Source of the DNA: Persicaria tinctoria
Lineage: Eukaryota; Streptophyta; Magnoliopsida; Caryophyllales; Polygonaceae
Direction: 5' to 3'
Assembly: GCA_037127255.1 (NCBI GenBank)
Contig: JBANSL010000001.1
Location: 31,118,501-31,182,500, forward strand
Length of the DNA: 64,000 nucleotides
The translations under genes and the position numbers were made by a program. The notes under the pieces are model-generated. The model was not told the DNA's origin, ran no database searches, and saw only the letters and a program-made list of their open reading frames with translations. Of the stretch, positions 1-64,000 are shown piece by piece. Position 1 is the first letter of the stretch. Each line of letters starts with the position of its first letter.

Positions 1-574
1 GCATATGTGTGAATGAATGAATCTATATTTATGAGATGTTTTTATCTATTTCTACCTATGTGTTTAACCCTTGATGAAAATCTAGGGCATTCATTGTTGC
101 AATTGAATTGAAAGAGGAGATTGTTAACATTGATAGTAATTAGGGATCTTTGACGAAAGTGAAAGGGATCTAATTAAGAAAGGTAGAAACAAATAGGTTT
201 TATGTGATCACCTCTATTATCTATTTGTTGAGTATGTGAAAGCTATCTCTTTAAGATAAAAGCATGATTTCTCACACGATTCATTAATTTATACATGTGT
301 TTGTTGTTGTGGTTAGCCCTAATCTTGGAAGTTCCTTCTCATATATTGCATTCGTGTTATTTACTTGCTACTTGAGCCGATTTGAGTGAACTCGTCATAA
401 ATTACAGCAGCCACTTTTGCCCTTATTTCTCTTATTTTCGACCATAAAAACAACTATGATAGAACCGCTGACATACTCCCTTGGATCGACCTTGATTTCC
501 ACTATACTATAGAGGGATTCGAGCATAAATTTATTTGATTGGAGTGAGCATAGGCATCGATCTCCCCTCACGCT
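1..574 (+). other. Possible LTR tail of an old Ty3/gypsy element
   Basis: No coding region was recognised. Around 478-535 the sequence reads as a 'ctcccttggatcgacc' stretch followed by a short run to the LINE junction. This resembles the U5 end of Athila-type LTRs, where a 'ctccctgtgggttcgac' stretch precedes the primer-binding site (compare 21238-21260 in this window). The expected LTR terminus and primer-binding site are absent because the LINE begins at about 575. The assignment rests on this one similarity. Confidence 0.3.
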
Positions 575-2598
575 ACGTCAGTGAGTAAGGTACTGGTAGG
601 CCGTATAAAACCCTTGCTTGCTGACCTCATTGGAGACAACCAAGGGGCTTTCATCCCTAGTAGATCCCTCGCCCACAATTGTGTTGTTGCTCTAGAGATA
701 GTGAATGGTTATGGAACGCAAAGAATCTCTTCAAGGTGCACCATGAAAGTAGATCTGCAGAAGGCGTATGACTATGTCAGATGGGATTTCGTGCGCTTTG
801 CCCTTGAGCAATTGAATTTCCCCGGTAAACTGGTAGATGTTATTATGTGTTGCATTTCATCTACGTCTTTCTCTATTTTGATTAATGGTACGCCTGAGGG
901 GTTCTTTAAGGGAAAGAGGGGCCTCCGCCAGGGAGACCCGCTCTCGCCCTACCTTTTTGTGATTTGCATGGAGATGTTGAACAGAATGATCAAGGAAGCA
1001 GTTGAGACCCCCGACTTCAACTTTCATCCGAGATGTGAGCGATTACAGATCACGAATCTGGCTTTTGCTGATGATTTGTTACTTTTCTGTCGAGCAGATT
1101 CTGGTTCTGTCAGCATACTACAGAAGTGTCTGGATAGGTTTTTTGAGGCTTCGGGTCTACGTATAAACGCAGCTAAGAGCACTCTGTTTGTAGGGGGCGT
1201 GTCAAGTGATGATGCAAACAGTCTGTCAACCCAGTTGGGTTTCCAGCTTGGACGGTTTCCTGTCTCATATTTGGGTACCCCCTTGCACTCAAGACGTGTC
1301 CGAGTAGATGAGTATAAAGGGCTGTTTGAGAAAATTGAGAGCAGACTGAATGTATGGGTTACAAAGCAGATCTCTTATGCAGGCATGATGCAGTTGATCA
1401 AATCAGTTTTGGAAGGGATTTTTGCTTTTTGGGGGCAAACTGTTCTACTCCCTAAAGGTGTGGTGGAGGAGTTGAATAGGATATGCCGCCGGTTCCTCTG
1501 GAATGGCAACATGACGGGGACCAAGTGTGTGGTGGCTTGGGATACAGTGACTACACCGTTTGATGAGGGAGGACTCGGCATAAAGCAAATTGAAGGGCTG
1601 AACATGAGTCGATTTGTACACCTGCTGGGTGATATTATCCTCGACAGAGAGAGCATCTGGACGAGATGGGTGAAGGATGTTCACCTTCCTCATGAGGATA
1701 TTTGGGGAGTGCGTTAGAAGGTCTATGATTCCTGGCTTTGGAAGGAAGTTCTTGCCACAAGGGAAGATACGCTATGTGCTAGGGTCCTGGGGCCGAATGT
1801 TGTTATGCAGTCGATTCTGAATGTTAAGGGAAGACTTGACACTAGGAAAATCTATGATAGCATTCGACGTCGGAGCTCTCAGGTTGATTGGGGTGGGATG
1901 CTCTGGAAGGGAGCTCACTCGAAGAGATGGGCTTTTGTGGTCTGGATTGATGTCCATGATCGGCTTCAGACTGGGCGCATAGTGAAGCATTGGAAGGGAC
2001 CTGAGTATGCAACATGTCCGCTCTGTAAGCAAGCGGAAGAATCTGAGAGCCACCTATGGTTTGAATGCTAGAAAAGTGGGGAAGCGAGAGACATTGTCTG
2101 GAAGTGGATTGGATTGCCGAGAAGACAAGGTGGGATTGAGGCATGGCTTCGATGGTTTGCCAGTGAGAGCCCGACCGTGCAGAAGTCACCTGTGTTTAGA
2201 GCTAAGTTACTTGTTTTCTGTGCCTTTGTTTATTTCTCATGGATTGGGAGAACTGAAGTGGTCTTCAAAGGGGAAACTTGTATGCCTATTGCTTGGGCTC
2301 ATCGAGTCATTAAAAATTGTAAGCTTAGAATCTTCCTGAGATGCAAGTGCGAGTCATCCAGGGAGAAGAGATGGTTGAAAGGGATAATGAAGTAGTTAGT
2401 TAGAGAATTCTTTTGGGAGATTAGGTGGTATAGAATGGATGTGTGATCTCTGCTTTCTTTGGAGATAGAGGATATTTTGTTAGGGTTTTCACACCGGGTA
2501 CATAGGTGTGGGTGGTGCGAGCCACCTGACAAAGACTTTATGTCTTGTCCTTTTGTAATTACGTATTACCTTCTATAGATTTATCACTTCAAAAAAAA
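575..2598 (+). mobile_element. LINE 1: 5'-truncated L1-type non-LTR retrotransposon
   Basis: A non-LTR retrotransposon fragment keeps the 3' two-thirds of ORF2 (581-2398), a ~190-bp 3' UTR and a terminal A-run at 2590-2598. The coding sequence begins abruptly inside the reverse transcriptase, so the endonuclease domain is missing. This is the usual 5' truncation of target-primed reverse transcription. I could not define a target-site duplication around it. Confidence 0.8.
581..2398 (+). pseudogene. LINE ORF2 fragment: reverse transcriptase plus zf-RVT region
   Basis: One reading frame runs from 581 to 2398 with two in-frame TAG codons, at 1715-1717 and 2069-2071. It encodes most of an RVT_1 reverse transcriptase: the GLRQGDPLSPYLF motif near residue 113 and the catalytic FADD near residues 162-165. 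The L1-type linker follows, then a zinc-binding reverse-transcriptase region (CPLCKQAEESESHLWFEC at about 2015-2068). The first RT motifs and the endonuclease are lost. No RNase H follows. Apart from the two stops the frame is unbroken over 1.8 kb, which suggests a fairly recent insertion. The apparent start is only the truncation point, not a real initiation codon. Confidence 0.85.
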
Positions 2599-3104
2599 AG
2601 TTGATAAGCATTTAATAAATGATAAGATTTAGAAAAAAAAATGTATCAAATCAATGATAATTAATATTTTACTTTAAAAGTGTGTGAAGAGCTAAAACGA
2701 CACTTATTTTGGATCGGAGAGAGTATATAAAATATCAACTTTTTATTAATTTTTTAATTGTTACAAACTTATTACTCCTCTATTAATTAAAACATATATT
2801 TTAGAGATCTACACATTTTTTAAGAAAACAAATAAAAATAAACTTATACTTCTAATTATTACTCTTTTATACTTTCTCGAAAACTACAACTAACATCTAC
2901 CGAATTATTATAAGAGCAATTTTCAAAAGTGAATGATTAAATATCTAAAATGACATTTTTTTAACAAATTTAATTTTTCAAAACGACATGTTTTAACTAA
3001 TGAAGGGAGTATTAATAAATTTGTAATTATTTAAAAAAAAATAAAAATAAATATTTTAAATGGTTTTACTCTAAAAAATGTGCCAAAAATAAAAAAGACA
3101 TGTA
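2599..3104. other. AT-rich intergenic stretch with MITE-end remnants
   Basis: No gene is visible. Two short stretches, near 2697-2728 (ending 'ggatcggagagagta') and near 2984-3011 (ending 'aatgaagggagta'), resemble the right end of the Stowaway MITE at 3105-3340. They may be remnants of related copies whose left ends I could not find. Confidence 0.35.
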
Positions 3105-3340
3105 CTCCCTCCGTTTCAAAATAAGCGTCGTTTGTGTTTTTCTGCACGCTTTTTAAGGAGGTAAAAACACTATAAAATATTATTTTTTTAATCAATTTTT
3201 TTCAGTAATTTCATAGTCGGTATTCATAAGTATAAACTTATAAAAACAAATTCATTAAAAAAATAATATTTTATATAGATTTTACCTTATTAAAATACGT
3301 GCAGAAAAGTGAAACGATTTTTATTTTGGAACGGAAGGAG
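3105..3340. mobile_element. Stowaway-like MITE (Tc1/mariner), 236 bp
   Basis: The terminal inverted repeats are CTCCCTCCGTTTC at the left and its near-complement GAACGGAAGGAG at the right. The interior is AT-rich and non-coding. The element is flanked on both sides by TA (3103-3104 and 3341-3342), the expected mariner target duplication. The CTCCCTCCGTTTC terminus is typical of plant Stowaway MITEs. Confidence 0.85.
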
Positions 3341-4335
3341 TATTTCAAGTAGAAAGAGGTCAAATCCGTCAAAATATTACGCTCTTTTTCTCCGTAATTT
3401 TTATTAGCGTGAATAAAGTTAAAAAGGGCAGCGCGTGGAAAGCTACTCCTCGGAAAGTTGGGGGAGAACTAAAAAGCCTGTCATTTTTGGGGCTTTCTTT
3501 TTTGGCTTTTTATTTGTCGTTTTCAGTACCAATGGCCCAAACTTTAAAAACATTACAAAATGTTTTAATTAAAATGTCTCCATTAACGGTTGTATACAAA
3601 TGTGCATACGGGTAAATGTACAAATGTGTACTCCACTTTTTAGACTTTTTTTTAACTCCGTTGGTTATTTTAAGTATGTGCAAATTTAAAATTTCAAGTA
3701 TGAAATTTGCAAATTTGAACACATCATTTCTCATATATGCAAAAACTTTTATGAAAAGCAAAATAATTTTATTGGTTGATTTTTTTATGATTTTATTTTC
3801 CTTTTTGTTTAAAAATATTTGTATTTGAATGGTGGGTAAAAAATGCACATTTTACCAATGGATCAAATTGTTAAAAAGTGATGGGTACTTTTACATATCT
3901 TATGTAAATATGTACATTTTACCCAAAATCATTATGGATGGTCTTATCGTGTTAAATGTTAAAAAATCATAATCGTTAGATAAAAACGAATAATTCTTGA
4001 TACTCAAACGAATAATGACTCCTAAATTACCGAATATTAATTCTGAACTATCCAAATAATCGATAATCCATTTACTTTTTATTTCAAATGAGCAATTTAT
4101 CAACGAATACGAACTTGCCAAATAATCGAAAAATACACATAAAGTTTCTTCAATTTTACTTTGTTATTTGCGTGATCAAGTTTATAAAAAATCCAAAAAT
4201 AACTTTGAGGGTAGACTAAGGAAGCAAATGAGGGAGAGAGATATGAGATGAAATGAAACTTTATTGCTGAAGGAAGAGGGAGAGTTAATTATGTCTTTTA
4301 ACACAAGGTTAATAATTACAGTACGTAACACAAGC
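3341..4335. other. AT-rich non-coding stretch
   Basis: No convincing gene. The small open frames here are AT-rich and resemble nothing I know. A possible foldback at 3610-3924 is listed separately. Confidence 0.4.
3610..3924. repeat. Possible MITE-like foldback
   Basis: The left end reads GGGTAAATGTAC and the right end reads TGTACATTTTACCC, so the two are near-complementary across about 315 bp. A further TGCACATTTTACC copy occurs inside, at about 3843. No target duplication was found, so this could be chance in AT-rich DNA. Confidence 0.3.
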
Positions 4336-4401
4336 TTAGAGCATCTTTAACCATGGTACTCATGTTGAGTACTATAACTTGTTTTTTTGTCATTTCTCTT
4401 C

Positions 4402-5181
4402 TTTTTTTTATTCTTAAGGTTGGGCAGAGCCCTCTTTATTGAATAAATAGTAGCTACATCATAGATGAAGTAACAGAAGGCAGTAGATTGCTAATAGAGG
4501 GTGGCAGAGACGGGTGAATGGTAATCAATCCATCAAGGGACATAGCCCAATTTGCGATTGCATCCGCCACCCTGTTTGCCTGACGTCTGACGTGCCTAAC
4601 TTGAACATCCCAGCTCGTATCCCTGAAGATCCGGCGGCTTCGACAGATGAGGTTATAGTCAGCAAGTGCATCCTCTCCACGTCCATTAAGCTCTTCCGCT
4701 ATTGCAGTGCAATCAGTTTGCGCGATGAGCTTATCAATCCCCATATCCCTTGCAATCGAGAGGCCATGGAACAAAGCCCAAGCTTCCGCCGTCCGAGCTG
4801 AGCAGACGCCACATTTGAAGGTGAACGCCCCCACCAACATTCCAGCCGGGTCCAAGAAGACCCCACCGCCCCCTGCAGGTCCCGGATTTCCTCGAGAAAC
4901 CCCATCGACGTTAAGTTTAAGCCAACCTTGGTCAGGTGGCTCCCAAGCAACCTGAGTCTGCGGTTCCATAACTCTCACCCCGATCTCGTATAGCTTCGAC
5001 TTCGGGTGGAGGTAAGTAGAGACTTGCCTCCAAATTCTGTGCGGCATGCCATTCAGTCCATCCGCTCCTTCGAACACTAATCCATTTCTAACCTTCCAGG
5101 TGAGCCATAGCATCGTCGCGAAGATCGAACTCCATCTATCCCCCTTGTCAATGTTCATTGCGACCCATTCCTTGACATTCC
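4402..5181 (-). mobile_element. LINE 2: strongly 5'-truncated L1-type fragment
   Basis: A minus-strand LINE 3' end of 780 bp is bounded by a 15-bp direct repeat, TTGTCATTTCTCTTC, at 4387-4401 and 5182-5196. A T-run at 4402-4408 is its poly(A) tail read on the plus strand. TSD, poly(A) and 5' truncation together are the signature of target-primed reverse transcription. Only the ORF2 C-terminus survives. Confidence 0.85.
4454..5181 (-). pseudogene. LINE ORF2 C-terminus: RNase H domain
   Basis: This open frame of about 240 residues on the minus strand is the C-terminal end of a plant L1 ORF2. It holds an RNase H-like domain (RVT_3 type): the first catalytic Asp in LNVDGVSRGNPGPAG, then Glu in AEAWALFHGL, Asp in AQTDCTAI and Asp in NRVADAIANWA. 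All four acidic positions are kept. The 75 residues before the domain fit the linker after zf-RVT. Reverse transcriptase and endonuclease are lost, so it cannot act as a retrotransposon protein. The frame has no internal stop. Its 5' boundary coincides with the LINE truncation point at 5181. Confidence 0.85.
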
Positions 5182-5498
5182 TTGTCATTTCTCTTCCATC
5201 TACCTCATTTTAATATTTGTTACTTCATAACTATGATACTTTACATGAGTATTTTAATTCATTTTTTTGCATCAAAATTGCTTTTCTATAATATTTTTTT
5301 GAAGTAAAAATCAAATAGGACCCACTAGTAATTTTTTATTAGGTAATATTCTATGGTATTGTGTAAGAATGAGTAGCATACACATGATACTTGAGCTCAC
5401 TTTTTTTTTGGATTCTTTCAAAAATCTTACCTTTTCTTACATTTCCTTTTATTTTAATTGTTATGTTACTTTGAGTACTACTATCAAATATGCTCTTA

Positions 5499-7018
5499 AC
5501 AGACTTTATCAGACAAACGGGCATGGGTGGCGTATCGCTGAGAGAACTTATATAGTGGTTGATTTTTTGTAATTTTAAATTTAAGGGGTGGTTTAGTGAA
5601 AACCTTAATATTTAGCGGGTTGTTTAATGTAATTTTCCCTTTAGTTTATGTTTTTGGAAGTTGGAAAAATCACATGGTGAGGCATATGGTGGGACCCATC
5701 CGTTGGTGTACAATGACCCCGTTTTTCACGGGACGGAGGTCGTGCTGTCGGACGCTCCTCACCATTCCATTACTCCATATGAAATTAGGATTTGCATTAC
5801 TCCATATCAATTTAACCTAATCTAATTTAATTATTTCTATCTTAAAAAAATTTATATTTTTTGAAAAAAAGGTTATAATCAACCATTTAGAGGGATAGAC
5901 TCGCCATCTCTCTAGAATTTTTGCCCAAAAAGCCTCAAATTTAACCTAATAATTTTATCCTTAATTTCTAGTGAAAATCCGATCTATTCAACTCTTCAGT
6001 TCTTCTATTTGAGGGTTTGAGCAATAAGAAAACATTACATTACTCTCGGCTCTCTCTAGTATATCTAGAGAGAGTGGGAGCGTCTTTGGCTCTGGTCAGC
6101 CTATCTCCGGCTTCGGCCACCCCAACCTAACTCTGGTCACCCCAACCCGGTTTAGGCCATCTCGGTAATGTAGTGAGGAAATGTCATTTTTTTTTAAAAA
6201 AAAGTAGCCTGAAAGGGCCTTATTTAAATCCCAAAAGGGTTTGACAAAATTCTCGAAAGGGGACAAAAACCCTAAAAGGGTTTGATCAAAATCCTGTAAG
6301 GGCCTAAAAAATTATTTAAATATTAGTAGTTTAAATAATTTCTTCTTGGAATTTATCTTTGGCTCCGGGAGCTTGCACACATTTTTTCGTTTGATGTTTA
6401 GATCTTCCCTTTTTTGCTTGTATTTGTTTCCTCTTTTGGCATCAAGTCGCTGCTTTGGCAGGGGGACGTTTAGTTCTGAGTTGGGTTGCAGTATCGGGTG
6501 TCCTGTATGACCGAGAGGGCAATGAATATGTTCGTGGTCTTCGAAGATCCCTTATCTAGGTGGGGGCAACGTCGGTGATCCATACTTCCGCAGGTTTCAC
6601 CCTTTCCGGTGGTGGGTTACTTTTCTTCGCCTTCTCGACGTTGAGACACCATGTGAGTCGTTGCACTCTCCCATATTCTCGGCATTCGTGGCTTGCCTTG
6701 AATCTCCCTCGACTCCTCCGTTGGTTGACGCCTTATATGAGTTCTTAGAGTTGTTTCTTCCATCTTTGCTATTTTGTGTGTTTAGTATGTTGTTTGTTGG
6801 CGGTTAATTCATCTGCCATTTCATCGGCATCTCGAGCTTCAGGCTTGTCCAAGCTCGAATTTTTACCTAATAAAAAAAATTAGCTAAATGTACATCCGCT
6901 ATTCTATTCAGATAAAAAAAGCAACCATATAATTTTAGAATTAAAATACCCTTAAATAGAAAAAAAATCCCTTTTCTATAGGATCCGAATCCTTTGTACC
7001 CTAGCATATCTCCTTCTC
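5499..7018. other. Non-coding stretch without recognised genes
   Basis: No protein or RNA gene was recognised. 6000-6180 contains pyrimidine-rich and 'ctctggtcacccc'-like repeats. 6231-6312 holds two degenerate ~50-bp copies of an 'aaaagggtttga' unit. 6360-6880 is less AT-rich and ends in an A-run (6870-6881), so it could be the 3' end of a retroposed sequence, but I cannot place it in a family. Confidence 0.35.
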
Positions 7019-7293
7019 ATGTCCCCTCTCACAAATTCACATATATTTTAAGTTTTTTAACGAATTTTTCATGAGGTACCTTTATAGTTTAGCTTAATTC
7101 ATATGGTAAACAAGGGTTTCCAAAATTTTGGTGGGCAACTTCGGGGTTCAGAAATATTTTACCTCGCGCCCAAAACTTATGTTTTGATTGAAAATTTGAG
7201 TTCAAACTTTTGTAGGGGTAAATATTGTAATATTGATAAATTATATGGAGTTTTTTAACAAATAAAGTAAAACTTTCTAAATTCACATTTAGC
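7019..7293 (+). repeat. Left arm of a ~280-bp inverted repeat pair
   Basis: This segment matches the reverse complement of 19026-19305 along nearly its whole length. Shared landmarks are 'aacaagggtttccaaaat', 'gcgcgaggtaaaatattt' (variant) and 'ggggtaaatatt'. The arms lie 12 kb apart in opposite orientation, and the copia and CRM-like insertions sit between them. This fits the terminal inverted repeats of an old Mutator-type element, but outer ends and TSD are not definable. Confidence 0.6.
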
Positions 7294-7630
7294 CAACGCG
7301 AAAGATGGAAGAAGAATAAGAACTGGTCTAGCAACGAGTGATGGAAATGGCGGTGCTAATGGTGGTGGCTCCAGTGTCAGCAGCTCCAGCAGCAATGATG
7401 TGTGAATTTTGGTTCTCCATCTATAATGTCCACCTTCCTGAAACCATGAGCGAGCACCCAAAGCCAACAAGCCTAGCAGAAGCAAATCAAATCCATTGAA
7501 TCAATAAGAATGTTATTAGAAAGCACACAAAAAGTTCAAATAAAAAATGCTCGAAATTTCTCAAGTCAAACGAATCAATAAGAAATAATTTATCTTGATT
7601 GATCAATTGATGCTATTTTCTAATTGACTT
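7294..7630. other. Unassigned DNA between inverted arm and copia insertion
   Basis: About 340 bp with no recognisable gene. If the inverted-arm model is right, this is part of the ancestral element interior, interrupted by the copia insertion at 7631. Confidence 0.3.
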
Positions 7631-7868
7631 TGTTAATATACCTTGAATTTGGGTTTATTATCTGCTTTGGGTTTAGGCCCATAGTTTGGACATGGTTTCA
7701 TGAGTCCCTATATATACTCATGAAACCTAACAAGTTGTAACCCTAGTTTCTTGTTTGTCTCCACAATAAAGAACCATATTCTTTTGCCCGTGGACGTTAG
7801 TAAAAAATGGTTGCCGAACCACGTAAATCTCTGTATCTTTCTTTTCCATTATCATTCTCGTCATAACA
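7631..7868 (+). repeat. Copia 5' LTR
   Basis: Begins TGTTAATATA and ends AACA. It contains a TATATATA box at 7709-7716 and aligns throughout with 10703-10939. A degenerate primer-binding site ('gcataagagct') follows within a few bases. Confidence 0.75.
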
Positions 7869-8054
7869 AACTAGCATAAGAGCTATGGTTTCGGGGTTTG
7901 TGATCCACTGAGAAAGATGTCTGTTTTGAATATCAGGATTTACAATTTCACAAGGAGAAGCGGTTTCAACCTCTAGAAGATGAAGATGTGTATTTCGCTT
8001 TAGCAACAAGGCCTATGGAGGCAGTTATCTAGGAAGCAGGAAAAAGTCGCTAAG

Positions 8055-8448
8055 ATGACCACTTTGAAGGTGAAGACGAAGATTTTCAGATTTTGGCAGA
8101 TCAAGATGTGGGCTTTGCTAGAGCAACAAGGATTATGGGGGTCTTTTTTGGCAAGGGCGAAGGCAGAGATATCCACTTTGGAGGAGAAGGCACATTCCAT
8201 CATTATGGTATGCCTTGTAGATGGTGTCGTCACAAAGGACTCAAACGAAGAGACTACTGGCAGGTTGTTTGCCAAGTCTGTTTCCTGTAGCAAGTTCTAA
8301 CGTTGTTTGGATTGCTGAAAATCTGTATATGATAGTTTGCCTTTAGGGGAATATTTGAGTCAGACAAAGAGAGGTGGAGATTCTGGTATATCAGAGCATT
8401 TTCAAATGTGTTTGGTACATCTATGAAGATTCAAGCCAATGTCAAGAT
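8055..8448 (+). pseudogene. Copia gag N-terminal fragment, first copy
   Basis: The open frame 8055-8300 gives copia gag (UBN2-type) motifs such as FRFWQIKMWALLEQQGLW, followed by an 'EEKAHS' block. The same gag block recurs at 8964-9160, beyond an LTR, so the gag start is present twice. The frame stops at 8300. The tail to 8448 contains a TGGTATATCAGAGC-like string near 8374 that resembles a damaged primer-binding site, so this stretch may itself be a junction of two copia leaders. Confidence 0.5.
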
Positions 8449-8449
8449 T

Positions 8450-8925
8450 TGTTAGGATGTCTTGAATCTAATTAGTTTAGATTTGATCTTTATTGATAGA
8501 CCTAATTTAGATAGAATTAGGTTTATCTATTTTTGGCTTATTGATATATTTATCCTAGTAGGATTAGATTTATTTGAGGATATATAATCTCCTATAGGGC
8601 AAACCCTATAAATATTCAACTCAATTCAACACAATTAAGTTGAGTCCTGATTGAGTGATCAGTAACCACCAGGGGTTGGGGCGTAGTGCCCCCGATTAGC
8701 AAATGGTCCAAGGGGCTATGGTGGTTCAGTAACGGTATTCTATATTTCCCTATTCGTAGGTTTATCGTTTATCATCAGTGTGGGTGACACATCTTGTAAT
8801 CTTCATCTGGTTTCGGGAAACTCCTTATTGAAATCTCTCAATCTTGATGTAGCCAATTTGATGAACCACGATAAATTGTGTGTGCCGATCTTGTTGGTTT
8901 AAATATTTGTTCTTACGTCACCACA
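8450..8925 (+). repeat. Second copia-type LTR inside the element
   Basis: Starts TGTTAGGATGT and ends CACA, with a TATAAATA box at 8607-8614. It is preceded by a polypurine-like 'gtcaagatt' and followed by a primer-binding-site-like TGGTATAAGAT at 8929. Its flanks (AGATT and AATTG) do not match, so it is not a simple solo LTR. It resembles the shared central LTR of a tandem element. The sequence differs from the outer LTRs. Confidence 0.6.
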
Positions 8926-8963
8926 AATTGGTATAAGATATTGGTTGTTGATTTCCGCCGAGA

Positions 8964-9480
8964 ATGATGTCTGGTTCTGTGGCAGATCAAGATGTAGGCT
9001 TAGCTGAAGCAACAAGGTTTATGGCCATAACTACCCTCAAGAAGGGGGCATATACAACCACCGTTGAGTACGACCTTTTGGAGAAAAAGGCTCATTCGAT
9101 GATCAAGTTGTGTCTCATAAACGATGTCATAATAGAGGATGTTGATAAAAAAAACTGTTGACAACTTATGGCTGAAGTTAGAGAGTTTGTACGTGACAAA
9201 GTCTTTTATAAATAAGTTTCTTATGAAACAACGATTGTTCAGACTACGTATGTAGGAAGGTACACAACTCAGAGATAATCTTGATCAACTTACGCAATTA
9301 CTCGAGTTGTGTAATATTAATGTTAAGGTGGAGGACGAAGACTTTGCCCTAATTTTGTTGGTATCTTTACCCCACATATGTGAGAACTTTGTTCAGTCGT
9401 TTGTCGTTGGGATGGATAGCATCACGTGGAAGAGTTTAGGTCGTCGCTTTGCAGCAAAGAGTTGCGTCTGAAGGCAAGCA
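8964..9480 (+). pseudogene. Copia gag (UBN2-type) pseudogene, second copy
   Basis: Fragments in several frames match copia gag: SGSVADQDVGLAEATRF, an EKKAHSMIKLCL block, then '...RDNLDQLTQLLEL...' and a '...VEDEDFALILLVSLP...' block near 9330-9370. These are the conserved middle of copia gag, which forms capsids. Several stops and frameshifts break it (for example TGA at 9159), so no gag protein can be made. It joins the protease fragment downstream. Confidence 0.6.
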
Positions 9481-9559
9481 CATCAGTTACAATTAATCAA
9501 ACTTCCAGGCTTGCGGAGGCAATTTTGATGGTAGAAGGGGCAAGAATCAAGATCGCAAA

Positions 9560-9900
9560 TCAGGCCCTAAACTAAACAGCGTTTGTAACTACTGTGGAGA
9601 AATGTCATTTGAAGAATGACTTTCCTAAGAAGAAGAGGCAACAAGAGCATAAATCCGAGTCTACAACAACAGTTAATAATGGAAATACTTCCGAAGAATG
9701 TATTGTTCCACTAGAATATAATCGCACACATCATGATGTGTGGTTTCTTGACTCAGGTGTGTCATGTCACATATGTCCTTGAAGAGAGTTGTTTACATCA
9801 TATAGATATGAAGATAGGGGCAATGTCTTAATGGGAAATGATGTCAACTGTAAGGTTATTGGGATCGACTCAGTCGGGCTTCGAACAGATGATAGGATGT
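9560..9900 (+). pseudogene. Copia zinc knuckle and aspartic protease fragment
   Basis: A knuckle begins at about 9582 (CNYCGEKCHLKNDFP). Its last cysteine is replaced by Phe, so the CX2CX4HX4C motif is incomplete. The protease follows: VWFLDSGVSCHICP at 9739-9780, where LDSG is the catalytic Asp motif of copia proteases and H...C is the usual continuation. A stop codon comes directly after (9781). The frame then resumes through a GNVLMGND block typical of the protease C-terminal half. The domain would mature the copia polyprotein but is broken. Confidence 0.7.
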
Positions 9901-9959
9901 TTTAAACAATGGATGAAGTCAAACATGGGCCATCAATGAGAAGAATCTAATATCACTAA

Positions 9960-10458
9960 CTGTGTTAGACGACATGGGTTTTAGCCCAGGTTATGGTGGA
10001 AACTTGCGTGTGTTTAAAGGCTTTAATTTGATTTTACAGGGAGTCAAGAGGGAAAGAGAACTTTGTATGCCTTGCAAGGTTCAGCAGTCATAGGTGTTGC
10101 AGATACTGTTTCAGTTAAGGTTAGGGATTGGAGACTGTTGCTGATGAGGTGGAGTTGAACTTCACTCTAACATAGACTCAAGCACCTGAGTTGGCCACTA
10201 ACCAATCATCACAAACAGGTACTTTTGAGCCAGTTACTATTGAGTCAAAGAATATACCACCAAGAACATGAACATGTAGAGATATACATCGGAGTACGTA
10301 ATGCTCTAGATCGACCAAGAAGGGTTGACATCCGGGGGCCTGTGAGATACAAGTTTGATGATCTAGTGGGATATGCTTTGCAAGTGGTCGAGGAGGGGGA
10401 TGATGATGTTTCACCCAACTATAAGGTTGTTGTTTTTGGAGGTGAGTCGGCACATTAG
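9960..10458 (+). pseudogene. Copia pre-integrase fragment joined to C-terminal hinge
   Basis: 9960-10090 resembles the GAG-pre-integrase segment. From about 10225 the frame reads a region typical of the linker between integrase and reverse transcriptase (a PRRVDIRGPVRYKFDD block followed by 'YALQVVEE'). The integrase core is missing between them and the reverse transcriptase and RNase H are missing after them. The 3' half of pol has been deleted, leaving about 250 bp of non-coding DNA before the right LTR. Confidence 0.5.
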
Positions 10459-10702
10459 CAACTTGAGAAGAGAATCAGGGTGAAGAAGATGGGAGCAACC
10501 GATAATCCCACTTATATGTTCCCCAAGCCAGTTCCAGAGAGCAAGTTCCGACTCTTTTTGGACTTGCTTAACATCACTAGTTGTTGAGTTGCCCTGCGGG
10601 GCAATTTGGGTCCTCATACGAGGACAAATCTGAGGCAGAGAAATGTTTGACATTTGTCATAGCGTGTTTATTTCTGAGAGGATTCAAGTCAAGATGGAGA
10701 TT

Positions 10703-10939
10703 TGTTAATATGCATTCAATTTGAGCTTATTATTTGCTTTGGGTTTAGACCCATAGTCTGACTAGGGTTTCATGAGTCCCTATATATACTCCTGAAACCT
10801 AACAATTTTTAACCCTAGTTTCTTGTTGGCTCCATAATAAAGAACAATATTCTTTTGCTCGTGGACATAGGTAACACATCATTTCCAAACCACGTAAATC
10901 TTTGTGTATTTCTTTTCTTTTATCATTCTCGTTACAACA
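10703..10939 (+). repeat. Copia 3' LTR
   Basis: Begins TGTTAATATGC directly after a polypurine tract and ends AACA. It shares the TATATATA box, the 'aataaagaac' stretch and overall sequence with the left LTR, at roughly 85-90 percent identity by eye. Confidence 0.75.
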
Positions 10940-11164
10940 AACTTCATCTCTTATTTCATCCCTAATATCACTCTTTAGGCACACTAGCGAATCTTCATTC
11001 CTCGACTTCAAAGTGAGCGATGAACCAACAACAAAATCTGGAGAACTCATAGAAAACCCTAACATTTCATTACAATTGCTCATATCGATCTCAATTGGAT
11101 CGGTGAACCTGATTGCATTAACAATCTCCCCTGATGTCGATTCAAAGATCCACCTACACAATCC
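10940..11164 (-). other. Exon-like open stretch on the minus strand
   Basis: The minus strand is open for 75 codons after a good splice-acceptor-like sequence (TTTCTTCAG, with AG at 11166-11165). The peptide begins GLCRWIFESTSGEIVN and has ordinary protein-like composition. The copia insertion interrupts it at 10940. I do not recognise the family. Lying inside the inverted arms, it could be a gene fragment captured by a Pack-MULE, but chance is not excluded. Confidence 0.25.
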
Positions 11165-11538
11165 CTGAAGAAACGAACATCTAAATCCAACACAATCAAA
11201 GCACAACCTCCACAATTAAGGAAGTACACTCACCTGCTCACCTGCTACATCCACCGGCCGATGATTGCGAATTTCACATTACCGAAGAAACGCCTACTAA
11301 TAAAAATCTAATCGATTTCCAAACCAAAATTTGAATGATAAAAGGAATTGATTAATAAGAGAGGCATTACATGGTTGCTGATACTGATGCGAGAAAACTT
11401 TAGTCAGAAAAAGTAACCAACAAAAATGACAAAATTGAAATTCCCCAAATAGAGCCTGCAATTTACAATTCACACACACCACCATCGTCGGAGATGCTAA
11501 TCTTGGAGCCACTACCACTGGTGCTACCAATACCTTAA
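11165..11538. other. Unassigned DNA left of CRM-like element 1
   Basis: Nothing recognisable. It ends in the CTTAA copy (11534-11538) of the CRM-like element 1 target duplication. Confidence 0.35.
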
Positions 11539-12744
11539 TGATGCCGCTCAATTATCGATGACTCCTGGTGACATTGAGGACAACATGAAGGTTCCATTTG
11601 ATGGCCCTGTCACCCGTTCAAGGGCCAAGAAGATTCAAAATGCAACTAAGGCCTTTCTTGTCCGTCACCATGGAACGTTAGAGCAAGGGTTCAGGCCACC
11701 CTGGATCACTTGGCTCAAGGTTACACCGCCAGCACAAGAAATGAGCTTGCGTCCACACTCGGAGCTCATGAAGACTCGGCTACACCCGCCTTGATCAAAG
11801 ACATGGCCGAATGGGCCTTGGCCGAGTGGGCTTCATGGATGGGCCGAGTTACATTAGTTAGTTAATTAAATTGTTATTTTATGCAATTAGATAAATAAGG
11901 TGGAAATTAATTATATCTCTTCTAGATATATTACTTTCCCACCAAGTTATTATATTTCTATCTTCATAGGATTTATCTATCTTTAAGTTATTTCTTTTAT
12001 CTTAGATAGAATTAATCTATCCAAACCCCTTTCCTTTGCAAGGAAGGATTGGTTAGATTTAGAATTAGTTTACTATAAATTCATGTCATGCCTTTTGAAT
12101 TTAATGGGATTGAAATATAGAATTGAAGAAACCCTTAACGGAATTAGGGTCTTCGATTAGGTCATTCCCAAAAGCTATCTTGCTCTTGTGTCTTGTGTTC
12201 TTTCGGCAACCACAAAATCATCACCATCACCTTGCTTGTCGACATCAAGCAACCAACCCACAAGCCCAATCGACACAGGCGCATACCCGAGGAGCCAGGA
12301 CCTTGGCGACACCCGCAAGGAGTTTCGCTCCCAGTGAGCGCGGTCCTGCTTCCGCGTCCTCGTCCTCGCAGTGCCCAGACGCCAACACCCGCGTGCTCCC
12401 AGGCGTCCGCTCCAGCGACTTCACCCGCGGATCTCTTCGCTGCCAGCGAGCGCTCTCACCCGCGTTCCCTTCCGCACACCCTGAGGCTAAGAAGCCTGTG
12501 TGCCCAGCAACACGCGCGCTCAGTCCATCGCTGTTCTTCGCACTCTGTTTCTGTCGCTATTACTTGTCTCAAGTTGCTGAATTTTACAAAGTATAATTCT
12601 GTCGCTAAATCAGAATTTTAATTACTTGTTTGAATTGTTCCAAATCAGGAGATATCAAAGAGCATTGCAAGATCGGAGCAAATATACGGCGTGGTTCTTG
12701 ATCTGAAGCCCACAGGCGAAGGATCGGGTATCCCAAACGTATTA
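11539..12744 (+). repeat. 5' LTR of CRM-like element 1
   Basis: Starts TGATGCCGCTCAA. It ends ACGTATTA, where the other copies end ACGTATCA. The first ~260 bp encode the pol C-terminal tail (PVTRSRAKKIQNATKAF). It aligns with 52852-54110 and 60180-61437 but is clearly more diverged from them, including indels in its GC-rich 12270-12520 segment. Confidence 0.85.
12074..12081 (+). promoter_or_regulatory. TATA box in CRM-like element 1 LTR
   Basis: TATAAATT sits at the same LTR position as in the two LTRs of element 2. It probably directs transcription of the element. The GC-rich leader segment begins about 190 bp downstream. Confidence 0.5.
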
Positions 12745-12746
12745 AG

Positions 12747-12763
12747 TGGTATCGGATTTCAGG
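12747..12763 (+). other. Primer-binding site of CRM-like element 1
   Basis: TGGTATCGGATTTCAGG begins 2 bp after the LTR end. The first seven bases match the initiator-tRNA-Met type (TGGTATCAGAGC) and then diverge. The equivalent site in element 2 starts TGGAATCGG. Confidence 0.55.
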
Positions 12764-13753
12764 TGTATGCAAGTTCTTTACTCTCTTGATTTCTATTTGA
12801 GTGATTTATTTTTCGTGCCTTATTTTCACCATAGCCGCTGCATAAAAGTTGAATCTTTATTATTCACCCATAAAAATTGGCACTTTATTTTTGTTATTCT
12901 TTGTTGGATCTATAATTTGGAAGATATTGAGTTCTTGATTGCAAGTTGTGATCTTTTATTCCTAGTTGCTACATATCATGTCTATGACTGTGATTCTTGG
13001 ATTAAAAAGCATTATATAAACTTGCACCACTAAAGAACCCTACTTTTTCCAGTTTCTAGCCTATTTTCCCTATTTTCTTTATTTTTTGCTTACTTTTAGA
13101 TCATCGTAGCTTTTTCTTTTATTTTTTGCTCTTTATTTCGGTTGCTACTCCAATTTACAACAACTAGTTCCTTCTATAAAAAAACAAAAAAATAAAATAA
13201 AATAAAATTATATAGAGCATTCATTCATTACATCATTGAGTTAGTAACTCTGAGTTCTTTGCTTGCTACATGTTAGATGATCTAAACGGTTTAAAGCATT
13301 ACAAAAGACCCCTACTTGTGTGATTTTGTGCTGTGCCGACACTGGAGCCTTGGTCACACCCCTTTTTCTCTGAACCGTGTTGCAACCGTCAGATAATAGT
13401 TGACGGAGTGTGTGCACTTGATTGCCCTTGTGATTGCTATTGTTGACTATTACACATTCATATTATTCAAGCATCACATTGTAGCTCTATTTCTCCACAT
13501 TAAGCCGCTTGTTTATACTTGCTATCCTTGATATCCGACTTTGTGGCTGATTTAATTTGCAATTTGGATTATTACTTTCTGTCTTCAATATTGCAAAATT
13601 CTGTGTCCAGGGGAATTGCTTGAATATTGTGCCTTGTTTTCTCGCTCTTTGATTTCTAAAACTTGAATCACTCTTAGGAATCACTAGAGCTTGCATTACT
13701 TGGTTTCTGGTCTTTGCTTCGTTTACTTGTTGCTCTTCTGATATTGTAGGAAC
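12764..13753 (+). other. Untranslated leader of CRM-like element 1
   Basis: About 1 kb of AT-rich leader, conserved with 54130-55147 in element 2. A conserved inverted repeat, CCGTCA ... TGACGG, at 13386-13406 could form a short RNA hairpin. No coding sequence is seen. Confidence 0.6.
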
Positions 13754-15235
13754 ATGGCAAACGATAGCGACCCCAGCCCTTCCCCTACCCCACCTGCTGG
13801 TGTTTCTGCTGACACTATGCAGTTCATTATTGACGCTGCTGTCCAAAAGTCTTCTCTGGTGACGCGCCAGGAGATAGCAGAGGCTGAAAATCGTCGAGCT
13901 ATCGAACGCAAAGAGGACTTCCTACGGATATCTGACATCATCAAACAGGCAGTTGCTCAGCAATGGGAGGAGTCCAAACGGGCGGAGGCTTCTGGATCTA
14001 CACCTCCTTCTGGAGGAAAGCCGCCTCCACCACCTCCGGATACTACACCACCTTCGGGTACTGTGCCCCCTACAGGTAATCAGCACCCTGTAGGTAACAC
14101 CTTTTATTCGGGTCACCCTCCTCCTTCTGGTCAATTACATTATCAGCTAAGATCTGCTACTACTAATCCTTTCCCTGGAGAGCATGACGACGATCCTTTA
14201 GCGGGCTTCAATGGCAACCAGGATCGCCCTGCATCCCAGCACCCACGACATCAGCAGGACCGACCCCATCCGCGTCCACAGCAGCCGTTCTATACTCGCG
14301 CGAACTGGGATGACAGCCGTAGCAATGCTGATCTGAATGAGACACCACATTTGGAGGATGCTTACCATGAGGTAAATCCTAACTTTGATGATTTACCCCC
14401 TCCTAATTTTGGTCGTCCTAGATTTGATAATGCTCAAGCTATTCAGAGATGAGATGTTAAGCTTAAATTAGAAACTTTTGATGGTAATACTGATCCTGAA
14501 GCTTATCTTGTCTGGGAAAATCATACTGACTATCTGCTTGAACATTTGCGCTATGAGGAAACGGAGAAATTGGAAGTTGTTATATTACATTTAGTAGGTA
14601 AAGCTCGCAACTGGTGGTTCCGCACTCGTGAGATGCGCCGCCGTCAGGACAAGCAACCCGTTGAGACTTGGCCCCAACTTCGCTATCTCCTAAAGAAGAG
14701 ACATGTGCCTGAGGAATACACGGAGTCCATGAGGATGCAGCTCGCTTCCTGCCGACAAGGAACTCGCTCTCCGAATGACTTTAGGGATGAACTTGAACGA
14801 CTCTCCCATCAGGCTAATGTTTATCTTACTGAACGTGCTTTGTGTACTCAATTTCTTGCTGTCTTAATATTTCTATTAAAAATCCTTTAGCTATCCATTC
14901 CATTAGAGATATTAACACTTTGACTCATAAAGCACAACTTATGTATGAGCAACAACAACAGCAACTTCGGCTACAACGGAACAGATTCGATCAGACCCCC
15001 CAAGGTCGCAGGTTCGTTCCCGTTAACCCTTCTGGTCAATCTAAACCTTCTACTTCTAACCCTTCTATGCAGCAAAAGGGAGTTTCCAACTCACCTCAAC
15101 AGGGTTATCAGGTTGAAACTGGAAGAGTTGCTGCCCCTTCTACAGATCGCAACAAAGATATCCGCTACTTCACTTGCGGAGGTTCTGGGCATGTCTCTCG
15201 CAATTGCCCCCAGAAAAGGAAGGTTCTTCTCAACG
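13754..15235 (+). pseudogene. gag of CRM-like element 1 (capsid and nucleocapsid), broken
   Basis: The ATG at 13754 opens a Pro-rich N-terminus (MANDSDPSPSPTPPAGVS). The retrotransposon-gag domain follows (YRLLLKKRHVPEEYTES-type block near 14680-14720). A zinc knuckle lies at about 15166-15210. Three defects are visible: an in-frame TGA at 14450-14452 where element 2 has a sense codon (CGA), a 1-bp deletion at about 14861, and loss of the first zinc-knuckle cysteine (Tyr at 15166-15168, Cys in element 2). Gag would form the virus-like particle and bind RNA. This copy cannot. Confidence 0.85.
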
Positions 15236-16000
15236 ATTTGGGAGACCAATACTACGAGGAGGAGACTGCTGAGGACCTGGTAGTTTCGAGTGAAGTGGAG
15301 GAGGACCAGTCGACTGAGCCTATTGAGGAGATCGATACTTCCGAGTACGACAACGTGCTTTGCATAATCAATCGACGGGTCCTGCACATTCAGGAATCTC
15401 CCATGGCGGATCAAAGGGAGAACATATTCCACACCAGATGCTTGGTTCGTGAGGCTACCTTAACGCTTATCATCGATGGTGGGAGTTGCTGCAATCTCAT
15501 CAGTGAAAAGGTAGTAAATTTCCTCCATTTACCTACAACTCCTCGAGCTACTCACTATGGATTAAATGGAATTACTGATGATGGTTCTGATATATTGGTC
15601 AACAAACAATGTTTAGTTTCCCTTTCTATTGGAACATATCATGATAAAGTTTTATGTGATGTTACTTGCATGGATTGTAGTCATATATTGTTAGGGCGTC
15701 CTTGGTTATATGATCGTAATGTCCTTCATGATGGGCGTGCAAATACATATGCTTTCACCTATGAAGGGAGGAGAGTTACTCTCCTACCCTTATCCCCACA
15801 AATTATTCTGAAGGACCAGGTGCGCAAGCAGCAACAAAGGAACGTCGAACGTGAAGCTGAAAGAGTGGAGAAACTCAAGGGAACCTCGGATGCACCAGCC
15901 GCACCCGCGGCCCCGGCCGCCGCGCCCGCGGCCCCAGCTGCGGCGCCCGCCGCATCCCCTGCAGCCCCTTTGATGCATCCTCCGTCCCATCCGACGTCTT
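15236..16000 (+). pseudogene. Aspartic protease region and Ala/Pro linker, element 1
   Basis: In the frame that continues after the gag frameshift, a retropepsin-like domain has LIIDGGSCCNLIS, where DGG takes the place of the usual DTG/DSG, and a HILLGRPWLYDR flap-side motif. DGG is common in this plant lineage. A low-complexity linker of Ala and Pro (about 15890-15970, 'APAAPAAPAAAP' type) then leads into the RT. The frame is open throughout. The domain would cleave Gag-Pol. Confidence 0.8.
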
Positions 16001-18730
16001 CTAAGCCCTCTTCTGTATCACTTAAGGGCTCTGTGGAATGTCGAGCGTTGGTCTCTCACCCTCAGCAAGGGACCATCACATGGAATGCTCATCGACCTCA
16101 TATTCTTCTGGTAATGAAACAAGTTTTACTTAATGTTGAATTGAGTCATATTCCTGCACCTATTGCTGCCCTTCTGCAGGATTATTTGGATGTGCTTCCA
16201 GCTGAACTACCCCAAGGCTTGCCTCATATTAGAGGTATTGAGCATCAGATTGACTTTGTGCCTGGAGCAGCCTTGCCTAATCGCGCCGCTTATAGAGCAA
16301 GTCCTGAGGAGACAAAGGAGCTGCAACGTCAAGTCACGGAGTTGATGGATAAAGGCTTTGTTCGTGAGAGTCTGTCTCCCTGTGCCGTGCCAGTCATATT
16401 GGTTCCAAAGAAGGATGGCTCCTGGCGCATGTGTGTTGATTGCCGCGCAATCAACCAAATAACGGTTAAGTATCGCCACCCTATTCCTCGTTTAGATGAT
16501 ATGCTTGATGAACTTCATGGTGCTGCTATTTTTTCTAAAATTGACCTTAGAAGTGGATATCATCAAATTAGGATGAAACAGGGTGATGAATGGAAAACGG
16601 CTTTTAAAATAAGTATGGCTTATATGAATGGTTAGTAATGCCTTTTGGTTTAACAAATGCACCTTCTACATTTATGAGGCTTATGAACCATGTGCTTAGA
16701 AGACACTTAGGAAAATTTGTCGTTGTCTATTTTGACGATATTTTAATCTATAGTAAGAATATGCATGATCATTTAAGTCACTTAAAATTGGTTTTTGATT
16801 GTCTACGAAAAGAGAAATTATATGCCAATTTAAAGAAGTGTTCTTTTGCATCCGAGTCTACCATTTTTCTTGGTTTTGTAGTGACTGCATCTGGATTAAA
16901 GGTGGATGAGGAGAAGATCTGTGCTATTCAGGAGTGGGCTAGGCCGACTACACCCACCCATGTCCGCTCATTCTTGGGCCTTGCTGGCTTCTATCGACGG
17001 TTCGTCAAAGATTTCAGCCTGATTGCCGCCCCCCTACATGAGCTGACAAAGAAAGATGTGACATTTCGCTGGTCTGACTCACATCAAAAGGCTTTCGACG
17101 CTCTCAAGGATCGCCTAACACACGCCCCAGTGCTGCAGTTACCTGACTTTGCTCAACCTTTTGAGCTCGAGTGTGACGCTTCTGGCACTGGCATTGGAGG
17201 GGTCCTGCTGCAGAACAAGCGTCCTATCGCCTACTTCAGCGAAAAGTTGGGCACCGCTGAGCTCAACTATTCTACCTACGACAAGGAGCTATTTGCATTG
17301 GTTCGCTGCTTGCAGACTTGGCAACACTATCTCTGGCCTAAGGAGTTTGTGATTCATTCGGATCATGAAGCTCTTAAGTACCTCAAAGGACAAGCAGTGC
17401 TCAGCAGGAGACTTGCTCGATGGGTGGAGTTCATAGAGACCTTTTCCTATGTGGTTCACCACAAAAAGGGAAAGGATAATGTGGTAGCTGACGCGCTATC
17501 ACGAAGGTATGTCCTCTTAAACCATATGGATGCACATGTTTTGGGTTTTGCATTAATTAAGGAACTATATGCTTCTGATAGTTTCTTCAAAACTATATAT
17601 GCTCATTGTGTGTCTAAAGGTGAAGTAGATTCATTTTTTGTTGATAACGGGTATTTGTTCAAGATGGGCAAGCTTTGTATCCCATCTTCTTCTATTCGCC
17701 GATTGTTAACCCAAGAAATACATGAATCTAGGGGACATGGATGTTTCGAAAAAACATTAGCTGGACTAAAGGAACATTACTTTTGGCCTAAAATGTCTAA
17801 TTATGTGCTGAGATTTGTCAAAAGTTGTGTTACATGTGCTAAAGCTAAATCGAAATCCAATGCTAATGGTCTATACCAACCGTTGCCAATTGCTAATGCA
17901 CCCTGGGAAGATGTTTCTATGGATTTTATTGTAGGATTACCTAGAACATCTAAGGGTCATGATTCCATATTTGTTGTTGTAGACAGATTTTCCAAAATGG
18001 CTCACTTTATACCTTGTCATAAAACTGATGATGCTATTCATGTTGCTCATTTATTCTTCAAAGATGTTGTTCGCTTACATCGATTGCCATTGTCTATAGT
18101 TTCTGACCGTGATCCTAAATTCTTAAGCTCCTTTTGGAAAACTTTATGGTCTAAATTGGGTACAAAATTGCTATTTTCTACTTCTTGTCACCCACAAACT
18201 GATGGCCAAACTGAGGTCACAAATAGAACTCTTGGGGCTCTCCTTAGAGTCATGCTGCGAACTAACCTCCGGAGATGGGAAGACTGTCTACCATTTGTAG
18301 AGTTTGCATATAACAGGTCTAGGCACTCTGCAACGAAAATGACCCCCTTTGAGGTTATGTATGGCCGAAATCCATTGACCCCAGTGGACATGATGCCTCG
18401 GCCATACAAGGACAAGGAGAGCGTGGATGCAGCTAAGCAAGTGGACTTCATCAAAATCTTGCATGAGCGTACCAAGGCGCAGCTGGAGAGGAAGACTGCG
18501 CAATACAAGGCCGTGAAGGACAAGCATCGCAAGGATGTGCAGTTCAACGTTGGTGATCTGGTCTGGCTGCATCTCAAGAAGGAAAGGTTTCCGCAACAAC
18601 GGAAATCTAAGTTGGACCCCAGGGGAGATGGACCATTCAAAGTGGTTCGGAAGATGGGTCCTAATGCCTACAAGCTGGATCTCCCTGCCGATAAGTACAG
18701 CGTCCATTCTACATTCAACGTCGCCGATCT
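16001..18730 (+). pseudogene. pol of CRM-like element 1: RT, RNase H, integrase
   Basis: The RT begins near 16220 and continues to a 1-bp deletion at about 16607 that shifts the frame. The next frame runs from about 16610 to 18758. Visible motifs are RT YFDD at 16729-16740, RNase [12 protein letters not shown] near 17170 and [10 protein letters not shown] near 17355, the integrase HHCC zinc finger (HESRGHG ... CVTC) at 17720-17840, and the integrase core Asp (MDFIVGL), Asp (SDRDPKF) and Glu ([10 protein letters not shown]). The C-terminal [10 protein letters not shown] block is followed by an abrupt deletion junction at 18730. Catalytic residues look intact, but the frameshift and 3' deletion inactivate it. 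Confidence 0.9.
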
Positions 18731-18736
18731 ACATTT

Positions 18737-18881
18737 TGTCGCTAAATCAGAATTTTAATCACTTGTTTGAATTGTTCCAAATCAGGAGATATCAAAGAGC
18801 ATTGCAAGATCGGAGCAAATATACGGCGTGGTTCTTGATCTGAAGCCCACAGGCGAAGGATCAGGTATCCCAAACGTATCA
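18737..18881 (+). repeat. Truncated 3' LTR of CRM-like element 1
   Basis: Only the last ~145 bp of the LTR remain, from 'tgtcgctaaatcag' to ACGTATCA. The pol end and the first ~1.06 kb of the LTR are deleted, with about 6 bp of filler at the junction (18731-18736). The outer end is intact, so the CTTAA target duplication is preserved. Confidence 0.85.
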
Positions 18882-18933
18882 CTTAACCCACCAGCTAGTA
18901 CTTCTTCTTCTTGATTTGGTAAATAAATAAAGA

Positions 18934-19013
18934 GCGGCCATTCTGGGATTCGAACTGGAGACCTATGGGTACTACCCACAAGTCCTTTCCGGTGAGCCAT
19001 TCCGGAATGGTTT
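18934..19013 (-). repeat. tRNA-derived SINE-like sequence
   Basis: On the minus strand an A-box-like TGGCTCACCGGAAAGG (18999-18984) is followed by a B-box-like CCAGTTCGAATCCC (18958-18945), at tRNA-like spacing. No clean cloverleaf is apparent, so it is more likely a SINE head or tRNA relic than a tRNA gene. Confidence 0.45.
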
Positions 19014-19025
19014 AGTTCTTCTTCG

Positions 19026-19305
19026 GCCTAATTTGAATTTAGAAAATTTTAGTTTATTTATTTAAAACCCTCACATAATTGATCAAAATCATAATATTTA
19101 CCCCTATAAATTTCAAATTCAAAATTTCAAACAAAACACAAGTTTTAAGCGCGAGGCAAAATATTTCGAAACCTCGGGATTACCTGTTAAATTTTGGAAA
19201 CCCTTGTTTACAACACGAGATTACCTTGTGAAAAATCCATTTAATTTTTTATTTTTTATTTTTCATTTGTTTTTGTATTTTTTTTAAATATGAAGGTTGT
19301 GAGAG
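19026..19305 (-). repeat. Right arm of the ~280-bp inverted repeat pair
   Basis: This is the reverse-complement partner of 7019-7293. The inner end matches 'tttagaaaattttagttt' and the outer end matches 'cctctcac'. Identity by eye is about 75-80 percent with several indels, so the pair is old. Confidence 0.6.
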
Positions 19306-20055
19306 GAGAGGGATAGGAAATGGGACACATTTGAGACTAGGGGTAGAATTGTTACATTACCAATTTATTTTTCCGTTTACCATGTACCGATCAATTTGAA
19401 TTGGTAATCATAAAACCCCTACCATTATCAACCACCGAAAAGGTTTTACCAACTTAATTGGTTTTCAATTAAGTTGGTTGGTACATGTTGGTTATGGTAA
19501 TTTATCAATTTTCGAGTCTTGAGAAAAAAACATACAAATACTATATAACTTAATGAAAACGTATTTGTTATTCCAACTGTTAGGTTTTCGTTTGGAACGA
19601 CAATATTTAAGCACAAAAGCAACATAAAACTTAAAAGTTATTACAAATTTTTTAAGCACTAAAGCAAAACAACATAGTAGTAGGAAGGTCCTAGTCCAAT
19701 GGTAAAGGGAATGGATCAAAAAATAGTTTTATTACAAACTTCAGTAATTATTTGAAAAAAAACTTATTTACTAAAATATTTATAAATCTGGTGATAAGTT
19801 TTCAAAATTTTAAAATATGGTTATTTTTTATAAATAATAAAAATTGAGGGTAAAGAATGAAAAGAAAAAAAAAAGAAAAGTAAACAGAAGAGAAGATGAG
19901 GGGAGAGAGAGAGGGTTGGGGACGGAAGGATGGGAAGATTTTGGCTATTGTGTAGATTTTTTTATAAGAATATTTCAGAGGGAACAAACCTATTCGATAA
20001 CATCCAGTCGGATGATCAAGATCATACAGATTTTACTTGCTAAAAAGCTGAGGTG
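19306..20055. other. AT-rich non-coding stretch
   Basis: No gene is recognised. A perfect 13-bp inverted repeat with a 5-base loop lies at 19448-19478 (ACCAACTTAATTG and its complement). It could be the centre of an old foldback MITE. Confidence 0.4.
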
Positions 20056-20060
20056 ATGGC

Positions 20061-20532
20061 TGATAATGCACATTTCATATATGCATTATATGTTTTTCTT
20101 ATTGCTTTTAGGTATTTGTTTTGCTATGTTTTGAGTCTAGTTCCGTTTGTTAATTGTGAAGTATTCGAGTTCGGAATCTATGCATTTTCAGTGTTTATTC
20201 TGCAGAATTACATTCCGACCTTGGATGGACTATGAAAAGAGCTTAAGAAGTATGTTTTGGAGCACATGGGAGCTGAGAAAGAGCTAAGAAAAAGCAAGGA
20301 GGTACGACTTTGGAATTCGTTGAAGGAAAATGAGGAACGACGAGCACCGTAGAGATGGCGTCCGCCGTTACCCCAGATCCCGAATACGCGGTTTTGGATC
20401 CGAAGACAATTAATTTATATTATTTCTATTATTTTCCTCTAGGGTTTTGCTGATCCTTGCGGACCTTATTTAGGATGTTTTCAGTTTATTCAGCCGGAGA
20501 GTGTGGTTATTGTGTGAAACTATGAACACCAT

Positions 20533-20591
<59 letters not shown>

Positions 20592-21394
20592 GGCATATGA
20601 GTTTAGGAACTCATAGTTTCGCCTATGATTTGAAGACATGGTTGTTTGGATTGTGAGGATGTGAGTTTATTTGATTATTCATGTTCTTAGTTATCATCTT
20701 GTGCTTAATTTATATTTGTGTTCCTTTCTATGCCTGATCAACATGTTAGAAATTGTATCTCTGGCTATAAATTCGTTGTTGTTTTCTTGATAGCAAACAA
20801 AGGTATTGATGATAGTGATGTCTCTTTGTCTTTGTAGTGGATGATTTCAGTTGATCTATGTTGAGGATATTTGATTAACATTGAGTTCGCTATGCGTCTA
20901 TTAGTCTTGATTGAATAGAGTCAATGTGCCAATTGGTCTTGATTGCTTGAGTTCTTAATGCTATTCTTTAGTGATATCGAATAAGATGAGTAAATCTCTG
21001 CGGATCTCTCAACTTTAGTCAAGTAGACCTAAGAATATGAATAATTGATAAATCAATCTGAGGACCATGAATTCCAACCATTGTCAGAGAATTACAGGTG
21101 AAATGTACTTTCTGTCTTGATATCAATTTGCTTTGTGATTTGTAATCTGGTTACTTTTATATTTGCTATTTGTCTAAAGGTTATTGCTTTTGCTTTAAAG
21201 AGTATTGTCTAGAGAGTTATTGAGTACGAAATCGCTTCTCCCTGTGGGTTCGACACCGGACTTTCTTGCTATACTATTAGTTATTTGGTTTATCAATTGA
21301 TTGATTGCCTAATCTATTGGTTGTGCGTTTAAGTTTGGATTTTTATCACTAGTTTGGGAAGGGAGAAATTGCCAACGACAATCGTCCCGCATCA
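20061..21394 (+). repeat. 5' LTR of Athila-like element A
   Basis: Begins TGATAATGCA and ends CCCGCATCA. It is 1334 bp against 1324 bp for the right LTR, and the two differ at only a few percent of sites by eye. It contains a (GA)n tract and a GC-rich block at 20340-20403. Confidence 0.9.
20534..20588 (+). repeat. (GA)n microsatellite in the 5' LTR
   Basis: About 27 uninterrupted GA units. The matching tract in the 3' LTR (28413-28461) is slightly shorter, which accounts for part of the LTR length difference. Confidence 0.95.
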
Positions 21395-21401
21395 AACTTC
21401 T

Positions 21402-21417
21402 TGGCGCCGTTGCCGGG
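21402..21417 (+). other. Primer-binding site, tRNA-Asp type
   Basis: TGGCGCCGTTGCCGGG begins 7 bp after the LTR end. This is the tRNA-Asp complement used by Athila elements, and it supports the lineage call. Confidence 0.85.
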
Positions 21418-21487
21418 TAGAAGAAAGGAGTTTGCTTTTCTTTAACTCTATCAATTACTCTTTATTTTGAGTCTGTTTTGTCTTTGC

Positions 21488-22912
21488 ATGGTTCAAACTA
21501 GATCTTCTAATTCATCGTCTTTGTCTTTTGATCCCGAGGTTGAAAGATCTTTCCGATTGAAGAGGAGGCTCGTGTTTGAGACAAACGAAGAAATGGCAAA
21601 CGTTGTTGTTAATCCGCCAAGAAGGACCCTGAGAAACTTAAAGGAACCTGATTTGAGTTCTCAACCACTTGAAATTAGTCTTCCTGATCTCCCTAAGGGT
21701 TCAAGATTTTAGTTCAAGTCGAATTGGTCATATATTTTACCTTACTTTCATGGATTGCCTGGGGAGGAGCCAAACAAGCACCATGCTACTTTTGCAAGCG
21801 TATGTGATAGACTGAGACCCCAAGGCTTGTCTGACGACCAATTGATGCTGAGGGTGTTCCTCTTTACTTTGAAAGATGCTGCAAGCAATTGGCTTTACTA
21901 CCTATCCCCAGAAAGCATTACTACTTGGGTGCAATTGAAGAAAGCTTTCCAGCAAAAGTACTTTCCTATGACTCGCCTCAACAAACTTAAGAAGGAGTTA
22001 TCCAGTATTGAGCAATCACCTACGAAGAGTCTTTATGAGTTTGTTGAGCGGTTCAAGAAGCTTAAGGGTAGTTGCCCGCAACACGGCATACCCGAGGATG
22101 ATCTAGTGCTATATCTTTATGAAGGCTTGCTTGACACCGACATGACTTTCATCAATGCTACTAGCGGAAGAGATATTTTGGATAAAACACCTCAGGAAGC
22201 AATGCAAATATTTGAAGGGTTGGCTAATGCATCACAACAATATGGGAAACACCAAGGAGTTAGAGGAGTTCATAAGTTGGATAGCTCGAAAGATGGACAC
22301 AAGGATGATATCGATAGGCTTATGGAGATCGTGAACAAGATGGCTATGCAAATGAATCAACCCCATCAGCCTAGACCTTGTGGAGTTTGTGGAGATCCAA
22401 CTCATCCGAATGATAAGTGTCCCTTGATTCAGGAGGGCACCGCTGAAGTGAATGCTATGGATTATGGACCTCTCCGCAACTTTAGTAACAATTACAATCA
22501 AGGCTACAATTTAAACCACCAAAGTGGATTCTACGGGAGAGGCCAACAGCAACAAGTTCCTTTTCAAAGAGGACAATATGAGAATTATCCTAGAAAAACT
22601 CAGCAAGATGACAAAGATGAGAAATTGAGGTTGCTATTGGACAAGATGAGTGTTCAAGAGAAGTTGCTGAGTCAAATGGATAAGGAGATTGATGAATTGA
22701 AAGCGAAAGATTCGGGAAAGTTGCCATCACAAGTGGTAATGAATCTGAAGGAAAATGTAAGCGCCATGATCCTTAGAGGAGGTAAACAAGGGAATACACC
22801 CACTAGAAATGTTGAAGAGAGGCCTAGAGAGGAAATTGATTTGGGCAATAAGGACGAAGAGACGGAATTGGAGACGCACTGCGTAAACGGTGCTCGCCGC
22901 CACCTCTCTTGA
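21488..22912 (+). pseudogene. gag of Athila-like element A, interrupted
   Basis: The ATG at 21488 starts MVQTRSSNSSSLSF, a typical Athila gag opening. The frame carries one in-frame TAG (21710-21712). It then covers a retrotrans_gag capsid domain (LKDAASNWLYYLSPESITTW near 21870-21930; SLYEFVERFKKLKGSCP near 22030-22080) and a canonical CX2CX4HX4C zinc knuckle, CGVCGDPTHPNDKC (about 22379-22420). A glutamine-rich and coiled-coil-like stretch follows. The frame ends at 22912 inside a GC-rich segment that looks out of place (about 22876-22925), and the protease continues in another frame. The protein would form particles that package element RNA. Confidence 0.85.
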
Positions 22913-23862
22913 CGGATCCGACTTCTGACGTTGTTCAATCCCAGAAGAAAGCTTCCAAAGAGTGGTCTTCTGAGGTTTCAAGACCTGCACCACCCTTTCC
23001 TCATGTCTTAAGATCTGATCGTAAGTGGGAAGATGAACAAATTCTTTACGACACCTTTGCTCATTGTGAGGTAAATATTACACTCTTTAATTTAATTAAG
23101 ACCGTTCCTCGCTATGCCAAATTCTTGAAAGAGTTATGCACGATGAAGCGCAAGAAAAGGATGAGAAAGAAGGAAAAGGTAAGTTTAAGTGAGAATGTTT
23201 CTGCTTTGCTTCAGAAACGATTGCCTGAAAAATGCGGAGATCCAGGTATGTTTACTATACCATGTGTGATAGGCAATGCTAGCATCACCAAAGCTATGTT
23301 AGACCTAAGTGATTCAATTAATGTTATGTCCTATAACTTATACATATTTTTGGGTCTCAATTCATTATCTGAAACTGGTGTTACTATACAACTCGTTGGT
23401 CGCTCTAGTATTAAGCCTAGAGGAGTTGTTGAAAATGTGTTGGTAAAGGTAAATGATTTGATTTTTCCAGCTGATGTCTTCATTCTAGACATGGAACAAG
23501 GTATGCCTGAAACCCCGATTATCTTGGGAAGACCATTCTTGCGAACGACTAAAACTAAGATTGATTGTTTTAAAGGTTCACTAACTACTGAATTTGAGGG
23601 TAGAAAGATTGAATTTTCTATATTTGATCCTACTGTTTCTTCTGCCAATGATTCTGTAGCTGTTCTTGACTCTAATGAAATTAATCACAGGAATAAATCA
23701 AATACTTTGTTAGATGCTTCTGCTGAAAATGAATCGATGAAACTTGAGTTTTCTAACAAAGATGAAACTGGATTAGGGAAAGAAATTGAAAAGAAAATTG
23801 AGAATTTGTTTAAGTCGCATGAAAATGTGTCTCATTCAAATAATTCTATTGCTATTCCCTGA
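22909..23862 (+). pseudogene. Athila-type aspartic protease of element A
   Basis: An open frame of 317 residues holds the gag-protease linker (TVPRYAKFLKELCTMKRKKR) and a retropepsin-like domain. The catalytic motif, normally DLGAS in Athila proteases, reads DLSDS at about 23309-23323, so the glycine after the catalytic DL is replaced. IILGRPFLRTT (about 23520-23550) is conserved. The substitution makes activity unlikely. It is offset from gag by a frame change at the GC-rich segment near 22900. No reverse transcriptase follows: the next recognisable block, at 24040-24110, is the region found after pol in autonomous relatives. Confidence 0.8.
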
Positions 23863-25051
23863 GAAAATTTGATTCCTAATACTACTGAGGTTTTTGCAAT
23901 TGTAGGACAGCCTCCCGGAGTTACTTATGCCAAGGAGGAATCGAAGGATGCTATTGATGGCTATGTCGAAAAAGTTCCTAAAGTTTCACCCCTCGTTCTG
24001 AAAAGGACAAGTGTGGGGGATCTTGGTGGAATAAGTTGATCAAGAGTGCATCACGTCGAGCCAAAGACGTGAAACAAAAGTGCTTCTTTTCTTGGTAGGC
24101 AACCCAAGGTAGTTAGGTAGTATTTCTATTTCTTTTGCATTTGTTTTTCAATTCAGTAAAGTAGGATCAATCGTGTCGGCGGATTTTGGAAGTTACGGTA
24201 AGTGAAACCGATGTTGGGTCTATGTTTTGATTGATTGCAAAGACAGATTTGCATTATGTGGACACCGCGCCTGCCACCCCTACCACGGTGCCCACCGCCT
24301 GTCTATCCGCCTGACGAATCCGAATTTTGGTAAATTTTGGAAAGGGAAGTTCTATCTTTATGTTTTTGATTATTTTCCGAACTATTTTTTTTTTTTTTAA
24401 GACTAGATTATTTTCTATATTTTTGGTCTTAGGATTAGATTATTTCCTATTTATTTTAGGTTAGATTATTTTTCATCTATCTTAGGATTAGTATTTTATC
24501 TTTTATTTATTTTATATTTTTTTTTAGGATTAGATATTTCTCTTTAGGATTAGTTTCTTTATTTCCCAGGATTAGATTTATATCTATTTCTATTCTATTA
24601 TATCTAGATAAATATTTTTCTTTTTTTTTGGGATAGATTTCCTTCCTACTTATCATATAATATCTCTCCTTATTTGTGGATCAATTAAACTTGCTCAAGA
24701 GGAATCTCAAGAATATCAAAAGCCTAATGAAATCCAATCCGTCTGCCTAAAGCCTTGTGTTTCAATCGATTCAATCCACCAAACCACTTTCCGCTACTAG
24801 CCTACTTCCACAAAAATCGATCTTTTCCATTCCATTCCCTTATCTATCACAAAAGAACCCTTTTGAAACCAAGTTGTTCGAGAAATTTGAATTTTGGAGG
24901 ACTGGACGTCGGTTCCCCAATGTTTTCACTCGGATTCGTGGCTCTGCGTAAACGGCACCTGCCGCCCCTACCACGGCGCCCACCGCCTCTACAGCGAACC
25001 CGTCTTTTGGTCATTTTTGGTGATTTTCTTTGGTTTTTCCTCGAGTACATC
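23863..25051 (+). other. Untranslated spacer where pol is missing, element A
   Basis: About 1.2 kb. It holds the Athila post-pol block ('aagacgtgaaacaaaagtgcttc' region, 24064-24090), a T-rich run of 'aggattagatt' repeats (24400-24560) and two copies of a GC-rich module (24245-24330 and 24948-25020). No reverse transcriptase or integrase motif is seen in any frame. Confidence 0.65.
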
Positions 25052-26192
25052 ATGTCGGTCCCTGATATGAAGAAGCCCCTTTTGCTGTCTTGGGAAGAAG
25101 AGGATCGTTGGCTCAAGCTTGAAGAGAGGTGATATGAATCCACCATATTCTTTTATCCACCGACGTTAAAGAAACTGGGAATTTATGAGGATGGGGGACT
25201 GGAAGATTTCTTGGATGTGTCTGTGTATACCTCTCCAGCATTAGTAAGAGAGTTCTTGGCCACCCTGGATTATCACTATGATATGGAGATTCGTTTTCAG
25301 CTGAGGAATCGGAAGTTCGTGGTGACTAAGGATCTTATTGCATCAGCCTTTGGGGTTACCAAGTGGCTTGCTGATGCCAGATTCGCTGATAAGCTAGGCG
25401 CTCGAAATCCTCTTGATATGTGGAAGGAAGTTACTGGAATGTTCGCTGACTATGATGAACAGTACCATGAATCAATGATTACTCACCTTGCGTTGAGGTT
25501 ATGTTACTGGGTACTTTGCAACTCTTTCCTTGGTGTGGAATTTTCGTTTGTTATCAATATGAGAGCCTGATGCTATATTTGCTGCTTGACCCCAGGAGGG
25601 GTTTATATCCCTGATTGGGTTTAGCTATTTTTGGGAAACTATATGGAGTTTATTAAAGCTACTCATGTGAGGCCTTGACGCTTTATTGTTTTCGACGGTT
25701 TGATATCGCTGATTGCTCGCCGAGTAGATGTCTATCTAGATGACTTGGCGTCTCTCGATGATAAAAACATGTACAATCTTGCCAACCTGCAATGGTGGGG
25801 AATGATTGAGTGGGCCCAGCGACCAGATAGAACTTGGTCTTTTAAATGGAAGTCGGGACCAGGAGGGGAGCATCACAATTATCTGCCTGCAGATATACCA
25901 CTGTGCCTGAATGAAGAGGTTGCAACTGATGATATCATTGATGAAAATGTTTGAGTTTTGCCTGCTGAAGACGTTAAGGTCGTCAAAGAAGAAGAATGAG
26001 TTGATGACGAAGACGTCGAGCCTACATATGCTACATTACTTAATATGGAGCGTCGATTTGCTGATTTTGAGGCAAGCACTGCTGATAAGCTTGCCAAATT
26101 TCCGGATAAGCTCTCTAGTCTTCAGAACGCCGTGTTGATTGCCCTTTAGGACATCAACCAGCGGTCTGGAACTCAGACCCCGCCTTCACAGT
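25052..26192 (+). pseudogene. Athila ORF1/env-position protein, broken
   Basis: One frame runs from ATG 25052 to about 26192 with several nonsense codons, mostly TGA (25130, 25568, 25952, 25997 and others). It resembles the 'Arabidopsis retrotransposon ORF-1 / putative plant transposon protein' families: VREFLATLDYHYD followed by an FxLRNRKFVVTKDLIASAFGV block, then a WWGMIEWAQ stretch and an acidic, coiled C-terminus (MERRFADFEASTADKL). In Athila elements this ORF lies after pol, in the env position. Its function is not known. I infer family from the pattern only. Confidence 0.6.
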
Positions 26193-27940
26193 AATTGTTC
26201 AGTCATTTGCTTCTTTCAAACCCTTTATTTTTATATTTTCATTGTTCCTTTTTGTGTTTTATGCATTGAGGACAACACAACATGTAAGTGGTGTGGGGGG
26301 GGGGGGATTGAAGTAAGTTAGTTAGGTTAGTGCATGTTTGAATTTATATTTGTCTTTGAGTTTTTGTTTTTGAGTCATTGATTATTTCCGTTATGTTATT
26401 TCTTTTATGTTATATAACATGTCAAAAAGAAAAAAAAAAGAAAATGTCGAAAAAAAAAAGTGATTTTTGTTTTGTTGTTTTGCATATTGTGTTGTCAAGG
26501 ATACCCATCTTGATTTGAGTTTGTCCTGGCATGATCTTATAAATCTCATGGAATTCTGGAATGATTTGATGTTATCTTGAAAATTGTTTTTTATGTGAAA
26601 TATGATTGAGCATATATAATTGAGCATGTATGATATAAGTTTGGGAGTATGCTTGGAATTCAACAAAAATTTGTCCCAATGAGATATTTTTGGCCTTATA
26701 AGGGATACATCTTTATTCCTTTTTCTTTTCTTGTGTGATATATGCATTTATCATTGAGTATTGCCATGGTTATCTATTTTCAAGGTCGATTATATACATG
26801 TTTAATGCTTGATAAGTTCAAATGATAGAGGCAAAATTTTAGCCACACATTTATCCATATCTACCATATGTTATATCTTGCTTTGAAGCCAATTTGAGCC
26901 TTTAGCCTTTTATTGTTAGCTCCACAAAATTATTATTCCTAGCCTATGATGAGCCTTACCCTTATTCCGCGGTAATTGAGATTTTGAATGGGTTATGGAA
27001 TCTATTTTGTAGATTGAGGAGAATGAAGCTAAACTGAGATTTTATGGTTTATGGTTTTGAGAAGATGTAATGTTATGTGCTTATTTAGTCACTCATGTTT
27101 ATGCATTTGATTTTCATGTATTGTGGATCAAGAAAAAAAAAGCTTGGACCTAGGGAGAATAAAATTCACCTATGGGTAAAAGTAAGTTAAAAAAAAAAGT
27201 AAAAAGAAAAAAAAATCCGAAAAAAAAAGAAAAGGAAAAAAAAAAAAGCATAAAGAGTCATTTATCTTATGTTTGCATAATGAGGAAGAATTGGGATTCA
27301 GGTTGGTTATGAGATACATTGGTTGGGTGTTGAGATTGCACTATATGTGAGATGATGAGATGTGAGATGTTTGGAGTTATTTTGATGATATTGAGAGATG
27401 TTGTGCATTTGTGAGCTTAATATATTTGAGTTGGTTTGTGTTATATTGGGAGTTTTGGAATCTTATTTTTTTGGAATTTATTGCACCACATGACCAAATA
27501 CAAGTCCTTGCCCTTATGTTTCTACCAAGCCCCATTACAACCCCGCCGAATGGAATCTTCTATAAAGGTTTCCATTGAGCGAAAGTCATCATCTTGATGT
27601 TTTTATTTTTTCATTGATGTATCCGGTGGAGATTTTGTGATATAAATGTCAATATTCTAGTTGATGCTTGCATATGGAATTGATGTGAGTGTATGCTTAA
27701 AGCCTAAACACATGAGAGTGAGAGATACACATTTTATCCTTAGTAAGGTTGATTTTTGAGCATGCAAGCAACTTGATCCCATATATACATGTTATGACGT
27801 TTATATGTTTGGTTATATTTTCACTATTGATGATGTTGCTTTTGATGAGTAAAGTTGTGAAAGATTTCTCGTGGGATGCGTAGATGATGTTTTTCCTTAT
27901 AGTTGCTTGAGCACAAGCAAGAGTTAAGTGTGGGGGGATT
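26193..27940 (+). other. Long 3' untranslated region of element A
   Basis: No gene. It holds the Athila landmark 'gcattgaggacaac' (26263-26276) followed by a 12-G run (about 26295-26306), and A-rich low-complexity runs at 26427-26459 and 27190-27247. It ends with the polypurine tract AAGTGTGGGGGGATT (27926-27940) directly before the 3' LTR. Confidence 0.75.
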
Positions 27941-28410
27941 TGATAATGCATATTTCATATAGGCATTATAGGTGTTTCTTATTGCTTTTAGGTATTGGTT
28001 TTGCTATGTTTTGAGTCTAGTTCCGTTTGTTACTTTTGAAGTATTCGAGTTCGGAATCTATGCATTTTCAGTGTTTATTCTGCAGAATTACATTCCGACC
28101 TTGGATGAACTATGGAAAGAGCTTAAGAAGCATGTTTTGGAGCACATGGGAGCTGAGGAAGAGCTAAGGAGGAGCAAGGAGGTACGACATTGGAATTCGG
28201 TGAAGGAAAATGAGGAACGACGAGCACTGCAGAGATGGCGCCCGCCGTTACCCCAGATCCCGAATACGCGGTTTTGGATCCGAAGATAATTAATTTATAT
28301 TATTTCTATTATTTTCCTCCAGGGTTTTGCCGACCCTGGTGGACCTTATTTAGGATGTTTTCAGTTCATTCAGCCGGAGAGTGTGGCTATTGTATGAAAC
28401 TATAAACACC

Positions 28411-28463
<53 letters not shown>

Positions 28464-29264
28464 GGCCTATGAGTTGCTAAACTCATAGTTTCGCCTGTGA
28501 TTCGAAGACATGGTTGTTTGGATTGTGAGGATTTGAGTTTATTTGATTATTCATGCTCTTAGTTATCATCTTGTGCTTAATTTATATTTGTGTTCCTTTC
28601 TATGCCTGATCAACATGTTAGGAATGACATCTCTAGCTATGAATTCGTTGTTGTTTTCTTGATAGCAAACAAAGGTATTGATGATAGTGATGTCTCTTTG
28701 TCTTTGTAGTGGATGATTTCAGTTGATCTATGTTGAGGATATTTGATTAAGATTGAGTTCGGTATGCACCTATTAGTCTTGATTGAATAGAGTGAATGTG
28801 CCAACTGGTCTTGATTACTTGAGTTCTTAATGCTATTCTCTAGTGATATCGAATAAGATGAGTGAATCTCTGCGAATCTCTCAACTTTAGTCAAATAGAC
28901 CTAAGAATATGAATAATTGATAAATCAAAGCGAGAACCATGAATTCCAACCATTGTCAGAGAATTACAGGTGAAATGTACTTTATGTCTTGATATCAATT
29001 TGTTTTGTTGTTTGTAATCTGGTTACTTTTATATTTTCTATTTGTCTAAAGGTTATTGCTTTTGCTTTAAAGAGTCGTGTCTAGAGTTATTGAGTAGGAA
29101 ATCGCTTCTCCCTGTGGGTTCGACACTAGACTTTCTTGCTATAATAGTAGTTATTTGGTTTATCAATTAATTGATTGCCTAATCTATTGGTTGTGTGTTT
29201 ATGTTTGGATTTTTATCACTAGTTTAGGAAGGGCGAAATTGCGAACGACATTCGTCCCGCATCA
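27941..29264 (+). repeat. 3' LTR of Athila-like element A
   Basis: Starts TGATAATGCA right after the polypurine tract and ends CCCGCATCA. It carries the (GA)n tract at 28413-28461 and the GC-rich block at 28222-28284. Confidence 0.9.
28413..28461 (+). repeat. (GA)n microsatellite in the 3' LTR
   Basis: About 24 GA units, the counterpart of 20534-20588. Confidence 0.95.
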
Positions 29265-29269
29265 ATGCC

Positions 29270-30266
29270 CCATCACCACAATTTACAATTTTATAAATAA
29301 GTTTAAAACCATTTTTCTTGTTTCTTTAATTAGTATAAATTATAAACACTATAATGTATTTTTTAAGTTTTGAAATTTGTAACAATATTTCAATATACTT
29401 TGGAGGGAAAAGGGATCAAGCTCTCATTTTATTTTTATAAATTTGGGATTATAATATATATCTATTCATTAATTAAATTATGTTACTTTGATTTATGACA
29501 TATTTCTTATAATTTTCAAAATTATCTAAAGTATCAACTTATTTTTATTAATTTTTACGCAATTTTATACTTTATATTAATAGGTATGAAATTATGAAAA
29601 AATTAATGACAAAAAGTAATATTTTATATAAATTTTAAGTCTTTAAAAAATATATTAAAGAGTCAAAGGAGTGGAGTGTATACATATAATTCGATTTGGT
29701 AGGTTTTTTAGTTTCAAAATTATAAATTACGGAGTAATGTTTGGGATTGGGGTTGATAGTTGCGGTGGTTGGTTGGCAAACACAACTTTAATTAAGGGAG
29801 GACCTTTCACTAAACAAAAGGCAATTATTAAAGTAGTGGGTGGTGCTTTGATTGATTGCATTACATTACGCCCTCCCTTAAAAATTGATTGAAGAAATTG
29901 AACGTTTTAAAATCTGTAACATTTTTTGGCCTATTTTTAATTGCTTTTTTTAAAAAAAAAAAATATATCAAATTTTGTGAGTTGTTTTAGCCCCAAGACC
30001 ACACCTAAGATTTACAACTTGTAAGTGATTTTTTTTTTAAAAAAAATAAAATAAAAGGGGGCCCAAATTAATCATGGAGTTTCATTAATTTATTCCACTA
30101 TTTCTTCTTCGCAGGTCAAATCCCAACTTCATATCAACTTTATTAAAAAGGGTTAGTATATGAGATAATGCTCTACCTAACGTTACATCCTAATCAAATT
30201 AGTTTGAGGGTATAAGTAGTGGAATCTTTTTCATTTTTGGCCAACATATAATGTACTTTCACATCC
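29270..30266. other. AT-rich intergenic DNA
   Basis: No gene, repeat family or RNA was recognised between the Athila-like element and the MULE. Short homopolymer runs of A and T are present. Confidence 0.5.
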
Positions 30267-30275
30267 ATAATATAA

Positions 30276-30639
30276 GAAAAAATGGCCAAAAATAATACCA
30301 ACTACCAACTTTTGGCAAAAAATAATACGAACTTTGAAATTGATAGTTTCATATACGAACTATCAACCTATTAACCGAAAATAATACATATGTGTATTCC
30401 GATGAACTTTCCGACCAAATAGACGCCGGAAAACTGACATGGCATAAATTTTTGCCACCTCACCAAACTTTTAAGTTTCACATGTCATAAAAAAAATTTC
30501 AATTTTTTTTTGAAAAAAACAAAATTAAACAAATAGCTATAGTCTGTGTGATTTTAGAACGATGGAGGGAGAGAGCATCAGAGCAGAGAACGAAGAACAC
30601 AAACGGAAGACGCCCACTCCCTCGATTGCACTGGAATCT
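30276..30639 (+). repeat. Left TIR of the MULE
   Basis: Begins GAAAAAATGGCCAAAAATAA. The first ~30 bp are partly duplicated ('ccaaaaataatac' again at about 30318), which makes this arm ~22 bp longer than the right one. Similarity ends at 'actggaatct'. Confidence 0.9.
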
Positions 30640-30947
30640 GCCCGACAAGTCGGAATATTTGAAGGAGACAAAGGTAATGACTTGATTCACATGCAGACAG
30701 AAATTCTATTTCGAGTTTAGGGTTTTTCGGTACTTTAATATATGAAAAACTTGTTCTAAAATTTAGGGGTTTTGATTTCATGTGGTGAAGATGTTTCGGT
30801 TTTGTTGTTGGTATCTTTAATTTAAAAAAGAAGAAGTGTATTGGTTTCAATTTTGATGTTTACGGAGTTTGTGCATCTGTTGTTGTTGTTTCTGATTTCA
30901 TACAGAGAGAATGTTTTAGGTTTGTTATGTTTTGAACCTTAATAGGT

Positions 30948-32579
30948 GTGATAACTGATGAACCTAATCCTGGTGACAATGACGTTACGAGCAATGATGT
31001 GTTTGAAGAATCCGATGTGGATTGGGAAGAATTTTTAGTTAAAGATGTCGATAGTGAAATGTCCGGGGATGACTCCTTTTTTGTTGCCTTTATTGAATAT
31101 TCTTCAAGTGAAACTGATGGTGAAGGTGCATGTGAGGAAGACAACATTGCAACTGCAGTAGAAGACAACAGGACTCTGAAAAAAGAAAAATTTGCACAAT
31201 GAGGAGTTTTAAGTGGGGGAAAATTCTATATGAACTTTAGGAGTCCTCTGAAGAAGAGGAATTAGAGGATTATGGTTTGGCTCCTCGTGAGATAGACACT
31301 TCTGATGAAGAGTTTCAAATTGCTAGACATAAGGTAATTGAATACAAGACTAAAGTTGAGAAGCAAATGGAAGGGCAACTGAGTGAATATGAGGACTCTG
31401 ATTGTGATATGGAGCTGATTTCAAAAAATGAAGATGATGCTGATGGTTTGATGAGGAGAAAGAGAAATGATATGACCGTTGGAAAGAAAACTAACTATAA
31501 GGATCTTGTGTGGAAAGTTGGATTGCGCTTTCCGAGCATGGAAATATTCAAAGAAGTTGTGAGAAGGTATGGTATTTACAATGGATATAGTTTGAGGTTC
31601 GGTGTTTGTGATAAATGTAAGGCAAAGTTTTGGGTAATTTGTAATAAGAAAGATTGTCCATTCAAGATATATGCTTCGTGGCATCAAAAAGAGGGCTGCA
31701 TTATGGTCAAATCATCTAAGAATGAGCATTGTTGTGTGAGAGATATGCAAAGAAATAATCAACTCACATCAAGATGGCTTGCCAAAGAATATCTTGCTCG
31801 TTTCAAGGAAACCCCTCATTGGCCCGCAAATGACATGGTGCAAAGTGTGAGGAGGAGGTATGGAGTTATCATAACCAAATGGATGGCTTATAAGGCAAGG
31901 AGATCGACGTATAAAATGCTACATGGATCAGTCAAACAACATTACAACAAGGCTGAGAGATTCATTGAAGAGCTTAGGAGAGCAAATGGAGGAAGCACAT
32001 TTGAATTAGTTACCATCCCATCTAGCCCTCCAACATTTCAGAGATTTTTTCTTTGCACTTGTCGGAGATGGGATCTCACAGGCATTCCATGCCATCATGC
32101 CATATATATCTACAATTGCTTATATGAAGTTAAGCCCGGAGAATTTCATCCACATCTTTTACAAGAAAGAGACTTATATGAAGACTTATGCAAAAGGCAT
32201 TGAGCCATGTGTTAGTGAGAAGTTCTGGCCAAAGATTAACTTTCCTTTGGACCCTCCTCCCATGAAGATACAACTTGCACGACCCAAAAAGAATAGAATA
32301 AAGTGCCCATATGAAGATCCAAAAAGGCATGGAAAACTCACAAGGCATGGGGCAACAATAAGGTGTGGGGAGTGTAGGTCAACTGAGCACAATATTAGAA
32401 GGTGTCTAGAGAGAAGTGACTTGCCAACTTCATCTCCGAAAAGACCTAAAGGAAGACCTAGAAAGGAATCATCACATATTTTAGGTTATACACACACTAC
32501 CATGCTCATTTATTACTCTTGTATATTTCAGGTGTGGGAAGTGTCGGATCTCCATGCTCTTGATGATGAGAAAGAGTGA
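30948..32579 (+). pseudogene. mudrA-like transposase lacking its DDE domain
   Basis: An acidic N-terminus (30948-31276, with a stop and frame change near 31200) leads into an open frame, 31277-32203. That frame holds the MuDR-type DNA-binding domain: FPSMEIFKEVVRRYGIYNGY, then a cysteine/histidine cluster (CDKCKAKFWVIC, CPFKIYA, NEHCCVRD) at about residues 85-155. It should be followed by the MULE catalytic domain (PF10551). Instead the frame passes from PPTFQRFF, the start of that domain, straight to the SWIM finger CTCRRWDLTGIPCHH (about 32056-32100). A frameshift near 32110-32130 separates the C-terminal zinc knuckle CGECRSTEHNIRRC (32361-32402). Normal MURA proteins are ~700-800 residues. 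This one could bind DNA but not cut it. Confidence 0.85.
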
Positions 32580-33864
32580 TTACCTGTCAAATATGAAATC
32601 GTTTGTTATTTCTTATTGAATGTAGATAAAGTTGTTGTTGCTACTAGCGGTTTTACTAATGGGAGAGGTAGAGGGAGAGGAAGACCAAGAGGAAGATGAA
32701 GAGATAAAGCTATGACAGATGTAGGCTTCACTTACAAAGAAAGTGGTGGCTTCCTATATAGATCCATTGCATCAGGACAAGGTCATCCGACAAGGCCCCA
32801 AGCATCGTAATAAGTCCAGCATGCAACCCCGGTTACTCACAGCCAGTCATCTACTATACTCTAGAAGAAGACCATGAAGTGGATACCATTCAATACATCA
32901 CTCAACCTTTTGCCAAAATTTATTGCTTTTGAACTACTATGCTTGTGTACATACTTTAGTTGTCCAGTTGGTGAATTTACAACACCACAAGCTTAAATTT
33001 TGAATGATGTATTGGAATGGAATTGAAGCATCAATGTTTTGCCAAACTATGATGATGTCACACATACATTTTGTAACAGTAGCTAAAACTGTGAAATTGG
33101 CATGAATTTGCTATGAAAATTAGTGAAGTTGCTGCATAAATCAGTTTTCTGGCTTTGCTGCAAATGGAATTGAAGAATGAGTTTTCTGGCTTTTTTCTTG
33201 GATTAATATGTGTAAATCAGTGAAGGTGCTGCATAAATCGGTGAGCTTTCTGGGTATTTCGTGGATTGATGTTTCAAAATCAACCCGGATTGATGACCAT
33301 GACAAACACTCCTAATATAGTTTGAAGCTACTGCATAAATCAGTTTGCTTTTTGGCTTTGCAGCAAATGAAAATGCTTTTTCATGGCCCTGCTGCATAAA
33401 TCAGTGAGCTGCATAAATCTATCTTGAGTGTTTTTGTATGTCGGCTACTGATCACTAGATTTTTCATGCTTTTTCATGCACATGTGTGTAGGTTTGGCTA
33501 AATTAAGCACTATATTCTTAGCTCGACTTGCTGCCCCATGGAAGTTGCTTTTAAAATCTTTGTGAATTCAGTAACATGCTATATGTATGGATGAATTTTT
33601 GATTATGTTGAACCGCAACTGCTTAATTGGTATTTTGAGTTGTTACATACAAAGTACATCATTCAATAAGTGAAAGTGACAGTAAAAGAGACTTGGAGAG
33701 ATAGAACCATTCGGTTTGGATAACCATCTGAGAGAGATTGGATATAAAAGGATTGATTCTATAGATGGCAATTCATTACAAATCCCTAAAAACATAAACC
33801 TGAAAACATAACACACTTGAGACGATTCATTACAATTCCCTCAAAACATTAATCTGTCTAATTG
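32580..33864. other. Spacer between the convergent MULE genes
   Basis: About 1.3 kb without a recognised gene, AT-rich. Between 33120 and 33420 a loosely repeated 'gctgcataaatcagt' unit occurs about five times. It probably contains the 3' ends of both genes. No polyadenylation site was fixed. Confidence 0.5.
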
Positions 33865-35251
33865 TCAAATTTTCACCAACACAATCAACAGGATAACCAA
33901 CATCACACCTACTACTATATTCAGGACTAAATTCTCTCTTTGGATCTTCAGAAAATCAGTGCTCAACTTAAAAAAATCAGAGGTTCCATGGTCTTCATGT
34001 GTTATAGCAACACCATAATTCTCTCTTTGGATCTTCGTGCTCTTGTTAGTGTCATTAGCTCTAAAAGAACAATCATGAGCATCCAACCATCTAAAGTAGT
34101 TGCATTTTTCATCTTCCTACAAAGAAGTAAAAAATATCAAACCAACCAAAACCTCTACGACATAAAAAAATATGGAAAAAAAAATCTTATAGGCAATAAC
34201 AATCTATGACAAAACAACCATCTCGAAAAATCATCTGAACAACAATCTCAAAGGCAACATCAAAGATCTTCATTGTGTCTTCTTGTGAAGCAGCTCCATA
34301 ACAATCTCATAGGTAACATCAAAGATCTTCATTGTGTCTTCTCGTGAATCAGCTCAACCATCTCGAAAAATCGATACTAATAGCAAAACCATGACAAAAC
34401 AAATCTATGACAACAAAGTTACTTTCACTGTGATAGAAAAAAAAAAGAACGATTCCATCTCGACAGCAATTCGATTTTTTATACCACAACCATCTCGACA
34501 ACAATTCCATCTCTACAGTCAGCAATTTCAGTCAGCAAAATGATTTCATTTTCTACAGAAAACAAAATTTGGGGTAATTTGCTATCCACGGAAATTTGAT
34601 TCTCGACGACCATTTTTCAATTCATAAACTACATATTATCTTGCTGGCCACAGCAAGAACGAAATTTGCTATCCACAACAAAATGAAATTTGCTATCCAC
34701 GGTAATTTGCTATCCAACTAAATTTGAGGTAATTTCCTCCATTTGCTATCCACGTCAATTTGTCACCATAAACTAGATATTATCTTGTTGGGCCAAAAAT
34801 GAGTCAGCAATTTCATTTTCAACTAGTTATACATTAGCAGCTTATTAAGGCAAATACCAGATCTTGCATAACTGAAGATGACAGTGAAGGCAACAGAAGC
34901 AGAAAACTCAGGCAAACAAGAGATATACGAAGCACAAATAGAGTGAATTTGAAATGGCAGTTTGCTATCCACAGTAGAATCCCTAAAATTGAATCCCAAT
35001 TTGAAAACCCTAATATTTTCCACAATTCGAAACGCAAAAAAATCGATCGAACCGGTGACATAAACTAAAGATTGGATTCTTACCTTCCATAATGGACAAA
35101 CAAAAAATCGTCTTCCCGAATTTCTAGTGTATTTGCAAGTTTGCAATCTCGTAGAGAAGCCATGCTTGCACCTTTCAATTGAAGATTCACCGATTCTTCT
35201 CCGAGAATTTGATTTCATGGATGAGTTTTGTTGTCCCCAACCCTCCGTCAT
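33865..35251 (-). CDS. GRF-type zinc-finger/transmembrane protein, two exons
   Basis: Exon 1 is 35251-35084 (56 codons, ATG at 35251) and ends at a consensus donor (AG|GTAAGA). Exon 2 is 34116-33865, after a TTTGTAG acceptor, and ends in TGA. Both junctions are phase 0, giving 139 residues. Exon 1 carries RCKHGFSTRLQTCKYTR, then NSGRRFFVCPLWK; exon 2 continues CNYFRWLD. This is the GRF zinc-finger pattern (normally CxCG ... NxGRxFxxC ... CxFFxW), with His in place of the second Cys. The middle is charged and possibly helical. The C-terminus is a ~19-residue hydrophobic segment (LNIVVGVMLVILLIVLVKI), a likely membrane anchor. Similar small GRF proteins (At4g04775-like) are numerous in plants and their function is unknown. 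The gene starts 33 bp inside the right TIR, so it is probably transcribed from that TIR. It could be a captured host gene or a MULE accessory gene. Confidence 0.75.
34242..34358 (+). repeat. 59-bp tandem duplication in the GRF gene intron
   Basis: Two copies of a 59-bp unit ('caaagatcttcattgtgtct' at 34261 and again at 34320) with a few mismatches. They lie within the intron (34117-35083). Confidence 0.85.
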
Positions 35252-35283
35252 CCTTAGAAAGCCTTTGCCTTTGCTATCGATCG

Positions 35284-35625
35284 AGATTCCAGTGCATTCG
35301 AGGGAGTGGGCGTCTTTAGTCTGCGTTCTTTGTTCTCTGCTCTAATGCTCTCTCCCTCCATCATTCTAAAATCACATACACTGTAGCTATTTGTTTAATT
35401 TTGTTTTTTTTTTAAAAAATTGAAATTTTATTTATGACATGTCAAACTTAAAAGTTTGGTGATGTGGCAAAGATTTATGCCATGTATGTTTTTCGGCGTC
35501 CATGTGGCGTATTTGGTCGGAAAGTTCACCGGAATACACATATGTATTATTTTCGGTTAATAGGGTGATAGTTCGTATATGAGACTGTCAATTTCAATGT
35601 TCGTATTATTTTTGACAATTTTTCC
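35284..35625 (-). repeat. Right TIR of the MULE
   Basis: Its reverse complement begins GGAAAAATTGTCAAAAATAA and matches the left TIR at roughly 88-90 percent by eye, up to 'actggaatct'. Confidence 0.9.
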
Positions 35626-35785
35626 TTAATATAATGATGTTTTAACAATTAATATGTTTTCTGAATAAAAATAGATAAACAAACCAATATAAAAAACTTT
35701 ATTGCATAATAAAGAATAATATAATATCGAGAATGAAAATAAATGCATTGAAACTTGTTAAAACATCAACAATAGTTGATTAATA

Positions 35786-37557
35786 TTCCAGTTACAAAAT
35801 CAATGAAAAAATACCTTGGTATACCACTTATTAGTGGTAGGGTTTGCAACGTCTTGTTTGATGAGGAGATAAGTAGCCTTAAAAAGCAGCTGTCAAAGTG
35901 GAAATCTAATACTCTCTCTCAAGCTGGTAGATCGGTTCTAATTCAGGCAAACCTAAATTCTAAAACAAATTATTTAATGCAGTCATTTCTTCTTCCAAAA
36001 GGAGTTCTACAAAAGATTGATCAGATCAACAAAAATTTCTTTTGGAATAAAATTCAATCAGATAACTATCATCCTCTAATCAGTTGGGAACATTTGTGTA
36101 CTCCTAAAAAGGATGGTGGGTTAGGTTTTAAATCAGCTGAGCAAATTAATATTGGTATGCAAATGAAACTTCTTTGGAGAATTATGGCTAATCCTGATAA
36201 TATTTGGTCGAAGGTTATTACGGATAAATATCTCTCGACAGAATCTCTAATGGAAAGAGGAAAATTCAAAACTTCTTGGCAGTTTGGTAGGCTTTTTAAT
36301 GTCAGAGATCTTTTCTCTAAAGGTCTACTCTGGCTAGTAGGTAATGGGAAAACCATAAATGTATGGTATGACATTTGGGTAAATGCGAAATATCTTCAAA
36401 ACTTTCGAAATGGTCGTAATCCTAACTTAAAAGTTTGTGATTTATTTACAAATACCAACTCTTGGGATATTGATAAATTAAATAGTATATTCCCCTCTCA
36501 TATTGTTCAAGCTATTACTAATATCCATATTCCAGTAATTAATATTCCAGACAAGTTAATTTGGATTTATAGTAGTAATGGAAAATTCTCTGTTAAATCC
36601 ACATCTTCTATTTGTAATACAGGGAATACTAAGAAAATTCCAGCAGACTGGATTTGGAAACTTAATATTCCTCCGAATATTAAAAATTTTATTTGGAAAA
36701 TTATTTTAGATATCTTACCTACCACGACCCGTCTAAATAGATACATAAATAGAGTTCCTAGTACTTGCTCTCTTTGTAATTTTGATACAGAAGATACAAA
36801 TCATTTATTGTTTAATTGTCGGATCACAAGATCCCTTATTCAAAATCTAGGTGTTAAGTTGGGAAAATGTTATAATATTCCAAATTTAACAAGTAATATT
36901 TCGGAAAATATTTTAAATACTAGGGCTCTTAATATAGATTTTACAGACTTATGTCATTTATGGCACTCTGTTTGGGAGCTCAGAAATAGAATTATTTTTC
37001 GCAATACTTCGGATACAGGTATTATCTATGCTCTAACTCAAACTATAGACAAAATCTCATTTTGGGATAAACAGCAGGTAAAAACGAAGTTACCTAAACG
37101 TGTTAGACCTCCTGATAAATTGATTTGGAAATGCCCTCCAATAAATGTTATTAAGATCAATGTAGATGCTTCGGTGAAAATTGATACTCAACCGCAGGTT
37201 GGTTGTAACGTTAGGATGAGTTCGGTCATTCAAACAGAAGCTTTTGCAGTTTATACAGGTATAAGACTGACAGCGAAGATGGGGATTCGAAGAGTAATAG
37301 TTGAAAGTGATTGTGCAATCATCGTCAATGTCATCAATCAAGTGAACAATATACCATGGGAGGTCGCTCAAATAATCCAAGAGATCCATTCATTAAGCAA
37401 AGAGTTTGAGAGCGTCACAATTCAGCACTGTTACAGAGAGGCAAATGGTGCAGCTGATTTTCTAGCTAAATCTCAGTTGAATTGTAATTTAATTTTGAGT
37501 TCCTGTTGTTGTGAGTTCCAGAACATCATCTTGCGAGATGATCATGGATGTCGTTAA
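35786..37557 (+). pseudogene. LINE ORF2 C-terminal part: zf-RVT and RNase H
   Basis: A single open frame of about 590 residues begins in the post-RT segment (KKYLGIPLISGR, then AGRSVLIQANL). It passes through a zf-RVT domain (WIWKLNIPPNIKNFIWKIIL ... CSLCNFDTEDTNHLLFNC, about 36650-36820) and ends with RNase H. The four acidic residues are present: INVDAS, EAFAVY, ESDCA and GAADFLAK. Between the first Asp and the Glu about 20 residues found in relatives are missing, so the domain fold is probably damaged. The open frame is intact because truncation, not decay, removed the enzyme. Endonuclease and RT catalytic motifs are absent. Confidence 0.85.
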
Positions 37558-37590
37558 TACATCCAGTTTATTGGCTACTGTAAAAAAAAA
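35786..37590 (+). mobile_element. LINE 3: 5'-truncated L1-type element
   Basis: Bounded by a 17-bp direct repeat, ACAATAGTTGATTAATA, at 35769-35785 and 37591-37607, with an A-run at 37582-37591 before the right copy. It starts inside ORF2 after the RT catalytic region. TSD, poly(A) and truncation are diagnostic of target-primed insertion. Confidence 0.9.
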
Positions 37591-37607
37591 ACAATAGTTG
37601 ATTAATA

Positions 37608-38027
37608 AAATTTATCCCCCAAAGTATCAAATACACACACTGACACACGACATACCCCCTCACCCAAAGTATTTATTTAATTTTTTTTTAAATAAATACT
37701 CCGTAAATTTTATGGCATGGAGTCAAAATGGAGGCTCATGGCCATACGTGCAAGTGTAAAAGGTAAATAAAAGGTCATCATCACACGTATGAGATAGAAT
37801 ATGGGGTATTTTGTCAAATCTCTAAATAGGGATATAGATAGTTTTAAATTCAAAATAGGAAGGTGAGCAAGGCTAAACATTAAACGCGACTAGTGTATAT
37901 TTAGATTGATTTGACATTTGACCATCTCTAACAACTATTGGAGAAAATAGAGATTTTATCACTTCATTTCTATAAAAATATGTATTTATAGAAATGATTA
38001 AACTTTTCTAAACATTTTACATTTATG
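37608..38027. other. AT-rich intergenic DNA
   Basis: No gene or recognised repeat is visible between LINE 3 and the copia LTR. Confidence 0.5.
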
Positions 38028-38234
38028 TGTTAGATATAAGTTGATGAAATCATTAGGCTTTGTTAGAAATAAAATGATGACATCATTAGCCTTTATAAAG
38101 ATCCTCTGTAACCAATTCTGTTTCATTGAGAAAAAATCAGATTCTTGTTCCTCCATTTTCAGTACTCTCTTTCTCTCTTTCTCTGAGCCGTGATTAGCTC
38201 CTTTATGTGTGATCTTGTGAATCTGATCAAGTCA
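38028..38234 (+). repeat. 5' LTR of copia element 2
   Basis: Starts TGTTAG and ends GTCA. A TTTATAAAG box lies near 38092. The first 66 bp are two copies of a 33-bp unit (38028-38060 and 38061-38093), each starting TGTTAGA, so the true LTR start is either 38028 or 38061. Confidence 0.65.
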
Positions 38235-38238
38235 ATAA

Positions 38239-38249
38239 GGTATCAGAGC
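38239..38249 (+). other. Primer-binding site, initiator tRNA-Met type
   Basis: GGTATCAGAGC lies 4 bp after the LTR end. It matches the initiator-Met site except that the first base (T of TGG) is A here. Confidence 0.7.
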
Positions 38250-38340
38250 ATTGAAGAATTCAGATCGAGATCATGATGCAAAGTTGCACTGAAATTGGGA
38301 ACACATCTAGTGGTGATCGCCGGCGAGATCAGATACAACC

Positions 38341-39058
38341 ATGGATTTGCAAAATTCATTATTAATTCATCCTGTCAATAATTCAGGTTTGACTCTTACT
38401 AGTTTGCAACTTACCGGTGACAATTATCACCGTTGGAGTCGTGCGATGTTGAAACCCCTTTCGGTTAAGAACAAATTGGGATTTGTTGATGGATCGCTTG
38501 TTGAAACTCCAGAAAACTCTCTGTTCTGGCAGCGATGTAATGATGTTGTGTGTTCTTAGATTCTAAACACTGTCTCTAGAGAAATCTATGTCATTATAGA
38601 TGAGTTTGACCTTGCTGAGGAGATGTGGGATGATCTCTTAGAATGATTTGGTCAGAAAAATGGACCTCTGATTTTTTAGATTAAGCGAGAGATTGCTGAG
38701 TGTAATCAAGGTACATCTTCAGTTACGGAGTACTTCACCAAGATCAAAGGTTTATGGCAACATTTGGCTGGGATTGTGTCTCCTATTACATGCAAATGTA
38801 ACATAGCCGAGAAGCTCGAAGCAGCTGAGCAAGAAGACAAGTTGATGAGGTTCTTGATGGGGCTAAACGAGAAGTATGATGCAGTTAGGAGACAATTCTT
38901 GATGTCCAATCCATTTCCAACTGCAAGCCAAGCTCACTCTCTCTTAGTTCAAGATGAGGTGAGTTTGAAGATCACTCGTACGTGGACATGTGGCTAGCAC
39001 TGAATCTACAACTCTTATGGGTAAACATCAGGGTGACAAGCCGGATAAGCCTAGAAAG
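38341..39058 (+). pseudogene. Copia gag N-terminal part, broken
   Basis: ATG 38341 opens a frame with the copia gag N-terminal pattern LTSLQLTGDNYHRWSRAM, then KLGFVDGSLVE. It continues through the UBN2-type region (EYFTKIKGLWQHL, LMRFLMGLNEKYDAVRRQ near 38850-38900). Three nonsense codons interrupt it: TAG at 38557-38559, TGA near 38645 and TAG near 38678. All three can be explained by C-to-T change on one strand (from TGG, CGA and CAG). A frameshift precedes the end at 38997. The Athila-like LTR begins at 39059, before any zinc knuckle. Confidence 0.75.
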
Positions 39059-39368
39059 TGATGTCTATGTTTTGTGCCATGTTTTATATTGACTTTTATA
39101 TCGATTTATGTATACATTTCATGCATTTGGGTTAGAATAGTACAGAATCTATGTAGTTTATGCTTATTTTCCAAATTATGGAGTCTACACTAGTTTCTGT
39201 TCAATTTTACAGAAATTGGACGCACTTTAAAGCTTAAAGGAAAGTCATGAAGAAGCAAAGGATGGTGCAGTAGGAGGAAACCCCACTTTTCGCCATTCAT
39301 CATTCTGAATCAAGTTCTGATGTCTTCATGAAAGTTGTAGCCCTCGAAAAATGCTTTCCAACGCATAT
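39059..39368 (+). repeat. 5' LTR of element B, left segment
   Basis: The LTR continues across the CACTA element: 'ccaacgcatattca' before it and 'tcatatgcgtcaatcc' after it join with one TCA removed. The lower-copy text 'gtagccctcgaaaaatg' precedes the break. Confidence 0.65.
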
Positions 39369-39371
39369 TCA

Positions 39372-39720
39372 CACTACTACATATGAGGTCATTAATGACA
39401 TTTAAAAGATGGCGTTTTTCATAAAATGTCATGAAAAATGTCTTCTATGGCGTTTAAATACAAAAATGCCATAAATTTATAATACACAATTTATTTACGG
39501 CGTTTTGCAAACACCGTTAAATTTATGACGTTTGCAAAACGCCGTGCTATTAAAACTAAAATTTGTGAACTAAATTTTATGGCGTTTTGAAAACGCCGTT
39601 AAATTTATGGCGTTTGCAAAACGCCGTGCTTTTAAAACTAAAATTTGTGAACTAAATTTTATGGCGTTTTTTAACGTCGTAAATTTTATGGCATTTCTGA
39701 AACGCCATAAAATTAGGGGA
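39372..39720. repeat. CACTA left subterminal repeat region
   Basis: About a dozen 'ggcgttt'/'aacgcc' motifs. An 82-bp unit is tandemly duplicated (39516-39597 and 39598-39679), which carries the repeats. In CACTA families these motifs bind the transposase accessory protein. Confidence 0.85.
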
Positions 39721-39821
39721 AATTTTCTTCAATGCAAAATTTTGGGGCAAATTATTGAGCGGCAAGAAAAGAAGTAAAGAACAGAAGCCTCGGCATAACC
39801 TACTTCATACCGCACCTCACC

Positions 39822-39824
<3 letters not shown>

Positions 39825-39865
<41 letters not shown>
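39825..39865. repeat. (CT)n microsatellite
   Basis: About 20 uninterrupted CT units inside the CACTA element. They lie just upstream of a GC-richer stretch that looks like a 5' UTR. Confidence 0.9.
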
Positions 39866-39868
<3 letters not shown>

Positions 39869-41617
39869 CCCAGTTCCTTCCCTTAAACGTGAAATTGAAC
39901 TAGAGAAGCACTGCGTACTTGGCCGTCGTTGTTGCTCTCGCAGGCGCCGCCCCAAGCTCCTGTCGGCTCATCCTATATCCTCTCTGGAAGATAATACTAG
40001 TGAAGAGGGATGTTCGACTACAATCCTCAAGTTTTGCAAGGTCCCAAGGTAAATCAAAATCTTCTGATTTGCTATTTATAAAATTATAACCTTGAAATGA
40101 GGGAATTCGATGGTTATAACCTTCCATTGATGGCTCTTCAATTTATTAAAATTAGGGTTCTTGGAGTTAGAAATCTATTTAGGGTTTCATTTACTAGGAA
40201 AATCAATTGGAAATCTTCAGTTCCTGAAATTAGAACTATTCAGTTACTAATTAAGATCGAAATGGAAAAACATGGAATCGAAGCAGGGAAAACAAATGAC
40301 TTTAAACATTTTTGTATTGGAAAAAAAAATGATCAAGATAAAAATCTCTTATAAAGTTCTTAATTGTTTCCTTAAGAGTGATTTGTAAATAGGCTGTAAT
40401 GATCAAGAATTTTTTTCCAATTGTCAATCTTTGTCTATTTTTCTTGAATCGGCTGCAATTTATCTGCAGAAGCAGCAACTCAGATGCTGGAAGATGCAAC
40501 CCCAACACAACTACGAAGATGCTCAATCTACACTGGTCACTGGTGCATCATTCTATCTTAAAATCCTCAGTGAGTTTGTTTAGATTAGGCACCATCATTT
40601 GAGGGATTAGATGAATATATATATATATATTTGGATGTAATACTAGAAAAGGTATTAATCTGAATTAGGGTTGGAAATTGAATTTTCAAGACTAATATAA
40701 CACTTTCATTTTAGTTAATTTGTTACTCATATCTATAAATTCTATCCAGATTGTGGTTTTGAGTTTCTAAAAAAAATTCCAGTTCTTTAGAAGATGTGAA
40801 GAAGATAAGGAAGCCAAAGACCTAGAAACATTCAAAGCCCATTACAAAGACACCACTTAAACAGATGCCTAAAGAGTTTTGGCACACTAATCCACACTAT
40901 GGTGGCAGGAAAGGTAATCCTTCCTTGAGCTTTCATGATCACAAGTTTCTCACTTTGTTTTTGCTGATTTTGACCCCCACCACCCCTCTAGAAGATTTTG
41001 ACCCCCGCCACCCCGCAAATCTTCCCTTTATTTGTGTTGTTGAATCTCCTTCGCACTTCATTTTCTTCTTTTTCTAGGGCTCCATGGTTTCTATTTCGCT
41101 TAAGATAATCTAATTTGGGAGTATCTACGCCATGCTTGCCGGTAAATTGGGCATCTACGGTTTACTATCTCAGTTTTAGGGTTCACTAGTTTTATAGTTT
41201 TACTTCTAGGTTTTTCCGATTTCAAGTCTAGGTTCACTGAATTTACATCATATCTGCACAAAAGATCCAATTGATTAATAGATCTGTTGTGCTGAAGGCT
41301 TAATAGAGAGAGAGCACTTGTGATGTTTAGGTGGATTTTAGACAATAAGAAGTGAGATGTCGAAGATGGTAAGGTTGTTGCCTCTGGTTGCTAAATTAGA
41401 TTTTCCCTTTCGTTAAGCTTCGGTCAAATTTCATTAAGCTTCAGTCGAATCTCATCCTCTATCACTTTAATACCTAGTTAGGATTTCATTTTCTCATACT
41501 GATAGTCTCCTATGATTATATCTCTAATGTAGAGCTTATCCAACCAACAACCGGTGGAAATCAACATTGGGCATATAATATCAATTTAAATTTATCCTTG
41601 ATGTTTCATTTTTGTAG

Positions 41618-41662
41618 GTGCACTTGGATCTAATTGCTCTAGCCTTGGAATTGAAGTTTAAA
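41618..41662 (+). other. Exon-like stretch inside CACTA, 45 bp
   Basis: A TTTTTGTAG acceptor, 15 codons (VHLDLIALALELKFK) and a GTAAGT donor. Suggests a captured host gene fragment, but it is short and unrecognised. Confidence 0.3.
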
Positions 41663-42401
41663 GTAAGTCCACAGTAAGTTCAGACTTAAATTCAAGTAGT
41701 GTGCAAGATTTCGGATGTCAGATCCATGGTGAATGTGAGAGACTGTAAATTATTTACAGCCTGATTTCTTGTACCCTTACAAATCAAAGAAGGAATTGAT
41801 ACCTTCTTTTATCCATACTTTATGATTATTTGTTAATATATCTTTATATCTAGAAAAAATTTCATGTTTGTAGTATGTGTTCATTAATAAAAAAGTAGTG
41901 AACTCGTTTTTGAGATTATGCCAGGACAACACTTCATTCCAAATCAGACCTGAACATGTTATTTTTTACACACTTTATTAAAGGTCAATGGCATACATCC
42001 AAAAAGAATCCTTTGAATGCATATGTATCTACGAAATTGGATGAGTACTATAACTTAGAGCTGTCTACTGGCTGTTTCATTTTAGTATCTGGTACCATGT
42101 ATTCTACCCAATTGTCTTATTTCTCCTTTCTAAGACCTGATTGTATAATAAAAGCACCTTAGTTGCTTTGTGCTATAATCTCTCAGCTGACAGTTGCTAA
42201 CATGAAAGGGTTCATTTTGCCTACCATAGGACATTCTTTTCATATTTGGTGTTCTAACATATTTTTGGATTCATCCATTGTGTGCAACATTAACTGAAAA
42301 TCCTTATTTTAATTCTGAATCTAAAATATTAATAGACTACTCTCTCATATTTTTCTTAAAGTTCGTTACTGAGGCATGGGATTGAGGAGGACTTTACCAA
42401 G

Positions 42402-42866
42402 TTGGTGCATTTCCCCATTAGGGTATATGGTCCGAATGGAATGGAAAGGTTAGTTCAGAATATTCACAACTTCTTGTTTGATTCTTATTTGACTGCTAAA
42501 TGTCTCCTAAATTTGCCAACTAAATTTGCTTCAGATCCCTCATATTTGAAAGATTTTCAACATTCGAGCCATCAAGCATTCTTGAAAGTTGAAACCAATG
42601 CAATATTAATGATATTCATTTTGGGATACTATAGGAGAGCACTTGAAAACCTTCAAGTTTCTTACAAGGTTTTTTTTGGAGGGGGTGTTGTGCTCTTGCT
42701 TGAATTTAACACTATAATAACTGCGTATCTTATTAAATTTCAGTACCATGATGTTGTACGTCTATTCATTAAAGGCACTGAAGGATGGGCTGGTGCATTT
42801 GTTGAATGCCTTTGTGGTAGTCTTAATTTGTACCAGGTACTTTTTTTACTCTACTTAGCAGTATGA
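42402..42866 (+). other. Open frame with exon-like end inside CACTA
   Basis: An open frame of 154 codons. The first part (MVHFPIRVYGPNGMERLVQN) and the last part look protein-like. The last part, 42744-42836, is bounded by a TTTCAG acceptor and an AG|GTAC donor and reads 31 codons (YHDVVRLFIKGTEGWAG and on). The middle (about 42660-42740) is AT-rich and looks like an intron read through. I do not recognise the protein. The best reading is a fragment of a host gene carried by the element; a chance frame is also possible. No functional claim can be made. Confidence 0.3.
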
Positions 42867-43389
42867 GCTTGAAATCCTATCTCGTATTTTGAGGTAAATA
42901 GAGTGGTTAACGGAGCCACTCTGCGTATCTTTTTATTCTACCTCGTTTCCTACTTCATCAATCATCATTTGTTTTAATCTATTCTACAGTTTTCCTTTCA
43001 TTTGGAGGATTTGTACTTTCGATGCTAGTGTTTTGTCTATCATTTGGAGGATAATGTTTCAGGCAGGGGCAAAGTAATCTTTGCTCATTTCATTTCTTTT
43101 GATAATAATTTGTGTTGTAATAGGTAATGTTTCCGGGCGATTGATCGTTCCTACTTTTTTTGTCAAAGTTGTTAGCCGACCTACTAGAGCTTTGTCCGAC
43201 CTTCTGGAGGATAATGGCATGCTCAACATGTTGGGATGAAGATAGAGGTCAAAACTTAATTATGAAGTTAGAGTTCTATTGTTTTGTAAAAGAATCTTAT
43301 AAATTGGTTTGGAGTTTGAAGAGATATAATGGTTGTAATCCTTTTAGTACCTGAGCAGAATATGGTTATATATTAATTATATATTTTTT

Positions 43390-43616
43390 TAAATAAATAC
43401 AATTCCATGGCGTTTCTAAAATGGCATGGAATGTGCAACTTTTGATTTTTTTTTTAATTTGTAAAGATATCCATGGCGTTTGTCAAAATGCCATAAAAAG
43501 TTTGACTAAAAGACGGCGTCGGCTTCGACGGCGTTGAGGCATGGCGTTGAAAAACGCCATGTTTATGTTTTTATGGCGTTTTTTAAACGCCGTAGAAGGG
43601 TATATCTGTACTAGTG
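43390..43616. repeat. CACTA right subterminal repeat region
   Basis: Repeated 'catggcgtt' and 'aacgcc' motifs in both orientations up to the terminus. They mirror the left end but without the 82-bp tandem unit. Confidence 0.85.
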
Positions 43617-43695
43617 TCATATGCGTCAATCCGACGAACGAGGACTCGGGAAAGTGCGTTTCAAGAACATAGCAGAATGCTGAGAACTGAAGAGT

Positions 43696-43907
43696 GGTCG
43701 ATATTGGTCAATATTGACCTAATCCTGGTCGAAAATCTCCAGATCGACTCGAGTTGACCAGCAGACAAGAAGACAACTCGATATCGACATGTTTTGGTCG
43801 ATATCGACCAACAAGCACTCGATATTCTTCCAGGAACCGAGATCGAGTGAGCTGAAGAGAAGCTGAGAAGATAGCTCGATATCGAGCAACTCTGGTCGAT
43901 ATCGACC
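43696..43907. repeat. TCGATATCGA palindrome array 1 (LTR upstream part)
   Basis: Exact copies start at 43778, 43798, 43876 and 43896, with variants at 43698, 43708 and 43728. Pairs are 20 bp apart. The copy at 43798 lies in an 18-bp perfect palindrome, TTGGTCGATATCGACCAA (43794-43811). Confidence 0.9.
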
Positions 43908-44158
43908 AACTACTAGGTAACGAGTGTAGGTCGATTATGAGTTCTATTCCGAGTCCTAGCTCAAGATTCCAAGAGAAGATTTCTTGCACATGAAGACTTT
44001 AGATTTTCTATCCTTTCATCTATCCTAAGGGTGGAACATTTAATTACCCTATAGGATTTATCTTGTTTACCTAAATTAGATTTATTTATTTTCAAGTAGA
44101 ATTATATCCTTAGATAGAATATAGAATTTCCTTACCTTGGCTAGGAAGGATTAAGGCC

Positions 44159-44166
44159 TATAAATA
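44159..44166 (+). promoter_or_regulatory. TATA box in element B LTR
   Basis: TATAAATA after a 'ggattaaggcc' stretch. About 50 bp downstream is a purine-rich leader. It lies between palindrome arrays 1 and 2, so array 1 is upstream of the likely start of transcription and array 2 is within the transcript. Confidence 0.5.
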
Positions 44167-44732
44167 AAGCCCATGAGGCTAGTTTTTATTCATTCCAAGC
44201 TAGAGAGGAGAGAAGTAGAGAGAAAGAGAGAGTGGAGGCCGAGTAGGGGCAAGGAGCGAAAGTTATCTGGCTTCGATCGGTTGTAAGCTTTGGTTTATTT
44301 TAATGCAATTTAGTTTTCTTTTATTATTGATGTCTTTCCCTACGATGAAGAACGAGTAGTCCACCTACTTCTAGGGTCGGGGTGAGCCCGACGATAGCCA
44401 AGCGTGTTTGAGGTAAAGATTGGACTTTTATCAGGCTTTGATCATCCAGTGCCTTTATATGTTTATTACCTATTTAATAGAGATTCAGGTTAACAACTTG
44501 GATTATAAACATAAAATTGGTAAATACAATTAGGGTTTCTTGAGACAGTTGTCTAATTGTTGGAAAAGGCGAAAGCTTGATCCTTTGATGTGATTGCATG
44601 CTTATTCCTCTTTATCTTGCCTTATGCATGTTTGGTTATCGTTCTTGCAAACCCCGATCTTGGAAGTTTTCTTTTACATAGTTTATTTCAAAATCTACGA
44701 ACTTTGTCTTTTATTTCGTTTTCTGCGCCTAC

Positions 44733-44938
44733 TCGATTTTGACCAACAGTGGTCGATATCGACTTCTAATTCTCGATCCAGAAAGATCGTTGCTTGTTTG
44801 TGTTTTTGCAGGTACAGGTCGAAATCGAGCGAACCGGTCGATATCGAGTGACCTGGTCGAAATCAACTACCTTCTGCACATAAACCAGAAAATCGACTGG
44901 ATTTGGTTGATATCGACTAACCGAGGTCGATATCGAGT
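44733..44938. repeat. TCGATATCGA palindrome array 2 (LTR downstream part)
   Basis: Exact copies start at 44753, 44838 and 44927. Variants at 44733, 44773, 44819, 44857 and 44907 keep 19-20-bp steps from their neighbours. Confidence 0.9.
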
Positions 44939-45126
44939 AGATTCCCTGAGGTTGAAATTTGAAGTGAGACATCCGCTACCTGAGATCCACTGACCCGCTT
45001 CCTCGAGGATCGAACCTGACTTCCTTTTGCTGCATCAGGAGGAAGTTTTGTAATTATCTGCGTGGGCACGAATCTAGTTTGATTTATTTTATTATATTTT
45101 GAACTCGATTTCCTCATACAAAAAAT

Positions 45127-45140
45127 TGGCGGCGTTGCAC
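45127..45140 (+). other. Primer-binding site, degenerate tRNA-Asp type
   Basis: TGGCGGCGTTGCAC lies 6 bp after the LTR end. It matches the Athila site TGGCGCCGTTGCCG at 12 of 14 positions. Confidence 0.6.
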
Positions 45141-45194
45141 GAAAAGCAATCATTCGCGCCTTAGATAGTTAGATCTCACGTTTTCCTTTAAGTT

Positions 45195-46734
45195 TTGTTT
45201 TGTATGTGTATGCGCCATTCTGGTCAACCACTTGAATTTGACGCCTTAGACGACCCGGAACGTCTTATACACATCCACTCAAGATTGAAAAGGATCATGG
45301 CGACCGCCGAAATACAAGCCCAGACGATCGAGAGGCTCCAAAGGGAGCTAGAAGGCAACAATGCTGCTCTCGCCGCTGAGAGAGCACGCACTGAGTAGGA
45401 AGCTGAACTAAGGAGGCAGGCAGAGGCTGAGCTTGCCCAATACCCTACCACTGCCGAGGACTACATGCACCCGACTCTTGTGGTGCCTGAATCGGCTATT
45501 CTAGTCCCTCCTAATAACTTTGAAATTCGCACTGTCTTCCTTATTGAAATTAAAAATAATGCTTTTCAAGGAAGATTTAATGAATGCCCTCTCGAACATA
45601 TTACTACTTTTTCTGATATGTGTCAAACTCTTACTAAAGGTACTACTCTTGAATATGTAAAAATGAAGGCTTTTCGCTGGTCTCTTGCAGGTCTAGCATT
45701 GAAGTGGTTGAAGGTCTCCCTGCGCAATCCCTCACAACATGGGCAGAGGTTAGGAATACGTTCCTCAACAAGTTCTTTCCTCCCGCCAAGACAGCGCTCC
45801 TCCGCCAGAAGATCACTGCTTTCAAACAAAACCCTGGGGAGCCGCTAGCACGAGCATTAGATCGATACGCCCCACTCATGGGCAGCCATCATATGTCATT
45901 CAGGAGATTTTTTACAATTCTCTTGATTTGGCTGCCAAGGAAAAGATCAATCAGTACACACAATATGAGTATCTGACTCAGATACCGGTAGAGGCATGGG
46001 CTACTATCAAAAGGCTCACCAACTTCGACAACACGTATGGGGCTCCTGCAAATTACGATGAAAACACCTATGCCAGGCCAACCCCATCCATATGCCCCTC
46101 TACGAGCCTCCTAAGGAGATTGATCCAGATGTCATGGAGCAGTACTACAAAGATCAGAATCGCAAGCTCCTCAAGCAAGTCATGTTTCTTTCTGTCAACC
46201 AACCCTGCATTGAATGTGGCTCACAGCGGCACACCACTCTAGAGTGCCCACATACAGAGTAAGTTAGGATGGCAGAAACTCACGAGGAGGTAGCTTACGC
46301 ATGGCGTCCCAATCGCTATATGGGGGACCAACGGTTCCATCAACCACAATGGAATCAAGGTGCCCCTAGGAACCCTCCACCATACAGAGCTTCAGGACAT
46401 CCAGAAAGGGACCAGTGGAAGGATGATCTACAAATGATCCTCGATGAAATGAGGAGAAACCAAGCACAACAGCAGCAATCTACAAGCGCCATCCAGACTC
46501 AACTCCATGGCCTCAATACACGACTTGGGGAGATAGATATCTGGAAGAAGAACTTGGAGACCCAAATGGGTCAACTCGCACAACAGATCCCAAGACCAGC
46601 CGGAAAGCTCCTTGGGCACACATATCCCAATCCTAAGGGGCAATCCGGACACGTCGCTGCTGTAAAGCTCAAGAGCGGTCGCGAACTGCATGAACCAGAG
46701 ATCGGAGAAGCAAACGACGGCACCGCAGAACAGG
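45195..46734 (+). pseudogene. gag of Athila-like element B, several frameshifts
   Basis: The N-terminal part has a coiled-coil-like stretch (IQAQTIERLQRELEGNNAAL) and a TAG at 45396-45398. The Athila capsid region follows (FRWSLAGLALKWLK, then SLTTWAEVRNTFLNKFFPPA). Frame changes near 45710 and 45870 break it. A CX2CX4HX4C knuckle, CIECGSQRHTTLEC (about 46209-46250), is intact but followed by TAA at 46260. The C-terminal part has the Athila LETQMGQLAQQI motif (about 46555-46590). Gag would form the particle. At least four lesions prevent a complete product. Confidence 0.8.
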
Positions 46735-46910
46735 TCGATATCGACTAACCACTGGTCGATATCGACCAACCAATGGTCGATATCGACCACCCTTAGGTCG
46801 ATATTGACCAAGTTGCACCAGTCAACTCAATTTCGGCCCGAACAGTCAAAATCGACCAATCACAGATCGATATCTGTGATCGATATCGAGCAGCCTCCAG
46901 TCGATATTGA
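46735..46910. repeat. TCGATATCGA palindrome array 3 (gag-protease linker)
   Basis: Exact copies start at 46735, 46756, 46777 and 46880. Variants at 46798, 46867 and 46901. The first four sites are exactly 21 bp apart, and so are 46880 and 46901. In the coding frame each exact copy reads Val-Asp-Ile-Asp, so 21 bp keeps the frame. Two stops in this stretch (CAA or CAG changed to TAA or TAG) interrupt it. Confidence 0.9.
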
Positions 46911-46980
46911 ATCTTCTGCATTGCCTCCAGCAGCCGATTCCACTCCGAAACCAAAAAAGACGCTCCCTTTCCTTCCAAGG

Positions 46981-47590
46981 CGATAAAAGATCCCACTGTA
47001 GGTAAGTTTAAACGCTTTGTTAAAATGCTTCATGAACTAAATGTTTCAATTCCTTTACAGAAGCTCTTCAAGAGATGCCTGCATACGTCAAGTTCCTCAA
47101 GGAGATCGTTAGCAATAAGCGATCAATCTCAGAAATTGCCGGCGACCGCAAAAGGATGGACTTCCCTGAGAAGAGACCTGACCCTTGTAAATTTTCAATT
47201 ACTGTGGGATTCGGAAAATATAGATATGAGGCATTGTGTGATCTAGGTGCAAGCGTGAGTATCATGCCCTTATCAATCTGGCAAAAGGTAAAGATAGGAT
47301 CTACAGAGCATTTGGATGGCAAGCTATACATGGCAAACAATACAGTGGTCATCCCTACAGATATGGTTTATAATGTCCTTGTCCAGGTTGGTAAGTTCTA
47401 TATTTCTGCTGATTTCCTTGTTATAGATTGTGCGGAAGATGCTACTTGTCCTATTATTCTTGGTAGACCTTTTCTCGCTACTACAGATGCTAATATCAGC
47501 GTCAAGAAGCGATTTCTCACCTTCACGATAGGCGGATATTCCATGGCTGGAGGTGAAGAGCATAGGCAACTACAAGGCAACAACGGATGA
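46981..47590 (+). pseudogene. Athila-type aspartic protease of element B
   Basis: A short linker (MLHELNVSIP, about 47025-47054) and a frameshift near 47055-47075 precede a frame of 171 residues. It begins MPAYVKFLKEIVSNKRSI and contains ALCDLGASVSIMPLS (about 47232-47276) with the catalytic Asp intact, and IILGRPFLATT near 47455-47485. The protease core is therefore better preserved than in element A. The frame ends at 47590 in TGA. A palindrome array follows at once instead of a reverse transcriptase. The protein would process Gag. Confidence 0.8.
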
Positions 47591-47607
47591 AAGCACCAGA
47601 GAGCTCC

Positions 47608-47760
47608 TCGATATCGACAAGCCCAACTCGATGTCGACCACCCAACTCGATATCGACCAATCATACTCGATATCAACCTCTTATGCTGAGCTCTGAACCT
47701 GCCAGAAGCCTAAGTATGGGATCCCTTCACTCGATATCGACCAGGTCAGCTCGATATCGA
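47608..47760. repeat. TCGATATCGA palindrome array 4 (after protease)
   Basis: Exact copies start at 47608, 47647, 47731 and 47751. Variants at 47628 and 47667. Steps are 20, 19, 20 and, after a gap, 20 bp. Confidence 0.9.
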
Positions 47761-48732
47761 CCAACCCTTGGCCCGAAAATTGTTGCTTTGGGCACGAAAA
47801 GGTAAGATAAGGTACAATCCCTACTCCTCCTCCGTCCATTAATAAAAATAAGATTTTTAGAGGAGATAAGGCCCCGTGGCAAGCTAACCTGCGCATGACT
47901 AGGACTAGAAAGAAGAAGAAGGAAGGTAAATGACTCTACGCAAACAACCACCTATCAACGGAGCTTGCATACTACAATCAGGACCTAGATGATCCAAGAG
48001 AAGGGCCAAGCACAAGAGGGCCCCACATTAAGGGTTCTTAAGCACAAGCGGAGAAGTCGGCCTAGCGACTCTAAAATCTAGAACATGTACATAAAACTTT
48101 TGAATTTTCTTTAGGACTTTATAACTTATGGTTTTGGTTTTGGTTTGAAATACTTCATGTGGGAAATCTTGTCTTCTTGTGAAAGCTAACATTTTTCGGG
48201 TCGAAAACACGGGGATCGAGTGACACTGTCGGACCAACCTGGTCGATATCGACCAATACTAGTTGATATCGACCTCTGAGGCAATTTCGATCAGAAGTAG
48301 AGAAGGATAAAGCAGGTCGATTTCGACCAACCTTACTCGATATCGAGTTAGTTCGTCGATATCGACCAAAACCCCTAATTTTGACCAGTTGATCACACAC
48401 GGAATCTAACGAATTGCAGTCGATATCGAGCTCTATTTGGTCGATATTGACTTCTGGCAATCTACTGCAGCCTAATTTCAACCCTACAGTGCGTTATTCG
48501 GTGAGTTCCTTCCGTTACCCTTGTTTTGTTTGATTTTCATACAGTGGGGACACTGTATATTTTAAGTATGGGGTGGGGGAAGAGCTCAATATCATTATCA
48601 TTATTGTTTTATTCTTCATTTTGCTACTACATGGTAAATTTTGAGTGAATTTTTAATTTTTGAGCTTAGTTGCTAAACTCAAAGTTTGTTTTATGAGACA
48701 TCTCCCAAAGCTTGTAAATTGTTCAAATAAAA
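47761..48732 (+). other. 3' non-coding part of element B
   Basis: No reverse transcriptase, integrase or other gene is seen. It contains array 5 (48243-48450), the Athila 'gtggggacactgta' landmark (48545-48558) and the purine run ATGGGGTGGGGGAAG (about 48569-48583). It ends where the CRM-like LTR was inserted at 48733. Confidence 0.6.
48243..48450. repeat. TCGATATCGA palindrome array 5 (3' non-coding)
   Basis: Exact copies start at 48243, 48337, 48356 and 48420. Variants at 48263, 48317 and 48441. Steps of 19-21 bp again. A 14-bp perfect palindrome, GGTCGATATCGACC, lies at 48241-48254. Confidence 0.9.
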
Positions 48733-49743
48733 TGATGCGGGACCATCCAAGCCACCTCCGGACACACCTATGATTCGAGCTCGTGAGAATGATGTCATCC
48801 TCAAGAGGAAGAAGAAGGCTCCACCATGGGAGAAGATCCAAAGGTGCAAATGACGATTTAGACTCTCGTTCAGAATATTTGACAGCTTTTCGACGTCTCT
48901 GTAAAACGGGTCGTACGGATTCAATATTTATCGGATTGAACCGTTCCATACCTTGCCTGAACGAGGACGAAGAGATCTACCACTTTTCTGTTAAAGGTTG
49001 TTTCAGATTCAACATGGAGCTTGGCCGAAAATCGCATTATTTGCAAACTGTCACTGTTTTGACGGGATTAAAGAACTTTCCTTATTGCTATTTTTAGAGA
49101 CATTATTTACTTATGTTATTTTAGGTAATTTACGGAGTTATTTTAATTAGTCTTTTTTTTTTTTCTAAAATCAGCCCTAGGTTTTCTATATATTGACGGC
49201 TGATCATTGTAGAGAACTTACGCTTCCATTGAATAGAAATTTCCTTTGTGTGAAACACAATGAGAGAAAGTCGATTGAATAGAGTTGTGCTCTTCAATTG
49301 CAACTATTGGTATTGATCTAGCTTTGTTTGCTTTGTGTTCATCAACTTCGCAAGACTTGGCGATCCTAGTATCCACAAGCCCCCTCCTTGTGCCTTCAAG
49401 TTGTCCGCTTGGTTGTGTAGGGTTGTAGAGGCGGGTTATATAGTCATTGGTATTGGTTTCTACCCTCTTAGGAGGTCTGGGGTCTTTATCTTGTTCTATA
49501 TAGATCAACTCGGTCCTTATCAGTCGTGTCTTGTTATCAATTTCGAGTCTTTCTTTATTGTCGAGTCTTGTTCTTGTTTCTTGCATCGAGTCTTGGTCGA
49601 TCTTGAGGTTTCTTGATCAATTCTTTAAATCTTCTTGCTGCGTCAGTTTCGTTTCTTTGAGTTCTTGATCTTTCTTGCTTCCGTTCTTTAGTTTCTTGCT
49701 TGTTTGTCAAAGATCGGGCCATCTCACGGCTAACCCCGTATCA
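48733..49743 (+). repeat. 5' LTR of CRM-like element C
   Basis: Starts TGATGCGGGACC and ends CCCGTATCA, 1011 bp. A CTATATAT box lies near 49187. TCGAGTCTTG repeats occur at 49543, 49561 and 49586. It matches 63695-64000, with divergence rising toward the end of the overlap. Confidence 0.85.
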
Positions 49744-49746
49744 AAT

Positions 49747-49758
49747 TGGTATCAGAGC
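49747..49758 (+). other. Primer-binding site, initiator tRNA-Met
   Basis: An exact TGGTATCAGAGC 3 bp after the LTR end. Confidence 0.95.
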
Positions 49759-50509
49759 TTTGGTTTCCGGCATCAAGATTGAGTCTTTTTCTTTTCCTAA
49801 ACACAAAAATAGAATATTTTCTTTGTTTGGTTATTTACTTCTTGCATTCTTTATTGATTATAGCACTAATCTTGAGTTTGTGATTGTTTGTGGTTGCATA
49901 GCCTAAACATAAAGCCTAGCCGAGACCAGTGGAGTCGACCACAAGTGTGCACAACCCTTTGTGTGCAATACAGCCGACGGCACATCCCTTGTGTCCCCAT
50001 AGATCTTGCTTTGGCCGATTCCTATCACCACACAAGAAACCCTAGTTTGTTACTTTTCTATCGTTGGAACTTTTGTTCTATCTTTTGGTATCTATTTTGC
50101 CTTATTAAAAATCAGATTTTTGTGGTAGATTAATTCCATATTATCTATCATATATCATAACAAGGCATAGATAGATCTACTTACCAAAGATAACCAAACC
50201 CTTATCTATATCTATTTCTTTAGGGCTGAATTTTATTTCTTTCACCATTATTTTTTTATTTTCATTTTCCCCTTTAGTCTTGCTGTAAATTCTTGCATTA
50301 GATTAAAAAAAAATTCAGTTCGAAAATTCCAAAGAAAATAAAAGAAAGCTTGGAAATTTACCTCTTTTGATTTGAAACCTTTAGTTAGGATGTTGTAGTT
50401 GTAAGGTAAGATTTCAAGTTTGTGTTTTGTGTTTGGGAGGTAATGTATGTGATCTAGGGCTGTAGGATTTCACCAAGATGATCCCTTGAAGCTTTCTTGC
50501 ACTAGATCA
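49759..50509 (+). other. Leader of CRM-like element C
   Basis: AT-rich, no gene. Its last ~200 bp (50306-50510) recur at 62243-62450. Confidence 0.7.
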
Positions 50510-51577
50510 GGTTAACAATGAGCCTATCAATGGCAATAACGCCACTACCTCAAGTGCAACAGTGACTCCCGAACAATTTGCCACCATGATGATCAACATA
50601 AACACCATCATGAACACCATGGCCAACAATGAAAGCATGGTTGCACTAACAGCAAGGGTGGCGGCCTTGGAGAGCTCTCGGCCTAGTGGTTCCAACACCA
50701 TGGGTGGTCAGCGTGAACAAAGGCGTGATGACATGCCTCAAGGTGAAAGGAAAGTCGTTAATCCTAACCCTAATCCTAACCATGATCTTAATGTGAATAA
50801 TCCTATTTTTGAAGAATACCACTCTCCCCGAGGTGGGAGAAATGATAGGAATAATGAGTTTGTTAATGTGCAGGGTCAAGGACAAGGAAGGGGAAGAGGA
50901 CGAAGCTACCAGGAGCAATTCTTTTACTCGGAGCAAGATGACGACTTCCAAGAAGAGGAGTATTGGGAGCGACGTCCGAGACGGAATCAAAGAGGAAATC
51001 CTAACCGAGCACCTAGGTACAATGATGACGACGGTATAGGTAAGGTTAAGGTAAAGATTCCTCCTTTTGAAGGTAAGAGTGATCCGGATGCTTATATTGA
51101 TTGGGAAATTAAAATGGATCAAATCTAGAATTGTCACAATTTCTCAGATGCTAAAAAGGTACAACTAGCTTCCCTAGAATTTCAAGGCTTTGCTTTAATT
51201 TGGTGGGATAATTTAGTTAAGGAAAGAAGAAGAGCCCTTGATGCACCTGTTGCTTCTTGGGATCAATTAAAAGCATTGATGAGAAATAGGGTTGTACACT
51301 TGTACCTCAACACTATGATAGAGAGCTTATACAAAAATTAGAAAATCTAAAACAAGGTAGCAAAACTGTTGAGGAAACATTTAACCTTATGCAAGAAACC
51401 ATGGCTAGAGCTAATGTAGTAGAATCACATGAGAAAACTAATGCTAGATATCTTAGGATCTTGCATCCCGCTTTAGCTCATGAAATTGATTACTTTCCCT
51501 ATATTACTCCTACTGATTTGTTACATTTAGCAATTAAAGTAGAAAAGTGACAACGCTACAAGAGCCAAGGTAATAGA
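50510..51577 (+). pseudogene. gag of CRM-like element C, broken
   Basis: An N-terminal block TVTPEQFATMMININTIMNT leads to a charged, glycine- and arginine-rich segment, then KVKIPPFEGKSDPDAYIDWE, the usual opening of the capsid domain. A TAG at 51126-51128 follows. Another frame then shows LASLEFQGFALIWWDNLV. A frame change at about 51300 leads into the HYDRELIQKLENLKQGSKTVEE block (about 51310-51380). A TGA follows near 51549. The zinc knuckle lies in the next frame. Gag would build the particle; three or more lesions break this one. No sure start codon was found. The frame is open from about 50510. Confidence 0.75.
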
Positions 51578-52851
51578 ATGTCGAGTGGGCATCAGCAAGG
51601 GTGGCGCCAATCTCGGCCACAACAACCCCAAGGGCGCTCGGATACGGGTTTTAGAGAGCGAGCTCAGCAGCCCCAAGGGAGGAGTGAAAGCCGACAGCCC
51701 CAGCAGCCCCTCGACAAGGGTAAAGGTCCATGGAATGGACGTGAATCGTCTGGGACATCTACTGGTCCCAAAGGGAGTAATCCTAACCCTTCTACCACTC
51801 GTTCTAGAGATATTGTATGCTTTAAATGTCAAGGTAGAGGCCATTATATGAAGGATTTCCCTAATAAGAAAACTCTCATGGTTAATCACTTAGGAGAATA
51901 TGAATCTGAAAATTCTTGTGATGAACATGATGAGCATGCTAATGACAATGATCAGAATCTCAACCTTGTATGTTATGATAATGATGATGATGAGGTCAAA
52001 TATGAACATGGAGAATCTTTAAATGTTATGAGAGTTTTAAGTGTTGTTCCTGCACCATGTGATGATAATCAAAGAGAAAACTTGTTTCATACTCGTTGTC
52101 TAGTTAAAGGAAAGGTTGTAAATGTGATCATTGATGGTGGTAGTTTTTGTAATTTAGCTAGATCTTATAAATTGCATTGGATGAATGATTGTGGAAACTT
52201 GAAAGTGAATAGGCAAGTGAAAGTGCATATTAAACTAGGACATTATGAAGATGATGTTTTATGTGACATTGTGTCTATGCAAGCTTGTCATATTTTATTA
52301 GGTCGTCCTTGGCAATTTGATCGTAAGGTCCAACATGATGGTCATAGTAATAGATACTCCTTTACTTTTCAGGGCAAGAATGTCATTCTCAAACCCATGA
52401 TGCCTACACAAGTGGCTGACGAGATTGAGAAGCGCAAGGTAAGTAAAGGTGAGTTAGATAAGGCGGCTCAGTCGAGCCAAGTGGATCCCCCTAATCGGCC
52501 TAAGGGTGTGTTTTTGGCTTCCAAAAGCACATTCATAGACGATTATGCGGATGGAGAAACCACCCTTATGCTTCTTTGTAAGAGCTTGAATATGTTGAGT
52601 GATGAGCTTAAAGCTTCTCTTCCATCAAACATACTCGCTCTACTTGAGGAGTATAAATATGTGTTTCCCGATAACATACCAGCAGGTCTACCCCCTATAC
52701 GTGGAATTGAGCATCAAATTGATCTTATTCCAGGGGCTGCCTTGCCTAATAGGCCTGCTTATCGTACGAATCCCACTGAGACCCAAGAGGTCCAAACCCA
52801 AGTCCAGGAAATGTTGGATAAGAGTTATATTAGAGAAAGTTTAAGTCCTAG
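51578..52851 (+). pseudogene. Nucleocapsid, protease and RT start of element C
   Basis: The frame begins in a Gln/Gly-rich linker. The zinc knuckle reads CFKCQGRGHYMKDF: Phe replaces the last cysteine of CX2CX4HX4C. The protease has VIIDGGSFCNLA but then jumps to SYKLHWMNDCG, lacking roughly 19 residues found in related proteases. HILLGRPWQFDR is present. The RT begins IRGIEHQIDLIPGAALPNRPAY and stops at RESLSPS (52851), where element 2 entered. The same frame continues into element 2's LTR until 53107. The enzymes would process Gag-Pol and copy RNA. Knuckle and protease are damaged. Confidence 0.8.
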
Positions 52852-54110
52852 TGATGCCGTTCAATTATCGATGACTCCTGGTGACATTGAGGACAACATG
52901 AAGGTTCCATTTGATGACCCTGTCACTCGTGCAAGGGCCAAGAAGATTCAAAATGCAACTAAGGCCTTTCTTGTCCGTCACCATGGAACTTTAGATCAAG
53001 GGTTCAGGCCACCCTGGATCACTTGGCTCAAGGTTACACCACCAGCACCGGAAGTGAGCTTGCGTCCACACTCAGAGCTCATGAAGACTCATCAGCATCC
53101 CCCATGACTCACCATGACTCGTCATCTCCATGGAAGCACTCGGCCGAGTGGATCAAGGGAATGTCGAGTGGAGTATTGGGCTTGGCCGAGTGATCTCTTG
53201 TGGGCCGAGTTACATTAGTCTTTAATTAATTTGTTATTTTATGCAATTAGTTAAATAAGGTGGAAATTAATTATATCTCTTCTAGAAATATTACTTAGCC
53301 ACCAAGTTATTAAATATCTATCTTCTTAGGAATTATTTATCTTAAAGTTATTTCATTTATCTTTAGATAGAATTAATCTATCTAAACCCCTTTCCTTTGC
53401 AAGGAAGAATTGGTTAGATCTCTCATAGTTTTCCTATAAATTCATGTTATGTACTTTGATTTAATCAGATTGAAATAGAATTGAAGAAACCCTTTATGGA
53501 TTAAGGGTTCTTCGATTGTCAATCAAAAGCTCTTGTGTTCTAAAACTTTCGGCAATCACAAATCACCAACCCTAACCTTGTTCTTATCGAGATCGAGGAA
53601 TCCCAGCCATCCCCTAATCGACATAGCCGACGCCTCCGAAGGACTCAAGGCCTTGGCGACGTCCACATGCAGCATCGCTCCTAGCGAGCGCGGACACCTG
53701 CTTCCGCGTCCTCGCTCTCGCTCCCGCGGTGCCCAGGCGCCCTCGTCCGCGTGCTCCTAGGCGCGTCACTCGCGCGCTCGCCCTCACCCTCGCTCCAAGC
53801 GAAAACCCTGCGCGCATCCGGACACCCGCACACCCTGAGGACCCGTGTCCTATGTGTCCGAGACCCGCGCGCCAGTCCTCGCTACATTCCTCGCTGTTCT
53901 TCGTTTTAGTTTTCTGTCGCTATTTCTCAGTTTCCAATTACTGAAATTACAAAGTGTTGAAATCTGTCGCTAAATCAGAATTCTAATTACTTGTTTGAAT
54001 TGTTCCAAATCAGGAGATATCAAAGAGAATTGCAAGATCAAAGCAAATATACGGCGTGGTTCTTGATCTGAAGCCCACAGGCGAAGAATCGGGTATCCCA
54101 AACGTATCAA
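52852..54110 (+). repeat. 5' LTR of CRM-like element 2
   Basis: Starts TGATGCCGTTCAA and ends AACGTATCA. TATA box at 53435-53442. A GC-rich segment lies at about 53640-53890. Phased CCGAGT/TCGAGT motifs start at 53144, 53164, 53186 and 53205. Its first 256 bp are coding in the equivalent 3' LTR. Confidence 0.95.
53435..53442 (+). promoter_or_regulatory. TATA box in element 2 5' LTR
   Basis: TATAAATT, conserved in all three LTRs of the family. It probably drives element transcription. Confidence 0.55.
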
Positions 54111-54112
54111 GT

Positions 54113-54129
54113 GGAATCGGATTTCAGGT
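54113..54129 (+). other. Primer-binding site of CRM-like element 2
   Basis: TGGAATCGGATTTCAGG begins 2 bp after the LTR. It is not a perfect match to the initiator-Met site. The same site in element 1 reads TGGTATCGG. Confidence 0.55.
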
Positions 54130-55147
54130 TAATGCAAGTTCTTTACTCTCTTGATTCTTTAATTGAGTGATTTATTTTTCGTGCCTTATTTTTCACTATA
54201 GCCGCTGCATAAAAGTTGAATCTTTTTTATTCACCCATCAAAATTGGCACTTTATTTTTGTTATTCTTTGTTTGGATCTATAATTTGGAAGATATTGAGT
54301 TCTTGACTGCAAGTTGTGATCTTTTATTCCTAGTTGCTACATATCATGCCTATGATTGTGATTCTTGGATTAAAAGCATTATATAAAATTGCACCACTAA
54401 AGAACCCTATTTTTTTTCCAGTTTCTAGCTTATTTTTCCCTATTTTCTTTATTTTTGCTTACTTTTAGATCATCATAGCTTATTATTTTTTTTCTTGCTC
54501 TTAAATTTCCGGTTGCTACCTCCATATTACAGCAGCTTGTTCATCATATATATATTAAAAAAAAAACAGAAAAGCCGAGCCTAAATTAAAAAAAAAAAAA
54601 AGAGCATTCCTTCATTACATTGTTGAGTTAGTAACTCTTCCTTGTTAGTTCTTTGATTGCTACATGTTAGATGATCTAAACGGTTTTAAGCATTACAAAA
54701 GAACCCTGCTTTTGTGATTTTGTGTTGTGCCGACACTGGAGCCTTGGTCACACCCCTCTTTCTCTGAACCGTGTTGCAACCGTCAGATAATAGTTGACGG
54801 AGTGTGTGCACTTGATTGCCCTTGTGATTGCTATTTTCGATACTTACACATTCATATTATTCAAGCATCACATTGTAGATCTTATTCTATACACATTCAA
54901 CCGCTTGTTTATACTTGTTATCCTTGATATCCGACTTGTGGTTGATTTAAATTGCAATTTGATTATTACTTGTTGTCTTCAATATTGCAAAATTCGGTGT
55001 CCAGGGGAATTGCTTGAATATTGTGCCTTGTTTTCTCGCTCTTTGATTTCTAAAACTTGAATCACTCTTAGGAATCACTAGAGCTTGCATTACTTGGTTT
55101 CTGGTTTTTGCTTCGTTTACTTGTTGCTCTTCTGATATTGTAGGAAC
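54130..55147 (+). other. Leader of CRM-like element 2
   Basis: About 1 kb, AT-rich and non-coding, conserved with element 1. It includes the inverted repeat CCGTCA ... TGACGG at 54780-54800. Confidence 0.65.
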
Positions 55148-56595
55148 ATGTCGAACGATAGCGACCCCAACTCTTCCCCTACCCCATCTGCTGGCATTTC
55201 TGCTGATAATATGCGGTTCATTATTGACTCTGCTGTCCAAGAATCTACTTTGGTTTTCCGTAAGGATATGGCAGAGGCTGAAAATCGTCGGGCTATTGAA
55301 CGCCAGGAGGACCGCGTATTCTGGTCTAACCTCATCAAACAGGCAGTTACGCGACAAATTGAGGAGGCAAAACAGGCGGAGGCTTCTGGATCTACACCTC
55401 CCTCTGGAGGTAGGCCGCCCCCACCACCTACGGCTCCTACACCTCCTTCGGGTAATGTCCCACCTACATGTAACCCTTCTGGTTCAGTTAACCCTCCCCC
55501 TTCTGGTCAATTACATTATCAACTTAAGTCTGCTACTCCTAATCATTTCAATGGAGAGAATGACAACGATCAACTAGCGAGCTTCAACGGACACCAGGAT
55601 CGCCGTGAACATACTCCACCACGGCATCAGCAAGGGAGGCCCATTCAGCGTCAGCAGTAGCAGCCGTTTCATACCCGTGCTAACTGGGATGACAGCCGCA
55701 GCAACAATGATCTTTATGAGACGCCACATCTGGAGGATGCTTACCATGAGGTAAATCCTAACTTTGATTATTTACCCCCTCCTAATTTTGGTCATCCTAG
55801 ATTTGATAATGCTCAAGCTATACAAAGACGAGATGTAAAGCTTAAATTAGAAACCTTTGATGGTAATACTGATCCTGAAGCTTATCTTGTTTGGGAAAAT
55901 CATACTGACTATCTTCTTGAACATTTACGCTATGAGGAAACAGAGAAGTTGGAAGTTGTTATATTGCATTTAGTAGGTAAAGCTCGCACCTGGTGGTTCC
56001 GCACTCGTGAGATGGGCCGTCGTCAGGACAAGCAACCTGTTGAGACTTGGCCACAACTTCGCCATCTCCTGAAAAAGAGACATGTGCCTGAGGAATACAC
56101 TGAGTCCATGAGGATGCAATTGGCGACCCGCCGCCAAGGGACTCGCTCTCCTAATGAATACAGGGATAAGCTGGAACAACTCTCCCATCAGGCTAATGTT
56201 TATCTGACTGAACGTGCTTTGTGTACACAATTTCTTGCTGGTCTTAATATTTCTATTAAAAATCCTTTATCTATCCACTCTATTAGAGATATTAACACTT
56301 TGACTCATAAAGCACAGTTGATGTATGAGCAACAGCAGCAGCAGCTTTGGCTACAACGGAACCGAGTTGACCAAACCTCTCAAGGTCGCAGGTTTGTTCC
56401 CTTTAACTCTCCCAGTCAATCTAAACCTTCTACTTCTAACCCTTCTATGCAGCAAAAGGGAGTTTCCAACTCACCTCAACAAGGTTATCAGGTTGAAACT
56501 AGAAGAGTTGATGCACCATCTACAGATCGCAACAAAGACATCCGCTGCTTCACTTGTGGTGGTTCTGGGCATGTCTCTCGGAATTGCCCTCTAAA
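55148..56595 (+). pseudogene. gag of CRM-like element 2, broken
   Basis: ATG 55148 (MSNDSDPNSSPTPSAGIS) opens a Pro-rich N-terminus. A TAG at 55658-55660 replaces a glutamine codon. The frame then stays open through KLETFDGNTDPEAYLVWE, the capsid block (WPQLRHLLKKRHVPEEYTES), FLAGLNISIKNPL and an intact zinc knuckle, CFTCGGSGHVSRNC (about 56546-56587). A 1-bp deletion directly after the knuckle (about 56590) shifts the frame, so the protease is read in another phase. Its lesions differ from those of element 1. Confidence 0.9.
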
Positions 56596-57048
56596 AGGAA
56601 GGTTCTTCTCAATGATTTGGGAGACCATTATTACGAGGAGGAGACTGCTGAGGACCTTGTAATTTCGAGTGAAGTGGAGGAGGACCAGTCGACTGAGCCT
56701 ATTGAGGAGATCGATACTTCCCAGTACGACAAGTTGCTTTGCATTATCAATCGACGGGTCCTGCACATTCAGGAATCTCCCATGGCTAATCAAAGGGAGA
56801 ACATATTCCACACAAGATGCATGGTTCGCGAAGCTACCTTAAGCCTTATCATCGACGGTGGGAGTTGCTGCAATCTCATCAGTGAAAAGGTAGTAAATTT
56901 CCTCTATTTACCTACTACTCCTAGAGCTAGTCACTATGGTTTAAATCGCATTACTGATGATGGTTCTGATATTTTGGTCATCAAAAAATGTTTAGTTTCC
57001 CTTTCAATTGGAACATAGCATGATAAAATATTATGTGATGTTGCTCGC
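56596..57048 (+). pseudogene. Protease N-terminal half of element 2, with nonsense codon
   Basis: Reads LLNDLGDHYYEEETAEDLV, then ENIFHTRC and LIIDGGSCCNLIS, the DGG-type catalytic motif. It continues to SLSIGT. A TAG at 57016-57018 interrupts it (TAT to TAG compared with element 1). The same frame resumes at once and continues into pol. Confidence 0.85.
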
Positions 57049-60000
57049 ATGGATTGTAGTCATATATTGTTAGGGCGTCCTTGGTTATATGATCGTTCTG
57101 TTCTTCATGATGGTCGTGCAAATACATATACTTTCACCTATGACGGGAGGAGAGTTACTCTCCTACCCCTTTCGCCACAAACTATTCTGAAGGAACAGGT
57201 TCGCAAGCAGCAACAAAGGAACGCCGACAGAGAATCTGAAAGATTGGAGAAGCTCAAAGGTAGCTCGACTGAACAAGCCGCCCCCACGGCCCAGCATGCC
57301 GCGCCCGCGGCCCCAGCAGCAGCGCCCGCAACCGCCCCTGCAGCCCCCTTGCCGCCTTCTCCTCCCCATTCGACGTCACCTAAGCCCTCTTCTGCATCAC
57401 TTAAGGGCTCTGTGGAACGTCGATATTTGGTCTCTCACCCTCAGCAAGGGACCATCACCTGGAATGCTCATCGACCTCATATTCTTCTGGTCATGAAACA
57501 GGTATTACTTAATGTTGAATTGACTCATATTCCTGCACCTATTGCTGCTCTTCTGCAGGATTATTTGGATGTGCTTCCAACTGAACTACCTCAAGGCTTG
57601 CCTCCTATTAGAGGTATTAAGCACCAGATTGACTTTGTGCCTGGAGCAGCCTTGCCTAATCGCGCCGCTTATAGAGCTAGTTCTGAGGAAACAAAGGAGC
57701 TGCAACGCCAAGTCACAGAATTGATGGACAAGGGCTTTGTTCGAGAAAGCCTCTCTCCCTGTGCCGTGCCTGTCATTTTGGTTCCAAAGAAGGATGGCTC
57801 CTGGCGCATGTGTGTTGATTGCCGCGCAATCAACCAAATAACGGTTAAGTATCGCCACCTCATTCCTCGTTTAGATGATATGCTTGATGAACTTCATGGT
57901 GCTGCTATTTTTTCTAAAATTGACCTTAGAAGTGGATATCATCAAATTAGGATAAAACAGGGTGATGAATGGAAAACGGCTTTTAAAACTAAGTATGGCT
58001 CATATGAATGGTTGGTAATGCATTTTGGTTTGACAAATGCACCTTCTACTTTTATGAGGCTTATGAACCATGTGCTTAGAAGACACTTAGGAAAATTTGT
58101 CGTTGTCTATTTTGACGATATCTTAATCTATAGTAAGAATATGCATGATCATTTAAGTCACTTAAAATTGGTCTTTGATTGTCTTAGGAAAGAGAAATTA
58201 TATGCCAATTTAAAGAAGTGTTCTTTTACATCCGAGTCTACCATTTTTCTTGGTTTTGAAGTGACTGCATCTGGATTGAAGGTGGATGAGGAGAAGATTC
58301 GTGCTATTCAGGAGTGGGCCAGGCCGACTACACCCACTCATGTCCGCTCATTCTTGGGCCTTGCTGGCTTCTATCGACGTTTTGTCAAGGACTTCAGCCT
58401 AATTGCCGCCCCCCTACATGAGCTGACGAAGAAAGATGTGACATTTCGCTGGTTTGACTCACATCAAAAGGCTTTCGACGCCCTCAAGGACCGCCTAACA
58501 CACACCCCAGTGCTCCAGTTACCTGACTTTGCTCAACCTTTTGAGCTCGAGTGTGATGCTTCTGGCACTGGCATTGGAGGGGTCCTGCTGCAGCACAAGC
58601 GTCCCATCGCCTACTTCAGCGAAAAGTTGGGCACCGCTGAGCTCAACTATTCTACCTACGACAAGGAGCTATTTGCACTGGTTCGCTGCTTACAGACTTG
58701 GCAACATTATCTCTGGCCTAAGGAGTTTGTGATTCATTCGGATCATGAAGCTCTGAAGTACCTCAAAGGACAAGCAGTGCTCAGCAGGCGACTTGCTCGA
58801 TGGGTGGAGTTTATAGAGACCTTTTCCTATGTGGTTCACCACAAGAAGGGAAAGGATAATGTGGTAGCTGACGCGCTATCACGCAGGTATGTCCTCTTAA
58901 ACCATATGGATGCACATGTGTTGGGTTTTGCTTCGATAAAGGAACTGTATGCTTCTGATAGTTTCTTTAAAACTATATATGCTCAATGTGTGTCCACAGG
59001 TGAAGTTGATTCATATTTTGTTGATAATGGGTATTTGTTTAAGATGGGAAAGCTTTGTATCCCATCTTCTTCTATTCGCCGATTGTTAACCCAAGAAATT
59101 CATGAATCTAGGGGACATGGGGGTTTCGAAAAAACCTTAGCTGGACTAAAGGAACACTACTTTTGGCCTAAAATGTCTAATTATGTGCTGAGATTTGTCA
59201 AAAGTTGTGTTACATGTGCTAAAGCCAAATCGAAATCCAATGCTAATGGTCTATACCAACCTTTGCCTATTGCTAATGCACCCTGGGAAGATGTTTCTAT
59301 GGATTTTATTGTAGGACTGCCTAGAACTTCTAAGGGTCATGATTCCATATTTGTTGTTGTAGACAGATTTTCCAAAATGACTCATTTTATTCCATGCCAT
59401 AAAACTGATGATGCTATTCATGTTGTTCATTTATTCTTTAAAGATGTTGTTCGCTTACATGGATTGCCATTGTCTATAGTTTCTGACCGTGATCCTAAAT
59501 TCTTAAGCTCTTTTTGGAAAACTCTATGGTCTAAATTGGGTACAAAATTGCTATTTTCTACTTCTTGTCACCCACAAAATGATGGCCAAACTGAGGTCAC
59601 CAATAGAACTCTTGGGGCTCTCCTTAGAGTCATGCTGCGAACTAACCTCCGGAGGTGGGAAGACTGCCTACTATTTGTAGAATTTGCGTATAACAGGTCT
59701 AGGCACTCTGCAACAAAAATGACCCCCTTCGAAGTAGTATATGGCCGAAATCCTTTAACTCCAGTGGACATGATGCCTCGGCCATATAAGGACAAGGAGA
59801 GCGTGGATGCAGCTAAGCAAGTGGACTTCATCAAAAGCTTGCATGAGCGTACCAAGGCGCAACTGGAAAGGAAGACTGTGCAATACAAAGCCGCAAAGGA
59901 CAAGCATCGCAAGGATGTGCAGTTCAACGTTGGTGATCTGGTCTGGCTGCATCTCAGGAAAGAAAGGTTTCCGCAACAACGGAAATCTAAGCTGGACCCC

Positions 60001-60435
60001 AGGGGAGATGGACCATTCAGAGTGGTTCAGAAGATGGGTCCTAATGCATACAAGCTGGATCTCTCTGCCGATAAGTACAGCGTCCATTCTACATTCAACG
60101 TCGCCGATCTTTCCTTGTTCGTGCCTGACGATGACTCTGACGACGATTTGAGGACAAATCGAAGTCAAGTGGAGGAGAATGATGCCGTGCAATTATCGAT
60201 GACTCCTGGTGACATTGAGGACAACATGAAGGTTCCATTTGATGGCCCTGTCACTCGTGCAAGGGCCAAGAAGATTCAAAATGCAACTAAGGCCTTTCTT
60301 TTCCGTCACCATGGAACTTTAGAGCAACGGTTCAGGCCACCCTGGATCACTTGGCTCAAGGTTACACCACCAGCACCAGAAGTGAGCTTGCGTCCACACT
60401 CAGAGCTCATGAAGACTCGTCAGCATCCCCCATGA
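57049..60435 (+). CDS. Pol of CRM-like element 2: protease end, RT, RNase H, integrase, LTR-encoded tail
   Basis: An uninterrupted frame of 1128 codons. Order by residue: protease end HILLGRPWLYDR (~4-16); Ala/Pro-rich linker (~75-115); RT from ~185, with catalytic YFDD at ~354-357; RNase [12 protein letters not shown] (~500-512) and [10 protein letters not shown] (~563); integrase zinc finger HESRGHG ... CVTC (~684-723); integrase core Asp in MDFIVGL (~752), Asp in SDRDPKF (~811) and Glu in DGQTEV (~848), with HPQT changed to HPQN; C-terminal GPNAYKLDL (~1005). From residue ~1044 the frame is inside the 3' LTR and adds an 85-residue tail with GPVTRARAKKI. Such LTR-encoded tails are known in the CRM group of centromeric chromoviruses. 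Its start is only the first Met after the upstream stop, so alone it is not a functional polyprotein. Confidence 0.9.
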   Translation: MDCSHILLGRPWLYDRSVLHDGRANTYTFTYDGRRVTLLPLSPQTILKEQVRKQQQRNADRESERLEKLKGSSTEQAAPTAQHAAPAAPAAAPATAPAAPLPPSPPHSTSPKPSSASLKGSVERRYLVSHPQQGTITWNAHRPHILLVMKQVLLNVELTHIPAPIAALLQDYLDVLPTELPQGLPPIRGIKHQIDFVPGAALPNRAAYRASSEETKELQRQVTELMDKGFVRESLSPCAVPVILVPKKDGSWRMCVDCRAINQITVKYRHLIPRLDDMLDELHGAAIFSKIDLRSGYHQIRIKQGDEWKTAFKTKYGSYEWLVMHFGLTNAPSTFMRLMNHVLRRHLGKFVVVYFDDILIYSKNMHDHLSHLKLVFDCLRKEKLYANLKKCSFTSESTIFLGFEVTASGLKVDEEKIRAIQEWARPTTPTHVRSFLGLAGFYRRFVKDFSLIAAPLHELTKKDVTFRWFDSHQKAFDALKDRLTHTPVLQLPDFAQPFELECDASGTGIGGVLLQHKRPIAYFSEKLGTAELNYSTYDKELFALVRCLQTWQHYLWPKEFVIHSDHEALKYLKGQAVLSRRLARWVEFIETFSYVVHHKKGKDNVVADALSRRYVLLNHMDAHVLGFASIKELYASDSFFKTIYAQCVSTGEVDSYFVDNGYLFKMGKLCIPSSSIRRLLTQEIHESRGHGGFEKTLAGLKEHYFWPKMSNYVLRFVKSCVTCAKAKSKSNANGLYQPLPIANAPWEDVSMDFIVGLPRTSKGHDSIFVVVDRFSKMTHFIPCHKTDDAIHVVHLFFKDVVRLHGLPLSIVSDRDPKFLSSFWKTLWSKLGTKLLFSTSCHPQNDGQTEVTNRTLGALLRVMLRTNLRRWEDCLLFVEFAYNRSRHSATKMTPFEVVYGRNPLTPVDMMPRPYKDKESVDAAKQVDFIKSLHERTKAQLERKTVQYKAAKDKHRKDVQFNVGDLVWLHLRKERFPQQRKSKLDPRGDGPFRVVQKMGPNAYKLDLSADKYSVHSTFNVADLSLFVPDDDSDDDLRTNRSQVEENDAVQLSMTPGDIEDNMKVPFDGPVTRARAKKIQNATKAFLFRHHGTLEQRFRPPWITWLKVTPPAPEVSLRPHSELMKTRQHPP

Positions 60436-61437
60436 CTCACCATGACTCGGCATCTCCACGGAAGCACTCGGCCGAGTGGATCAAGGGAATGTCGAGTGGA
60501 GTATTGGGCTTGGCCGAGTGATCTCTTGTGGGCCGAGTTACATTAGTCTTTAATTAATTTGTTATTTTATGCAATTAGTTAAATAAGGTGGAAATTAATT
60601 ATATCTCTTCTAGATATATTACTTAGCCACCAAGTTATTAAATATCTATCTTCTTAGGAATTATTTATCTTAAAGTTATTTCATTTATCTTTAGATAGAG
60701 TTAATCTATCCAAACCCCTTTCCTTTGCAAGAAAGGATTGGTTAGATCTCTCATAGTTTTCCTATAAATTCATGTTATGCACTTTGATTTAATCAGATTG
60801 AAATAGAATTGAAGAAACCCTTTATGGATTAAGGGTTCTTCGATTGTCAATCCAAAGCTCTTGTGTTCTAAAACTTTCGGCAATCACAAATCACCAACCC
60901 TCACCTTGTTCTTGTCGAGATCAAGGAATCCCAGCCTTCCCTTACTCGACATAGCCGGCGCCTCCGAAGGACTCCAGGCCTTGGCGACGTCCACAGGCAG
61001 CATCGCTCCCAGCGAGCGCGGACACCTGCTTCCGCGTCCTCGCTCTCGCTCCCGCGGTGCCCAGGCGCCCTCGTCTGCGTGCTCCTAGGCGCGTCACTCG
61101 CGCGCTCGCCCTCACCCTCGCTCCCAGCGAAAACCCTGCGCGCATCCGGACATCCGCACACCCTGAGGACCCGTGTCCTGTGTGCCCGAGACCCGCGCTC
61201 CAGTCCTCGCTACTTTCCTCGCTGTTCTTCGTTTTAGTTTTATGTCGCTATTTCTCAGTTTCCAATTACTAAAATTACTAAGTGTTGAAATCTGTCGCTA
61301 AATCAGAATTCTAATTACTTGTTTGAATTGTTCCAAATCAGGAGATATCAAAGAGCATTGCAAGATCAAAGCAAATATACGGCGTGGTTCTTGATCTGAA
61401 GCCCACAGGCGAAGGATCGGGTATCCCAAACGTATCA
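60180..61437 (+). repeat. 3' LTR of CRM-like element 2
   Basis: Starts TGATGCCGTGCAA inside the pol frame, so pol and LTR overlap by 256 bp. It ends ACGTATCA. TATA box at 60763-60770. Phased CCGAGT/TCGAGT motifs start at 60472, 60492, 60514 and 60533. Confidence 0.95.
60763..60770 (+). promoter_or_regulatory. TATA box in element 2 3' LTR
   Basis: TATAAATT, the counterpart of the site at 53435. Confidence 0.5.
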
Positions 61438-62235
61438 CCTAGTGCTGTGCCTATGTTATTAATCCCTAAGAAAGATGGTACATGGAGAATGTGTGTAGAT
61501 TGTAGGGCTATTAACAATATTACTTTTAAATATCTTCATTCTATTCTACGCTTCGATGATATGCTAGATGAATTGCATGGAGCTTCTATATTCTCTAAGA
61601 TAGATCTTAGGAGTGGCTATTATCAAATTAGAATGAAGGAAGGCGATGAATGGAAAACAGCCTTTAAAACTAAGCTTGGTTTATATGAGTGGTTGGTTAT
61701 GCCTTTTGTCTTAACTAATGCTCCTAGTACTTTCATGCGCTTAATGAATCATGTGCTTCGAAACTTCATTGGGAAATTTGTTGTTGTTTATTTTGATGAT
61801 ATTCTGATTTACAGCAAGTCTCCTAATGAACATGAATCACACCTTAGAGAAGTGCTTAAGACACTAAGAATTGAACGTTTGTATGCTAATTTAAAGAAAT
61901 GTGAGCTATGTAATGAACAAGTGTCTTTTCTTGGTTTTGTAGTAAGCTCTAGTGGATTGCGTGTTGATGAAACAAAGATCAAAGCTATACAAGAGTGGCC
62001 AACCCCCACCAATATAGGACATGTACGCAGCTTCCAAGGACTTGCGAGCTTCTACATGCGTTTCGTGCGCGACTTCAGCACTATTTCAGCCCCACTAACC
62101 GAGCTTACAAAGAAGAGAAGTGAGTTCAAATGGGGAGCAGCTCAGAAGGAGGCGTTTAACACGCTTAAGGACAAGCTCACACATGCACCATTACTAGCAC
62201 TTCCGGATTTCTCTCGGGCATTTGAGGTTGAGTGC
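61438..62235 (+). pseudogene. RT and RNase H start of element C, resumed after insertion
   Basis: This continues the RT gene that stops at 52851: the frame resumes with the target copy CCTAG and reads [21 protein letters not shown]. It then has [20 protein letters not shown], catalytic YFDDILIYS (about 61792-61818), [17 protein letters not shown] and the thumb/connection region. It ends at FEVEC (about 62235), the first RNase H strand, exactly before the expected catalytic Asp. There the sequence changes to a copy of the 5' leader. The frame is open from 61438 to 62283. The RT residues look intact, but RNase H and integrase are absent. Confidence 0.9.
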
Positions 62236-62242
62236 TTGTCGA

Positions 62243-62450
62243 TAAAAAAAAATATTCAGTTCGAAAATTCCAAAAGAAAATAAAAGAAAGCCTGCAAATT
62301 TACCTCTTTTGATTTGAAACCATTAGTTAGGATGTTGTAGTTGTAAGGTAGGGTTTCAAGTTTGTGTTTTGTGTTTGGGAGGTAATATATGTGATCTAGG
62401 GCTGTAGGATTTCACCAAGATGATCCCTTGAAGCTTTCTTGCACTAGATC
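62243..62450 (+). repeat. Second copy of the element C leader
   Basis: Matches 50306-50510 closely ('ttcagttcgaaaattccaaa' through 'tcttgcactagatca'), with about ten differences. It directly follows the broken RNase H. Confidence 0.9.
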
Positions 62451-62497
62451 AATTCAAACAACTTCTTTCTTTTATTTTCTTTGTTATTTCAGTTTTG

Positions 62498-62682
62498 TCG
62501 AGTACCTTTCTCTCTCGATCGAGTACTCCTTGTGTGTCTATTGCTTGTTGTTCGAGTGCTCTTGTTTCAATATCGAGTTGATCTTACCATTGTCGAGTGT
62601 TCTCTTGCTTGTGTCGAGTACTACAACCCTTGCCGAGTGCTCAATTGTGCTTTGTCGAGTGCTTGAAGCTTTTGTCGAGTAC
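62498..62682. repeat. Phased TCGAGTRC motif array
   Basis: TCGAGTAC, TCGAGTGC and close variants start at 62498, 62519, 62552, 62573, 62593, 62614, 62633, 62654 and 62674. Steps are 21, 33, 21, 20, 21, 19, 21 and 20 bp. It lies in pyrimidine-rich leader DNA before a short ORF. Confidence 0.85.
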
Positions 62683-62880
62683 TCTTGTTTACTGTTTCAT
62701 TCATTCTCTCATACATATACTTTGATTGTTGGGTTTTTGCTTGAGTGTTGATTTGCCCAAGGCGGATTACCCCAACAAGCGTGACATACCAATTAGAGAG
62801 GGAGTGTGAGCGAAACACTTGCGAGCTTGTTTATATTTTTACTAACCTTGCACATAGTTCTTTGTTTGTCTTTATTTGCA

Positions 62881-63700
62881 ATGTCTAATAACCAAGGCAA
62901 CGACTGGTTCAGTACCACCATGGAGATCTTAGCTAAGATGGATAAAAGCTTTACGGCAATAGAGCTTCAGCGTTTTGGCTCTAATACGGTGTTTGGACAA
63001 GGAGTCCCACCTAGAGATGACGTGCCACCAATTGAAAGGGAAGAAACTCATCCTATTGTTAACCAATATAATGTTTCTTCTAGCATAGATAATTATCTTA
63101 TTGTTAAAAATGTAGAGCATGTTGATAATAATGATTAATATCTTAATTTACTTGCCTATGATCATAATGATTACATTGAATATGAGCATGATGATTCTTT
63201 GATTGATTTAAATGTTCAACCTACACCTTGTGATGATAATCAAAGAGAAGATTTATGTCATAGTAAATGTTTAGACAAAGGCAATGTTTCTAATATGATC
63301 ATTGATGGTACAAATTCTTCTACTATTGCTAGCCTTGAATTAATTGAAAATTCAGCCTTGAATTAATTGAAAATTCAGCCTTGAAAAAGGATGAAAACTT
63401 GCTAGCATTGGATGGAAACTTAGGGATGAATGACCAAGCTAAAGTGCATATTAAGTTAGAACATCATGACGTTGTTATGACATCTGAATTATGCACTAAT
63501 CAAGTTTCTTTTCTTGATTTTATAGATGAAGCTGAGACAACAACCATCGAGGAGTGGTCAATCCCTAAAACAATCGTTCTTGAGATGAGTTTCCATGGGC
63601 ATAAGGTTTTCAATCCAGGAGCTCGTGTGGATGTCTTTGCGAAATCATATGCGACCTTGGATTCGAGGACGAATCCTTTTCAAGAAAGGGAGAATGATGC
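62881..63700 (+). pseudogene. Collapsed retroelement ORF of gag, protease, RT and C-terminal pieces
   Basis: ATG 62881 (MSNNQGNDWFSTTMEILAKM) resembles a gag N-terminus and runs to 63138 (TAA). After a short stretch it shows NQREDL and NMIIDGT, a degraded protease motif in the place of DGG. It then has AKVHIKLEHHD (protease middle), ELCTNQVSFL (RT palm, compare [12 protein letters not shown] at about 61903 in element C) and DSRTNPFQERENDA, the pol C-terminus just before the LTR. Capsid, knuckle and most of RT, RNase H and integrase are missing. A 23-bp tandem duplication at 63332-63377 also breaks the frame. It looks like a non-autonomous relative of element C. Confidence 0.65.
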
Positions 63701-64000
63701 GTGACCATCCAAGCCACCTCCAGACACACCTATGATTCGAGCTCGTGAAAATGATGTCATCTTCAAGAGGAAGAAGAAGGCTCCACCATGGGAGAAGATC
63801 CAAAGGTGCAAATGACGATTTAGACTCTCGTTCAGAATATTTGACAGCTTTTCAACGTCTCTGTAAAATGGGACGTACGGATTCAATATATATCGGATTG
63901 AGGCGTGCCATACCTTGTCGGAAGGAGGACGAAGAGATCTACAACTTTGTTGTTGAATGTTTTTCCATATTCGACATGGAGCTTGGCCAAAAATCGCATT
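63695..64000 (+). repeat. 3' LTR of element C, cut by window end
   Basis: Starts TGATGCGTGACC right after a pol-end sequence. The first 306 bp align with 48733-49040, with roughly 10 percent difference concentrated after ~150 bp. Confidence 0.85.

Follow-up and report, generated by a model that had tools for sequence, protein, structure and literature searches.

Palindrome arrays at five places in gag-protease retroelements of Persicaria tinctoria: candidate docking platforms for a DNA-binding protein

Results

A truncated retroelement carries five arrays of a palindromic 10-mer

We examined a 64-kb stretch of Persicaria tinctoria DNA (the window) in which one retroelement carries many copies of the palindromic 10-mer TCGATATCGA. 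The element begins on the forward strand with a 5' LTR at 43616..45124 (ends approximate; 43617-45124 align to the 3' LTR of L017, the closest copy, at 81.8%), in which a TATAAATA-like (TATA-like) stretch was located by eye at 44159 and an anchor at 44975-45115 is conserved in other copies. After the LTR lies a stretch on the same strand (45127..45144, read by eye) that we take to be primer-binding-site-like. Searching by tblastn with the L011 ORF, we found a broken gag region at 45201..47114 (+), with pieces in several frames (45201-45710, 45713-45886, 45766-46092 and 46077-47114), and an open frame at 47036..47590 (+) matches aspartyl protease (PF13650, E 7e-05; 23.9 bits, below the curated cut-off of 24.3). 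The final stretch common to the element and L017 is 48557..48731 (+; 84.7% to L017 6400-6573). Similarity to L017 ends at 48731, where another repeat starts; 48731-49038 is found again at 63693-64000, and the window did not yield a 3' LTR belonging to the array-bearing element. The window element is a 3'-truncated fragment, cut by another repeat.

The preliminary description of this locus had reported 19 exact copies of TCGATATCGA in five arrays, and both the copies (19 of 19) and the five places are correct. Array 1 (43698..43905) is on the U3 side of the LTR, with exact sites at 43778, 43798, 43876 and 43896 and near-matches from 43698; array 2 (44733..44936; exact sites at 44753, 44838 and 44927 plus near-matches) is also in the LTR, downstream of the TATA-like stretch. 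Array 3 (46735..46910; 46735, 46756, 46777 and 46880, plus near-matches) is in the gag-protease linker and has internal steps of 21 bp. Array 4 (47608..47760; 47608, 47647, 47731 and 47751, plus near-matches) follows the protease, and array 5 (48243..48450; 48243, 48337, 48356 and 48420, plus near-matches) lies in the 3' region before a purine-rich stretch at 48570-48581. There are no further exact copies in the 64-kb window, as had been noted, and 100 shuffles yielded a mean of 0.03 copies and a maximum of 1. Allowing one mismatch or fewer, we found 30 sites in the window compared to 1.56 expected, 28 within 43778-48450 and 2 outside (53587 and 62567). The more than ten near-matches reported correspond to 17 counted in 43600-48650 (nine with one mismatch and eight with two), and the spacing of mostly 19-21 bp holds for 19 of the 35 steps from one site to the next when up to two mismatches are allowed. 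The statement that many copies extend to longer words did not hold up: GGTCGATATCGACC is present in only 5 of the 19 exact copies, and the 18-bp TTGGTCGATATCGACCAA in only one. Genome-wide, the 10-mer occurs 132,258 times in 1.68 Gb, compared to 1,675 times for the reversed control.

The arrays are shared by a group of related families

The gag-protease part of the array-bearing element, possibly Athila-like as first named, is homologous to gag-pol proteins of plant Ty3/gypsy elements. The L011 ORF, which the window pieces match, has matches to 16 proteins, and several of these carry PF03732 and PF13650 or reverse transcriptase domains. Neither the window element nor the array-bearing gag-protease stretches seen contain a reverse transcriptase, and no autonomous partner emerged among the stretches seen. 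The other gag-protease element of the window (20061-29265) has no palindrome array. There were no confirmed relatives of the L011 ORF in the genome contigs collection and none of P0002 in viral contigs. An exact site pair is present in seven stretches of viral contigs. P0001 and P0002 have different repeated peptides in the gag-protease linker.

The motif had been assigned to one retroelement. It is indeed in the window element, but it is common to several families that form a group and differ in their centers. Relatives carry both the motif and its spacing, and L016 and L011 have arrays at the same five places though the array DNA no longer aligns.

The unit is also wider than first reported: TCGA-NN-TCGA with the usual flanks T-N-S...S-N-A. 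Of 97 sites with a TA center, 92 have S at -1, 93 have S at +1, 66 have T at -3 and 70 have A at +3; in the GA set, T is at -3 in 52 of 57 sites and A at +3 in 53 of 57. The center NN varies from family to family; the arrays of one element usually, though not invariably, have it in common (sorting by element, 134.7 compared to at most 74.0 in 2,000 permutations). An exception occurs in the CA family, where five different centers, none of them CA, are seen in the R/U5 arrays of L011 and L037. Such between-family differences are expected if the sites track a changing binding protein. In families with centers other than TA, the non-palindromic sites occur in both orientations (for example, 11 TC and 6 GA in L014).

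Sites outlast their spacers and show moderate ~10-bp phasing

We compared the window element with L017 to find out if the motif is kept while intervening sequence diverges. Site columns were 90% identical in the LTR, 93% in gag-protease and 81% in the 3' region, compared to 77%, 76% and 72%, respectively, for spacer positions within 40 bp of sites. The sites of the 3' region (81%) are less conserved than its remainder (88%) because four sites, at 47608-47667 in array 4, have no counterpart in L017. CpG in sites outlasts other CpG in one direction of the comparison (P = 0.016) but not in the other (P = 0.13), and it did not do so between L015 and L016.

These comparisons bear on the possibility that the arrays have no present function, having arisen as by-products when palindromic units underwent tandem duplication and gene conversion or template switching, and having then spread in a burst of non-autonomous elements. 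Duplication does contribute: short tandem repeats of 19-21 bp are recognized at three of the five array places, duplication is visible at ~104 bp in L039, whose 104-bp units are still similar by eye, sites are gained and lost between copies, and a tandem LTR-internal array of ~6.67 kb is present. A recent tandem expansion had been named as grounds for rejecting the first interpretation, but duplication leaves unexplained that sites outlast spacers at the same places. Moreover, the five places are shared by families whose arrays do not align, and sites lie in different reading frames at non-codon steps. We consider an origin without present function unlikely.

In 125 of 188 cases, the nearest neighbor of a site lies at a distance of 19-21 bp. 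Furthermore, 61 gaps between clusters show a period of ~9.8 bp (scan-wide null 0.0005), with nulls of 0.0032 (10-10.6 bp only) and 0.039 for looser and hand-thinned gap sets, although all of these statistics rest on loci related by descent; in CA families, phasing of the gaps is absent (P = 0.52 at 10.5 bp). We regard the evidence for phasing of cluster gaps at ~10 bp as moderate. Such phasing, together with a core rich in CpG, could also mean that flexible steps ~10 bp apart and CpG set nucleosome position or methylation with no specific reader. Rotational positioning would require far less specificity than the fixed TCGA-NN-TCGA core and its T/S flanks show, and CpG retention is weak, making this explanation very unlikely.

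Discussion

At which level the arrays may act: DNA, RNA or peptide

We favor, with modest confidence, the view that a sequence-specific protein, putatively a symmetric dimer, uses the arrays as docking platforms on double-stranded DNA. A dimer would sit on two TCGA half-sites flanking the 2-bp center, with outer preferences T-N-S and S-N-A and a footprint of ~16-18 bp; neighboring dimers, possibly binding cooperatively, would lie ~20 bp apart on the same face of the helix, with clusters separated by further whole turns. The arrays are retained at five places in these gag-protease elements, in which the stretches seen contain no polymerase, and the element may benefit through LTR transcription or relief from silencing. 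The 19-21 bp spacing, the ~10-bp phasing of gaps and the occurrence of non-palindromic sites in both orientations support such a platform. One observation stands against a symmetric dimer, which does not predict an excess of TC..GA facing pairs: centers are complementary in 17 of 55 non-TA pairs compared to 12.0 expected (P = 0.024).

This same excess suggested RNA hairpins. At the RNA level, site pairs might form hairpins, or palindromes might pair between molecules, for packaging, dimerization or small-RNA production. U3 and R/U5 are present in the genomic RNA of LTR elements, and plus-strand arrays fold better than dinucleotide shuffles (z -4.1 to -13.6). Two of the five arrays (43690-43930 and 46720-46930) also beat shuffled spacers (z -2.8 and -5.7), but the other three have no such advantage (z -1.1, 0.2 and -1.4). 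Hairpins are weakened by the covariation counts, since flanks at ±1 do not covary (116 of 250 complementary, 114.0 expected), and by the pairs of L039, which are often direct (CC..CC or GG..GG). Closing pairs were found in 52 of 103 cases at the inner position (47.4 expected) and 24 of 103 at the outer (44.9 expected). A G.U-tolerant RNA stem would predict CpG decay to be strand-asymmetric; the counts, 10 C-to-T compared to 7 G-to-A changes, were uninformative. Rfam gave no matches in 43500-48700. We consider an RNA role quite unlikely; of the two ideas in the preliminary description, the evidence is better for a platform on which a dimeric DNA-binding protein sits, and RNA dimerization or packaging is disfavored.

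A third possibility is that the word is maintained for an acidic VDID/VDVE repeat encoded in the gag-protease linker, where six of seven L011 sites and five of five L014 sites share one common frame with steps mostly of 21 or 18 bp. Arrays 1, 2 and 5 of the window lie in LTR or 3' non-coding DNA, and over the whole intact L011 ORF, sites occur in frames 0, 1 and 2 at steps of 18-21 bp, those in frames 0 and 2 encoding different peptides. These observations contradict a peptide repeat outside the linker, although inside it the peptide may add constraint; as a general explanation it is extremely improbable. The symmetric, non-covarying flanks, the lack of stem extension and the use of three reading frames are more readily explained by a protein dimer bound to double-stranded DNA than by pairing of RNA or by a repeated peptide.

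Relation to known systems

A literature search, judged mostly from listings, returned no description of the motif, and no retroelement title was among the matches listed for the exact 10-mer. The nearest known systems are the repeated motifs of Sireviruses and the VANC target arrays. Sirevirus RM boxes are family-specific palindromes that recur many times in the LTR, upstream of the TATA box, and are also found internally, before ENV; a regulatory role was suggested for them (PMC2829016). The window element similarly has many palindromes upstream of a TATA-like stretch plus internal copies. RM boxes belong to Ty1/copia elements and have a CGG-CCG core in all but Tnd-1 of 13 (PMC2829016), whereas we found a TCGA-NN-TCGA core with Ty3/gypsy-type gag proteins; our sites also occur within coding sequence and past the TATA-like stretch, and are spaced 19-21 bp apart. 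The passages of PMC2829016 on RM boxes contain no description of helical phasing. Palindromic structures in maize Sirevirus LTRs have been linked to small RNAs (Bousios et al. 2016, via PMC10760457); these too resemble the present case as palindromic structure in an LTR control region, but are in copia elements.

The targets of VANC21 in VANDAL21 DNA transposons are dense motif arrays spread by tandem repeats; motif letters differ between related families, and a sequence-specific protein, encoded by the transposons themselves, reads them (PMC5735166). Our arrays are likewise dense, and within this group of elements the motif is specific to the family. VANC motifs are not palindromes, share one orientation and lie mainly in non-coding DNA (PMC5735166), whereas the core here is palindromic and non-TA families have sites in both orientations. 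By analogy, it is conceivable, if rather unlikely, that an autonomous LTR element encodes, or has captured, a dimeric protein that recognizes family-specific TCGA-NN-TCGA codes. Acting in trans, such a protein would keep thousands of gag-protease elements without a polymerase expressible, the role that VANC has for VANDAL transposons, and it would co-evolve with the sites such that each family has its own code.

If a protein does read these sites, one binding code would be present more than 100,000 times in this genome, alongside variants of it in sister families of the same genome. This would be a natural experiment on the co-evolution of selfish elements and DNA-binding proteins, would offer insight into how polymerase-less elements remain active, and would extend the VANDAL idea from DNA transposons to LTR elements. 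It would also allow a test of whether Sirevirus-type palindromes and these arrays represent one control strategy.

Results

We recovered all 19 copies of TCGATATCGA that the preliminary description had placed in the window, each at the same start and with no copy elsewhere in the window, compared to 0.03 copies in shuffled sequence preserving dinucleotides; all of these sites belong to one LTR element. With up to one mismatch there are 30 sites in the window (28 in 43778-48450 and 2 outside), and the element region holds 8 two-mismatch copies. Long palindromic extensions are scarcer than had been implied, since the 14-mer is found at 5 and the 18-mer at only 1 of the 19 exact sites. Genome-wide (1,680,257,829-base assembly), TCGATATCGA occurs 132,258 times, compared to 1,675 for a control 10-mer, its backwards reading, which is likewise palindromic but lacks CpG.

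The array-bearing element begins with a 5' LTR at about 43616-45124, placed by alignment with related copies, followed by a broken gag with pieces in several frames and a protease frame that scores below the cut-off for PF13650 (E 7e-05; 23.9 bits, cut-off 24.3). In the 3' region, after the protease frame, similarity to L017, the closest copy among the other stretches of this genome (labeled L plus a number), runs out at 48731. Judged from its sequence, the element is a 3'-truncated fragment with no polymerase seen. We note that a repeat starting at this cut end (48731-49038) recurs at 63693-64000 (92% alike). "Athila," for an element without reverse transcriptase, is a name that we assume. 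No polymerase match was found in the array-bearing gag-pro stretches L011, L012, L014, L016, L017 and L040 or in the window element (pieces up to 10 kb). L007 has a polymerase-like match (7623-8999, + strand), which probably belongs to another element, because the LTR anchor of L007 is on the - strand.

Several other elements and repeats were seen. L011 and L012 (G000:C1:1794000-1813800) hold an LTR-internal unit of ~6,670 bp, repeated head-to-tail with units ~99.5% alike, and carrying an open 1,091-aa gag-protease ORF; the piece joined to the protease is presumably an integrase C-terminal part. Two protein relatives from other sources (P0001 and P0002, 42% identity) differ in the peptides repeated within their gag-protease linker, which hints that other plants may have repeated words of their own at this place. 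A satellite-like tandem array (L015, 4341-6283; period roughly 91-93 bp) adjoins array-bearing elements. In the window, a second gag-pro LTR element (20061-29265, LTRs 93.4% alike) has neither a polymerase match nor a palindrome array, and a polymerase-bearing LTR element, present in two copies (11536-18730 and 52849-60110, 88.7% alike), is without TCGATATCGA.

Most comparison stretches (L007-L018 and L034-L037) were chosen around or between places where the genome search located TCGATATCGA; L034-L036 have 2 to 4 sites each. Of 11 stretches picked blind to sites (L020-L026 and L038-L041, the latter taken near mid-contig in the hope of arrays), two, L039 and L040, carry arrays.

Comparison of related copies indicated that sites and spacers evolve differently. 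L017 is 81.8% (LTR), 87.0% (gag-pro) and 83.1% (3' region) identical to the window element, while L011, L014 and L016 are about 70-78% identical in gag-pro and elsewhere share short anchors. Array DNA between these anchors does not align, yet sites occur in 5/5 intervals of both L016 and L011, although L016 lacks the LTR-start anchor and its first array was placed solely by position upstream of the TATA-side anchor. Between the window element and L017 (gaps excluded), identity in the LTR, gag-pro and 3' region reaches 90%, 93% and 81% for site columns, compared to 77%, 76% and 72% for spacers within 40 bp of sites and 88%, 90% and 88% for remaining columns. Spacers are therefore fast-evolving and sites slower. 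Sites outlasted nearby spacers in all three regions, but 3' sites fell below the remaining columns, because L017 lacks an equivalent of the four at 47608-47667. Sites in register numbered 13/15 in the LTR, 7/8 in gag-pro and 9/13 in the 3' region. CpG retention within sites was 31/40 compared to 99/155 outside from window to L017 (P = 0.13), and 33/38 compared to 96/145 from L017 to window (P = 0.016); L015 and L016 showed no difference between site and non-site CpGs.

The real unit is TCGA-NN-TCGA, with centers other than TA in other families. TA predominates in the window element (19/22 sites), L017 (20/24), L016 (26/29) and L015 (23/24), and one center is common to separate arrays of TA elements. 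CA/TG leads in L011 (16/27) and L037 (6/14), and GA/TC in L014 (17/25), L007 (12/17) and part of L013 (9/16); L039 has 10 CC/GG and 8 GA/TC (n = 20), and L040 is mixed. Centers sort by element (134.7, compared to a maximum of 74.0 in 2,000 permutations), with some loci being related copies. L011 and L037 run counter to one center per element: five different centers occur in their R/U5 arrays, and CA is not among them. Among 97 distinct TA sites, S flanks the unit at -1 in 92 and at +1 in 93, and 66 of them have T at -3 and 70 have A at +3; the latter two preferences recur in the GA (52/57; 53/57) and CA sets (22/28; 26/28).

Spacing near 20 bp is common: 19 of 35 successive distances in the window element are 19-21 bp (sites with up to two mismatches), and of 188 nearest downstream neighbors (within 130 bp, 11 loci), 125 are at 19-21 bp and 11 at 22-35 bp. 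Gaps between clusters (61 gaps of 24-140 bp, an exact site in each cluster, 11 stretches, excluding L012, L015, L017 and L034-L036) concentrate near 54, 64, 74, 84 and 93 bp. Scanning these gaps for periods of 6-16 bp puts the optimum at 9.8 bp, followed by 9.4-10.1, with a scan-wide jitter null of 0.0005 and a Rayleigh P of 1e-4 at 10.5. Two weaker earlier sets gave 10.5 (96 looser gaps; null 0.0032 for 10-10.6) and 9.8 (63 hand-thinned gaps; scan-wide null 0.039), the latter with P at 10.5 of 4e-4, 0.022 and 0.52 for the GA, TA and CA families. Phasing of clusters at about one helical turn is thus moderately supported. Tandem duplication contributes to the arrays, since 104-bp units of L039 look alike by eye.

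We considered whether sites act in peptide, RNA or DNA. In the intact L011 ORF, the 16 sites occupy all three frames (0, 1 and 2, the last of them once), and those close together are 18, 19, 20 or 21 bp apart; in its gag-protease linker, most sites share one frame. If sites self-paired as RNA, flanks should covary, and if neighbors formed hairpins, stems should be longer. Flank complementarity at ±1 was at expectation (116/250; 114.0 expected), with 78 compared to 67.4 at ±2 (z 1.6) and 169 compared to 157.0 at ±3 (z 2.9); inner closing pairs numbered 52/103 (47.4 expected) and outer ones 24/103 (44.9 expected). Complementary centers were slightly over chance among non-TA pairs (17/55 compared to 12.0, P = 0.024), an excess carried by TC..GA (11) that may come from asymmetric sites tending to face each other. 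All five arrays folded better than dinucleotide shuffles, but against shuffled spacers three were no better and two were (z -2.8, -5.7). A protein dimer fits better than either RNA pairing.

Discussion

The nearest description of such arrays is that of Sirevirus RM boxes (PMC2829016), and the nearest mechanism that of VANC21 targets (PMC5735166). Some features are shared with both, but the CGG-CCG core that defines RM boxes and the same-orientation motifs that define VANC21 targets are absent from the present arrays. According to PMC6911290, palindromes are weakly preferred for insertion, with Athila among the families reaching significance.

A symmetric dimer of a protein bound to double-stranded DNA would agree best with the site flanks, which are symmetric, degenerate and without covariation next to the core. 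The mixed R/U5 arrays and the two arrays that fold well limit our confidence, and we lean modestly toward the view that the arrays would dock such a dimer at sites ~20 bp apart.
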